Assembly: GCA_021203045.1 (NCBI GenBank) | Contig: JAJQBY010000009.1 | Coordinates: 1-44,173, forward strand | Direction: 5' to 3' | DNA from: Oscillospiraceae bacterium | GTDB lineage: Bacteria; Bacillota; Clostridia; Oscillospirales; Oscillospiraceae | DNA: 44,173 bases | Shown here: piece after piece, positions 1 to 44,173 of the stretch | Numbering within the stretch: position 1 is the first letter of the stretch | Layout of the letters: every line of letters starts with the position of its first letter | Position numbers and translations under genes: made by a program | Notes under the pieces: generated by a model | What the model saw: the letters and a program-made list of their open reading frames with translations, nothing else | The model's database searches: none | Told to the model about the DNA's origin: nothing

Positions 1-88
1 TTTTTCCACGAACCTACAGTGGAAGCTAACTTAATTGAAAATTAAATAACTAATAATTTATTTAAATAACAAATTTTTAATTTAACAC

Positions 89-117
89 TTGCATCCTGTG
101 AAGTATTCGGCTATAAT
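89..117 (+). promoter_or_regulatory. Sigma-A type promoter of the first beta-helix gene
   Basis: A perfect -10 box TATAAT lies at 112-117 and a -35-like TTGCAT at 89-94, separated by 17 bp, about 60 bp upstream of the chosen start codon. The surrounding 1-90 is very AT-rich. This is seen directly; activity is inferred. Confidence 0.6.
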
Positions 118-174
118 ACAAAATACGGTGTGCGTGTGCACCCAAAAAGATTTTCTATGAAAGGACCCATACTT

Positions 175-2220
175 ATGAAGAAGCTCAGCAAATTGATGGC
201 ACTGATCCTGGCTGTCTGCATGCTCCTTTCCGTGACTGCCTTCGCCAGCGGCGAGGCATCCGGTGAGGCTTCTGCGGAGCTCGCCTCTGAGGAGGTTGAG
301 GAGACTGCTGCTATCACCATCCCCGAGACGGCTATTACTGTGGACGTGTCCCAGCTTACCGCCTCTGAATACGGCACCCTGACCGACTACACCAGCCGTG
401 ACGACACCGGCAACATCTATATCGGCACCGATGTCACCGAGGCTGATACCGAGGTCGTTCTGGATGAGACCGTCACCGGTGCAGGCTACACCGCTGTGTA
501 CGTACACGGCGAGGGTGCCTCCGCCTCTGTCACCGGCGTTGAGGTTGCTACTGATGACACCGACGGCCAGTTGGCCAGCGACTTCACCGGCGAGGGCGCT
601 GCGTTCGTGGTCTATGACAACGCTACCCTGACCATCGAGGACGCCTATGTCTACACCGAGGGCTTTGAGCGCACCGGCGTTATCGTGTCCGAGAACTCCA
701 GCGTCATCGTGAAGGACTCCACCTTCATCGTCATGGGCGCTGACCCCCTGACCGAGGCCTATGACGGCTATGTCAACAGCGCCAACCAGGACATCATGCT
801 CTCCCCGCCGTGGTGCCTGGGCATTCAGGGCGGCGCCCGTGTGGTCAACATGATCGGCGCTACCCCCACCCTGACTGTTCTGAACTCCACCATGGTAGCC
901 GGCGGCTGGGCGCTTCTGTCCACCGACTCCGGCTCTGATATGGTCATCAACGTGGTTGACTCCGACCTGTCCATCGTCTCCGAATCCGAGGGCGGCATGG
1001 ACTCCGGCTGGCGCATCTTCGGCTATGACGAGGACGCTTACGGCTCCGGCTACGGCGCTTACTACATCGGCAACCCCTCTCAGTACTACTATGGCACCAC
1101 CATCAGCGGCGTGACCTATGCCGCCATCATCACCGGCGCTACCACCGGCGTTTACACCTCCTCCAACGGCGACATCGACCTGTATGATGCCAATGGCGAG
1201 CTGATCGAGACCGTCGAGGGCGAGGGCAACGTCACCACCATCAACGCTGTGTACGGCTTCATGCAGCACAACAGCCTGTCCGACGGCATCTATGTCACCG
1301 ACGGCACCGTCATCAACGTGGAAGAGGCTGTTGTTCTGAACAAGGCCGCTGACGGCGACTACTACTTCGACGAGGCCGTTCTGAACTCCGCTTCCGGCAT
1401 CCTGATCCAGATGGAGGACAACGACGACGACAACCGTATCGGCATGATCTCCATGGCCGAGGGCTTCGATACCTTGTATGACGAGTCGAAGGTCAATGCT
1501 GAGGACAGCTTCCCTGGCATCAACTATGATTACACCTCCTCCTCCGGCGGCAACACTGTCACCGCTACCTTCACCAACGGCGATTATGTTGGCGACATCT
1601 TCAACGGCACCGGCTATTACACCCAGACCGGCGACGACCTGGTCGTCACCATCGGCGAGGGCGCTACCCTGACCGGCGACATCGCGCTGACCTCCACCAT
1701 CAAGGGCATCGCTTACAGCGAGGAGGCCATCGAGGGCATCGCTTACTACGGCGACGACATCACCTATGTCCTGCTGGACGCTGACGGCAACGTGACCGAG
1801 GACGAGTCTGAGGCCGCTTACATCCAGTTCAAGACCTACACCATCAACGAGTACTTCCTGCAGGGCCATGTGATGAACAAGGTCTACTACAATGGCACCT
1901 CCACCGCTTCCGTCATTGTTGAGGCCGACGGCGTTTGGGTTGTTGAGGAAGAGTCCCTGCTGACCAGCCTGACCATCGAGGAAGGCACTACCGTTTACGG
2001 CACGCTGACCGAGAATGCTGACGGCACCCTGACCCTGACTGCCTCTGACGAGGTTATCGAGGCCGGCACCTACGGCACCATCGAGGCTGTCGGCGGCGGC
2101 GAGAACGTCGGCGGCGGTGTGACCGACGACGGCACCCTGGATGTCGAGGCTGCTGCGGCTGCTCTGGACACCACCGAGGCCGCTTCCGGTGAGGCCTCCG
2201 GCGAGGCTTCCGGCAACTAA
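175..2220 (+). CDS. Secreted SGEAS-motif beta-helix-like protein (copy 1)
   Basis: Predicted exported protein of 681 residues with unknown function. The start at 175 is chosen because an AAAGGA ribosome site precedes it and it opens directly into a signal peptide (MKKLSKLMALILAV..., cleavage near AFA-SGE). The mature N-terminus is SGEASGEASAE, and the C-terminus ends in a second SGEASGEASGN block. Between them the chain is Thr/Gly/Asp/Val-rich with repeated TxTVxNSTxxV-like strands, as in right-handed parallel beta-helix proteins. There is no LPXTG motif, transmembrane anchor or lipobox, so it is probably released or held noncovalently. It is a paralogue of the gene at 11775: both carry a PW-LG-G-AR--N segment and a C-terminal W-V---ES-LT-L-I motif. 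Codon use is strongly biased to GGC, ACC and GAG, suggesting high expression. It has its own promoter and terminator, so it is monocistronic. An adhesin or surface-layer role is possible but not shown. Confidence 0.85.
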   Translation: MKKLSKLMALILAVCMLLSVTAFASGEASGEASAELASEEVEETAAITIPETAITVDVSQLTASEYGTLTDYTSRDDTGNIYIGTDVTEADTEVVLDETVTGAGYTAVYVHGEGASASVTGVEVATDDTDGQLASDFTGEGAAFVVYDNATLTIEDAYVYTEGFERTGVIVSENSSVIVKDSTFIVMGADPLTEAYDGYVNSANQDIMLSPPWCLGIQGGARVVNMIGATPTLTVLNSTMVAGGWALLSTDSGSDMVINVVDSDLSIVSESEGGMDSGWRIFGYDEDAYGSGYGAYYIGNPSQYYYGTTISGVTYAAIITGATTGVYTSSNGDIDLYDANGELIETVEGEGNVTTINAVYGFMQHNSLSDGIYVTDGTVINVEEAVVLNKAADGDYYFDEAVLNSASGILIQMEDNDDDNRIGMISMAEGFDTLYDESKVNAEDSFPGINYDYTSSSGGNTVTATFTNGDYVGDIFNGTGYYTQTGDDLVVTIGEGATLTGDIALTSTIKGIAYSEEAIEGIAYYGDDITYVLLDADGNVTEDESEAAYIQFKTYTINEYFLQGHVMNKVYYNGTSTASVIVEADGVWVVEEESLLTSLTIEEGTTVYGTLTENADGTLTLTASDEVIEAGTYGTIEAVGGGENVGGGVTDDGTLDVEAAAAALDTTEAASGEASGEASGN

Positions 2221-2245
2221 TCCGGGTTAAACTCCAATATAGCTT

Positions 2246-2279
2246 GGCCGCCGCGGGTATATGCCTGCGGCGGCCTTTT
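2246..2279 (+). terminator. Intrinsic terminator after beta-helix copy 1
   Basis: GGCCGCCGCGGG pairs with CCTGCGGCGGCC (one G-U pair) around a short TATATG loop, followed by TTTT. It starts 25 bp after the stop codon. Confidence 0.85.
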
Positions 2280-2387
2280 AAGCGGGAGCGGCTGTAAATT
2301 TCTTAAATTATTTAACAGTTTGTTCAACATAAACAGTCCTATATGGTTTATTCTTATACCAAAGAAATAAAGGTATAAGGTGATCGC

Positions 2388-2798
2388 ATGAGATTTAGAC
2401 AAAAGATGGAACAGTTCATGTATGGCCGTTATGGACAGGATGATTTTTCCCGGTTCCTGATGATCGCGGCGCTTGTGCTGTTTGTGCTGGCCCTTATATT
2501 CAATGGGTATGTGGGGACGGCATTCTATGTCGTAGCGCTGGCCGCCCTGGTATACGATATGGTGCGCATCATGTCCCGAAACGTATACAAGTGCCAGCAG
2601 GAAAATCAGTGGTATCTGAAGAAAAAACAGGCGGTAACGGGTTGGTTCCGCTCCCTGAAGGACCGCTGGCAGCAGCGGAAGGAATACCGCTTCTTTCGCT
2701 GCCCCTCCTGCCACACGCTACTGCGGGTGCCGAGAGGGAAGGGAAAGATTCTGATAACGTGCCGGAAGTGCGGCCGTCGTTTTGAAAGGAAAACATGA
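2388..2798 (+). CDS. Small membrane protein with C-terminal zinc ribbon
   Basis: A 136-residue protein of unknown function. Residues about 24-60 form two closely spaced hydrophobic segments ([15 protein letters not shown] and [15 protein letters not shown]), so it is an inner-membrane hairpin. A basic linker follows, then a zinc ribbon with CPSC and CRKC knuckles near the C-terminus, a short rubredoxin-like knuckle pair as in many clostridial membrane proteins. The start is preceded by AAGGTG 5 bases upstream. The stop overlaps the start of the next gene (ATGA), so it is translationally coupled to the J-domain gene. A stem (TTATACC/GGTATAA, 2354-2378) ends exactly at the ribosome site and may affect initiation. 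Specific role unknown; the pairing suggests a membrane-located folding or assembly function. Confidence 0.75.
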
Positions 2799-3325
2799 AT
2801 CCATATGATGTTTTAGGCGTGAAGCCGGATGCCTCTGATGAGGAGATCGCAAAGGCGTATAAGCGCCTGGCAAAAAAATACCACCCGGATCTAAACCCCA
2901 ACAATGCGCAGGCCGCGGAGAAAATGGGGCAGATCAACCGCGCCTATGACGAGATTAAAAACCTGCGGGCGAACGGGGAAACGGCCCAGAGCAGCTCTGC
3001 CCATACCCGAACAGCCTATGGCGGCCAGCGGGCCGCCTATGAGAGCGGCGGCTACAGTGGCAGCGCTTCCGGTTCCGGCAGCGGCGGCAATGGCGGCTAT
3101 GAGGACCCGTTCGACTTCTTCTTTACGGGCCATTACTCCTCCTCCGGCCGTCGGGGGAACAGCCCCATCGCCGTTATTCTGGCTGTTATGGTCACGATCT
3201 TTCTGGTGCGCTTCATTCTGAGCCTCCTGTTCGGCGGCATGGGCGGCTCCTACTATGTGAACTATCAGAACGATTCGCCCAACGGCTATGTGGTGCCGGG
3301 GTATGGATATTATCAGGTAGACTGA
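2795..3325 (+). CDS. Membrane-anchored J-domain (DnaJ-like) protein
   Basis: A 176-residue protein with an N-terminal J domain (residues about 1-65) including the HPD tripeptide (KKYHPDLNP) that stimulates Hsp70 ATPase. A long Gly/Ser/Tyr-rich linker follows, then one strongly hydrophobic segment ([20 protein letters not shown], about residues 125-147), and a Tyr/Gly/Asn-rich tail. It lacks the zinc-finger and substrate-binding domains of true DnaJ, so it is a type C J-protein that probably brings DnaK to a membrane partner. The start overlaps the preceding stop (ATGA), so both proteins are probably made together; the partner may be the upstream zinc-ribbon membrane protein. The J-domain call is firm, the client unknown. 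Confidence 0.85.
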
Positions 3326-3337
3326 AGCAAGACATGG

Positions 3338-3372
3338 AAAACGCACCGCGGGATGCCCGGCGGTGCGTTTTT
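3338..3372. terminator. Bidirectional terminator between convergent genes
   Basis: AAAACGCACCGC-GGG pairs with CCCGGCGGTGCGTTTT (one bulged base, ATG loop), with T-tracts on both strands. It serves the J-domain gene from the left and the ferredoxin gene from the right. Confidence 0.85.
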
Positions 3373-3564
3373 TCAGTTTTCCTGCCTGATGATGGCCTTC
3401 ATGGGGCATTTTTCGGCGCAGAGGCCGCAGCGGGTGCAGTAGGCCTGACGTATTTTGAAGGGCGGCGCGCCGCCGGAGATACAGCCCTCCCGGCATACGC
3501 GGGTGCAGGTGCCGCAGGCAACGCAGCGCTCTGTGATGTAATAGGACACGGGGGATGGGGTCAT
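3373..3564 (-). CDS. Small 2[4Fe-4S] ferredoxin-like protein
   Basis: A 63-residue protein with two ferredoxin cysteine motifs: CVACGTCTRVC and CTRCGLCAEKCP (C-x2-C-x2-C-x3-C type), predicted to bind two [4Fe-4S] clusters and act as a low-potential electron carrier in the cytoplasm. The start at 3564 is chosen because AGGAGGTG lies 6 bases upstream; a further in-frame ATG at 3600 has no such site. The chain between the two clusters is a little longer than in classical clostridial ferredoxin. It is monocistronic with its own divergent promoter. A partner enzyme is not evident nearby. Confidence 0.85.
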   Translation of the reverse strand: MTPSPVSYYITERCVACGTCTRVCREGCISGGAPPFKIRQAYCTRCGLCAEKCPMKAIIRQEN

Positions 3565-3599
3565 GAGAGACACCTCCTGAGAGAAAGTCGTATGGGTCA

Positions 3600-3628
3600 A
3601 GTATATTCTTTCCGGGGAAAATTGTAAA
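3600..3628 (-). promoter_or_regulatory. Promoter of the small ferredoxin gene
   Basis: On the minus strand, TTTACA (3628-3623) and TATACT (3605-3600) are separated by 17 bp, about 35 bp ahead of the start codon. It lies back to back with the hslO promoter. Confidence 0.65.
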
Positions 3629-3639
3629 GCAAAACAGGT

Positions 3640-3668
3640 TTGACAACCGCAGCCGCAGGCGATAGAAT
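3640..3668 (+). promoter_or_regulatory. Promoter of hslO
   Basis: A consensus -35 TTGACA (3640-3645) and -10 TAGAAT (3663-3668) have a 17-bp spacer, 33 bp upstream of the hslO start. Confidence 0.75.
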
Positions 3669-3701
3669 ATGGCGAGAAGCTATCAATGAGAGGTGTTTTC
3701 T

Positions 3702-4571
3702 ATGGACAGGATCATTCGGGCGACAGCCGGAGACGAATATATAAAAATGTCGGTCATCGACGCCAGAGACACGGTGCAGCGGGCCAGGGAGATACACGAC
3801 TGCACGCCTACGGCGGCGGCCGTTCTGGGACGGACGCTGTGCGCCGCGTCCCTTTTGGGCAATATGATGAAGGAGGATAACGGCAGTGTTACCGTCCGTG
3901 TGAATGGCGGCGGCCCTGCCGGGACGGTCATCGCTGTTTCTGACAGTCAGGGCAATGTCCGCGGATATATGGACGCCCCTGCCGTCAGCCTGCCCCTGCG
4001 GCAGGATGGAAAGCTGGATGTTGGCGGCGCAGTGGGCCGGGATGGGATGCTCACCGTCAGCCGGGATATCGGACTGCGGGAACCATATGTGGGCTCCACC
4101 GCTCTTGTCAGCGGAGAGATCGCGGAGGATCTCACGGCCTATCTTATGGAGAGCGAGCAGGTGCCGTCTGCCTGCGGCCTGGGAGTGCTGGTGGACAGGG
4201 ATACTTCCATTAAGGCTGCAGGGGGCTTCATCGTCCAGCTCATGCCGGGGGCGGATGAAAAGCTCATCGATCTGCTTGAGGAGAATATTTTCATGATGGA
4301 CCAGCTGACCACCATCCTGGATGAGGACGGCGCGGAAGCGGTGTTCAACCAGGTTCTGAAGGGCCTGGACCACCAGATCGTCAGCCGGGAGCCCATCGCC
4401 TACCGCTGCGGATGCAGCCGGGAGCGGCTGACAGAGGTTCTCTCCTGCGTAGACCATGCCGAGCTGGAGGACATGATCGTCCAGGGCAGGGACACGGAGA
4501 TTCGCTGCGATTTCTGCGGAAAGCAATACATCTTCACCCCGGAGGACATCCGGGGGATGATGGAAGCGTAA
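3702..4571 (+). CDS. hslO: Hsp33 redox-regulated chaperone
   Basis: Hsp33 is a cytosolic holdase that is switched on by oxidation: four C-terminal cysteines hold zinc when reduced and form disulfides under oxidative stress. Here the cysteines are visible as YRCGCSRE (CxC) and IRCDFCGKQY (CxxC) in the last ~55 residues. The N-terminal domain carries the typical VNGGGPAGTVIAVSD and GNVRGYMDAP segments. At 289 residues it has normal family length. ATG 3702 is chosen because GAGAGG lies 8 bases upstream; a GTG at 3693 overlaps that site. It is preceded by a good promoter and followed by a terminator, so it is a single-gene unit. In this presumed anaerobe it would protect against oxygen exposure. 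Confidence 0.95.
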   Translation: MDRIIRATAGDEYIKMSVIDARDTVQRAREIHDCTPTAAAVLGRTLCAASLLGNMMKEDNGSVTVRVNGGGPAGTVIAVSDSQGNVRGYMDAPAVSLPLRQDGKLDVGGAVGRDGMLTVSRDIGLREPYVGSTALVSGEIAEDLTAYLMESEQVPSACGLGVLVDRDTSIKAAGGFIVQLMPGADEKLIDLLEENIFMMDQLTTILDEDGAEAVFNQVLKGLDHQIVSREPIAYRCGCSRERLTEVLSCVDHAELEDMIVQGRDTEIRCDFCGKQYIFTPEDIRGMMEA

Positions 4572-4593
4572 AGCAAACACAGTATAACACAAG

Positions 4594-4629
4594 ACGCACA
4601 CGACCCAACAGGGCCGCGTGCGTTTTTTC
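4594..4629 (+). terminator. Intrinsic terminator after hslO
   Basis: ACGCACACGACCC pairs with GGGCCGCGTGCGT (two A-C mismatches) followed by TTTTTTC. Its right arm and T-tract (4615-4640) recur at 5741-5765 inside the lipoprotein duplication junction. Confidence 0.75.
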
Positions 4630-4651
4630 TTTCGAAAAAATAAAGAAAATC

Positions 4652-4694
4652 TTAAGGAAACGAACACCATTTGGATAAAAGAGGGCGGTACAAT
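4652..4694 (+). promoter_or_regulatory. Probable activated promoter of the lipoprotein/ABC operon
   Basis: A -10-like TACAAT lies at 4689-4694 without a good -35 at 17 bp. A TTAAGG box at 4652-4657 sits upstream, preceded by AAGAAAAT. The same AAGAAAAT ... TTAAGG pairing precedes the second beta-helix gene (11671-11693). This could be a site for the OmpR-type regulator encoded at 10915, but the match is short. Confidence 0.3.
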
Positions 4695-4748
4695 AAAAAT
4701 TGGGAAGGCATATGAGAGGCAGTGTGTGGGGGAAAGGAGCTTACTATA

Positions 4749-5708
4749 GTGAAACGAGTTGTGATTATCCTGCTGGCGGCGCTTTTGCTGGCAGCTGTGA
4801 CGGGATGCCAACGGGAAACAGAGGCGCAGACGAGTATCAGCATTACCGCTGCGGACGAGGCGGCGGAAGCAGAGGAGATGCCGACTGTATACAACGTGGT
4901 TCTCCGCCGGGATGAGGACGCGCTGTTGCAAATGGCGGAGGACCTTATCACATCCCAGTATGAGGAGTACACCATAGAAAATGAGGACTATGATTGGACA
5001 ATATGGGATGACGGGGACTGGATCGCCTATCTTAGCTGTGATGATTTCTGGACGGTCGGCTATGAAAGTGAATATGCCTATGGTGCAGAGGATATAGAGT
5101 GGGAATATTCGACGGTCTATGGCTATATTACAGAGATAATCCCCAACGGCTTGGAGTTTACGGCAGCAGACGCAGGGGAAATGCTATGTGATTTTTTGGA
5201 ACGATATACGAGCGTATTTACATTTCAGACCTACCGTGTGCTGGCCTTAAATCAGGAGGACAAGACGCAGCCTGGATGTTACGATGTCTATGCGCAGGCT
5301 GTGTATAAGGGCGTGCCGCTCGTGCTTACCGCTAATAGCGGCGAAAATTATATCAGTGCCAACGCCGCCGTCGGAACAAACGGAGTGATGAGCCTGGACG
5401 GCACATTTCTGCTGCGGGAGGTTAGCCGGGTGGAGGTGGATGTTGTCAGTCAGGAGACGGTACAAGAGCATCTGCTGGAAAACTATGCAGCCATCACCGG
5501 GGCGGCAGCGGTGGTCATTGATTCCATTGAGCTGGAATACTTCGTGGACACAGAGGACGACGGCTATTACTCAATGTTCCCCGTGTGGGCCTTTTCCGGG
5601 ACGCTCACCTTCGCAAACGACGATGGCACCACCTATTTAATGCAGGCGTCCATTCTCTATTATGCGGACACAGGGACGCTGTGCGATGTCTACTATCCGG
5701 GGCTGTGA
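4749..5708 (+). CDS. Lipoprotein of the ABC module (copy A)
   Basis: A 319-residue protein with a lipoprotein signal peptide: basic start VKRVVI, hydrophobic core, and lipobox AVTGC (Cys about residue 20), so it should be lipid-anchored on the outer face of the membrane. The rest is acidic and rich in Tyr, Asp and Glu; I do not recognise a named domain. GTG 4749 is taken as start because AAAGGAG lies 9 bases upstream; ATG 4722 would place extra residues before the signal peptide and lacks a ribosome site. The first ~73 and last ~100 residues are nearly identical to copy B, while residues about 74-122 are strongly diverged and the next ~100 moderately so. It heads an operon of a second lipoprotein, three membrane subunits and an ATPase, suggesting a ligand-binding or immunity lipoprotein comparable in position to LanI. 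Confidence 0.8.
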   Translation: MKRVVIILLAALLLAAVTGCQRETEAQTSISITAADEAAEAEEMPTVYNVVLRRDEDALLQMAEDLITSQYEEYTIENEDYDWTIWDDGDWIAYLSCDDFWTVGYESEYAYGAEDIEWEYSTVYGYITEIIPNGLEFTAADAGEMLCDFLERYTSVFTFQTYRVLALNQEDKTQPGCYDVYAQAVYKGVPLVLTANSGENYISANAAVGTNGVMSLDGTFLLREVSRVEVDVVSQETVQEHLLENYAAITGAAAVVIDSIELEYFVDTEDDGYYSMFPVWAFSGTLTFANDDGTTYLMQASILYYADTGTLCDVYYPGL

Positions 5709-5711
5709 GCG

Positions 5712-5735
5712 ATGAGAAGAACCTATTTGTTGCAT
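5712..5735 (+). pseudogene. Remnant of a permease gene start at the duplication junction
   Basis: ATGAGAAGAACCTATTTG followed by TTG matches the first eight codons of the permease gene at 6762 (MRRTHLL) with a few substitutions, in the same position after the lipoprotein stop codon. After 5735 it loses similarity and runs into the copied hslO terminator arm. It has no plausible function and marks where the duplication joined. In principle it could start a fused longer reading frame into copy B, but it has no ribosome site. Confidence 0.75.
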
Positions 5736-5792
5736 GAAAGCGCGTGCGTTTTTCTTTCGAAAAAATTGTGTGGGGGAAAGGAGCTTACTATA

Positions 5793-6758
5793 GTGAAACG
5801 AGTTGTGATTATCCTGCTGGCGGCGTTTTTGCTGGCAGCTGTGACGGGATGCCAGCGGGAAACAGAGGCGCAGACGAGTATCAGCATTACCGCTGCGGAC
5901 GCCGCGGCGGAAGCAGAGGAGACGCCGACTGTATACAACGTGATTCTCCGTCGGGATGAGGACGCGCTGTTGCAGATGGCGGAGAACCTTATCATTTCCC
6001 GGTATGAGGAGTACGTTTATGACGATGAGGTGTTCCAGCAGTGGCAGGTGCAAACAGGAGAGAAATTGGTGGCATCCTTAGATTGTAGCAGTGACTGGAT
6101 GGTGAGCTACACTGATTATGAAAATGATTGCAACGGAACGCATATGGAAGATGATTATATGATTACATATGGATATATAACAGATACAATACCTAATGGC
6201 TTGGATTTCACAGCAGAGGAAGCTGGGGAGCAGCTCTGCAATTTTCTTGAGCAGTATGTCAGTGTATTTACCTTTCAGACCTATCGTGTTTTAGCCGAAA
6301 ATCAAGAGGATGAGACACAGCCCGGATATTATTCTGCTTTTGCTCAGGCGCTGTATAAAGGTATTCCTCTTGTTCTGGATGCCAATAGCGGGGAAAACCA
6401 TATATGGGCATATGCCAATATCGGCCCTAACGGTATATTCAGTTTGGACGGCACATTTCTGCTGCGGGAGGTTAGCCGGGTGGAGGTGGATGTTGTCAGT
6501 CAGGAGACGGTACGGGAGCATTTGCTGGAAAACTATGCAGCCATTACCGGGGCGTCAGACGTAGACATTGATTCCATTGAGCTGGAATATTTTGTGGACA
6601 CAGAGGACGACGGCTATTACTCCATGTTCCCCGTGTGGGCCTTCTCCGGGACGCTCACCTTCGCAAACGACGATGGCACCACCTATTCGATGCAGGCGTC
6701 CATTCTCTATTATGCAGATACGGGGACGCTGTGTGATGTCTATTATCCGGGACCGTGA
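5793..6758 (+). CDS. Lipoprotein of the ABC module (copy B)
   Basis: A 321-residue paralogue of copy A with the same GTG start, AAAGGAG ribosome site and lipobox AVTGC. An in-frame ATG at 5712 is the permease remnant and is rejected as start because it would put 27 extra residues before the signal peptide. The first ~73 residues differ from copy A at only a handful of positions and the last ~100 (from SLDGTFLLREV) are almost unchanged, but residues about 74-122 have different sequence (YVYDDEVFQQWQ against YTIENEDYDWTI) and small length changes. Copy B has no promoter of its own since the duplicated upstream region is deleted, so it should be transcribed from the copy A promoter. The permease start lies 3 bp after its stop. 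Ligand unknown. Confidence 0.8.
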   Translation: MKRVVIILLAAFLLAAVTGCQRETEAQTSISITAADAAAEAEETPTVYNVILRRDEDALLQMAENLIISRYEEYVYDDEVFQQWQVQTGEKLVASLDCSSDWMVSYTDYENDCNGTHMEDDYMITYGYITDTIPNGLDFTAEEAGEQLCNFLEQYVSVFTFQTYRVLAENQEDETQPGYYSAFAQALYKGIPLVLDANSGENHIWAYANIGPNGIFSLDGTFLLREVSRVEVDVVSQETVREHLLENYAAITGASDVDIDSIELEYFVDTEDDGYYSMFPVWAFSGTLTFANDDGTTYSMQASILYYADTGTLCDVYYPGP

Positions 6759-6761
6759 GCA

Positions 6762-7529
6762 ATGAGAAGAACCCATTTGCTGAAAAGTGATTTCATCCGC
6801 CTGACTCATCGCTGGCAGTTTTATGCAGCGTTTCTGGCAGGGCTGGTTTTGATTTTGCATCCGCTGACGGATTACTGGCCCTATCGGGCGGGCTACAGCG
6901 CCATGCAGCTTCTCTCTGGGCCATTGGCGGCCAGCGATTTCACGCCCTTTGCAGCCATCTTTTGCGTGCTCCCCTTCGGCGAGAGCTTCTGCGAGGACTT
7001 GAACTCCGGATACATCTCCAGCATCACCCAGCGAACAGGCGTGAAGCAATACGCCTGGAAGCGGTGCCTTTCCACGGCGATCTCCGGCGGTATGGTGGCC
7101 GCGGCGATCATGCTGGCGACGATACTCATATGTGTTGCAGGCACCGGACAGCCGGACACGGAGGAAACGGTGTCTTTTATGAGCAACGGCCCCTGGGCCA
7201 GAATGGGAATAATTTTGGTTGCAAATGGGGCTGTGCTGTATGCGCTGCGAGCATTTACGGCGTTCTTGTTTGGTATGCTGTGGGCGCTGGTGGGACTGTT
7301 GGTCTCTGTCATCATTCCAAACCGCTATGTGACCCTGGTGGCGCCCTTTGCGCTCTATCAGATTCTTTGGCTTCTTCTGGGAGAAACGGCTATCAATCCT
7401 GTCTATATGTTCCGGGGAGACAGTAATCTGATTCCATCCTTCTGGTTTCTCCTGGTATATCAGCTTTGCTGCATCCTTCTTTGCGGCGGGCTGTCCTACG
7501 CCGGCATGAAAAGGAGGCTGACGCTGTGA
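6762..7529 (+). CDS. ABC-2 type permease subunit 1
   Basis: A 255-residue polytopic membrane protein with about six hydrophobic segments (for example FYAAFLAGLVLILHPL, GGMVAAAIMLATILICVAG, FLFGMLWALVGLLVSVII, VYQLCCILLCGGLSYAG). This size and topology match membrane subunits of ABC exporters of the LanE/LanG or BcrB kind. It begins 3 bp after lipoprotein B and its stop overlaps the next start (GTGA), indicating translational coupling. No solute-binding fold or substrate motif is visible. The role as an ABC subunit rests on topology and on the ATPase at 9067. Confidence 0.75.
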   Translation: MRRTHLLKSDFIRLTHRWQFYAAFLAGLVLILHPLTDYWPYRAGYSAMQLLSGPLAASDFTPFAAIFCVLPFGESFCEDLNSGYISSITQRTGVKQYAWKRCLSTAISGGMVAAAIMLATILICVAGTGQPDTEETVSFMSNGPWARMGIILVANGAVLYALRAFTAFLFGMLWALVGLLVSVIIPNRYVTLVAPFALYQILWLLLGETAINPVYMFRGDSNLIPSFWFLLVYQLCCILLCGGLSYAGMKRRLTL

Positions 7530-8383
7530 GAGAGGTGCTGACAGTTGTGGCTCACAAGCTGCAATCATGGCAGACAGACCTGCGGGTCATTGCAGCTTTC
7601 CTGCTTGGTATCGCCCTGTGCATCGGCCCGGTGTCCCGTTATATGGCCTTTGCCAATGTGCTGGGCTCCTCGGTGCAGATTTTTGAACCGTTTATTTATA
7701 TGGGCTCTACCGTGTCTATGTTTACGCAGGTATGGCTGGGCGTACTGCTGATGATGTCGGATGCGCCGTTTTTGCGGGAGCGCTCCCCCTATGAAATACT
7801 GCGTGTCGGGAAAAAGCGCTGGATAAGCGCCAGTATTCTTTACGTCATAGTCGGCTGCCTGCTGTATATGCTGGCAATGCTTCTGGTTACGATGCTGCTG
7901 GCCCTTGCTGCGGGCAGCGTGGATTTTTCTAACCAATGGAGCGATGCCATGATAACACTGGCGGAAAAGCAGCCGGATTTTGCGGTGGTGACCTACAGCA
8001 TCAAATTCGCATATCCCGAATTCATCAGCGCCGTCCGGCCTTGGGGCGCATTGCTGCAAACATTGTTATACAACGGTCTTTACCTGATTGCCATAAGCCT
8101 GTGCATCTTTGCGGTCAACCTGTGGAGCGGTCTGAGTCTTGGCTGGCTGGCCGCTGCCGCCGTCCACATCGTGGGATACGTCGTCTACGCCAACGGAGCG
8201 ATGTTTTTCCCGCAGAAGCTTTCGCTTTTGAGCTGCGCCATTCCGGCCTATCACTATGCGGAGGGCTATGGGATAACCAGCCTTTACGCAGCGAGTGTGC
8301 TGGGAGGAGCTGTATTGGCGCTGATCTGGCTGTCCAAACGGGCTTACAGACATCTGGAGCCGTTTCAGAAATGCGGCGTATGA
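7526..8383 (+). CDS. ABC-2 type permease subunit 2
   Basis: A 285-residue membrane protein with about six hydrophobic segments (LRVIAAFLLGIALCIGPV, ILYVIVGCLLYMLAMLLVTMLLALAAG, LLYNGLYLIAISLCIFAVNLWSG split by polar turns, LGGAVLALIWLS). GTG 7526 is the start: AGGAGG lies 8 bases upstream and the codon overlaps the preceding TGA. An upstream in-frame ATG at 7466 lies in the previous gene without a ribosome site. The larger loop between the second and third membrane pairs (about residues 135-175) would face outside or inside depending on topology and may contact the lipoproteins. Called as an ABC membrane subunit from context. Confidence 0.75.
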   Translation: MREVLTVVAHKLQSWQTDLRVIAAFLLGIALCIGPVSRYMAFANVLGSSVQIFEPFIYMGSTVSMFTQVWLGVLLMMSDAPFLRERSPYEILRVGKKRWISASILYVIVGCLLYMLAMLLVTMLLALAAGSVDFSNQWSDAMITLAEKQPDFAVVTYSIKFAYPEFISAVRPWGALLQTLLYNGLYLIAISLCIFAVNLWSGLSLGWLAAAAVHIVGYVVYANGAMFFPQKLSLLSCAIPAYHYAEGYGITSLYAASVLGGAVLALIWLSKRAYRHLEPFQKCGV

Positions 8384-9066
8384 AGGGACGCTTTGCCCTG
8401 ACTGCTGCGGAGCGGGCGGCGATAACGGGCTTTTACATAGTGGTGCTGGTTCTCTTTGTGTTTTGGGACGATGGAGCCGTTTTTCGGGGAGTAGAACCGG
8501 CGGTCATATCCGGCGAGATAGACTACCGGGCCATGTCCCGATGGCTGCTGATGATGACAGCGCCACTCCTGGCAGATGGGTATCTGCTGCTCCGCTCGCA
8601 TCAGATCAGGCTATTTGCCTGCCTGCGGCTGGGAGGCCTGCCCCGGTGGAACGGGCATCAGCTTCTTTTGTGCCTTGGAAACACTCTGTTTTGGGGCCTG
8701 CTGCGCCTGGGAGTGCTGCTGCTGATGACGACCGCGCCGGAAGCGCTGAAAATGGCAGTGCTGTTGGGATTAAACGATGTCCTTTGGCTGCTGCTGATGA
8801 TGGCATTTTACATTCTGACGAAGGGCGCCAGCGCCTTTGGCCTGCTGGAGATATTCTCCATGGGCGGGACGTTTTTATTGGGAGAGTTTGCGCCGAATAT
8901 TCGCCGGTGGATGCCGTGTACCTGGAGTATGCTGTGCCGGACGAAGGGCTTTTTTCAGGATGGTGGAAGTATTATCTCCTATGCTGTCATGAGCGGCGGC
9001 ATGGCCCTGCTTTTGCTGGGGTTGTTTTATGTACTGATACGCTTAGATCGATATAAGGAGCTGTGA
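8371..9066 (+). CDS. ABC-2 type permease subunit 3
   Basis: A 231-residue membrane protein with about six hydrophobic stretches (ITGFYIVVLVLFVFW, WLLMMTAPLLADGYLLL, LFWGLLRLGVLLLMT, LLGLNDVLWLLLMMAFYIL, SYAVMSGGMALLLLGLFYVL). Two starts are possible: ATG 8371, with GGAG 11 bases upstream, or ATG 8380, whose ATGA overlaps the preceding stop; the difference is only three residues. It is the third and shortest membrane subunit. Three separate permease polypeptides for one ATPase is more than LanE+LanG, so either two form the channel and one is accessory, or all three assemble together. Confidence 0.7.
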   Translation: MRRMKGRFALTAAERAAITGFYIVVLVLFVFWDDGAVFRGVEPAVISGEIDYRAMSRWLLMMTAPLLADGYLLLRSHQIRLFACLRLGGLPRWNGHQLLLCLGNTLFWGLLRLGVLLLMTTAPEALKMAVLLGLNDVLWLLLMMAFYILTKGASAFGLLEIFSMGGTFLLGEFAPNIRRWMPCTWSMLCRTKGFFQDGGSIISYAVMSGGMALLLLGLFYVLIRLDRYKEL

Positions 9067-9702
9067 ATGATGAGTATGATCGAAATGGATAAGGTTGGGA
9101 AACAGTTTAAAGATACCTGGGTTCTGCAGGACATTACCATGTCTGTTGAAGCAGGCAGCATTTGCGGCCTTGTGGGCCGCAACGGTTCGGGAAAGACTAT
9201 GATCATGAAGCTGATAGCCGGGATGGCCGCGCCCACAGTGGGCAGTATCTCGGTGGAGGGAAAGCGGCTGGGGACGGACACAGACATTCCCGATTCCCTG
9301 GGAGCCATTATAGAGGTTCCGGGCTTTCTTGGGAACATGAGCGGATTTCACAATCTGCAATATCTGGCCTCACTGAGAAAACAGATAGACGATGCCGCCA
9401 TCCGCCGGACTATGGAGCAGGTAGGTCTTGACCCGAACGATAAAAAGCGGGTGGGAAAATATTCTCTTGGTATGCGCCAGCGCCTTGGCATTGCCCAGGC
9501 TATCATGGAGCAGCCCCGCATACTCCTTCTGGACGAGCCCATGAACGGCCTGGACAACCAGGGCGTACAGGATATCCGGGCTCTGATGAAGGAGCTGAGG
9601 GATCAGGGGAAGGCCATCCTTCTGGCCAGCCACCACCGGGAGGACATAGACCAACTGTGTGACCGGGTTTATACGCTGGACGGAGGACGGATGGTTTCGT
9701 AA
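9067..9702 (+). CDS. ABC transporter ATP-binding protein
   Basis: A 211-residue ATPase that powers the three membrane subunits. Walker A is GRNGSGKT (residues 37-44), the signature is YSLGMRQRLGIAQA, Walker B is ILLLDEPMNGLD, and the H-loop histidine lies in LLASHHREDID. The LGMRQRLGIA form of the signature is typical of the BcrA/LanF drug and lantibiotic exporter branch. It is short for the family (often 230-300) because it ends soon after the H-loop. AAGGAG lies 6 bases upstream, and the start follows the permease stop directly. It is the last gene of the operon; its stop is 10 bp from the convergent kinase stop with no evident terminator between them. Confidence 0.92.
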   Translation: MMSMIEMDKVGKQFKDTWVLQDITMSVEAGSICGLVGRNGSGKTMIMKLIAGMAAPTVGSISVEGKRLGTDTDIPDSLGAIIEVPGFLGNMSGFHNLQYLASLRKQIDDAAIRRTMEQVGLDPNDKKRVGKYSLGMRQRLGIAQAIMEQPRILLLDEPMNGLDNQGVQDIRALMKELRDQGKAILLASHHREDIDQLCDRVYTLDGGRMVS

Positions 9703-9712
9703 TAGGCCTATA

Positions 9713-10918
9713 TTACAGCTCCACCACAAAGCAGTTTTTCCCATCCCGGTATTCCAGCTTTATGGAGCCGTGCATGGAGGATACGATTTCCTGGGCGATG
9801 GAAAGGCCCAGGCCAGCGCCGTGGCGGGTGCTGTCGATCTGATAGAAGGGCTTGAAAATGCTGTCCCGCACCTCCCGGGGAATCTCCCGGCCGGTGCTGG
9901 CCACAGTGAAGGTGACGCGGCGGCTGCCGGAGGGGGCCGCCGTTATTTTTATGCCGCCGTCCGGGGCGCAGTATTTCAGCGCGTTTTCCACAAGCACGTC
10001 GATGACCCGCGTCACCTGGGTTTCATCGCCCCTGACGGTCAGGCCGGGGGCGCAGTCCACCTCCAGAGCCAGCTTCTGGTCAAAGGCCATGACCTCAAAG
10101 CGCAGGGCTTCCTGCTCCAAAAGCTGGGAAAAATCCACCTCAGTATTTTCATTTTTGCTCCGGCTGCCGGGCAGAGCCAGCCACAGCATAGCCCCCACCA
10201 GGCCGCTCATGCGGTCGCATTCGTGGCGGATGTTGTCACAGCAGAATTCATAGTTGGGGTCGCTGATGTCCTCCACCTCGGATAGAAGATCCATATTGGT
10301 GGTGATGATGGAAATGGGCGTTTTTAGCTCATGGGAGGCGGAAGAGATGAATCGGCGCTGATCCTCCATGGCGTCCTTGGCAGGCTTGGCAAACCACCAG
10401 GACAGCAGCAACGACAGAAGAAACAACACGCCCAGGCTGGGAATGACGAACAAAACAATGTGCAGCAGGAGGCTATTCAGCTCGTTGGTGATATAGTCAA
10501 TGTCGATAAATGAAATGCGGTGGGTGCCGCTTTCCCGGACGCCGTTGTAGTAGCGGACGTTGTAGTCGCTTAAAACGCCGGTTTCCTCCACCTGGGTGGA
10601 CATGATGTCCATGAGCGATTCCGCCGTCAGGCCCTGGTCGGCCAGGAAAAAATCCCCCAGGGTAATCTCCGCCTCCACGCCATAATCCGTAATTTCCAGC
10701 ACGAAATAGGGGGGATAGGAGGCAAATTCCTCTTCCGCCGGGCGCACATCTGAGGTGTTTGCATAGTTGTTGATGTTCAGTAGATATACCATGCAGTCCC
10801 GTTCCAGCTCGGCCCTGTGTTCATAGTATATAACGGCTCCCAGGGCCACGGCGAACACCAGCATGGAAATCATAAACACAGCGACGAATTTCACCCGCAG
10901 CTTTTTTGTTACGCTCAT
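9713..10918 (-). CDS. Sensor histidine kinase
   Basis: A 401-residue membrane kinase. Membrane segment 1 spans about residues 12-33 and segment 2 about 147-172, enclosing an extracytoplasmic sensor domain of ~110 residues with no recognised fold. The HisKA box FISSASHELKTP has its phospho-acceptor at His ~196. ATPase motifs follow: N box VLVENALKYC, and G boxes EVRDSIFKPFYQ and GAGLGLSIAQEIV. There is no obvious HAMP domain; the second membrane segment leads straight to HisKA. Its start overlaps the stop of the response regulator gene. It presumably senses an envelope signal and phosphorylates that regulator. The adjacent convergent ABC operon suggests it controls that operon, as in peptide-antibiotic response systems. 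Confidence 0.92.
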   Translation of the reverse strand: MSVTKKLRVKFVAVFMISMLVFAVALGAVIYYEHRAELERDCMVYLLNINNYANTSDVRPAEEEFASYPPYFVLEITDYGVEAEITLGDFFLADQGLTAESLMDIMSTQVEETGVLSDYNVRYYNGVRESGTHRISFIDIDYITNELNSLLLHIVLFVIPSLGVLFLLSLLLSWWFAKPAKDAMEDQRRFISSASHELKTPISIITTNMDLLSEVEDISDPNYEFCCDNIRHECDRMSGLVGAMLWLALPGSRSKNENTEVDFSQLLEQEALRFEVMAFDQKLALEVDCAPGLTVRGDETQVTRVIDVLVENALKYCAPDGGIKITAAPSGSRRVTFTVASTGREIPREVRDSIFKPFYQIDSTRHGAGLGLSIAQEIVSSMHGSIKLEYRDGKNCFVVEL

Positions 10919-11598
10919 GGCGTCGATTCCTCCATGGACAGACAGTAGCCGATTCGCCGGAGACTGGCAATGCGTAAATCAGACTGCACAAAGGCCAGCT
11001 TTTTCCGCAGAAAGCTCATGTATGCCTCGACTACGTTGCTTTTCGCCCCGCTGTCGATACCCCATACGTTAGAAAACAGTGTTTCACAACTGACGGGTTG
11101 TCCTTCCTTTTGCATGAGCAGACGCAGCACATCCCGCTCTTTTTTGTTGAGCATGACGGACTTGTCCCCTTTGGAGAGCTTGCCGCTGTCCGTGTCCAGC
11201 ACAATGTCTCCATAGGAAAGCTGGGAGGAGCTGATCTCCTTGGGCCGGCGCAGCAGGGCCCGGAGACAGGCCAGTAGCTCCCCGGAGGAGAAGGGCTTTG
11301 CCAGATAATAGTCCGCTCCCTTGTCCAATCCTTCGATGCGGTCCTCCACGTCCGACCGGGCGGACAGCATCAATATGGGGAGTTGAAGACCCCGCCGGCG
11401 CACTGCTTCCAGCACCTGATAGCCGTTCAGCCGGGGGAGCATGATATCCAGTATCACCAGATCATAGGTGCCGGTAAGGGCATAATCCAGGCCCATCTCT
11501 CCGTCAAAGGCGATATCTGCGGAATAGCCGTGCTTCACCAGCAGATTCCGGATCGTGCGGGCCATCCGCTCCTCGTCCTCGATGATCAATATGCGCAT
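10915..11598 (-). CDS. OmpR/PhoB-family response regulator
   Basis: A 227-residue DNA-binding regulator. The receiver domain (residues 1-~118) has the acidic pair in IIEDEE, phospho-acceptor Asp51 in VILDIMLP, and the conserved Lys in YYLAKPFSSGELLA. The C-terminal winged-helix domain has LNKKERDVLRLLMQ and the typical VVEAYMSFLRKKL recognition helix. ATG 11598 is preferred to GTG 11607 because the purine-rich GGGGTGG site sits just before it. It is first in a two-gene unit with the kinase and divergent from the second beta-helix gene, so a regulator of both the ABC operon and the beta-helix protein is plausible. Confidence 0.93.
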   Translation of the reverse strand: MRILIIEDEERMARTIRNLLVKHGYSADIAFDGEMGLDYALTGTYDLVILDIMLPRLNGYQVLEAVRRRGLQLPILMLSARSDVEDRIEGLDKGADYYLAKPFSSGELLACLRALLRRPKEISSSQLSYGDIVLDTDSGKLSKGDKSVMLNKKERDVLRLLMQKEGQPVSCETLFSNVWGIDSGAKSNVVEAYMSFLRKKLAFVQSDLRIASLRRIGYCLSMEESTP

Positions 11599-11629
11599 AC
11601 GTACCACCCCTTTTCTTGGCCTTACAATA

Positions 11630-11657
11630 ACAATACCATGATTTGTTTTTTCGGCAA
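11630..11657 (-). promoter_or_regulatory. Possible promoter of the two-component genes
   Basis: On the minus strand, TTGCCG (11657-11652) and TATTGT (11635-11630) are 16 bp apart, about 30 bp before the regulator start. The TATTGT is immediately repeated. Match to consensus is moderate. Confidence 0.35.
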
Positions 11658-11774
11658 CTTGAAATCAAAAAAGAAAATTTTCCCGTTTTAAGGTTTTTTT
11701 CAGCTTCGCCTGCTATGCTGAAAGCAGTTCCATGTCAGCTAAATGACAAATTTGATTTTTAGGAGGAACAATCC

Positions 11775-13934
11775 ATGAAGCAACTGCGCAAAGCATTGGC
11801 CCTGCTGATGGCCTTATGCCTGATGCTCAGCCTGAGCATGACAGCCTTCGCGTCTGACGAGGCGTCCGGCGAAGCGTCTGCCTCCGGTGAGGCGTCGTCC
11901 GCCTCCGGCGAAGCGTCCGGCGAGGTGGAAGTGGACACCACGCCTCTGACTACCCTTGTGGTGGATGGCGTGGAGATGGACTACGAGGAAGGGGACGAGA
12001 TTCCCGAGGGTGGCGTTCTTGTCACCACCGAGCGGTTTACCGTCGGTAGCTACACCAGCGCCTACCGTACCGCCCTGTATGTGGATGAGGACGGCGTCAA
12101 CGAGGATCGCAGCGTCACTGAGGCCATCGTGGACGGCGAATATGACGACGAGGGCCTGACCGGCGGTTCCATCACCTCCGAGGGCGAGAATTTCAACGGC
12201 GTCATCATAACCGGCGGCTCCTACACCATCACAGACACCACGTTCAACCTGACCGGCAACGGCGGCAACGACTTCCAGGGCTTCGGCGCGGCCATCTTCG
12301 CCGCCGGGGACGCGGAGGTGACAATCGACAACGTGACCATTGAAAACAGCGGCGTAGTGCGTACGTCTCTGGTCATCGACGGCACCGCTAAGGTTCTGAT
12401 TAAAAACTCCACCTTTGCCACCCACGATGGTGTGGAAGCGGAGGACTATGCAGGCACCTCCGATGTGGGCAAGATGCTCTCTGTTCCCTGGGTGCTGGGC
12501 CTGGACGGCAACGCCCGCGGCACCAACCAACTGACCAACGGCAGCTCCACCTACTATAACAGCACAATTATGGCGGAAAAGTGGGGTGTTCTGAGCTTTG
12601 ATGGCAGCTCTACCAGCTCAAACCTGATTTTCATCAACAGCACGGCGGCCATCACCGGCGGCTTGACCGTTGACCTGGAGGAAGGAGCCACTGAGGAACA
12701 GATCGAGAACTTTGATTTCTATGAGGATGACTACAAGGACGATGTTGTCACCACCAGCGATGGTCATCCCTCTGGCTATGGCACGCTGATCATCGGCGAT
12801 ATGCTGGGCGTGTTTGCCGGCTCCACGATATACACTCCCACCTATGCCTGCATTCTGGCCAACGAGGGCCCCACGGTCGTCTATACCAGCAGCTCCGAGG
12901 AGAGCCTGACCAGCATCGTATCCACCCTGGAGAGCGCGAACAGCGCCTTCCTGAAGGACAACGAGGGCTATGAGATTTATGCCCTGGAAGAAGTCCTGGC
13001 TGAGGAGGGCTATGAGGCCCAGAACACAGTGGTCTATTCCGAGCGCATCGGCATCATGGCTTATGACGATATGCGCGCCTCCAACTATGATTCTGTCGGC
13101 ACCATCATCATCAACGAGGGTACCGAGTTCTACACCGGCAGCTCCACCATGGTCATCAAGGGCTATCCTGTGAACATCTATGTGGACGACGCCACCCTGG
13201 TCTCCGGCAGCAATGTGATTCTGCAGGTCACTGACTGCGACGACCCCGGACAGGGCACAGACGATCGGGTGAGCGGCAATGTGTTCAATATAAACTTTGA
13301 AGAGCTGACAATTAATAACGAGGACACCCGCGAGCGCACCCGTACCCTGGAGGAGATGAACGATCTGGCCACCTCCACCAGCAAGAGCGACGGCGATCAC
13401 CTTGTTACCGCCACCTTCTCCAACATGGAGGAGCTGACCGGCGATATGTATAACTCCTCCGGCAGCAACACCGCCTATAACAACAGCGCGGCCATCATGA
13501 ATATGTATGTCATCCTGGACAACATCGGCACCTACACCGGCACCATCTCCGCCTCCCACGCCTATCACAGCAATTACACTTATACCTATGTGAACGACGA
13601 CGGTGAGGAGATCGGCGTGATCGCTTCCCCTGACTGGTGGGACGAGTACGCGGATGAGGACTGGTTCGAGGAGAACGGCTGGGATGAGACCGACGTGAGC
13701 TGGCACTATCTGCTGTCCGACTTCACGGACGTGGCCTGCGAGGCTGTGGACAACGGCGTTATCGTTGAACTGACCAACGGCACCACCTGGGATGTCACCG
13801 GCGAGAGCTATCTGACCATGCTCATCGTGGGCGAGGACTGCGTCATCAACGGCACCATGACCGTGGACGGCGTGGAGACTGAGATCATCCCCGGCACCAC
13901 CTACGAGGGCGACATCGTTATTATCCCCGCTTGA
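11775..13934 (+). CDS. Secreted SGEAS-motif beta-helix-like protein (copy 2)
   Basis: A 719-residue exported paralogue of the protein at 175. Signal peptide MKQLRKALALLMALCLMLSL... ends at AFA; the mature start is SDEASGEASASGEASSASGEASGE, longer than in copy 1, but copy 2 has no C-terminal SGEAS block. The body shows beta-helix features: repeated GGSYTITDTTFNLTG-like and NVTIENSGVVR-like turns, PWVLGLDGNARGTN, and the C-terminal WDVTGESYLTMLIVGE motif shared with copy 1. No LPXTG or membrane anchor is present. TAGGAGG precedes the start by 8 bases. It lies divergent from the response regulator; a TTAAGG box at 11688 and -10-like TATGCT at 11714 may form its promoter. Function unknown; surface structure or adhesion is possible. 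Confidence 0.85.
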   Translation: MKQLRKALALLMALCLMLSLSMTAFASDEASGEASASGEASSASGEASGEVEVDTTPLTTLVVDGVEMDYEEGDEIPEGGVLVTTERFTVGSYTSAYRTALYVDEDGVNEDRSVTEAIVDGEYDDEGLTGGSITSEGENFNGVIITGGSYTITDTTFNLTGNGGNDFQGFGAAIFAAGDAEVTIDNVTIENSGVVRTSLVIDGTAKVLIKNSTFATHDGVEAEDYAGTSDVGKMLSVPWVLGLDGNARGTNQLTNGSSTYYNSTIMAEKWGVLSFDGSSTSSNLIFINSTAAITGGLTVDLEEGATEEQIENFDFYEDDYKDDVVTTSDGHPSGYGTLIIGDMLGVFAGSTIYTPTYACILANEGPTVVYTSSSEESLTSIVSTLESANSAFLKDNEGYEIYALEEVLAEEGYEAQNTVVYSERIGIMAYDDMRASNYDSVGTIIINEGTEFYTGSSTMVIKGYPVNIYVDDATLVSGSNVILQVTDCDDPGQGTDDRVSGNVFNINFEELTINNEDTRERTRTLEEMNDLATSTSKSDGDHLVTATFSNMEELTGDMYNSSGSNTAYNNSAAIMNMYVILDNIGTYTGTISASHAYHSNYTYTYVNDDGEEIGVIASPDWWDEYADEDWFEENGWDETDVSWHYLLSDFTDVACEAVDNGVIVELTNGTTWDVTGESYLTMLIVGEDCVINGTMTVDGVETEIIPGTTYEGDIVIIPA

Positions 13935-13978
13935 GTCGGCTTACCCTGATTTGCCTTCATACGTTTCTCTATATTGTT

Positions 13979-14026
13979 CCTTTCACGTTGCGGGGAGCCG
14001 TTAAGTAGCTCCTCGCAATAGAAAGG
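13979..14026. repeat. Long hairpin element 1
   Basis: CCTTTC-ACG-TTGCGGGGAGC ... GCTCCTCGCAA-TA-GAAAGG folds into an 11-bp stem (one G-U) with a 9-base loop, extended by a second 6-bp stem. It stands 45 bp after the beta-helix stop. No T-tract follows, so it may be a processing or stability element or a weak terminator. It begins with the same TTCCTTTCA-GTTGCGG sequence as element 2. Confidence 0.6.
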
Positions 14027-14095
14027 GACTCGGACTTGGGGTTTCTATTTATTGTAGTTTCATAAATTTCTTCATATTTTTCAATTCCTTTCATG

Positions 14096-14125
14096 TTGCG
14101 GAGGGCCTTCACCGGCCCTCCGCAA
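14096..14125. repeat. Hairpin element 2 in the flavoenzyme leader
   Basis: TTGCGGAGGGCC pairs perfectly with GGCCCTCCGCAA (12 bp) around TTCACC. It lies 13 bp upstream of the AAAGGAG ribosome site of the next gene, and is preceded by ATTCCTTTCATG like element 1. Without a T-tract it is probably not a simple terminator. Confidence 0.6.
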
Positions 14126-14154
14126 TGTGGAAAAAGACCAAAGGAGCGGCAAAC

Positions 14155-16071
14155 ATGAAACCATATTCCCATGTATTTTCTCCCATCCGGGTGGCGGGGT
14201 CAGTGCTGAAAAACCGCATCATCTCTGCGCCCAGCACCATACATACCTCCTCCAGCGGCCAGCCCTATCCCACCGAGGAGGCTATCCGCTTTTTTGAACG
14301 CCGTGCCGCTGCCGGGGCGGGACTTGTCACCTGCGCCGGGGCCAGCATCGGCGGCAGTCATGACGACGGCAAGCACTGCTCTTGGGACCTGAAGGTTCCG
14401 AATCACACGAACCGGCTGTGCGACCTGGCCGGACGTATTCATCTCTATGGGGCCAAATGCACTATGGAGCTTATCGGCATCTTCCCGGACGGCTATACCG
14501 TATCCGACGGCTGCTCTATCATGGGCGACCCGGTCATGGGCCGGGAGATACCGAAGGACAAGATGGAATGGTTCAAAAATGAATATATCGAAGCAGCCCT
14601 GACCCTCAAGGCGTCGGGCTTCGATGGGGTCATGCTCCATTTCGGGCACTCCATCCCCATCGCTCAGTTTCTGTCTCCCTATACGAACAAGCGCACCGAT
14701 GAGTATGGCGGCTCCACGGAAAACCGCTGCCGCTATCCCGTGGAAATATTGAAGGGTATTCGTGAGGCCGTCGGCCCGGATTTCATCATCGACGTGCGTA
14801 TGTCTGGCACGGAATTCCAGCAGGGTGGCATCGACTTGGATGAGGGCCTGCGAATCGCCCAGCAGTTCCAGCCCTACTGCGACATCATCCAGGCCAGTGC
14901 CGGTATGCACAATCCCGACTGGATGACCTGGACCCATCCCTGCGGCTTTCTGCCCCCGAATCCCAACGTGTTTATTGCCGAGCATTTCAAAAAGAGCGGC
15001 TGTCTGGACCAGTGCTTTGTTTCCACCATCGGCGGTATCACCAGCCTGGACGACTGCGAGGACATACTTTCCCAGGGCAAGGCGGATTTTGTCGTTGTGG
15101 CCCGGGAGTTCATCGCCGACCCGGAATGGATACACAAGGCCGTGGCCGGGAAGCAAGAGGATGTGGTGCCCTGCATCAAGTGCATGCGCTGCCTGGACTC
15201 CGATAACAACAGCCAATATATGCTGTGTGCGGTGAATCCCCGCTTCAATCAGGAGGAGGCCGTGGCGAAGATTCCCGCTCCGGCGGTGAAGAAAAAGGTA
15301 GCAGTGATCGGCGGCGGTCCTGCCGGTATGTATGCGGCCCTGGAATGCGATAAGCTGGGCCACAGCGTCACGCTGTTTGAGAAGCAGGCCCACCTGGGCG
15401 GACTTCTGGAATATGCCGACCACGTCAGCTTCAAGTGGCCCCTGGCGAATTTCAAAAACTGGCTCATCGCTCAGCTTGAAAAGAGCAACGTAACGGTTCG
15501 TCTGAACACGGAGGCTACTCCGGAGATGGTAGAAGGCTTCGATGGTATCATCGCCGCCCTCGGTTCCCAGCCGGTGATACCGAAATTCATCCCCGGCACG
15601 GAAAACGCCCGTACCGCCGTGTCCGCCTATGGACACGAGGACGAGCTGGGCCGCAGGACCGTCATCATCGGCGGCGGGCAGGTGGGCCTGGAGACAGCGG
15701 TCCATCTTCAGCGCCTGGGGTTGGATGTGACCCTGCTGGAGATGCTGCCCCAGCTTGCGGGGGACGCCAGCAAGTGCCACCGGGATGAGCTGATGGTGGA
15801 GGTGCGCGATCATGCCGACCACATCCATGTGCTGACCGGGGCGAAATGCACCGGCATCGAGCCCGGCCTTGTCCGCTATGAGCGGGAAGGGGAGGCGGCG
15901 GCCATCAAAACGGACAGCGTGCTGCTGGCTGTGGGCCTGCGGCCGCAGCGGGAACGGGCGGATGCCTTTATGCACATGGCGGACAGCTTCTTTGAAATCG
16001 GAGACTGCGTGAAGGCCCGCACTGTGGAATGGTGCACCCGGGAGGGTCTGGCCGCAGCGCTGAATATATAA
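14155..16071 (+). CDS. NADH:flavin oxidoreductase / 2-enoate reductase family protein
   Basis: A 638-residue FMN/FAD/iron-sulfur enzyme of the 2,4-dienoyl-CoA reductase, 2-enoate reductase and BaiCD/BaiH group, which reduces or oxidises C=C bonds next to a carbonyl. Residues about 1-340 form the OYE-like barrel (FLSPYTNKRTDEYGGSTENR is the family signature). CIKCMRCLD...C (about 342-363) would bind a [4Fe-4S] cluster. FAD and NAD sites follow as VIGGGPAGMYAA (~381) and VIIGGGQVGLETA (~501). Length matches the family. The usual active-site HGAHGYL is replaced by HFGHSIPI, so the proton donor may differ and the substrate cannot be named. ATG 14155 is chosen for AAAGGAG 9 bases upstream. It faces the molybdenum enzyme across a shared terminator. 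Confidence 0.88.
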   Translation: MKPYSHVFSPIRVAGSVLKNRIISAPSTIHTSSSGQPYPTEEAIRFFERRAAAGAGLVTCAGASIGGSHDDGKHCSWDLKVPNHTNRLCDLAGRIHLYGAKCTMELIGIFPDGYTVSDGCSIMGDPVMGREIPKDKMEWFKNEYIEAALTLKASGFDGVMLHFGHSIPIAQFLSPYTNKRTDEYGGSTENRCRYPVEILKGIREAVGPDFIIDVRMSGTEFQQGGIDLDEGLRIAQQFQPYCDIIQASAGMHNPDWMTWTHPCGFLPPNPNVFIAEHFKKSGCLDQCFVSTIGGITSLDDCEDILSQGKADFVVVAREFIADPEWIHKAVAGKQEDVVPCIKCMRCLDSDNNSQYMLCAVNPRFNQEEAVAKIPAPAVKKKVAVIGGGPAGMYAALECDKLGHSVTLFEKQAHLGGLLEYADHVSFKWPLANFKNWLIAQLEKSNVTVRLNTEATPEMVEGFDGIIAALGSQPVIPKFIPGTENARTAVSAYGHEDELGRRTVIIGGGQVGLETAVHLQRLGLDVTLLEMLPQLAGDASKCHRDELMVEVRDHADHIHVLTGAKCTGIEPGLVRYEREGEAAAIKTDSVLLAVGLRPQRERADAFMHMADSFFEIGDCVKARTVEWCTREGLAAALNI

Positions 16072-16141
16072 CGCAGATTTTCACTCCGCTGGGCACGTTA
16101 AGGGGTCGGGTGTAGTATGATAAACCGGCGGAATGAAAAGT

Positions 16142-16174
16142 ATCCCGCACCTGGAAATAAACCGGGTGCGGGAT
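16142..16174. terminator. Convergent terminator between flavoenzyme and ferredoxin subunit
   Basis: ATCCCGCACCTGG pairs with CCGGGTGCGGGAT (one G-U) around AAATAAA. The minus-strand exit (ACTTTTCATT) is more T-rich than the plus exit. The flanking 16072-16141 and 16175-16244 hold nothing else I recognise. Confidence 0.65.
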
Positions 16175-16244
16175 CTGTTGTCATGATAGGCTTTCAGTGT
16201 GTTTACGCTGAGCGCCGGGGGATGGCTTCCTTTGCGGCAGAGGG

Positions 16245-16709
16245 TCAGGTGAACGCGCCCTCGCTGGAGACCAGCGTAAGCGCGTCGAAGGGGCATCCCC
16301 GCACGCAGGCAGGGAGAAGGCCGGCCTTGACCCGCTCGTTGCAGCCGTCGCATTTGCCCATTTTGCCGTTGGCATCGAATACCGGCGCGCCGATAAGGCA
16401 TGCGGAGAGGCAGCTTTTGCAGCCAATGCAGTCCGTATTGTCATAGATGACGAAGCCTGTTGCAGGGTCTCTGGTGATACAGCCCTGGGGACAGGCTTTT
16501 ATGCAGAGCGCGTTCGCGCAGTGCATGCAGGCGCGGGAAAGGCAGGAGAGATGATTTTTCTCCCGACCTTCATGCTCCGTGATGATTATTTTGCGGAACA
16601 TATGGCCTTCTCCCAGCGGCTCCCAGTCGTTCTGGTCCATACAGGCCACTGCGCAGGCGCCGCAGCCGACACATCGGGAGGGCTCGAATCGGATGGTATA
16701 CCGGCTCAT
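16245..16709 (-). CDS. Four-cluster ferredoxin subunit of a molybdopterin oxidoreductase
   Basis: A 154-residue electron-transfer subunit of the DmsB/PhsB/FdhB type. Four cysteine groups are visible: CVGCGACAVAC, CLSRACMHCANALCIKAC, CIGCKSCLSAC, and CDGC...CVRGCP, as expected for four [4Fe-4S] clusters passing electrons to or from the molybdenum subunit. It is short compared with E. coli DmsB (~200), ending right after the last cluster (PFDALTLVSSEG). No signal peptide or membrane segment is present, and no DmsC/NrfD-like anchor gene is adjacent, so the complex is probably soluble and cytosolic. Its start overlaps the stop of the catalytic subunit gene. Confidence 0.92.
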   Translation of the reverse strand: MSRYTIRFEPSRCVGCGACAVACMDQNDWEPLGEGHMFRKIIITEHEGREKNHLSCLSRACMHCANALCIKACPQGCITRDPATGFVIYDNTDCIGCKSCLSACLIGAPVFDANGKMGKCDGCNERVKAGLLPACVRGCPFDALTLVSSEGAFT

Positions 16710-18763
16710 GCTTCATCCTCCACCTTCTGTACCGCACAGCGGAACTGCTTATAAGCGGGAAACCCGGTATACGGGTCCAGAAGCTCGGTGTCTATCAGCG
16801 CGTTGACGTCGGCCTCCTGATAGCCGTGATACATATAGATTTCGCCAGGGCTTGCCTGTAACGTGATGTGTGCGGCGGCAAGAAGGGAGCCGGTGCGGGT
16901 GGATATCCTCACCGTGTCACCCTCGCTGAGACCGAGGGCCTTTGCGTCGGAGGGGGCGATATCTGCCGCTGCGCGGCTCCGCAGGGAGCGCGGCCATGTG
17001 CAGTCGTGGATACGGCTGTGTATGGCGTTTGGCAGACGCGCGCCAGCGCACATCACGAAGGGGTATTCCGGGTCCTCCGGGCCGCTGCTGTCCCGGTAAA
17101 CCGGCAGCGGCTCCAAATGTGGATATTTTACAACACGCTCGCTGTATAGCTCTATTTTCCCGCTGGGGGTATGCAGCCCGCCGGCGAAGGTGCTGCCCGC
17201 CTGATAGGGGCGGCTGTTGGGAACATGGACAGGGCCGTCATGGCATCGGAAGGCCTCCCAGTCCTGTATACCGGCAGGGGACATGATGTATTGCAGACAG
17301 CGGTCGTACCCGCTGCACAGCAGAGGGTCGTCCAGCTCCAGCGCCTTTGCCAGATCGCAGATGATGTCTGCGTCCGGGCGGTTATCATGGACAGGCTCGA
17401 TCACTGGGGCGGTGTAATTGATAAGATGGCCGCTGTAGCATTTCACCTCGCTGCGCTCAAAGGATGTGCTGACCGGCAGGACGATGTCTGCATGGCGGCA
17501 GGATTCCGTCCAGAAAATGTCCGCCGCGGCGTAGAAATCCAGCTGATCCAGGGCGCGGACGAACCGGCGGCTGTCCGGGTACATCCGGGTGTTCACCCCG
17601 AAGCCAAGCGCCGCCCGGATGGGGTATGGCTCACCGGACAGAATCTGGCTTGTCAGGTGCATCCCCTGGCCCTCGTCCACCAGCTCGCCCCAAAGGGGGA
17701 AGCGGTCGAAGCCTACGGCCCGCCTTTCCGTCCGGGGACGGGTCTCGTCGATAAAACGCTCCTCCAGGGAGCGGAAGCCTCCGTTGGAATGACAGAAGGT
17801 CTCTGTGACCGGTATAAGGGTGCCCGGCCGGTCGAACCGTCCCATGATGGCGTTCAGCGACAGGATAGCCCTGTGGTTATTGAAGCCGTTTATTCGGTGG
17901 GTGATAGCGTTGCTGGGGCTGATGACGGAGGGGTCCGTCCGAGCGAAAAGCTCGGCGGCCTGATAGATCAGCTTCCCGGGAACGCCTGTGATGCGCTCGG
18001 TCGTTTTCAGGTCAAAGCCCTTTACATAGTCCTGATACGCCTGGAACCCGTGAACATGACGCCGGATGAAGGCCATATCGTGCCATCTGTTTTCCAGAAT
18101 GACGTTTGCCATGCCGAGCGCCAGCGCGCCGTCTGTTCCGATGCGGGGGCGCAGATAAAGGTCGGCCAGCTTTTGCGCTGCCTGGGTGTCACGGGGGTCG
18201 ATAACGATGATTTTTCCGCCCTGCTCCTTGAATTCCATCAGTCTGCGGGCCAGGGGGAACATATTGGCAAAGGCGTTGCTGCCCCAGGCTACATACAGCT
18301 TGGTATCACGCAGATCAGCCTGAGCAAGACAGCCGAAAATGCACTGATAGGACATTACCTCCGCCTGGTGACAGGCGGAGGATTCTGTTATATAGTTGGG
18401 GCTCCCAAAGGAGTGGGCCAGCCGATGGAGAAAGGGGCGGAACCACTTCGGGTATCCGCATACGAAGGCTATGGCTTCCGGCCCATAGTCCGCCTTGGTC
18501 TGATTCAGATGCGCTGCGATCTGCCGGTAGGCCTCATCCCAGCTGATGGGCTCAAACCGGTCCGACCCCTTTAGGCCGATTCTGCGCATGGGCGTCCGGA
18601 TGCGGTCCTCCCGATAGATGTACTGCCGGTTTGCCGCGCCCTTGGTGCAAAGCCTTCCGTTGCTGCCGGGAAAGCCCGGCGTTCCCTCTACCTTGATGAC
18701 CCGGCCGTCCCTGATATAGGCGTCGATGCCGCACTGAGGCCCGGGCGTGCAGATATCGCACAT
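16706..18763 (-). CDS. Molybdopterin oxidoreductase catalytic subunit (5' end probably frameshifted)
   Basis: A 685-residue DMSO-reductase superfamily catalytic subunit binding bis-MGD and one [4Fe-4S] cluster (CDIC...C...LCTKG near the start). Typical segments are PMRRIGLKGS, ISWDEAYRQIA, VAWGSNAFANMFP, IVIDPRDTQAA and a C-terminal beta-barrel (GLSEGDTVRISTRTGSL). Cys in SSACHQAE is the likely molybdenum ligand, placing it nearer the Cys-type enzymes than Ser-type DMSO reductase. ATG 18763 has no ribosome site. A frame one base off begins at ATG 18834 with a GGAAGGGA site and encodes MTEQDKRVRAKIPGSETGIE..., a prefix I associate with this family. So the true N-terminus probably lies there. 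No Tat signal. Substrate unknown; electrons go through the four-cluster subunit. Confidence 0.88.
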   Translation of the reverse strand: MCDICTPGPQCGIDAYIRDGRVIKVEGTPGFPGSNGRLCTKGAANRQYIYREDRIRTPMRRIGLKGSDRFEPISWDEAYRQIAAHLNQTKADYGPEAIAFVCGYPKWFRPFLHRLAHSFGSPNYITESSACHQAEVMSYQCIFGCLAQADLRDTKLYVAWGSNAFANMFPLARRLMEFKEQGGKIIVIDPRDTQAAQKLADLYLRPRIGTDGALALGMANVILENRWHDMAFIRRHVHGFQAYQDYVKGFDLKTTERITGVPGKLIYQAAELFARTDPSVISPSNAITHRINGFNNHRAILSLNAIMGRFDRPGTLIPVTETFCHSNGGFRSLEERFIDETRPRTERRAVGFDRFPLWGELVDEGQGMHLTSQILSGEPYPIRAALGFGVNTRMYPDSRRFVRALDQLDFYAAADIFWTESCRHADIVLPVSTSFERSEVKCYSGHLINYTAPVIEPVHDNRPDADIICDLAKALELDDPLLCSGYDRCLQYIMSPAGIQDWEAFRCHDGPVHVPNSRPYQAGSTFAGGLHTPSGKIELYSERVVKYPHLEPLPVYRDSSGPEDPEYPFVMCAGARLPNAIHSRIHDCTWPRSLRSRAAADIAPSDAKALGLSEGDTVRISTRTGSLLAAAHITLQASPGEIYMYHGYQEADVNALIDTELLDPYTGFPAYKQFRCAVQKVEDEA

Positions 18764-18834
18764 GGTGTGCGTATCTCGATGCCGGTCTCGCTGCCGGGAA
18801 TCTTGGCGCGGACCCGTTTGTCCTGTTCTGTCAT
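18764..18834 (-). other. Out-of-frame 5' segment of the molybdopterin subunit gene
   Basis: From ATG 18834 the minus strand reads 23 codons (MTEQ...PGSETGIEIRT) and then CC before the ATG of the long frame. Adding one C at the GG of 18764-18765 would join it in frame as ...EIRTP-MCDIC. The segment has a plausible ribosome site GGAAGGGA about 8 bases upstream, while the internal ATG has none. Either a sequence error, a mutation, or a short upstream peptide. Confidence 0.65.
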
Positions 18835-18864
18835 ATGGCTGTCCCTTCCGGCTGGAAGCTTATT

Positions 18865-19710
18865 TCAGAGGGCTTCGATAAATCCGAACACCGCTGCGTT
18901 GGGGCCCACGTGGGCGCCTATGACCGCACCGACGGAATAGATGCCGGCGCCGGTCAAATTGTATTTTTTATCCGTGGCCTCCTTCAGCTTGAGGCACAGG
19001 TCCAGATCACGGGTGAAGCCGTAATATACGGGCAGGCGGGTATCCCGGTGCAGGTCGTCTCCCGCCATTTCCAGAAGCAGGCGGATGCAGTCCTTGGTGC
19101 CCCGGCCCTTGCCCATGACGGACAGAAGGCCGTCCTTCAGGGTGACCAGCGGTTTTATTTTCAGAAGTGTGCCGAGCACTGTGACAGCCGTGGACAGACG
19201 GCCGCCCTTGTGAAGGTATTCCAGCGTGTCCAGCATGGCGAACAGGCGGACGCGGTGCTTGGCGCTCTCCAGCTCGTCCACGATCTCCTCCGCCGTGCTG
19301 CCGTGATCCCGGAGGTAAATGCCCAGATCTATCAGCATGCGCAGACCGACGATGGACTCCTGGGAGTCAATGATGTATATCTTGTCGTAGCCGCACATCT
19401 CCTTTGCGATCTGGGCGCTCTGCATGGTGCCGCTGAGCGCGGCGGAGATGAACGGGCATATCAGGGTGTCCCCCTGCTCCCGGGCCTGCTCGAAATGGGG
19501 AAGGAAGTCGGCGGGGGAGGGCTGGCTGGTGGTGGGGAATACCTTAGAGGTCACCAGCTTTTCGTAAAACTCCTGATGGGTGATGTCCAGGTTGTCCCGG
19601 TAGGACTCCTCTCCGAACAGCACCTTCAGCGGCACGACGGTTATGTCCCGCTGGGCGGCCTCCTCGGGGGTTATATCAGAGGTGGAACCGGTCAAAAAAC
19701 GGATTGCCAT
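18865..19710 (-). CDS. DegV family fatty-acid-binding protein
   Basis: A 281-residue DegV protein. In Firmicutes this family (FakB) binds a fatty acid and presents it to the kinase FakA for phosphorylation; other members have unknown lipid ligands. Family segments are MAIRFLTGSTSDI, FPTTSQPSP, and ISAALSGTMQSA (the S-G-T loop that holds the carboxylate). Length is normal. AGGAAAGGA lies upstream of the start. It ends 30 bp before the presumed start of the molybdopterin subunit and follows the MarR gene on the same strand. No FakA-like gene is in the window. The MarR neighbour suggests lipid-responsive control. Confidence 0.9.
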   Translation of the reverse strand: MAIRFLTGSTSDITPEEAAQRDITVVPLKVLFGEESYRDNLDITHQEFYEKLVTSKVFPTTSQPSPADFLPHFEQAREQGDTLICPFISAALSGTMQSAQIAKEMCGYDKIYIIDSQESIVGLRMLIDLGIYLRDHGSTAEEIVDELESAKHRVRLFAMLDTLEYLHKGGRLSTAVTVLGTLLKIKPLVTLKDGLLSVMGKGRGTKDCIRLLLEMAGDDLHRDTRLPVYYGFTRDLDLCLKLKEATDKKYNLTGAGIYSVGAVIGAHVGPNAAVFGFIEAL

Positions 19711-19735
19711 AGGTCAAAAATCCTTTCCTGGTCTT

Positions 19736-19765
19736 GTTATATAGTAAAAATGCGAATGAGATCAA
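19736..19765 (-). promoter_or_regulatory. Possible promoter before degV
   Basis: On the minus strand, TTGATC (19765-19760) and TATAAC (19741-19736) are 18 bp apart in the short gap between the MarR stop and the DegV start. Moderate match. Confidence 0.4.
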
Positions 19766-19770
19766 GATCA

Positions 19771-20262
19771 TCAACGCCTTCCGGCGTCCTCCTCCTGGGT
19801 CCTGCCAAGCTCCAGCATTTCCGCAAAAAAGCGGCTGAGCTGCTCCAGCATCTGGGTCAGAAGCTCCAGCTCCTCATCATTGAACTGGGCTGCGGCGCTG
19901 TGTATCATCTGGGCGTGGAACTGGCTGTGCACCTGGTTGGCGGCTTCCCCTTTAGGGGTCAGGGTGATATAGACCTGCCGCCGGTCCTGGGCGCCCTCCT
20001 GTCGGGAAAGATATCCCTTGCGCACCAGTGTGCGGACGGCGGTAGACAGGGAGCTTGTCCGGATGGAAAGACTTTCCGCGACGGCGGACATAGTGTTCTG
20101 GCCCCGCTGGGCCTGCTCGCTGACTGCCTCCAGCACATGGAGCTCCCTTACGGACAGATCCCGCGCTCCGATACGATGGAGCGCCTGCTCCTCCCAGAGG
20201 TTTATATTATTGAAAACATGGACGAAGAAATCGTTCAGCTTTTTCTCCTGAACTGTAGTCAT
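19771..20262 (-). CDS. MarR family transcriptional regulator
   Basis: A 163-residue winged-helix repressor. The core is LSVRELHVLEAV, AESLSIRTSSLSTAVRTLVRKGYLSRQ (recognition helix and wing), and RRQVYITLTPKGEAA, then a long dimerisation helix. ATG 20262 is chosen for AGGAG 7 bases upstream; upstream in-frame ATG 20349 lies before the promoter's start point and is rejected. A strong promoter and a perfect palindrome immediately precede it, suggesting autoregulation. It resembles FabT-like MarR proteins that control fatty acid genes, and DegV lies directly downstream, but a role in controlling the neighbouring MATE pump is equally possible. Confidence 0.9.
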   Translation of the reverse strand: MTTVQEKKLNDFFVHVFNNINLWEEQALHRIGARDLSVRELHVLEAVSEQAQRGQNTMSAVAESLSIRTSSLSTAVRTLVRKGYLSRQEGAQDRRQVYITLTPKGEAANQVHSQFHAQMIHSAAAQFNDEELELLTQMLEQLSRFFAEMLELGRTQEEDAGRR

Positions 20263-20323
20263 GCAGCACTCCTGAATGCACCGAAGGGGGCAAGGTGAGG
20301 AAATTTTTCCTTTAGAAAATTTA

Positions 20324-20338
20324 CTTTGAACTTCAAAG
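20324..20338. promoter_or_regulatory. Palindromic operator, probably for the MarR regulator
   Basis: CTTTGAA-C-TTCAAAG is a perfect 7+1+7 palindrome that begins 1 bp after the -10 box and covers the expected transcription start. Its form resembles TTTGA/TCAAA operators of FabT-like MarR repressors. Position and symmetry are seen; binding is inferred. Confidence 0.65.
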
Positions 20339-20339
20339 C

Positions 20340-20368
20340 ATTTTAACACACGTTCTCAGGGGTGTCAA
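20340..20368 (-). promoter_or_regulatory. Promoter of the MarR gene
   Basis: On the minus strand, consensus TTGACA (20368-20363) and TAAAAT (20345-20340) have a 17-bp spacer, directly followed by the palindrome. Confidence 0.75.
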
Positions 20369-20440
20369 CCGATAATGCAGAAAAAGCGGAAAAAGGCAGC
20401 TATTTGCTCAAAGAAGATGACCTGACGATGCGGCGTTCGG

Positions 20441-21472
20441 TTATTCCAGCACCTTTTTGCCCAGCCATTTGCCGCTGCGGTAGCGGGCGACGAAGCATAT
20501 CTGCCTGAACAACCAGTCCACGCACCAGCCTATCCATACGCCCCAGAGGCCGATGGAGGTGGCGCGGCACAAAATCCAGCTCAGGGCCACGCGGAACACC
20601 CACATGCTGATGCCGCTGACCCACATGGTATAGGAGACATCCCCGGAGGCCCGGAGACCGTTGGGAAGTGTGAAGGCGCAGGGCCAGATAAACACCTTCA
20701 GCGCGGAGCTGAACCATATCAGCTGGCAGGCCAGGCTTGCGCCTGCCGCGCTCAGGGCGGTAAACCTTACCACGATGGGCACAGAGGCGGACAGAAGCAC
20801 GCTCGTTGCCAGCACAATGCCGGTGGATATTTTTGTGAAGTAGACGATATAATGCTTGGCCTCCTCCGTCTTGCCCTGTCCGAGGCACTGTCCGGCCACG
20901 GTGAGAAGACCGGTGCCGATGGCCATGGCCGGCATGGAGCCGAAGTTTTCCAGTGTGGAGACGATGGCCTGGGCTGCGATAGCGGTGGTGCCGAGGCTTG
21001 CCACAGTGCTCTGCACCACCAGCTTTCCGAACTGGAACATGCCGTTTTCTACAGCGGCGGGAAGGCCGATGCGGAATATACGCTTCATCATGGCTCCATC
21101 CAGCCGGAAATCCCGGAGCCGCCCCAGCGTGATGACCTGGCCGGGACGGCTTTGGAAGTACAGCATCACGACGGCGCATAAAATGCGGCTGAAAAGGGTG
21201 GACAGGGCTGCGCCCAGTACCCCCAGTCCGCAGACGAATATCAGGATGGCGTTACCAATGATGTTAATGCCGTCCGCCACGGCGGCCACGATCATGGGGC
21301 GCTTGGAGTTGCCCGTGGCCCGGTGCAGGGCCGCGCTGACGGAATAAAGCCCCAGAAAGGGGTAGCTCAGGGCTGTCACCAGGAAATATACGTCAGCCGC
21401 CGCCAGCACGTCCGCCTCCACGGAGCCGAAGATGAGCCGGAGGATGGGGGTGCGGAGACCGGCCAGTGTCAC
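20441..21472 (-). CDS. MATE efflux pump, C-terminal part of a frameshifted gene
   Basis: 343 residues covering the larger, C-terminal part of a MATE-family Na+ or H+ coupled multidrug exporter: LIFGSVEADVLAAADVYF, FLGLYSVSAALHRATGNSK, then the second half repeat beginning RIGLPAAVENGMFQFGKLVVQS with GTTAIAAQAIV. It opens with a GTG that overlaps the TGA of the N-terminal part (GTGA), so reinitiation could couple the two, but MATE proteins are single chains of ~450 residues and the two pieces (99 + 343) add up to that. A run of six T (coding strand; 21482-21477) just before the stop would restore the frame if it were seven. So likely a frameshifted gene or sequence error. Its gene end lies ~70 bp before the MarR promoter. 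Confidence 0.8.
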   Translation of the reverse strand: MTLAGLRTPILRLIFGSVEADVLAAADVYFLVTALSYPFLGLYSVSAALHRATGNSKRPMIVAAVADGINIIGNAILIFVCGLGVLGAALSTLFSRILCAVVMLYFQSRPGQVITLGRLRDFRLDGAMMKRIFRIGLPAAVENGMFQFGKLVVQSTVASLGTTAIAAQAIVSTLENFGSMPAMAIGTGLLTVAGQCLGQGKTEEAKHYIVYFTKISTGIVLATSVLLSASVPIVVRFTALSAAGASLACQLIWFSSALKVFIWPCAFTLPNGLRASGDVSYTMWVSGISMWVFRVALSWILCRATSIGLWGVWIGWCVDWLFRQICFVARYRSGKWLGKKVLE

Positions 21473-21768
21473 ACAGAAAAAAGCGACAGGCCCAGAGCGG
21501 CAAGCAGTACCTGCCGGGAGGCCCGGTTCGCCTTGTCAAGCTCCTCATGGCCGATATATTGCGCGCAGACGATGGTGCCGCCTGCACCCAGAGCCGAAAA
21601 GAAATAGACCACCAGGGTATTGATGGAATCCACCAGGGACACGCCGGATATGGCGGCTTCGCCCACGTTGGAGACCATCAGCGTGTCCGCCACGCCCATC
21701 AGTCCCGTCAGAACCTGTTCTATCACCAGGGGGATGAGCAGGGCCTTGATCTGCGCTTTCGTAAACAA
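21469..21768 (-). CDS. MATE efflux pump, N-terminal part of a frameshifted gene
   Basis: 99 residues with the first membrane helices of a MATE transporter: LLIPLVIEQVLTGLMGVADTLMV split at the usual VADTxMV, then NTLVVYFFSALGAGGTIVCAQYIG. The start is read as TTG 21768 (MFTKAQIKALLIPL) because AAGGAAGGTG lies just upstream and this matches the usual N-terminus. It stops at TGA 21469 shortly after CTT TTT TCT. Reading through after a one-base backward slip on the T run gives LFFCVTLAGLRTP, which continues smoothly into the C-terminal part. A strong promoter lies 44 bp upstream. Confidence 0.75.
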   Translation of the reverse strand: MFTKAQIKALLIPLVIEQVLTGLMGVADTLMVSNVGEAAISGVSLVDSINTLVVYFFSALGAGGTIVCAQYIGHEELDKANRASRQVLLAALGLSLFSV

Positions 21769-21811
21769 AAAAACACCTTCCTTCTGGACGCATATCCGCC
21801 CAGCGTGTAGT

Positions 21812-21840
21812 ATTATAGGAGTCTTGACCGAAAATTGCAA
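21812..21840 (-). promoter_or_regulatory. Promoter of the MATE gene
   Basis: On the minus strand, TTGCAA (21840-21835) and a perfect TATAAT (21817-21812) are 17 bp apart. Confidence 0.7.
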
Positions 21841-21895
21841 GGCGTTCTTCCGCGAGCAGGTTACGGATTTTATATAGCCACAGGACGGGAAAGTG

Positions 21896-21904
21896 TGGTA
21901 TACT
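21896..21904 (+). promoter_or_regulatory. Extended -10 promoter just ahead of pcrA
   Basis: TGGTATACT fits the extended -10 form TGnTATAAT and lies only 7 bp before the ATG, so transcription from it would begin at or next to the start codon. No -35 match is evident. Confidence 0.45.
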
Positions 21905-21911
21905 TACGGAC

Positions 21912-24323
21912 ATGGATACTTTTACGAAAAATTACATAGATACGCGCCGGGAGGTCATTGCCCGGAGCTTCCCTCATCTGAACGACCGCCAGCGCCAGGC
22001 GGTGCTGGCCACAGAGGGACCGCTGCTGATACTGGCAGGGGCGGGCAGCGGCAAGACCACGGTGCTGATAAACCGCATTGCGAACCTGATGAAATATGGC
22101 CGCGCCTCTGACTGCCAGGAGCTGCCGCCGGATGCGGACGAGGAAAAGCTGTCTGTCATGCGCCGGTATCTGGACGGAGAACAGGAGCTCCGGCGCCAGG
22201 CGGAGGAGGCGGCGGCCTATGACCAGGCGGCGCCCTGGCAGATACTGGCCATCACCTTTACCAACAAGGCAGCCGGAGAGCTGAAGGACAGGCTTGCCTC
22301 CATGCTGGGAGACGCTGCGGAGGGCATCTGGGCCAGAACATTCCACTCCGCCTGCGTGCGCATTCTGCGGCGGGATGGGGATAAGCTGGGGTATCCCACC
22401 AGCTTTACCATCTATGACACCGCTGACCGGACGGCCGTTATGAAGCGGCTTATCAAGGAGCAGGACAGGGACGAGAAGATGTATCCCCCCAAGTGGGTGC
22501 TTGGCGTTATTGACAAGGCCAAGGACCGCATGCAGACGCCGGAGGCGTTTATGGACATGGCGGAGCGGGCGGGGGATATCCGGCTCCAGGGGGCGGCCAA
22601 GCTATATAAGGCATACAGCAAACGGCTCCTGGAGGCAGGGGCCATGGATTTTGAGGATCTGATCTATAATACCGTCCGTCTCCTGCGGGAATTTCCCGAT
22701 GTGCGGGAATATTATCAGCGGAAATTCCGCTATGTGCTCATCGACGAGTATCAGGATACCAATAACCTCCAGTATATGCTGGCGACGCTTCTGGCCGGCG
22801 GCTATAAGAACATATGCGTGGTGGGCGACGACGACCAGTCCATCTACGCCTTCCGGGGCGCCACCATTGAGAATATCCTGTCCTTTGAGGACCAGTACGA
22901 CCATGCCCGCGTCATCCGACTGGAACAGAATTACCGTTCCACCGGCCACATCCTGGAGGCGGCCAACGGCGTGGTGGCCCATAATACCGGCCGGAAGGGC
23001 AAGCGTCTGTGGACAAAGGCGGGGGAGGGAGACCGCATCACCCTCTATGTGGCGAAAAATGAGGAGGACGAGGCGCAATATATCGTCCGCCAGGTGCTGC
23101 AGGCCGTAGACCGGGGGGATAACCTGCGGGATCATGCGGTGCTGTACCGGCTGAACGCCCAGTCCCGCGCCCTGGAGCAGGCGTTTCTGCGCAGCGGCAT
23201 CCGGCCCCGTATCGTAAAGGGAAATCCCTTCTTTGAACGGGCGGAGATCAAGGATCTGATGGCGTATTTCTTCGTGTTGCTGAACCCGGCGGATGATCTG
23301 CGCCTGACCCGTATCATCAATACGCCCCCCCGGGGCATCGGCCAGACGACCCTTGACCGGGCCAGGGCCATCGCCGGACAGAACAATATACCGCTGTTTA
23401 CGGTTATCTCCATTGCGGACAGCTTCCCGGAGCTTTCCCGTGCGGCGGAAAAGCTGAAGGCTTTTGCGCAGATGATGAACGAGCTGTCCCAGATGACCCA
23501 GACCGCCGGGCTGGAGGAGCTGTATGATGCGCTGCTGGAGAAGACTGGCTATGCCCGCCAGCTGGAGCAGGCCCATACGGAGGACAGCCTGAACCGGCTG
23601 GAAAACGTCCGGGAGCTGAAAAGCTTTATCGCCACCCATGTCCGCCAGACCGGGGACGATTCCCTGGCAGGCTTTCTGGATGAGGTCAGCCTGTATACAG
23701 ATCTGCAAAACGTGGATCTGGATGAAAACACCGTTACCATGATGACCATCCACTCCGCCAAGGGCCTGGAATTTCCCACTGTGTTCATCGCCGGGATGGA
23801 GGAGGGGATATTCCCGTCTCTCCAGGCCATCGGAGAACAGGAGCAGATGGAGGAGGAACGGCGGCTGGCCTATGTGGCCATCACCCGCGCGAAAAAGCGG
23901 CTGTATATCACCAGTGCCCGCCAGCGGATGGTGTTCGGCCAGACGGCGCCCCACCGAGTCAGCCGCTTCGTGGACGAGATACCCCCGGAGCATATCGACC
24001 GGCCCTATCAGCCGCTGAAAAACAGCTATTTTGAGTTTGATGATGTGCCTCAGTCGGACGGCTGGGCGCAGGGCGGCGGGTCCCGGCAAAGGGCCGGGCA
24101 GCCGCCGAAGAAGAAAACCATTACGCCGCCCAGGACCCAGACCAATCCGATTCCGGATTATAAGGTGGGCGACCATGTGGTCCACAATGCGTTCAAATCC
24201 GGCGTGATCAAGAAGATGACGCCCATGGGCGGTGATTTCCTGGTGGAGATCGAATTTGAAAACACCGGCACCAAGCGACTGATGCTGAAGGCGGCATCCA
24301 GATATATGAAGAAAGCGGAATGA
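21912..24323 (+). CDS. pcrA: ATP-dependent DNA helicase PcrA (UvrD/Rep family)
   Basis: An 803-residue SF1A helicase that unwinds DNA 3'-5' in nucleotide-excision repair, replication restart and removal of RecA. Motifs in order: Q-motif LNDRQRQAV, Walker A GAGSGKTT (43-50), Walker B VLIDEYQDTN, motif III GDDDQSIYAFRGA, motif IV RLEQNYRST, motif V TIHSAKGLEFPTVF and motif VI AYVAITRAKKRL. The C-terminal region after residue ~745 (VGDHVVHNAFKSGVI...) is the Tudor-like domain that contacts RNA polymerase. A ~40-residue insert rich in acidic residues follows Walker A (DEEKLSVMRRYLDGEQEL). There is no Shine-Dalgarno sequence before the ATG, and the only candidate promoter is so close that a leaderless transcript is possible. 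Confidence 0.95.
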   Translation: MDTFTKNYIDTRREVIARSFPHLNDRQRQAVLATEGPLLILAGAGSGKTTVLINRIANLMKYGRASDCQELPPDADEEKLSVMRRYLDGEQELRRQAEEAAAYDQAAPWQILAITFTNKAAGELKDRLASMLGDAAEGIWARTFHSACVRILRRDGDKLGYPTSFTIYDTADRTAVMKRLIKEQDRDEKMYPPKWVLGVIDKAKDRMQTPEAFMDMAERAGDIRLQGAAKLYKAYSKRLLEAGAMDFEDLIYNTVRLLREFPDVREYYQRKFRYVLIDEYQDTNNLQYMLATLLAGGYKNICVVGDDDQSIYAFRGATIENILSFEDQYDHARVIRLEQNYRSTGHILEAANGVVAHNTGRKGKRLWTKAGEGDRITLYVAKNEEDEAQYIVRQVLQAVDRGDNLRDHAVLYRLNAQSRALEQAFLRSGIRPRIVKGNPFFERAEIKDLMAYFFVLLNPADDLRLTRIINTPPRGIGQTTLDRARAIAGQNNIPLFTVISIADSFPELSRAAEKLKAFAQMMNELSQMTQTAGLEELYDALLEKTGYARQLEQAHTEDSLNRLENVRELKSFIATHVRQTGDDSLAGFLDEVSLYTDLQNVDLDENTVTMMTIHSAKGLEFPTVFIAGMEEGIFPSLQAIGEQEQMEEERRLAYVAITRAKKRLYITSARQRMVFGQTAPHRVSRFVDEIPPEHIDRPYQPLKNSYFEFDDVPQSDGWAQGGGSRQRAGQPPKKKTITPPRTQTNPIPDYKVGDHVVHNAFKSGVIKKMTPMGGDFLVEIEFENTGTKRLMLKAASRYMKKAE

Positions 24324-24385
24324 TCCTGCCGGGACGATTATTCCCGCAAATGATCCGGTTTCCTCTCTTTGAAGAATAATGGGGG

Positions 24386-24414
24386 TTGAAAAAAACGCCC
24401 TGCGCCATTATAAT
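24386..24414 (+). promoter_or_regulatory. Promoter of the rRNA methyltransferase/dprA/topA run
   Basis: TTGAAA (24386-24391) and perfect TATAAT (24409-24414) have a 17-bp spacer. It lies in the 159-bp gap after pcrA and probably drives the long gene string that follows. Confidence 0.75.
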
Positions 24415-24482
24415 GTTGGTAACTTTTATGGAAAGGGCGGCCGCCTGGGCGGAGAGAAGCTCCCCGGGGCGGAGAAGGGGCG

Positions 24483-25220
24483 ATGGAGGTCATACATTCC
24501 CGGCAGAATGAGCTGATAAAGCGCTTTATATCCCTCGGCTCCGACGGCAAGGCCCGTCAGGAGTCGGGGGAATACCTATGTGCGGGCGAGACCATGCTCC
24601 AGGAGGCGATAGCCTCCGGGGCGGAGATCACCTGCGTGCTGGCGCTGGAGGAGCGGCCCGGGCTGCCCAGCAGGACAGTGACGCCGGCGCTGCTGAAAGC
24701 GGTGTCGCCGCTGCAAAACAGCTCGGGGCCGGTGTTTTCCGTGCGGATGCGCCCCCTGCCTCCGCCGGAGACGCTTCTGCGGGTCATGGTGCTGGAAAAT
24801 GTACAGGACCCCGGCAATGTGGGGACCGTTCTGCGGACGGCGGACGCCTTCGGGATCGACCTGGTGGCGCTGTGCGGGGCCTGCGCCGACCCCTATAACC
24901 CCAAAACCGTCCGGGCCACCATGGGGGCAGTGTTCCGCCAGCCTGTGGTGAAAACGACCCTTTCCGATCTGGAGACGCTTTTGGGCGGCCTGCCGCTGTA
25001 TGGAGCGGCTCTGTCCCCGGAGGCGGTGGATATACGGCAGCTCCCTCCGCCGCCTGTGGCTGTGGCGGTGGGGAACGAGGGCAGGGGCCTGTCACCGGAG
25101 CTGCTGTCGCTGTGCAGAGGGCAGACGGTGATACCGATGCGCCCCTGCGCCGAATCGCTGAACGCGGCGGTGGCCGCCTCCGTGGCGATGTGGGAGATGA
25201 CGCGGGCATGGCTAGATTAA
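24483..25220 (+). CDS. TrmH/SpoU family RNA 2'-O-methyltransferase
   Basis: A 245-residue SPOUT methyltransferase that uses S-adenosylmethionine to methylate a ribose 2'-OH in rRNA or tRNA. An N-terminal substrate-binding domain (RQNELIKRFISLGSDGKAR...) precedes the SPOUT domain, with motif 1 VLENVQDPGNVGTVLRTADA, motif 2 VAVGNEGRGLSPE and motif 3 IPMRPCAESLNAAVAASV (the knot that holds SAM). GGGG-rich sequence and GGGGCG precede the start. The family includes RlmB and YsgA; I cannot tell which base it modifies. Its 3' end overlaps the dprA start by 13 bases. Confidence 0.9.
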   Translation: MEVIHSRQNELIKRFISLGSDGKARQESGEYLCAGETMLQEAIASGAEITCVLALEERPGLPSRTVTPALLKAVSPLQNSSGPVFSVRMRPLPPPETLLRVMVLENVQDPGNVGTVLRTADAFGIDLVALCGACADPYNPKTVRATMGAVFRQPVVKTTLSDLETLLGGLPLYGAALSPEAVDIRQLPPPPVAVAVGNEGRGLSPELLSLCRGQTVIPMRPCAESLNAAVAASVAMWEMTRAWLD

Positions 25221-26149
25221 AATATTGGATATGGCTGTCCTGCATAGGCGGAGTACGGCCTCTGGTAAAATATCAGCTGGCGGCGGCTCTCGGCGGGCCG
25301 GAAAAGCTGTTTTTTGCCTCAAAGGAGGAAATGCAGACCGCCTGCGGTCTGATGCGTCCGTCGGAGGCGGAACGCCTGGCGGATAAGAGCCTGGAGACGG
25401 CTGCCCGGACCATAGGCAGGTGCGGCGAGAAAAACATCACCATCCTGACTCTCCAGGATGCGGATTATCCCGACCGGCTCCGGCAGATACCCGACCCGCC
25501 GGTGGTGCTGTATATTGCCGGCAGGCTTCCCGCTGTGGACGAACTGCCGCTGATCGCCGTGGTGGGGACCAGAAAGGCTACGGCCTACGGTATCCGCATG
25601 GCGGCAAAAATGGGGCGTGAGATCACTGCCGGGGGCGGTGTCGTGGTTTCCGGCCTGGCGGCCGGGTGCGACGGCGCGGCCATCCAGGGCGCGCTGGAGG
25701 CAGGCGGCGCGCCGGTGGGGGTATTGGGAACGGCTGTCGATCAGGTGTACCCGAAGCAGAATAAATGGCTGTTTGACGAGCTTCGGACCCGGGGTGCACT
25801 GGTCAGTGAATATGCGCCGGGGATGCGGACCTTTCCTTCGGATTTTGTGGCGCGAAATCGCATCATAACAGGCCTGAGTCTGGGGGTAGTGGTGGCGGAG
25901 GCCCCTATCCGCAGCGGCACCCGCACGACGGTGGAACACGCGCTGGAGCAGAACCGGGATCTGTTCGCTGTGCCCGGTAATGCGGATGCGGCGGTATGCG
26001 CTGGCTGCAACGATCTTCTGGCCCAGGGAGCCGCTGTCGCCACCTGCGGCGCAGATGTTTTGGGGACCTATGAGGGCCGGCGGGAGCTGTTTTCCCGGCC
26101 TGTTTCGCCCATACCTATTAAAAAAAGATTGACAAGCCGGAGGACATAG
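25208..26149 (+). CDS. dprA: DNA-processing protein DprA, main domain (gene frameshifted near 3' end)
   Basis: 313 residues: DprA loads RecA onto incoming single-stranded DNA in natural transformation. An N-terminal helical region (WLSCIGGVRPLVKYQLAAAL) is followed by the Rossmann domain: AVVGTRKATAYG, SGLAAGCDGAAIQGAL, GTAVDQVYPKQN, FVARNRIITGLSLGVVVVEA-like and SGTRTTVEHALEQ...FAVPGN. ATG 25208 is chosen over an upstream ATG at 25112 because it matches the family N-terminus. After PIPIKKRLTSRRT the frame stops at 26149, at a run of seven A (26120-26126). One extra A gives PIKKKIDKPEDIVYIDLTDE and joins the winged-helix domain that follows in the next frame. So dprA looks split by one missing base. 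Gene order dprA-topA-trmFO is the usual one. Confidence 0.9.
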   Translation: MARLKYWIWLSCIGGVRPLVKYQLAAALGGPEKLFFASKEEMQTACGLMRPSEAERLADKSLETAARTIGRCGEKNITILTLQDADYPDRLRQIPDPPVVLYIAGRLPAVDELPLIAVVGTRKATAYGIRMAAKMGREITAGGGVVVSGLAAGCDGAAIQGALEAGGAPVGVLGTAVDQVYPKQNKWLFDELRTRGALVSEYAPGMRTFPSDFVARNRIITGLSLGVVVAEAPIRSGTRTTVEHALEQNRDLFAVPGNADAAVCAGCNDLLAQGAAVATCGADVLGTYEGRRELFSRPVSPIPIKKRLTSRRT

Positions 26150-26373
26150 TTTATATTGACCTCACGGACGAAATGGAAAAGCTGCCCACGGCCCAGCGGG
26201 ACATCCTCAAGGCGATGACCCGCCCGGATATGCACGCCGATGAGATCATCCAGGCAACGAGCCTGCCCGCGCCAGAGGCGCTGGCGGCACTGACCATGCT
26301 GGAGATCACGGGCTACATCGTCCGCGGCGCCGGCAAGCGCTATACCCGCAAGGATAAGACCGGACATAATTGA
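26150..26373 (+). pseudogene. dprA: DprA C-terminal winged-helix domain, out of frame
   Basis: In the frame reached by a one-base slip at 26120-26126 the sequence reads DLTDEMEKLPTAQRDILKAM..., then HADEIIQATSLPAPEALAALTMLEITGYIVRGAGKRY and stops at 26373. This is the DprA winged-helix domain (DML1-like) that many DprA proteins carry at the C-terminus. An internal ATG at 26173 could start it alone but has no ribosome site. Read as the last part of one dprA gene. Confidence 0.85.
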
Positions 26374-26408
26374 ATTGAGAAGCAATATTGAGTGAGGGAC
26401 CAAAAAAT

Positions 26409-28781
26409 ATGGCAAAGGCAAAAACCGATCTCGTCATCGTGGAATCCCCTGCGAAGGCGAGAACGATCGAAAAATATTTAGGCCCCGGCTATAAGGTGGT
26501 GGCCTCCATGGGGCATCTCCGTGATCTGCCAAAAAGCACTCTCGGAGTGGATGTGGAGCACGACTTTCAGCCGGATTACCGGCCAGTAAAGGGCCGGGAG
26601 GACGTGATAGAGGACCTCCAGACCCGGTCCAAAAAGGCGCAGACCGTCTATCTGGCGACGGACCCTGACCGGGAGGGAGAGGCGATCTCCTGGCACCTGA
26701 AGGAGCTGCTGGAGCTGCCGGATGAGAAGGCCCGCCGGGTCACGTTCAATGAGATCACAAAAAACGTGGTGCGGGAGGGGATCGCAAACCCCAGGGATAT
26801 CGACCAGGATCTGGTAGACGCCCAGCAGGCCCGGCGCATCCTGGACCGGCTGGTGGGCTATAAGCTCAGCCCCCTGCTGTGGCGGAAGGTGCGCAAGGGC
26901 TTGTCCGCCGGACGCGTCCAGTCCGTGGCCACGCGCATGGTGCTGGATCGGGAGCGGGAGATACGGGATTTCAAACCGGAGGAATACTGGTATATCTTCG
27001 CGCAGCTTGCCACCGATAAGGGAGAGGCGTTCCGTGCCCAGTTCCACGGCACGGAAAAGAAGAAAATGGAGCTTCACAGCGAGGCGGAGACGGACGCGGT
27101 ATTGAAGGCCGTGGAGGGCAAGCCCTTTACCGTCACCACCGTGAAGCACGGAAAGAAGCAGCGCAGCCCCTCGCCTCCGTTCATCACCTCGACCCTCCAG
27201 CAGGAGGCCTCCCGCCGTCTGGGGATGACCCCCCGCCGTACCATGAGCGTCGCCCAGCAGCTATATGAGGGCGTGGATATCGAGGGAGAGGGCACTGTGG
27301 GCCTTATCACCTATATGCGTACCGACTCCCTGCGTCTTTCGGAGGACGCTCTTTCCGCCGCCGCAGATTTTATCCGGGGCCGGTATGGAGAGGATTACTA
27401 TTATGGCAAGCCCCGCCATTTCAAGACCGGCAGCAACGCACAGGATGCTCATGAGGCTATCCGGCCCAGTGTGCCCAGTCTGTCTCCGGACCGGGTGCGG
27501 AGCAGTCTGACCGGCGATCAATACAGGCTGTACCGCCTGATATGGGGGCGGTTCACCGCGAGCCAGATGGCGAACGCCGTCTATGACAACGTCACCGTGG
27601 ACGCCGCCTGCGAGGGGTATGTGTTCCGCGCTTCCTATTCCCGCCTGGCTTTTCCCGGCTACACTGCCGTTTATGAGGAAAACAAGGATGAGGAGGAAGG
27701 CGAGGCGGAGTCCGGCGGGAAAAAGCCTCTCCCGGATCTGAAGGAGGGCCAGACCGTGACCCCGGCCAAGCTGGAGAAGGAACAGCACTTTACGAATCCG
27801 CCCTCCCGCTATACGGAGGCCACCCTGATCCGCGCCATGGAGGAGAAGGGCATCGGCCGGCCCAGCACCTATGCTCCCACCATCTCCACCATCACGGCCA
27901 GAGAGTATGTGGTCAAGGAGGGGAAGCACCTCCGGCCAACGCCCTTGGGGGAGACTGTGACCCAGCTGATGGAGGAGCGGTTTCCGGATGTAGTGGATGT
28001 GCAGTTTACCGCCCGGATGGAGAGCTCACTGGATAAGGTGGAGGAGGGCGAGGAGAACTGGAGGCAGGTCCTCCACGAGTTTTACGATGGCTTCTCCCAG
28101 GAGCTGGAGAACGCAGAGACCGCCCTGGAGGGCGTCCGCATCAAGGTGTCGGACGAGGTCTCCTCGGAAATCTGCCCCAAGTGCGGGAAAAACCTTGTGT
28201 ATAAAAAGAGCCGGTTCGGCTGGTTCCTGGCCTGCCCGGGCTATCCCGAATGCAGCTTCACCATGCCTATCGTGGTGGAGATGCCGGGAAAATGCCCCAG
28301 GTGCGGGTCCCGTATCCTGAAGCGCACATCCAAGAAGGGATACCCTTATTACGCCTGCGAAAAGGGCGCGGCCTGCGGCTTCATGACCTGGGATGTTCCC
28401 ACGGCGGAGGTTTGCCCTTCCTGCGGCAAGACCATGTTCAAGCTCTCCGGTAAGGGCCAGCGCAAGCCCTTCTGCATTAATGAGGAGTGCGAGGACTTCC
28501 TGCCGGAGGAAAAGCGTGGCTACCGCTACCGGGCGAAAAAGACGGCGGATACTGCCGGGGAAGCCGCCGATGGGAGCGCGCCGCCCGCCGCAGAGGAGGA
28601 AAAACCGGCCAAAAAGACAGGCACAGCGAAAAAGACCAGTACAGCGAAAAAAACCGGCACGACGAAAAAGAGCGCCACATCCAAGACCGGAGCCGCAAAA
28701 AAGACGACCGCCAAATCGACCGCAGCGAAAAGGTCTGCGTCCTCTAAGGCAAAATCGGCTGAGACGGAGGACGGGGAATGA
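26409..28781 (+). CDS. topA: DNA topoisomerase I
   Basis: A 790-residue type IA topoisomerase that relaxes negative supercoils. TOPRIM domain near the start ([35 protein letters not shown]), then [13 protein letters not shown], and catalytic Tyr ~302 in [11 protein letters not shown]. Three Cys4 zinc modules follow ([11 protein letters not shown]...[16 protein letters not shown]...[17 protein letters not shown]...CINEEC). The last ~70 residues are a low-complexity Lys/Ala/Thr tail (repeated [12 protein letters not shown]), which likely binds DNA nonspecifically, as in actinobacterial TopA. ATG 26409 follows GAGGG by 10 bases; the earlier ATG 26388 has no such site. It overlaps trmFO by 4 bases. 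Confidence 0.97.
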
Positions 28782-30100
28782 TGGAACCAGTCTCCGTTAT
28801 AGGAGCCGGCCTGGCCGGATGTGAGGCTGCCTGGCAGCTGGCAGAACGGGGAATCCCCGTGCGGCTGTATGAGATGAAGCCGGAGAAGATGACCCCTGCC
28901 CATACGTCACCGCTTTTTGCGGAGCTGGTCTGCTCCAACTCCCTGCGGGGGGATGACCTTTCGAATGCTGTGGGCCTTTTGAAGGAGGAGCTGCGCCGCA
29001 TGGGGAGCCTTATCATGCTCTCTGCCGAGAAGCATCGTGTTCCTGCTGGCGGAGCCCTGGCGGTGGACAGAACGGCCTTTGCCCGGACCATCACGGATAT
29101 GATACGGTCTCACCCTAATATCCAGGTGATAGAGGGGGAGGTAACAGATTTTCCGGAGGGCGAGTGCATTGTGGCTACCGGGCCGCTTACCAGCGATGGG
29201 CTTATTCCCGCCATCGGGGAAAAATGCGGGGACAGGGACTTCCTCCATTTCTATGACGCCGCAGCACCGCTGATCGCAGCAGACAGCATCGATATGACCA
29301 AGGCCTGGTTCGGCTCCCGTTATGGAAAGGGAACGGCGGATTATATCAACTGCCCCATGAATAAAGAAGAATATACCGTCTTCACAGAGGCTTTGGCGTC
29401 CGCCAAACAGGCGGAGGTACACGGCTTCGAGGACGGAGGCGTGTTCGAGGGCTGTATGCCTGTGGAGGTCATGGCCCGCCGGGGACAGGACACCCTGCGC
29501 TATGGGCCCCTGAAGCCGGTAGGTCTGCGCCATCCGGAGACGGGGGAGAGCTATTACGCCGTGGTCCAGCTCCGGCGTGACAACGATGAGGGAACGGTGT
29601 ATAATCTGGTAGGGTTTCAAACCCATCTGACCTTCCCGGAGCAGCGGCGGGTCTTTGGCATGATACCCGCCCTGGCGAATGCGGATTATCTGCGGTATGG
29701 AAAGATGCACCGCAACACCTTCCTGAACTCTCCGGCTCTGCTGGACAGATACTATCGCCTTCGCAGTGAGCCTCGCCTGTCCTTTGCCGGACAGATGACC
29801 GGCGTGGAGGGATATGTGGAATCCTGCGCCTCCGGGCTGCTGGCTGGTATCGAGACGGCCCGGCGCTTAAAGGGGCAGGAGCCGCTGAATCTGCCTCGTA
29901 CCACGGCCACCGGCGCTCTGGCTATATACGTCTCCGGCGGCGGAGCCAGCGGGGATTTTCAGCCGATGAACATAAATTTTGGTATTATCGAGCCATATGG
30001 AGAACGTATCCGCGGCAAGCGGGAACGGAATCTGAAGATCGCGGAGCGAGCCCTGGCCGTGCTGGATGAGTGCATAGGGCGAGCGGATTTCAGAGCGTGA
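28778..30100 (+). CDS. trmFO: Folate-dependent tRNA uridine-54 methyltransferase TrmFO
   Basis: A 440-residue FAD enzyme that makes ribothymidine-54 in the T-loop of tRNA using methylenetetrahydrofolate and NAD(P)H. The FAD-binding [17 protein letters not shown] comes first, then the family stretch [29 protein letters not shown] split over residues ~46-75, and [19 protein letters not shown] near the end. The start lies within the topA stop (ATGATGG, two adjacent ATG). It follows topA as in Bacillus, but xerC/hslVU genes that come next there are missing. Confidence 0.95.
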
Positions 30101-30126
30101 TATACGGAGAAGGAGGGACGACAGGG

Positions 30127-31149
30127 ATGAAGATCATATTGGACGCCATGGGCGGGGATAACGCCCCCGCTTCCGTGGTGGAAGGAGCCGTCCGGGCCTG
30201 CGGTGAGTTGGGCGTGGACGTGGTCCTGGTAGGCCGTGAGGCGGAGATCGATCAGTGCCTCGCTGCCTGCGGCAGCGCCAGAGGAGAGCATATCCAGGTG
30301 GTGAACGCTACCGAGGTGGTCACGATGGAGGATGATCCCAGCATGGCTACCCGCCGGAAGAAGGATTCCTCCATGGCCGTGGCTCTGACCATGCTGAAAA
30401 ACGGCCAGGGAGACGCCGTGGTTTCGGCTGGGAGCACAGGCGCGCTGCTGACCGGAGCTACCCTGATCGTAAAGCGCATCCGGGGCATCCGCCGGGCGGC
30501 GATGGGACCGGTTCTGCCCAATGGGGGCAAGGGCGTTCTGCTGATGGACTGCGGCGCAAATGTGGACTGTACGCCGGAATATTTGCTGCAATTTGCCTAT
30601 ATGGGCTCCTTTTACGCGGAGCGGATCATGGGCTGCGAAAATCCTCGCGTGGCCCTTCTGAACGTAGGCACGGAGGATACGAAGGGCGGAGTGCTGCAAA
30701 AGGAGAGCTTTGAGCTCCTGCGCCAGGCGGCGGACGCAGGCCGGATCAATTTCATCGGAAACGCTGAGGGAAGCGATCTGATGACAGGCCGGGTGGACGT
30801 GATGATAACGGACGGCTTTTCCGGCAACGTTATGCTGAAAACCGTAGAGGGCGCGGCGAAGTTTATGTTCAGCCAGCTCAAGGGCGTGCTTTATACCAGT
30901 ACGAAAAATAAGCTGGCAGCCCTGGCGATCAAAAAGGATCTTTCCGGTATGAAGGCCATGCTTGACCCCGCCGAGGTGGGCGGGACGGCTATGCTTGGCA
31001 TTTCAAAGCCGGTGATCAAAGCACATGGAAGCTCAGACGGGCGGGCCATATTCAACGCTATCCGGCAGGCGGCGGCCTGCGCAGAGGCGGATGTGGCCGG
31101 TGCGATCGAGGCTAACATAGAATATATGAAAATCGAAAAGGAGACTTAA
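30127..31149 (+). CDS. plsX: Phosphate acyltransferase PlsX
   Basis: A 340-residue enzyme that converts acyl-ACP to acyl-phosphate for glycerol-3-phosphate acylation by PlsY, at the inner face of the membrane. It begins MKIILDAMGGDNAP, and contains AGSTGALLTGA, NVGTEDTKGG and GFSGNVMLKTVEGAAK, all family hallmarks. ATG 30127 has AAGGAGG 10 bases upstream; an earlier ATG at 30070 lies inside trmFO. acpP starts 5 bp after its stop. The fapR, fabD and fabG genes that surround plsX in Bacillus are absent here. Confidence 0.96.
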   Translation: MKIILDAMGGDNAPASVVEGAVRACGELGVDVVLVGREAEIDQCLAACGSARGEHIQVVNATEVVTMEDDPSMATRRKKDSSMAVALTMLKNGQGDAVVSAGSTGALLTGATLIVKRIRGIRRAAMGPVLPNGGKGVLLMDCGANVDCTPEYLLQFAYMGSFYAERIMGCENPRVALLNVGTEDTKGGVLQKESFELLRQAADAGRINFIGNAEGSDLMTGRVDVMITDGFSGNVMLKTVEGAAKFMFSQLKGVLYTSTKNKLAALAIKKDLSGMKAMLDPAEVGGTAMLGISKPVIKAHGSSDGRAIFNAIRQAAACAEADVAGAIEANIEYMKIEKET

Positions 31150-31154
31150 AACCC

Positions 31155-31391
31155 ATGGTGTATGAGAAAATCGTGAGCATGATCTGCGACCAGTTCGGCA
31201 TGGAGCCGGACGAGCTGAGCGAGAGCTCCACCTTTACCGAGGATCTCGGTATCGATTCCGTGGACGTGGTAGAGCTTGTGGTAGAGCTGGAGGCCGAGTT
31301 CGGCATGTCGGAGATCCCGGAGGAGGACCTCAAGAAGATGCACACCATCGGCGATCTGGCCGAGTATGTGCGCACCCACGCGGACATCTGA
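31155..31391 (+). CDS. acpP: Acyl carrier protein
   Basis: A 78-residue acidic carrier of growing acyl chains. The 4'-phosphopantetheine attachment site is Ser35 in LGIDSVDVVELV. AAAAGGAG precedes the start. The last A of its TGA stop is the first base of the rnc ATG (TGATG), so it is coupled to rnc, as in many bacteria. Placing plsX and acpP together links phospholipid precursor supply and carrier production. Confidence 0.96.
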   Translation: MVYEKIVSMICDQFGMEPDELSESSTFTEDLGIDSVDVVELVVELEAEFGMSEIPEEDLKKMHTIGDLAEYVRTHADI

Positions 31392-32062
31392 TGGAGCAGC
31401 TGGAGCGGCGGCTTGGCTATAGCTTCACGAACCGTTCCTATCTGGATACGGCGCTGACCCACAGCTCCTACGCCAACGAGCAGGGACACCAGCGCAGCAA
31501 CGAGCGCCTGGAATTTTTGGGCGATTCGGTGCTGGGATTCTGTGTGGCCAAGGCGCTGTGGCGGCTGTATCCGGATATGCCGGAGGGCGGGCTGACCCGC
31601 CTGCGGGCAGAGCTCGTCTGCGAGGCGAGCCTGCATCAGGTGGCTCTGTCCCTGGAGCTTGGACAGTATATCCATCTGGGGAAAAATGAGGAATGCAACG
31701 GCGGCCGGGAGCGCACCTCCATCCTGGCTGACTGCGTGGAGGCTATCATCGCCGCCATGTATCTGGACGGCGGAATGCAGCCGGCGGAGGCGTTCATCGA
31801 GGAATATATCCTCAAGGACCTGCGGGCCGGGCGCCGTCCTGTCAGAACGGACTATAAGACTCAACTCCAGGAGCTTTTGCAGCGGGCGGGGGGCGCGTCT
31901 CCTGTGTACGCTATCATAGCGGAGAGCGGCCCGGATCATGCAAAGACCTTTACCGCCAGCGTTACCCTCCATGACGGCTCCCAGGCCAAAGGAGAAGGAA
32001 AAAGCAAGAAGGAGGCGGAGCAGATGGCTGCCAAGGCAGCACTGCAAACGCTGGAGGACTGA
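31391..32062 (+). CDS. rnc: Ribonuclease III
   Basis: A 223-residue dsRNA-specific endonuclease for rRNA maturation and mRNA processing. The signature NERLEFLGDSVLG holds the catalytic acidic residues, with DCVEAIIAAMYLDGG as the second acidic cluster. The C-terminal dsRNA-binding domain (from about residue 155: DYKTQLQELLQ...GPDHAKTFTASVTL...GKSKKEAEQMAAKAAL) is complete. The start uses TGATG with acpP and the stop overlaps the next ATG in the same way. Confidence 0.96.
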   Translation: MEQLERRLGYSFTNRSYLDTALTHSSYANEQGHQRSNERLEFLGDSVLGFCVAKALWRLYPDMPEGGLTRLRAELVCEASLHQVALSLELGQYIHLGKNEECNGGRERTSILADCVEAIIAAMYLDGGMQPAEAFIEEYILKDLRAGRRPVRTDYKTQLQELLQRAGGASPVYAIIAESGPDHAKTFTASVTLHDGSQAKGEGKSKKEAEQMAAKAALQTLED

Positions 32063-33069
32063 TGGCAAAAAGAAGCATTATTCCCCTGTTTATCCCCCAT
32101 CTGGGCTGCCCGAACGATTGCGTCTTTTGCGACCAAAAGCGCATCTCCGGCAGCCTTTCGCCTGCCTGCGGGACGGATGTTATCCGGGCCCTGGAGGCGG
32201 CGAAGGCCCGGGGACAGCGGGGCGTGGAGCTGGCCTTTTACGGCGGGAGCTTTACGGCTATCGACCGGGAGATACAGCAGGAGCTGCTGTCTGCGGCCGC
32301 ACCCTACCGTGAGAATGGGACGGTGGGCGCTGTGCGCTTGTCTACCAGACCGGACGCGGTGGATGAGGATATTCTTAATTTTTTAAGCTCCTGGGGCGTC
32401 CGGACCGTGGAGCTGGGAGCACAGTCCCTGGATGAGCAGGTGCTGCTGGCAAGCGGCCGGGGCCATACGGCGGCGGATACTGTCCGGGCTGCCGGCTTGG
32501 TCAAGGCGGCAGGGCTGCAGCTTATCCTTCAGATGATGACGGGGCTGCCCGGCTCCAGCCGGGAATCGGATGTCCGGACGGCTCATGGCGTCATTGCCTT
32601 GAGGCCGGACGGCGTGCGGATTTACCCCACGGTCATCGTGAAGAACACGGCGCTGGAGGCCATGTGGCGGTCGGGGCAATATCAGGAGCACACGGTGGAG
32701 GATGCAGTGGCAGTCTGCGCGGACATTCTGCCGCTGTTTCAGTCGGTGGACATCCCAGTCATCCGTCTGGGCCTGAATCCCACGGAGGAGCTCTCCCATG
32801 GCAGCGCGGTGGGCGGGGCCTATCATCCGGCACTGGGCGAGCTGGTGCGTTCCGAGGTGATGCGCCGCCGGGCGGAGGCCCTCCTGCGGGAGGTCCCTGC
32901 CGGGGCCGCCGTTATCCTGGGCGTAGAGCCGAGGGCCGTGTCCGCTATGACCGGTCAGCACCGGTGCAATATCACCTCTCTTTGCGCTTCATTGGGCCTT
33001 TCGGCGCTGACCGTACGTCCGATGGAGGGAGTCGGTGATGAAATTATCATTGTTGACGTGAGAGCATAA
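32062..33069 (+). CDS. Elp3-like radical SAM protein
   Basis: A 335-residue radical SAM enzyme with a cluster motif CPNDCVFC (Cys16, Cys20, Cys23; C-x3-C-x2-C) and the glycine motif FYGGSFTAI. STRPDAVDEDIL and VELGAQSLDEQVL are typical of the Elp3/HemN-like branch. There is no GNAT acetyltransferase domain, so it is not a full Elp3 tRNA-modifying enzyme. Genes of this kind sit between rnc and smc in many Clostridia, and the function is not established to my knowledge. The start is fused to the rnc stop (TGATG). Its 3' end contains the smc promoter. Confidence 0.85.
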   Translation: MAKRSIIPLFIPHLGCPNDCVFCDQKRISGSLSPACGTDVIRALEAAKARGQRGVELAFYGGSFTAIDREIQQELLSAAAPYRENGTVGAVRLSTRPDAVDEDILNFLSSWGVRTVELGAQSLDEQVLLASGRGHTAADTVRAAGLVKAAGLQLILQMMTGLPGSSRESDVRTAHGVIALRPDGVRIYPTVIVKNTALEAMWRSGQYQEHTVEDAVAVCADILPLFQSVDIPVIRLGLNPTEELSHGSAVGGAYHPALGELVRSEVMRRRAEALLREVPAGAAVILGVEPRAVSAMTGQHRCNITSLCASLGLSALTVRPMEGVGDEIIIVDVRA

Positions 33070-33081
33070 TCAGGGTATACT
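33053..33081 (+). promoter_or_regulatory. Promoter of smc, inside the end of the radical SAM gene
   Basis: TTGACG (33053-33058) and TATACT (33076-33081) have a 17-bp spacer. It begins 17 bases before the upstream stop codon and would drive smc-ftsY and genes beyond. Confidence 0.7.
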
Positions 33082-33129
33082 ACATTTTGTGTGCGTTTGC
33101 TCGCGATACTACCAACAGAGGTGTAAGAT

Positions 33130-36100
33130 TTGTATTTAAAGGCTCTTGAAATACAGGGCTTCAAGTCCTTCCCGGATAAGACCACGCTTGTGTTCGATAA
33201 GAATGTCACCATGATCGTGGGGCCGAACGGGTCGGGCAAGTCCAATATATCCGACGCGGTGCTCTGGGTCATGGGCGAGCAGCGTACCCGCGCCCTGCGG
33301 GGCGGCAAGATGGAGGATGTCATCTTCGGAGGAACGGAAAAACGGGGGAAGCTGGGCTTTGCCCAGGTGACGCTGATCCTGGATAATACCGCCCGCATCT
33401 TCCCTGTGGACAGCGATGAGCTGTCTATTTCCCGCCGGTATTACCGGAGCGGGGACAGCGAATACTACATAAACCGGGAGACCGTCCGCCTCCGGGACGT
33501 GAATGAGCTTCTTATGGATACGGGCCTGGGCCGGGATGGATATTCCATCATCGGACAGGGACGCATCAGCGAGATTGTCTCCGCCAAGAGCACCGACCGC
33601 CGGGAGATATTCGAGCAGGCTGCGGGCATATCCCGCTATCGCTTCCGCAAGGAGGAGGCGGAGCGCAAGCTGGCGGCCACGGACGAGACCCTTCTCCGGG
33701 TGGGAGACAAGATAGACGAGCTGGAGCTCCAGCTGACCCCTCTGCGAAAGCAGGCGGAGGTTGCGAAAAAGTACCTCCTTCTGCGGGAGGAGCTGCGCAC
33801 GCTGGAGGTCTCCGCCTGGATGGAGACGTTGGACAAGCTGGCCGGTCAGACAAAGGCCATCCGGGAGAGCTATGCCCAGGCGCAGGCAGATCTGGAAAAG
33901 GCGCGGGCGCAGGTGACAGAAAATTACCGCTACACGGAATCGATCGCCGAGCGCATGCGGGAAAAGGATCTGGAGACAGAGGCCCTTCGGGAGAAGCTGA
34001 CGGCGGCAGAGCAGGAGGCGGCGGAGAACCGCAGCGCCGGGGCTGTTCTGGAGACCGACCGGAAAAATAACCTGGCCAGCATCCAGCGGCTGGAGGAGGA
34101 CATGAGCCAGGACGCCGGGCGCGTGCAGGCGCTGGACGATCAGATAGCGGCCCTGCGCCGCCGGGTGGAGGAACTGGACAAGGCGGGCGAGACAATCCGG
34201 GAAAAGATCGGTCAGTTGTCCAATATTGTAAACGGCCACAGGATGAAAATGTCCGGTCGGGAGAGCCGGGTATCCTCCCTGCGGGAGGAGCTGACAAAGC
34301 TGACTGTGGACGGCCGCAGCATGGACAGCCGCATCTCCATGCTGACGGATATGGAAAGGGACTATGAGGGATATAACCGGGCGGTCAAGACCGTTATGCG
34401 GGAAAAGGAACACGGCTCTCTCCGGGGTGTCCACGGGCCGGTGGCAAACCTGGTCCGGACAGAGGACCGCTTTGCCCAGGCCATAGAGACGGCCCTGGGG
34501 GCTGCGGCTCAGAATATAATCGTGGATACTGCGGAGGACGGCCGCGCGGCCATCGAGCTGCTGAAGCGGCGGGACGGAGGCCGGGCCACCTTCCTGCCCA
34601 TCGGCAGCATACGGGGCCGTGTCCTTGACCGGCTCCCTGTGGGTGAAAAGGGCTATCTGGGCCTCGCTGTGGATTTGGCGGAGTTTGACGGCGAATACCG
34701 GCAAATATTCGACTATCTGCTTGGCCGCACCATCGTGGCGGAGACTCTTTCCGATGCCATCGCCATTGCCAGACGGCATCAGAACCAGTTTCGCATCGTA
34801 TCCCTGGATGGGCAGATGGTGAATGCCGGCGGTTCCATGACCGGCGGCAGCGCCGCCAGGGGAACGGGCATTTTGTCCCGCGCCAATGAGCTGAAGCGCC
34901 TTGCGGAGGAGCGGCAGATCCTGGCCGTACGCCAGAAGGAAAAGGCCGCGGCCCTGGATCAGGCAGAGCGGGAGCTTGCCGCCGCCCGGTATGATATGGA
35001 TGTGGCGGGCCAGGAGCTGAGTCAGACTCAGCGGGAGGAGGCCACGCTCCAGGCGGAGCGGGATGCAAAAGCGACCAGCGCTACCCAGCTGGAGGACGTA
35101 AAGAGCGCCATGGCCGCCGGAGACAGCCAGCGCCGCGCTCTGATGGAGGAATACCGCCGGCGGGATAGCCAGATCCGCACAGATCTGGAGGCAAACGCCG
35201 AGAAAGGGCGCATTCTTTCAGAGAGGGCGGAGGCCATCCGGGGAGAGATACAGGCTGTAACAGCCCAGAAGCTGGAGCTGGAAGCCAAACGCACCCAGGC
35301 GGACAGAGATGCCCAGCGGCAGAACGAGGCTCTCCTGGATCAGGAGCGGCTGGCGGCCTCCATCGAGCGGCAGACTATGGCCGCCGAGATGGAGGAGAAG
35401 CAGCTTGTGGACAAGCTGTGGGACAGCTATGAGCTGAGCCGCACGGCGGCCCAGGCCCAGCGGCAGCCCATCGAGAGCCTTACCGCAGCCAACCGGCGTA
35501 TCGCTGAGCTTCGCCGCAAAATACGGGAGCTTGGCACGCCGAACCTTGGCGCCATCGAGGAGAGCGAGCGGGTGGGCCAGCGCTATGATTTTCTCACCGA
35601 GCAGAGGGATGATATCGCTAAGGCGAAAAACGAGCTTCTGGACATCATCGGGGATATCACCGGTCAGATGGAGGAGATATTCAGCCGGGAGTTTCAGGCC
35701 ATCAATGAGAGCTTTCAGGCTACGTTTCTGGAGCTTTTCGGCGGCGGCAAGGCGTCCCTCCGGCTGGAGGACGAGGACGATGTGCTTAACTGCGGCATAG
35801 AGATAAAGGTCCAGCCCCCCGGCAAGGCGGTATCCAATATAAGCCTTCTGTCCGGCGGGGAAAAATCCTTCGTGGCCATTGCGCTGTATTTCTCCATCCT
35901 GAAGCTGAAGCCCACGCCGTTCTGCGTCATGGACGAGATAGAAGCGGCGCTGGATGAGGAAAACGTTATCCGCTTTGCAAGCTATCTTCACAGGCTGGAC
36001 AAGACCCAGTTTATCGTCATCACCCACCGCCGGGGCACTATGGAGCAGGCGGATGTGCTGTTTGGCGTGACCATGCAGGAAAAGGGTGTCAGCCGGGTCA

Positions 36101-36144
36101 TCGAGCTTGATCTGGCAGAGGCGCAGAAGACTGCTGAGGCATAA
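33130..36144 (+). CDS. smc: Chromosome segregation protein SMC (short-armed)
   Basis: A 1004-residue SMC ATPase that, with ScpA and ScpB, folds and separates chromosomes. Head N-half: YLKALEIQGFKSFPDKT and Walker A GPNGSGKSN; hinge about residues 428-565 (HGPVANLV ... VNAGGSMTGGSAARG); head C-half: signature LLSGGEKSFVAIAL (~906) and Walker B CVMDEIEAALDEENV. Two coiled-coil arms (about 165-427 and 570-850) join them. Bacillus SMC has about 1186 residues; both arms here are shorter by roughly 70-100 residues each, while head and hinge are complete, and the frame is uninterrupted. The start is TTG 33130 with AGAGGTG 6 bases upstream, matching the family N-terminus. ftsY follows 15 bp downstream. 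Confidence 0.95.
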   Translation: MYLKALEIQGFKSFPDKTTLVFDKNVTMIVGPNGSGKSNISDAVLWVMGEQRTRALRGGKMEDVIFGGTEKRGKLGFAQVTLILDNTARIFPVDSDELSISRRYYRSGDSEYYINRETVRLRDVNELLMDTGLGRDGYSIIGQGRISEIVSAKSTDRREIFEQAAGISRYRFRKEEAERKLAATDETLLRVGDKIDELELQLTPLRKQAEVAKKYLLLREELRTLEVSAWMETLDKLAGQTKAIRESYAQAQADLEKARAQVTENYRYTESIAERMREKDLETEALREKLTAAEQEAAENRSAGAVLETDRKNNLASIQRLEEDMSQDAGRVQALDDQIAALRRRVEELDKAGETIREKIGQLSNIVNGHRMKMSGRESRVSSLREELTKLTVDGRSMDSRISMLTDMERDYEGYNRAVKTVMREKEHGSLRGVHGPVANLVRTEDRFAQAIETALGAAAQNIIVDTAEDGRAAIELLKRRDGGRATFLPIGSIRGRVLDRLPVGEKGYLGLAVDLAEFDGEYRQIFDYLLGRTIVAETLSDAIAIARRHQNQFRIVSLDGQMVNAGGSMTGGSAARGTGILSRANELKRLAEERQILAVRQKEKAAALDQAERELAAARYDMDVAGQELSQTQREEATLQAERDAKATSATQLEDVKSAMAAGDSQRRALMEEYRRRDSQIRTDLEANAEKGRILSERAEAIRGEIQAVTAQKLELEAKRTQADRDAQRQNEALLDQERLAASIERQTMAAEMEEKQLVDKLWDSYELSRTAAQAQRQPIESLTAANRRIAELRRKIRELGTPNLGAIEESERVGQRYDFLTEQRDDIAKAKNELLDIIGDITGQMEEIFSREFQAINESFQATFLELFGGGKASLRLEDEDDVLNCGIEIKVQPPGKAVSNISLLSGGEKSFVAIALYFSILKLKPTPFCVMDEIEAALDEENVIRFASYLHRLDKTQFIVITHRRGTMEQADVLFGVTMQEKGVSRVIELDLAEAQKTAEA

Positions 36145-36159
36145 AAAAGGAGTAATCAT

Positions 36160-37029
36160 ATGGCACTATTCAGTGATAAAAAGAAGGGCTTTCTGTCCGG
36201 GCTTTTTTCCGCCTTTTCCGGGGTGGATGAGGATTTCCTGGACGAGCTGGAGGAAAAGCTGATCCTGGCCGATGCCGGAATCGAGACGGCGGAGCAGGCT
36301 GTTGAGGCTCTGCGCCAGCAGAAGGGGTTAAAGGGCGAGCAGGTGCGCCAGAAGCTGGTGGATATCCTGACGGAGCTGATGGAAAAGGCCGGTCCCCCGG
36401 ATCTGTGCCTGAATACGAAGCCCTCCGTCATCCTGATGGTGGGCGTGAACGGTGTGGGAAAAACCACGACGATTGGCAAGCTGGCGAATCGTTATGTGCA
36501 GGACGGGAAAAAGGTCCTCCTGTGCGCTGCGGATACCTTCCGTGCCGCTGCCTCGGAGCAGCTGTCCATCTGGGCTAAGCGCACCGGCGCGGAGATCGTC
36601 CGCCACGGAGAAGGGGGAGACCCCGGTGCCGTGGTGTTTGACGGCTGCAATGCCTCCAAAGCCAGGGGCACGGATATCATGATCGTGGATACCGCGGGAC
36701 GGCTCCACAACAAACAGAACCTGATGAACGAGCTGACCAAGATCACCAAGGTGCTGAGCCGGGAGCTGCCGGAGGCGGACAGAGAGATTCTTTTGGTGCT
36801 GGACGCCACGACAGGACAGAACGGCCTCATCCAGGCGGAGCAGTTTGCCAAGGCCGCCGGTGTGACCGGCATCGTGCTGACGAAGCTGGACGGAACGGCC
36901 AAGGGCGGCGTGGTGTTTTCCATCGCAAGCCGGCTGGGCGTGCCGGTGAAGCTGGTGGGCGTAGGCGAGGGGGCGGAGGATCTGCGGCCCTTTGACGCCA
37001 GAGAATTTGCGGAGGCTATGGTGCAGTGA
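36160..37029 (+). CDS. ftsY: Signal recognition particle receptor FtsY
   Basis: A 289-residue SRP GTPase that docks ribosome-SRP complexes at the membrane. It has the NG domain with G1 GVNGVGKTTTIGKLA, the insertion-box DTFRAAASEQL, G3 DTAGRLHNKQNLMNEL, G4 TKLDGTAKGG. The acidic A domain of E. coli FtsY is missing; instead a short basic N-terminus (DKKKGFLSGLF) may touch lipids, as in other Gram-positives. AAAAAGGAG precedes the start. The stop overlaps the GTG of the next gene (GTGA). The ylxM-ffh pair that often follows is not here. Confidence 0.96.
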   Translation: MALFSDKKKGFLSGLFSAFSGVDEDFLDELEEKLILADAGIETAEQAVEALRQQKGLKGEQVRQKLVDILTELMEKAGPPDLCLNTKPSVILMVGVNGVGKTTTIGKLANRYVQDGKKVLLCAADTFRAAASEQLSIWAKRTGAEIVRHGEGGDPGAVVFDGCNASKARGTDIMIVDTAGRLHNKQNLMNELTKITKVLSRELPEADREILLVLDATTGQNGLIQAEQFAKAAGVTGIVLTKLDGTAKGGVVFSIASRLGVPVKLVGVGEGAEDLRPFDAREFAEAMVQ

Positions 37030-37622
37030 CTTTTATCCTTGCTACGAACAACATGGGGAAGGTGCGGGAATTCAAAGAGATTCTGGAGCCGCTCTCTATC
37101 GGACTGGTGCCTCAGGCTGTGGTCGGTGTGGATTTTGAGGTCAACGAGACCGGCGAGACCTTTGAGGAGAATGCCTTTCTGAAAGCCTCCACCGTCTGCC
37201 AGTATACCCAATTCACTGCCGTGGCAGATGATTCCGGATTGTGCGTGGAGGCGCTGAACGGCGAACCGGGCGTCCATTCCGCGCGCTTCGGCGGCGGTAA
37301 GGACTGGACAGACCAGCAGAAGTATGAATACCTTCTTCGGAAGCTGGAGGGGGAGGAAGACCGGCGGGCCAAATTTGTAAGCTGTATCTGCTGCGTGTTC
37401 CCCAATGGAGATATCCTGCGGGCCAGGGGAGAATGCCCCGGCAGGATATTGCTGGCACCGCAGGGAGAAGGTGGCTTCGGCTATGACCCGGTCTTTGCCC
37501 CGGAGGGCTATGACCAGTCCTTTGCCGCCCTGGGGCAGGAGCTGAAAAATAAGATATCGCACCGGGCCAGGGCCCTGGCGGCGTTTCGGGAGGAGTTGAA
37601 GAAATATTATGCTCACAGGTAA
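37026..37622 (+). CDS. rdgB: Non-canonical purine NTP pyrophosphatase (RdgB/HAM1)
   Basis: A 198-residue enzyme that hydrolyses ITP and XTP to monophosphates to keep deaminated purines out of nucleic acids. It starts with the family phosphate-binding TFILATNNMGKVREFKEI and has ADDSGLCVEALNGEPGVHSARFGG and the C-terminal GFGYDPVFAPEG, SFAALGQELKNKISHRARAL. GTG 37026 overlaps the ftsY stop. No strong ribosome site, consistent with coupling. It overlaps the next gene by 14 bases. Confidence 0.95.
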   Translation: MTFILATNNMGKVREFKEILEPLSIGLVPQAVVGVDFEVNETGETFEENAFLKASTVCQYTQFTAVADDSGLCVEALNGEPGVHSARFGGGKDWTDQQKYEYLLRKLEGEEDRRAKFVSCICCVFPNGDILRARGECPGRILLAPQGEGGFGYDPVFAPEGYDQSFAALGQELKNKISHRARALAAFREELKKYYAHR

Positions 37623-37905
37623 ACAGCGGGCCTATCTGCGTTCTCTGGCCCAGAAGGAGGAGGCTATCCTCTATGTGGGGAAGGCAGGCGTGACCGAGCC
37701 TGTGATCGCCGAGGCCAGGGATGCACTGGCGGCCCGGGAGCTGGTGAAGGGCCGGGTCCAGGAGGCATCCATGCTGACGGCGGCGGAGGCGCAGTCTGCG
37801 CTGTGTCAGGCGTGTCAGGCCGAAGGGGTGCAGGTCATCGGGAATGTGTTCGTCCTGCATAAAAAACGGGATAACGGGGCTAAAATTATTTTGCCCAAGG
37901 GATAA
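37609..37905 (+). CDS. yhbY: CRS1/YhbY-type RNA-binding protein
   Basis: A 98-residue CRM-domain protein (MLTGKQRAYLRSLAQ, ILYVGKAGVTEPVIAEA, ELVKGRV, GNVFVLHKK) that associates with pre-50S ribosomal particles in other bacteria. The start lies 14 bases inside rdgB, with GGAGG 12 bases upstream in the rdgB 3' end. Two bases separate it from nadD. The last basic residues complete the family length. Confidence 0.93.
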   Translation: MLTGKQRAYLRSLAQKEEAILYVGKAGVTEPVIAEARDALAARELVKGRVQEASMLTAAEAQSALCQACQAEGVQVIGNVFVLHKKRDNGAKIILPKG

Positions 37906-37907
37906 AT

Positions 37908-39128
37908 ATGCGGATTTTGATCTATGGCGGAAGCTTCAACCCGCCTCATATGGGCCATGTGCGCTCGGCCAACGTTGCCGCTGCGGCGCTGGAGCCTGAC
38001 AGCGTGTTTCTTGTTCCGGCGGCCATCCCGCCACACAAGGAGCTGGCCGCAGGCAGCCCCGCCGTTTCTGACCGCCTTGCCATGACGAAGCTGGCCGCAG
38101 CGGAGGTATCCGGCGGTGAGGCGCTGGATATCGAATTGGAGCGGTCGGGAAAGAGCTATACCTCTGATACGCTCCGACAGCTCAAGGAGCGCTATCCGGA
38201 GGCGGAGCTGGTGTTTCTGGTGGGGACAGACATGCTTCTGACCATCGACCAGTGGCATGAGCCAGAGGCTGTGATGGCCCTTGCCTCTATCGCCGTATTT
38301 GCCAGGGAAACAGATACATCCGGCGCGGTAGAGAAAAAAGCCCGGATGCTCCATGAAAAATATGGCGCAACGATCTATGTCCTGGCGGGGGAGCCTGTGG
38401 AGGCGGCGTCTACGGATATACGGGAGCTGCTGCCTCAGCGTCAGGGACGGGAGCTGCTGCCTGCCTCCGTCTATGAATACATCATCCGCCATCGTCTGTA
38501 TGGAGCGCGACCGGCGCCTGACTGGCTGCGGGAGCGGGCCTATGCCTATCTCGCGCCCAAGCGGGTGGCCCATGTCTGCGGTACGGAACAGGAGGCCCGT
38601 CGTCTGGCGGAGCGATGGGGTCAGGATGTGGAGGATGCGGCGGAGGCCGCGATCGTTCATGACATCACAAAAAAATTGACCATGGAGGAGCAGTTGATTC
38701 TCTGCGGTAAATATGATATTATCTTAGATGAATGCGAGCTGGCCAATGAAAAGCTCCTTCATGCCCGGACAGGAGCCGCTTTCGCGGCGGAGCTGTTTGG
38801 CTGCCCTGCACATATCGTCCAGGCTGTCCGCTGGCATACCACGGGCCGTCCTGACATGACGGTGCTGGAGCAGATCATATATCTTGCGGACTATATCGAG
38901 CCGGGGCGGAGCGGCTTTTCCGGACTTGCGGAGCTGCGTGAGGCAGCCTATCAGGATCTGGACCTGGCCATGGAGCTGGGGCTTCGCATGAGTCTGGAGG
39001 AGGTCCGCTCCAAGGGACAGACCCCTCACCGGAACACGGCGGAGGCGCAGGCGTGGTTCGCGGCCCGGCTGAAGGCGCGGGGTCTGGAGCCGGTGTCCTG
39101 GACGGCGGACACGCCCATCCCGGAATGA
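37908..39128 (+). CDS. nadD: NadD-YqeK fusion: nicotinate-nucleotide adenylyltransferase and HD phosphohydrolase
   Basis: A 406-residue bifunctional protein. Residues 1-~200 are NadD, which adenylates nicotinate mononucleotide in NAD synthesis: GGSFNPPHMGH nucleotide site, LVPAAIPPHK, VFLVGTDMLLTIDQW, and STDIRELL near the domain end. Residues ~205-400 are YqeK, an HD-domain enzyme that splits diadenosine tetraphosphate (Ap4A): VAHVCGTEQEA, IVHDITKKL (HD motif), HARTGAAFAAELFG, AVRWHTTGRPDM and IIYLADYIEPGR. In Bacillus these are separate adjacent genes (nadD-yqeK-rsfS); here no stop or restart lies between them. The rsfS gene follows after 70 bp. Confidence 0.93.
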   Translation: MRILIYGGSFNPPHMGHVRSANVAAAALEPDSVFLVPAAIPPHKELAAGSPAVSDRLAMTKLAAAEVSGGEALDIELERSGKSYTSDTLRQLKERYPEAELVFLVGTDMLLTIDQWHEPEAVMALASIAVFARETDTSGAVEKKARMLHEKYGATIYVLAGEPVEAASTDIRELLPQRQGRELLPASVYEYIIRHRLYGARPAPDWLRERAYAYLAPKRVAHVCGTEQEARRLAERWGQDVEDAAEAAIVHDITKKLTMEEQLILCGKYDIILDECELANEKLLHARTGAAFAAELFGCPAHIVQAVRWHTTGRPDMTVLEQIIYLADYIEPGRSGFSGLAELREAAYQDLDLAMELGLRMSLEEVRSKGQTPHRNTAEAQAWFAARLKARGLEPVSWTADTPIPE

Positions 39129-39198
39129 GCTCTCGGCCGGTTCTAAAAATTCAAGCAAACGCAAGACCACTATATTTTATGCAGGCGGGAGAAAGAGA

Positions 39199-39552
39199 AT
39201 GGAACCTTTTGAAGCGGCAAAACTGGCGGTACAGGCCCTGTCGGATAAGCAGGCGTCTGATATCCGGCTTCTAAAAACAACAGAGCTGACGGTGCTGGCG
39301 GATTATTTCCTGATCTGCACGGCCAACTCCACGCCTCATGTGCGCACGCTTTACGATGAGGTGGACAGGCGACTGTCGGAGGCGGGAATGCCGCCGGTGC
39401 GCCGGGAGGGATACCGGAACAGCAACTGGCTGCTGCTGGATTTTGGATGTCTGATCGTCCATATCTTCCAGAAGGAGACAAGAGAGTTTTACAACCTGGA
39501 GCGCCTTTGGAGCGACGCGCAGGAAATTGACATTGCAGAAATAGAGGCGTGA
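39199..39552 (+). CDS. rsfS: Ribosomal silencing factor RsfS
   Basis: A 117-residue protein that binds ribosomal protein uL14 and blocks 30S-50S joining during starvation. The family segments are LTVLADYFLICTANSTPHV, VRREGYRNSNWLLLDFG and VIVHIFQKETREFYNLERLW-like. GGGAGAAAGAG precedes the start. A weak promoter (TTCAAG 39150, TATTTT 39173) may lie in the 70-bp gap after nadD. leuS starts 3 bp after its stop, so the two are co-transcribed. Confidence 0.95.
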   Translation: MEPFEAAKLAVQALSDKQASDIRLLKTTELTVLADYFLICTANSTPHVRTLYDEVDRRLSEAGMPPVRREGYRNSNWLLLDFGCLIVHIFQKETREFYNLERLWSDAQEIDIAEIEA

Positions 39553-39555
39553 CAG

Positions 39556-41967
39556 ATGGCTTACGATTTTGAGCGTATCGAGAAAAAATGGCAGGCGCGG
39601 TGGGAGCAGGAAAAGCCCTATGCTGCCATCGACAACGATCCCCGGCCCAAGTGGTACGGACTGATCGAATTCCCTTACCCCTCCGGTCAGGGGCTCCACG
39701 TGGGCCATGCCCGCCCCTATACGGCCATGGACATCGTGGCCAGAAAGCGGCGGATGCAGGGCTACAATGTGCTGTTTCCCATTGGGTATGATGCTTTTGG
39801 TCTGCCCACGGAGAACTATGCCATCAAAAACCACATGCATCCCCACGATGTGACCCGGCAGAACATCAAGCATTTCACCGAACAGCTGAAAATGCTGGGC
39901 TTCAGCTTTGACTGGGATCGCTGCGTGGACACCACTGACCCTACATACTATAAGTGGACCCAGTGGATATTCCTGCAGCTGTATAAACACGGTCTGGCCT
40001 ATAAGGCCACCATGCCGGTGAACTGGTGTACCTCCTGCAAATGTGTTCTGGCGAACGAGGAGGTAGTCAACGGCGTCTGCGAGCGCTGCGGCTCCACGGT
40101 GGTGCAGAAGGAAAAGAGCCAGTGGATGCTGAAAATAACCGCTTACGCTCAGCGCCTGATCGACGATCTGGACGATGTGGACTATATCGAGCGCGTGAAG
40201 ATCCAGCAGCGCAACTGGATAGGCCGCTCTGTCGGCGCAGAGGTGGAGTTTGCCACCACGGCGGGGGATACCATGCGTATCTTCACCACCCGCTGCGACA
40301 CGCTGTTCGGTGCGACCTATATGGTGATGGCTCCGGAGCATTCCCTGGTGGAAAAATGGATGCCTCTGCTGAAAAACAGCGATGAGGTGCGGGCGTATCA
40401 GGCTGCCGCCGCTCACAAATCTGAGTTCGAACGCACAGAGCTTGCCAAGGACAAGACCGGTGTCCGGCTGGACGGTGTGCGGGCCATCAACCCGGTGAAC
40501 GGGGCGGAGATACCCATTTTCATATCCGACTATGTCCTGGCAACCTACGGCACCGGCGCGATCATGGCTGTGCCCGCCCATGACAGCCGCGACTGGGATT
40601 TTGCCAAGGCCTTCGACCTGCCGATCACCGAGGTGGTCTCCGGCGGGGACGTGGAAAAGGAGGCGTACACCGCCTGCTCCACCGGCGTCATGGTCAATTC
40701 CGGATTCCTGGACGGGCTCCATGTGGAGCAGGCCCAGGAGAAGATGCTGGACTGGCTGGAGGAAAAGGGCCTTGGGACCCGGAAGATAAACTATAAGCTC
40801 CGGGATTGGGTGTTCTCCCGTCAGCGGTATTGGGGCGAGCCTATCCCCATGATAAACTGCCCGATCTGCGGCTGGGTTCCTGTGCCGGAGGAGGAGCTTC
40901 CTGTCGTCCTGCCGGAGGTGGAGAGCTATGAGACCACCGATACGGGGGAAAGCCCGCTGCACAATATGCGCAGTTGGGTGGAGTGCAAGTGCCCCAAGTG
41001 CGGCGGCCCCGCCGAGCGGGAGACGGACACCATGCCTCAGTGGGCCGGTTCAAGCTGGTACTTCCTGCGGTATACCGATCCCCACGGCAAGGACGCTCTG
41101 GCCTCGAAGGAGGCCTTGGACTACTGGTCTCCCGTGGACTGGTATAACGGAGGTATGGAGCATACCACCCTTCATCTGCTGTATTCCCGGTTCTGGCACA
41201 AATTCCTCTATGACATCGGCGTAGTTCCCACCAAGGAGCCCTATATGAAGCGCACCAGCCATGGTATGATTCTGGGCGAGGGCGGCGTGAAAATGTCCAA
41301 GTCCCGCGGAAACGTGGTGAATCCCGGCGATGTGGTAGCCCAATATGGCACGGACACCCTGCGGGTGTATGTCATGTTTATCGGCGACTTTGAAAAGGCC
41401 GCTACCTGGTCGGATAAGGCGGTCAAGGGCTGCAAGCGTTTTCTGGACCGCATCTGGGCCCTGGCGGAAGAGCCCCTGAAGGGAGACGAGCTGACTGCCG
41501 CCAACGAGGGCGCCATCCACCGTACCATCAAGAAGGTGTCGGAGGACATCGAGGAGATGAAGTTCAACACGGCTATTGCCGCCATGATGAGCCTTGTGAA
41601 CCAGTTTTACGACACCAAGCCCAGCCGCGGCGATATGAAGCAGCTTCTTATGCTCCTGAGCCCCTTTGCCCCTCACATGACTGAGGAGCTGTGGGAGATA
41701 CAGGGCTTTGAGGGCCGCGCCATGAGCCAGCCCTGGCCGGAATATGACGAGGCCAAGACCCATGAGGCGGAGCAGGAGCTGGCCGTGCAGATCAACGGCA
41801 AGCTGAAGACCACGGTTACCGTGCCTACGGACGCTCCGGAGGAGACGGTGCTGGCTGCCGCCCAGGCCAACGAAAAGGTGCAGAAGGCCATGGCCGGGAT
41901 GGAGCTGGTTCGGTCCATCGTCATCCCCAACCGTCTGGTCAATCTGATTTTGAAGCCCAAAAAGTAA
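39556..41967 (+). CDS. leuS: Leucyl-tRNA synthetase
   Basis: An 803-residue class Ia synthetase charging tRNA-Leu. HIGH-type motif in [20 protein letters not shown] and [13 protein letters not shown] near residue 577 form the catalytic site. The CP1 editing domain is present ([39 protein letters not shown]) with zinc-binding Cys pairs (CTSC..., CERC, CPICG, CPKCGG). The anticodon-binding helices and the C-terminal tRNA-contact domain ([16 protein letters not shown]) are complete. The start follows rsfS by 3 bp; 'GACAG' is a weak ribosome site, consistent with coupling to rsfS. The downstream rpsU promoter starts 7 bp past its stop. Confidence 0.97.
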
Positions 41968-41974
41968 GAATTCC

Positions 41975-42003
41975 TTGACAACCCGGCGGTAAAACATTAT
42001 AAT
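41975..42003 (+). promoter_or_regulatory. Strong promoter of rpsU
   Basis: Perfect -35 TTGACA (41975-41980) and perfect -10 TATAAT (41998-42003) with a 17-bp spacer: the best promoter in the window, as expected for a ribosomal protein gene. Confidence 0.9.
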
Positions 42004-42073
42004 AACCAAGGTTCGGGAAAAGAGAACATATTAAGCACATAATGAGGCGTATTTGGAGGGAGGGAAAAATAAA

Positions 42074-42259
42074 ATGTCGGAAATCCATGTGAAGGAGAAC
42101 GAATCTCTCGATAATGCGCTCAAGCGTTTCAAACGGAGCTGTGCCAAGGCTGGCGTTATGAACGATCTTCGCCGTAAGGAGTACTATCAGAGCCCCAGCG
42201 TTAAACGGCGCAAGAAGTCCGAAGCGGCTCGGAAGAACAAACATAAGCGTTATTATTAA
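42074..42259 (+). CDS. rpsU: 30S ribosomal protein S21
   Basis: A 61-residue basic protein ([20 protein letters not shown]..., RREYYQ-like [16 protein letters not shown], Lys/Arg-rich tail ending KRYY) that joins the 30S subunit late in assembly and helps mRNA base-pairing. ATG 42074 is chosen because GGAGGGAGGG lies 10 bases upstream; ATG 42053 would overlap that site. It has a consensus promoter and its own terminator. Confidence 0.97.
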
Positions 42260-42280
42260 TGCGTTCTATCCTCAAAAACG

Positions 42281-42309
42281 AAAAAACACGGGCCTGGCCC
42301 GTGTTTTTT
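42281..42309 (+). terminator. Intrinsic terminator after rpsU
   Basis: AAAAAACACGGGCC pairs with GGCCCGTGTTTTTT (loop T), a near-perfect stem with A/T tracts that could work in both directions. Confidence 0.9.
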
Positions 42310-42361
42310 GTCATTTTCTCCCATATATGCCGGGCAGAAGCAACCGGCGCGGGAATTTTTA

Positions 42362-42390
42362 TTGAAAATCCCTTTTGGATATATTATAAT
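42362..42390 (+). promoter_or_regulatory. Promoter of the sirtuin gene
   Basis: TTGAAA (42362-42367) and perfect TATAAT (42385-42390) with a 17-bp spacer, 50 bp before the start codon. Confidence 0.8.
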
Positions 42391-42440
42391 AAGATGATTT
42401 ATCATAGCCGGGCAAAGCCCCGGCGGAGGGAGCCTCATAT

Positions 42441-43160
42441 ATGAGCGAGGAGATCGAACGCCTCCGGCAATGGGTGGCGGAGAGTGATAATATCGTTTTT
42501 TTCGGAGGAGCCGGTGTCTCTACGGAGAGCGGTATCCCGGATTTTCGCAGTGTGGACGGCCTCTATAACCAGCAGTGGGCCTACCCGCCGGAAACCATTT
42601 TGTCCCACAGCTTTTTTGAGCGTGACCCGGAGGAATTTTACCGCTTCTATCACGCAAAGCTGGTGGTTCATGGAGCCAAGCCGAATGCGGCCCACCTGCG
42701 TCTGGCGGCGCTGGAGCGGGAGGGAAAGCTGAAGGCCATCCTGACTCAGAATATAGACGGTCTGCATCAGGCGGCAGGCAGCAAAAATGTGCTGGAGCTC
42801 CATGGCTCCACCGCCCGCTGCTACTGCGCAAGGTGCCGCCGGCCCTATCCTGCGGACTATATCAACGACTGCGAGGGCGTGCCGAAATGTGAGGCCTGCG
42901 GCGGTGTTGTGCGGCCGGATGTGGTGCTGTATGAGGAGTCCCTGGATGAGGACGTTCTTCAGCGGAGCGTGATGTATATCTCCCGGGCAGACATGCTCAT
43001 TATTGGCGGCACCAGTCTGGCCGTCTATCCGGCGGCGGGGCTTATCAATTACTATCAGGGCCACAAGCTGGCGCTGGTGAACCGGGGCCAGACGCCGCGA
43101 GATGGAGCGGCGGACCTGATCGTCCGGGGCAATATCGGGGAGGTATTTTCCCAGATATGA
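42441..43160 (+). CDS. cobB: NAD-dependent protein deacylase (sirtuin)
   Basis: A 239-residue Sir2-family enzyme that removes acyl groups from lysines using NAD. Hallmarks: NAD site GGAGVSTESGIPDFRS, TQNIDGLH (catalytic loop), HGS, and a four-cysteine zinc module (CARC ... CEAC). Catalytic His lies in LELHGST. GGAGGG lies about 13 bases upstream. It starts a new unit with its own promoter and overlaps the next gene by 4 bases (ATGA), so sirtuin, glycosyltransferase and thymidylate kinase are made from one transcript. The gene symbol follows common usage for bacterial sirtuins. Confidence 0.94.
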   Translation: MSEEIERLRQWVAESDNIVFFGGAGVSTESGIPDFRSVDGLYNQQWAYPPETILSHSFFERDPEEFYRFYHAKLVVHGAKPNAAHLRLAALEREGKLKAILTQNIDGLHQAAGSKNVLELHGSTARCYCARCRRPYPADYINDCEGVPKCEACGGVVRPDVVLYEESLDEDVLQRSVMYISRADMLIIGGTSLAVYPAAGLINYYQGHKLALVNRGQTPRDGAADLIVRGNIGEVFSQI

Positions 43161-43882
43161 GCGCCTCCGTCCTGGGCGTGGATTTTGACCGGGTCACGAT
43201 AGCAGAGGCCGTATCATGGGCCGGAAAGACGATGGAGCAGCGGCGGTGCGCCTATGTCTGCACGCCGAATCCGGAGATCGTGTGGGCTTGCCGCGGGGAT
43301 GAAGCCCTGTGCACCGCCATCGCCGGGGCGGATATGACCCTGGCGGACGGCGTCGGTATCGTATGGGCCAGCAGGGTGCTGCAATGCCCTGTGCCGGAGC
43401 GGGTCAGCGGCTATGATTTTCTGCTGGCGCTGCTGGCGGCTATGGAGGGGCGTGTTTTCCTCCTGGGGGGAAGGCCCGGTGTGGCGGAACAGGCAGGACG
43501 GCGGATAGAGGCTCGCTTTCCCCGTGTGACGGTTTGCGGCGTTCATGACGGTTATTTCCGGGAGGAGGAGCCTGTCCTGGAGGAGATATGTGCGGCCCGG
43601 CCCGACCTGCTGCTGGTGTGCCTCGGCTCCCCCAAGCAGGAGCTTTGGATGGCGGCGCATAAGGGCTGCCTGCCTGTGGGGCTTATGGCCGGCCTGGGCG
43701 GCTGTCTGGATGTGCTGGCCGGGCAAAAACGACGAGCCCCGGATATATGGATACGCCTGCGCCTGGAGTGGCTCTACCGACTGTTCCAGGAGCCTGGCCG
43801 GATAAAACGACAGAGCCGCCTGCCCCTTTTCGCGGCGGCGGTATTGAAAGAGAGAATGAGACGATGGAAAGCGGAAAGCTGA
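43157..43882 (+). CDS. WecG/TagA/CpsF family glycosyltransferase
   Basis: A 241-residue GT26-family enzyme that transfers an N-acetylhexosamine from UDP to a polyprenol-linked sugar at the membrane in wall or capsule polymer synthesis. Conserved blocks: YVCTPNPEIVWAC, LADGVGIVWAS (catalytic Asp), FLLGGRPGVAEQA, LLVCLGSPKQELWMA and AGLGGCLDVLAGQ. The basic C-terminus (RLRLEWLYRLFQEPGRIKR) is the membrane-associating appendage typical of TagA. ATG 43157 overlaps the sirtuin stop, and the end overlaps tmk by 19 bases. No other wall-polymer genes are in the window. Confidence 0.93.
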   Translation: MSASVLGVDFDRVTIAEAVSWAGKTMEQRRCAYVCTPNPEIVWACRGDEALCTAIAGADMTLADGVGIVWASRVLQCPVPERVSGYDFLLALLAAMEGRVFLLGGRPGVAEQAGRRIEARFPRVTVCGVHDGYFREEEPVLEEICAARPDLLLVCLGSPKQELWMAAHKGCLPVGLMAGLGGCLDVLAGQKRRAPDIWIRLRLEWLYRLFQEPGRIKRQSRLPLFAAAVLKERMRRWKAES

Positions 43883-44173
43883 TCGTACTGGAGGGCATAG
43901 ACGGGAGCGGAAAAAGCACCCAATACAGGCTGCTTCAGGAACGCTTCCGGCAGGAGGGCATCCAATTTCACAGCACGGTGTTTCCCCGCTATAAGGAGGA
44001 ATCCTCAGCTCTGATAAGACTTTACCTGTCCGGCGCATTCGGAAGCAAGCCGGAGGATGTGAACGCCTGCGCCGCCGCGGCGTTTTATGCCGTGGACCGA
44101 TATGCTGCCTATAAACAGGATTGGGGCGGGATATACGAATCGGGCGGGCTGATACTGGCTGACCGCTACACTA
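43864..44173 (+). CDS. tmk: Thymidylate kinase, partial (runs off the window)
   Basis: 103 visible residues of a dTMP kinase that makes dTDP for DNA synthesis. P-loop EGIDGSGKST at residues 10-19, the FPRYKEE region, and the DRY of the DR(Y/F/H) motif at the window edge (LADRYT). ATG 43864 lies inside the preceding gene; GAGAATGAGACG upstream is a weak ribosome site, consistent with coupling. The C-terminal half lies beyond 44173. Confidence 0.9.
   Translation, partial: MESGKLIVLEGIDGSGKSTQYRLLQERFRQEGIQFHSTVFPRYKEESSALIRLYLSGAFGSKPEDVNACAAAAFYAVDRYAAYKQDWGGIYESGGLILADRYT

Follow-up and report, generated by a model that had tools for sequence, protein, structure and literature searches.

A tandem-lipoprotein transporter operon, probably for immunity, beside a separate kinase/regulator block in an Oscillospiraceae bacterium

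The window analysed here, a stretch of 44,173 nucleotides of DNA from an Oscillospiraceae bacterium, carries six transporter genes at 4749-9702 on the forward strand, namely lipo1, lipo2, perm1, perm2, perm3 and an ABC ATPase gene (Table 1). On balance, we favor reading them as an operon that was gained laterally and belongs to an uncatalogued ABC-2-like exporter family, its most likely function being immunity against an antimicrobial protein or peptide that others secrete. A kinase/OmpR-type regulator pair is convergent with the transporter genes, and a divergent secreted-protein gene lies beyond the pair. An earlier note had joined all of these into one peptide-immunity module. Every gene class in its inventory (lipoproteins, three membrane ORFs, ABC ATPase, kinase/regulator and secreted protein) is present in the sequence, and for the transporter genes the immunity reading gains from the E-loop ATPase, from TIGR03740 being its best although sub-cut-off model, and from the small secreted genes and Agr-type regulators seen at related loci; the single module with a two-component system and a beta-helix partner is not supported.

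Table 1. Features of the transporter operon and its surroundings in the window
Feature	Coordinates	Strand	Remarks
hslO (Hsp33) terminator	4594..4628	+	13-bp stem 4594-4623, T6 next on + strand
Presumed operon promoter region	4642..4748	+	TACAAT at 4689; assignment inferred
lipo1, 319 aa	4749..5708	+	lipobox; remote DUF6034-like C-terminus
lipo2, 321 aa	5793..6758	+	lipobox; tandem copy of lipo1, centre diverged
perm1, 255 aa	6762..7529	+	60% identity to G150 ortholog
perm2, 285 aa	7526..8383	+	42% identity to G150 ortholog
perm3 (permease-like), 228 aa	8380..9066	+	four hydrophobic stretches (simple scan)
ABC ATPase, 211 aa	9067..9702	+	ABC_tran 5.8e-29
Histidine kinase (HisKA/HATPase)	9713..10918	-	adjacent; judged outside module
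OmpR-type response regulator	10915..11607	-	adjacent; judged outside module
Secreted protein, 719 aa	11775..13934	+	large paralogous family; adjacent; judged outside module

Gene arrangement and island borders

Downstream of the hslO terminator, the operon is presumably driven by its own promoter; a consensus promoter scan gave no match within 4642-4748. The region flagged earlier begins at 4652, upstream of lipo1, its first gene. Overlaps of 4 bp join perm1 to perm2 and perm2 to perm3. Two lipoproteins had been claimed, and both do carry a lipobox (LAAVTGC in each), but they are not independent, being tandem copies with a diverged centre. Their amino acid identity is 76%, with a nucleotide identity of 94% over residues 1-70, 62% over 71-200 and 88% from 201 to the end (third-position identity 0.93, 0.44 and 0.78, respectively), and self-comparison found 81 bp of the presumed promoter region (4642-4722) to be absent before lipo2. 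The C-termini of both weakly resemble DUF6034 (PF19499), with 23.5 bits for lipo1 (E 3.1e-5) and 20.4 bits for lipo2, both below the Pfam gathering cut-off of 27; the lipoprotein at a related locus, L119, matches this family over its full length with 151.8 bits. DUF6034 is named in no paper of the literature searched.

When window positions 1-16500 were compared with relatives in the genus by blastn, an island of about 5.1 kb (4583..9709) had no counterpart. In five relatives, homology on the left stops just past hslO, at 4563, 4572, 4574, 4574 and 4582, while G006, which is more distant, already loses it at 4426. On the right it begins at 9710-9713 in four relatives, no more than 3 bp from the kinase stop (9713). 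The perm3 gene is found in 1 of 35 genus genomes and was not found in the other 34, of which 12 are at least 90% complete; completeness among the relatives varies, with G002 at 64% and the G001 contig stopping about 155 bp past the kinase. The longest direct or inverted repeats flanking the borders are only 8 and 7 bp. GC content is 0.544-0.557 for the island genes except the lipoproteins, 0.562-0.564 for the kinase/regulator and 0.598 for the rest of the contig, so that base composition does not decide whether the operon was acquired. A search for perm1 on plasmids gave no match, nor did one of viral contigs that was sensitive to close relatives only. We infer that the operon was acquired laterally.

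Permeases, ATPase and known exporter systems

Profile comparison identifies the perm1 and perm2 families as homologous (probability 98.2%), and the perm2 family is present at 35 of 49 ATPase loci. perm1 matches no Pfam or NCBIfam family, and no NCBIfam lantibiotic-permease model matched the window permeases or 28 members of the perm1 family; likewise, no curated permease family matched among the scanned members of related operons, the perm2 relatives having been scanned against Pfam only. The third protein, perm3, does not resemble known permeases in Pfam, NCBIfam or profile comparison. Its one clear sequence relative is in genome G150, and a profile of these two sequences gave one more, marginal match in 384 genomes of the order (7.8e-4, 44 residues, internal stops). 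This two-sequence profile also gave no signal for kinship of perm3 with perm1, perm2 or the extra permeases of L008/L010, L036, L120 and L127.

The window ATPase has intact Walker A, Walker B and signature motifs and an E loop (IIEVPGF). An E loop replacing the Q loop is a mark of lantibiotic-immunity ATPases, and one paper on lantibiotic immunity, cited in PMC7038271, reportedly carries it as its title motif. It occurs in 44 of the 49 ATPases, the window copy counted, and also in BcrA, and thus does not single out LanF; at this site one of two unrelated control ATPases has Q and the other did not align. The best NCBIfam model of the window ATPase is TIGR03740 (lantibiotic protection), with a score of 186 bits where the cut-off is 309.75. 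The same model was best for all 10 ATPases scanned and reached its cut-off in none. It also gives sub-cut-off matches in 13 of the 14 control genomes, which makes it a weak indicator. Another ATPase of this genome, on contig C27, has a high TIGR03740 score but was set aside, as it lacks adjoining perm1 and perm2.

On our best reading, the operon would work like LanI/LanFEG or CprABC without passing for a member of either. With LanI/LanFEG (NisI/NisFEG) it shares a lipoprotein together with an exporter of separate ATPase and permeases, the ATPase with an E loop; it differs in an ATPase below the TIGR03740 cut-off, in permeases unmatched by the LanE/LanG models, in having three permeases and two lipoproteins, and in the lack of lanthipeptide precursor or modification genes among the 21 window ORFs scanned, a set that left out short precursor ORFs. 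The previous claim that the window holds no modification gene is borne out to the same extent, as none for bacteriocin modification appeared among these ORFs against Pfam, smaller ORFs being left out. The ATPase is 39.6-41% identical to plasmid BcrA, among the matches listed, and shares its E loop, whereas BcrA has 308 aa with a C-terminal extension, and the bacitracin exporter BcrAB comes with an undecaprenyl-diphosphatase gene and has a single permease, BcrB.

The limit of one or two permeases claimed for known systems is contradicted by nsrFE1E2G-XRK, a lantibiotic resistance system of Streptococcus mutans with three TMD genes, together 12 helices, as described in excerpted text of PMC5786555. 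According to the same excerpts, this system and CprABC-K-R of Clostridioides difficile resemble the operon as stand-alone exporters without biosynthesis genes, with a lipoprotein beside Cpr and three TMD genes in Nsr (PMC5786555). Compared by description only, they differ in TMD size (82/171/248 aa in Nsr by those excerpts, PMC5786555, versus 255/285/228 aa here), in that CprABC has one ATPase and two six-TM permeases versus three permease ORFs here, and in that the two-component pair of the window occurs without a detected exporter in relatives. BceAB is further removed, having one large 10-TM permease of 626-651 aa with an extracellular loop of ~200 aa (in the part of PMC5786555 that covers it), compared with 228-285 aa for the window permeases. 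As in lactococcin 972 clusters, a small signal-peptide protein is encoded together with membrane proteins and an ATPase in relatives of the operon, but lactococcin 972 clusters have a 7-TM immunity protein (by a partial text of PMC11161930). TMcin bacteriocins (PMC12328743) were judged unrelated.

Related loci and small secreted genes

Genome G150 holds an orthologous operon with identical gene order at 38/60/42/41/68% identity, the second and third values being those of perm1 and perm2. The G150 contig also carries MobA/VirD2 relaxase, AgrB, LytTR and GHKL genes, and a 145-aa signal-peptide (secreted) protein is encoded in the neighborhood of the operon. The transporter genes form a unit: among 400 genomes of the family, the lipoprotein occurs in two, and perm3 in the same two.

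Several Bacillota groups have more distantly related operons of the perm1-perm2-ATPase type. Similarity to the ATPase led to loci L005-L037 and, as plasmid matches, to L130-L133 (L130 in Niallia taxi), and similarity to perm1 led to L119-L129, so the shares given here are not genome-wide frequencies. Close relatives are included (L011, L013, L015 and L016; L008 and L010; L005 and L006; L009, L017 and L018; L019 and L029), L037 was left out of the lipoprotein and perm2 counts for an incomplete hit without ATPase match, and L038-L045 were left out for weak ATPase matches. The rules for secreted genes and lipoproteins were our own and miss some genes visible by eye. By the strict rule, a lipoprotein gene adjoins 23 of 35 perm1+perm2 loci, 8 of these 23 having several; of the other 12, L122, L123 and L126 at least do have one on visual inspection. 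The earlier note had held that common separation of permeases and lipoproteins would refute its module, and here the answer is divided, with the window lipoprotein and perm3 found in the same two family genomes and 12 of 35 distant loci without an adjacent lipoprotein by the strict rule.

A small Sec-secreted gene lies just upstream in 15 of 40 operon windows compared with 3 of 269 control windows (47 operon spans, set partly by eye, less 7 with under 1.5 kb upstream). The rule used found none upstream of the window operon, another difference from lactococcin 972, and none in 25 of the 40 upstream windows. Among 17 of these small proteins compared, two pairs were clearly and two weakly similar, which does not amount to one recognisable family; 18 scanned against Pfam gave none at cut-off (best DUF3592, 19.5 bits against 25.3), and we know of none that kills. 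Agr- or LytTR/GHKL-type genes adjoin the operon at all five loci inspected, which were picked by eye.

Alternative explanations and proposed function

The physical adjacency of the kinase/regulator pair would suit a peptide-sensing system that switches on the transporter, with the secreted protein as its partner, and excerpts of PMC5786555 describe Cpr-type operons that combine a transporter with a two-component system. We regard this as improbable. The kinase is 94-96% identical in G001, G002, G003 and G005, where perm3 was not found, with orthologs of the secreted protein adjoining the regulator in G001, G003 and G005. Four other genomes of the genus thus have the kinase/regulator block (three with the secreted protein) while no transporter was detected in them, and for this reason the block was judged, with the secreted protein, to lie outside the module. 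In addition, the G150 operon has an Agr-type system, and the two promoter regions (4576-4752 and 11608-11776) share no motif of at least 10 bp, as a common regulator site might have left. The transporter genes and the kinase/regulator/secreted-protein block therefore appear not to be one module. The 719-aa secreted protein, earlier put forward as a beta-helix, has no Pfam match; counting itself, it has 30 matching stretches in this genome, spread over 22 contigs. Its neighborhood with the kinase (or with hslO) might, for the operon, instead reflect an assembly join, the genome being a 144-contig draft with the arms of this contig apart in relatives: the same four genomes carry hslO and the kinase block on separate contigs, each has other genes 3' of hslO, G002, G003 and G005 also have other genes 3' of the kinase, and the second gene past the kinase in G005 maps to contig C26 of this genome. 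To this we give little weight, as both island borders coincide with gene ends and C26 continues ~2.9 kb beyond that gene into other ORFs, as a true rearrangement predicts.

A different function, with the transporter exporting, folding or releasing a secreted protein or lipoproteins encoded by its own operon, or else an Agr-type signal, and not protecting against a foreign molecule, is unlikely, though less so than the two readings above. It would fit the small secreted genes in or beside the operon in relatives, the Agr- or LytTR/GHKL-type neighbors and the loci with several lipoproteins. However, small proteins and lipoproteins with Sec-type signals should not need an ABC exporter, and the window operon keeps its ATPase motifs intact without a small upstream gene. 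Certain points also speak against immunity, namely ATPase scores under the TIGR03740 cut-off, permeases matching no lantibiotic-permease model, a perm3 unlike known permeases, the same missing upstream gene, which most of the 40 upstream windows lack as well, and small secreted proteins too diverse to make up a single family.

For the favored immunity function, we picture an exporter family commonly accompanied by surface lipoproteins and at some loci also by a small Sec-secreted protein, with the window copy best read as an orphan that has no such accompanying gene. The lipoproteins would capture the antimicrobial outside the membrane, and the permeases, perm3 presumably among them, would be powered by the E-loop ATPase to drive it away from the membrane or from its target, in the manner of LanI and LanFEG; the diverged centres of the tandem lipoproteins may broaden recognition. 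More tentatively, the operon could be the immunity half, here an orphan, of a kind of antagonism cassette not yet described. Such cassettes would be spread across Bacillota, sometimes on conjugative elements, and would combine an Agr-controlled, Sec-secreted protein of ~130 aa with a dedicated lipoprotein and an exporter of two or three permeases, the lipoprotein genes being repeatedly duplicated and their centres diversifying as rivals change. A literature search without full texts found no description of an Agr/lipoprotein/exporter bacteriocin cluster. If immunity is right, perm1/perm2 operons mark an overlooked immunity-exporter family in Clostridia and other Bacillota, and the adjoining small secreted genes are candidate unmodified, Sec-exported antimicrobials that precursor-keyed searches miss. 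Two-component genes next to such operons need not belong to them.

Borders of the transporter operon

The genes at this locus are those listed in the earlier note: six same-strand transporter genes, tightly packed from the second lipoprotein gene (lipo2) onward, then a convergent histidine kinase gene after a 10-bp gap, an OmpR-type regulator and a divergent secreted protein. The operon is set apart from the upstream genes by the strong terminator following the Hsp33 gene hslO.

Features of the locus, in window positions
Feature	Position	Remark
Secreted-family protein	130-2220	SGEASGEAS-type N-terminal repeats
Island	4583-9709	
hslO terminator	4594-4628	strong
Repeat, first copy	4615-4641	27 bp, at hslO terminator
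Lipoprotein unit, copy 1	4723-5732	lipo1
Transporter operon	4749-9702	lipo1, lipo2, perm1, perm2, perm3, ABC ATPase
Hairpin between lipo1 and lipo2	5731-5753	weak, terminator-like
Repeat, second copy	5741-5766	
Lipoprotein unit, copy 2	5767-6782	lipo2
Palindrome-like sequence	within 9700-9715	TAATAGGCCTATATTA; at kinase/ATPase convergence (10-bp gap)
Right arm	9712-16070	kinase to flavin oxidoreductase
Secreted protein	11775-13934	SGEASGEAS-type N-terminal repeats
Flavin oxidoreductase	14125-16071	after secreted protein

When comparing the flanks with genus relatives, we found that homology on the left stops at 4563-4582 in five genomes, shortly after hslO, whereas in G006, a more distant genome, its end is at 4426. 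On the right it begins at 9710-9713, the kinase stop codon, in four of four relatives (G001, G002, G003 and G005), with kinase orthologs 94-96% identical. The right arm matches G005 and G003 at 89% of nucleotides; in G001 and G002 the match ends with the relative's contig, at 13087 and 11872. None of these four genomes yielded perm3, which was found in one of the 35 genus genomes searched (13 of them at least 90% complete). Taken together, the two borders and the absence of perm3 from relatives argue that 4583-9709 is an island. By eye, a hairpin-like sequence lies 3' of the kinase in G001, G002 and G003, is absent from the window and is not obvious in G005.

The same four relatives have hslO and the kinase block on separate contigs with differing 3' neighbours, and the island therefore coincides with a break in synteny. 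A chimeric join could in principle account for this; the assembly comprises 144 contigs (2.59 Mb), and the window is one entire contig. Of the single module proposed in the earlier note, the transporter genes hold together as a unit, but the kinase/regulator pair and secreted protein form a separate block in relatives where no transporter was detected: none lies 3' of the kinase in G002, G003 or G005, and the G001 contig ends soon after that gene.

The secreted protein itself is not specific to the island, having 30 matching stretches including itself, some partial, on 22 contigs of its own genome (E<=1e-5); of the 35 genus genomes, 10 contain a match (E<=1e-20). Both repeat-bearing proteins in the Table belong to this very large paralogous family. 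A second regulator/kinase pair, 57% and 50% identical to that of the window, lies on another contig (C78; locus L101, 5358-10671) one gene away from another family member, which hints at a tie between the family and such two-component pairs instead of transporters.

The transporter family and its neighbours

Among 400 family genomes, perm3 and lipo1 were each found in two, the same two for both, and by this distribution the transporter genes belong together. The second genome, G150, keeps the order lipoprotein-perm1-perm2-perm3-ATPase with a single lipoprotein (38, 60, 42, 41 and 68% identity to the window, respectively), directly preceded by a 145-aa signal-peptide protein. Its 14.5-kb contig, which also encodes AgrB, a LytTR regulator, a GHKL kinase, a MobA/VirD2-type relaxase and a helicase-domain protein interrupted by the contig end, is probably part of a conjugative element.

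More widely, perm1 occurs in 12 of 394 order genomes, the window's own included (E<=1e-8). That genome holds a second family operon on contig C8 (L119, 3308-8813) with two lipoproteins, two permeases and an ATPase; its lipoproteins are 44% identical to one another, the first being a full match to DUF6034 (PF19499). Across 49 loci with a related ATPase, including the window and mostly from Clostridia and Bacilli, perm1 is present in 47, perm2 in 35 and perm3 in two; the contig of one locus with perm1 and perm2 (L019) carries a Bacteroidales label. Of the 35 loci with perm2, 23 were called as having a lipoprotein next to the operon, versus 0 of 14 without perm2, and eight of those 23 have two or more. 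Chains of BLAST hits connect the lipoproteins of the set and reach DUF6034, with the window's pair joining weakly (a Niallia taxi lipoprotein is 25-27% identical to lipo1 and lipo2 over 161 and 109 residues). Pfam names neither permease family (28 perm1 and 22 perm2 members scanned), nor does NCBIfam (28 perm1 members and the window perm2), aside from one perm1 member weakly touching ABC2_membrane_2 (0.001). Three consecutive permeases were also seen by eye at five loci (L008, L010, L036, L120 and L127), where the extra permeases showed no similarity to perm3.

Small secreted genes (80-185 aa, with signal peptide and ribosome site, within 1.5 kb upstream) accompany 15 of 40 loci, whereas controls taken from those loci gave 3 in 269 windows (Fisher p 2e-12, the loci not being independent); none was found by this rule upstream of the window operon. 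Pfam gave nothing above cut-off for 18 of these proteins, and among 17 compared, two pairs are clearly and two weakly similar. Several carry, by eye, a G-x-W-(T/S)-P-like C-terminal motif. AgrB and/or LytTR/GHKL genes adjoin all five loci tested (L007, L050, L121, L123 and L125). L012 (3614-5384) has three small secreted genes, related and in tandem, ahead of its relative of the operon.

Resemblance to peptide-immunity exporters

The window ATPase carries the full set of motifs together with the E loop, which is found in 44 of the 49 ATPases (window counted) and in BcrA; its best family model, as for BcrA, is the lantibiotic-protection ATPase (TIGR03740), well below cut-off. LanFEG transporters expel peptides into the medium (PMC7038271) and LanI lipoproteins bind them (PMC5786555). 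By analogy, the window lipoproteins would capture a secreted attacker for the exporter to remove; we infer the direction, the substrate and the role of perm3. As a machine the operon resembles the known orphan immunity exporters CprABC and Nsr. Nsr, like the window operon, has three TMD genes (PMC5786555), contrary to the premise that known systems have one or two permeases. In the open-licence literature we found no description of the permease family, the lipoprotein duplication or the small-secreted-gene link.

Duplication of the lipoprotein gene

lipo2 is a tandem copy of lipo1 (80% identity), preceded by a repeat of 27 bp found at the hslO terminator. The second copy lacks the 81 bp between the first repeat and 4723, including the presumed promoter, and the spacer between copies keeps, by eye, the first codons of perm1. 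Nucleotide identity varies along the pair, with 94% over the initial part, 62% centrally (0.44 at third positions) and 88% over the final part. The centres are about equally distant from G150 (50/144 and 54/145) and AT-richer (GC 0.486 and 0.431 versus 0.536-0.586 at the ends); the pattern would stem either from gene conversion homogenising the ends or from an exchange of the centres. An operon of the same type at L011 (2179-6276) has two tandem lipoprotein genes 99% identical, as if recently duplicated, and a third 27% identical. The hairpin between lipo1 and lipo2, partly derived from the hslO terminator, might lower expression of all downstream genes.
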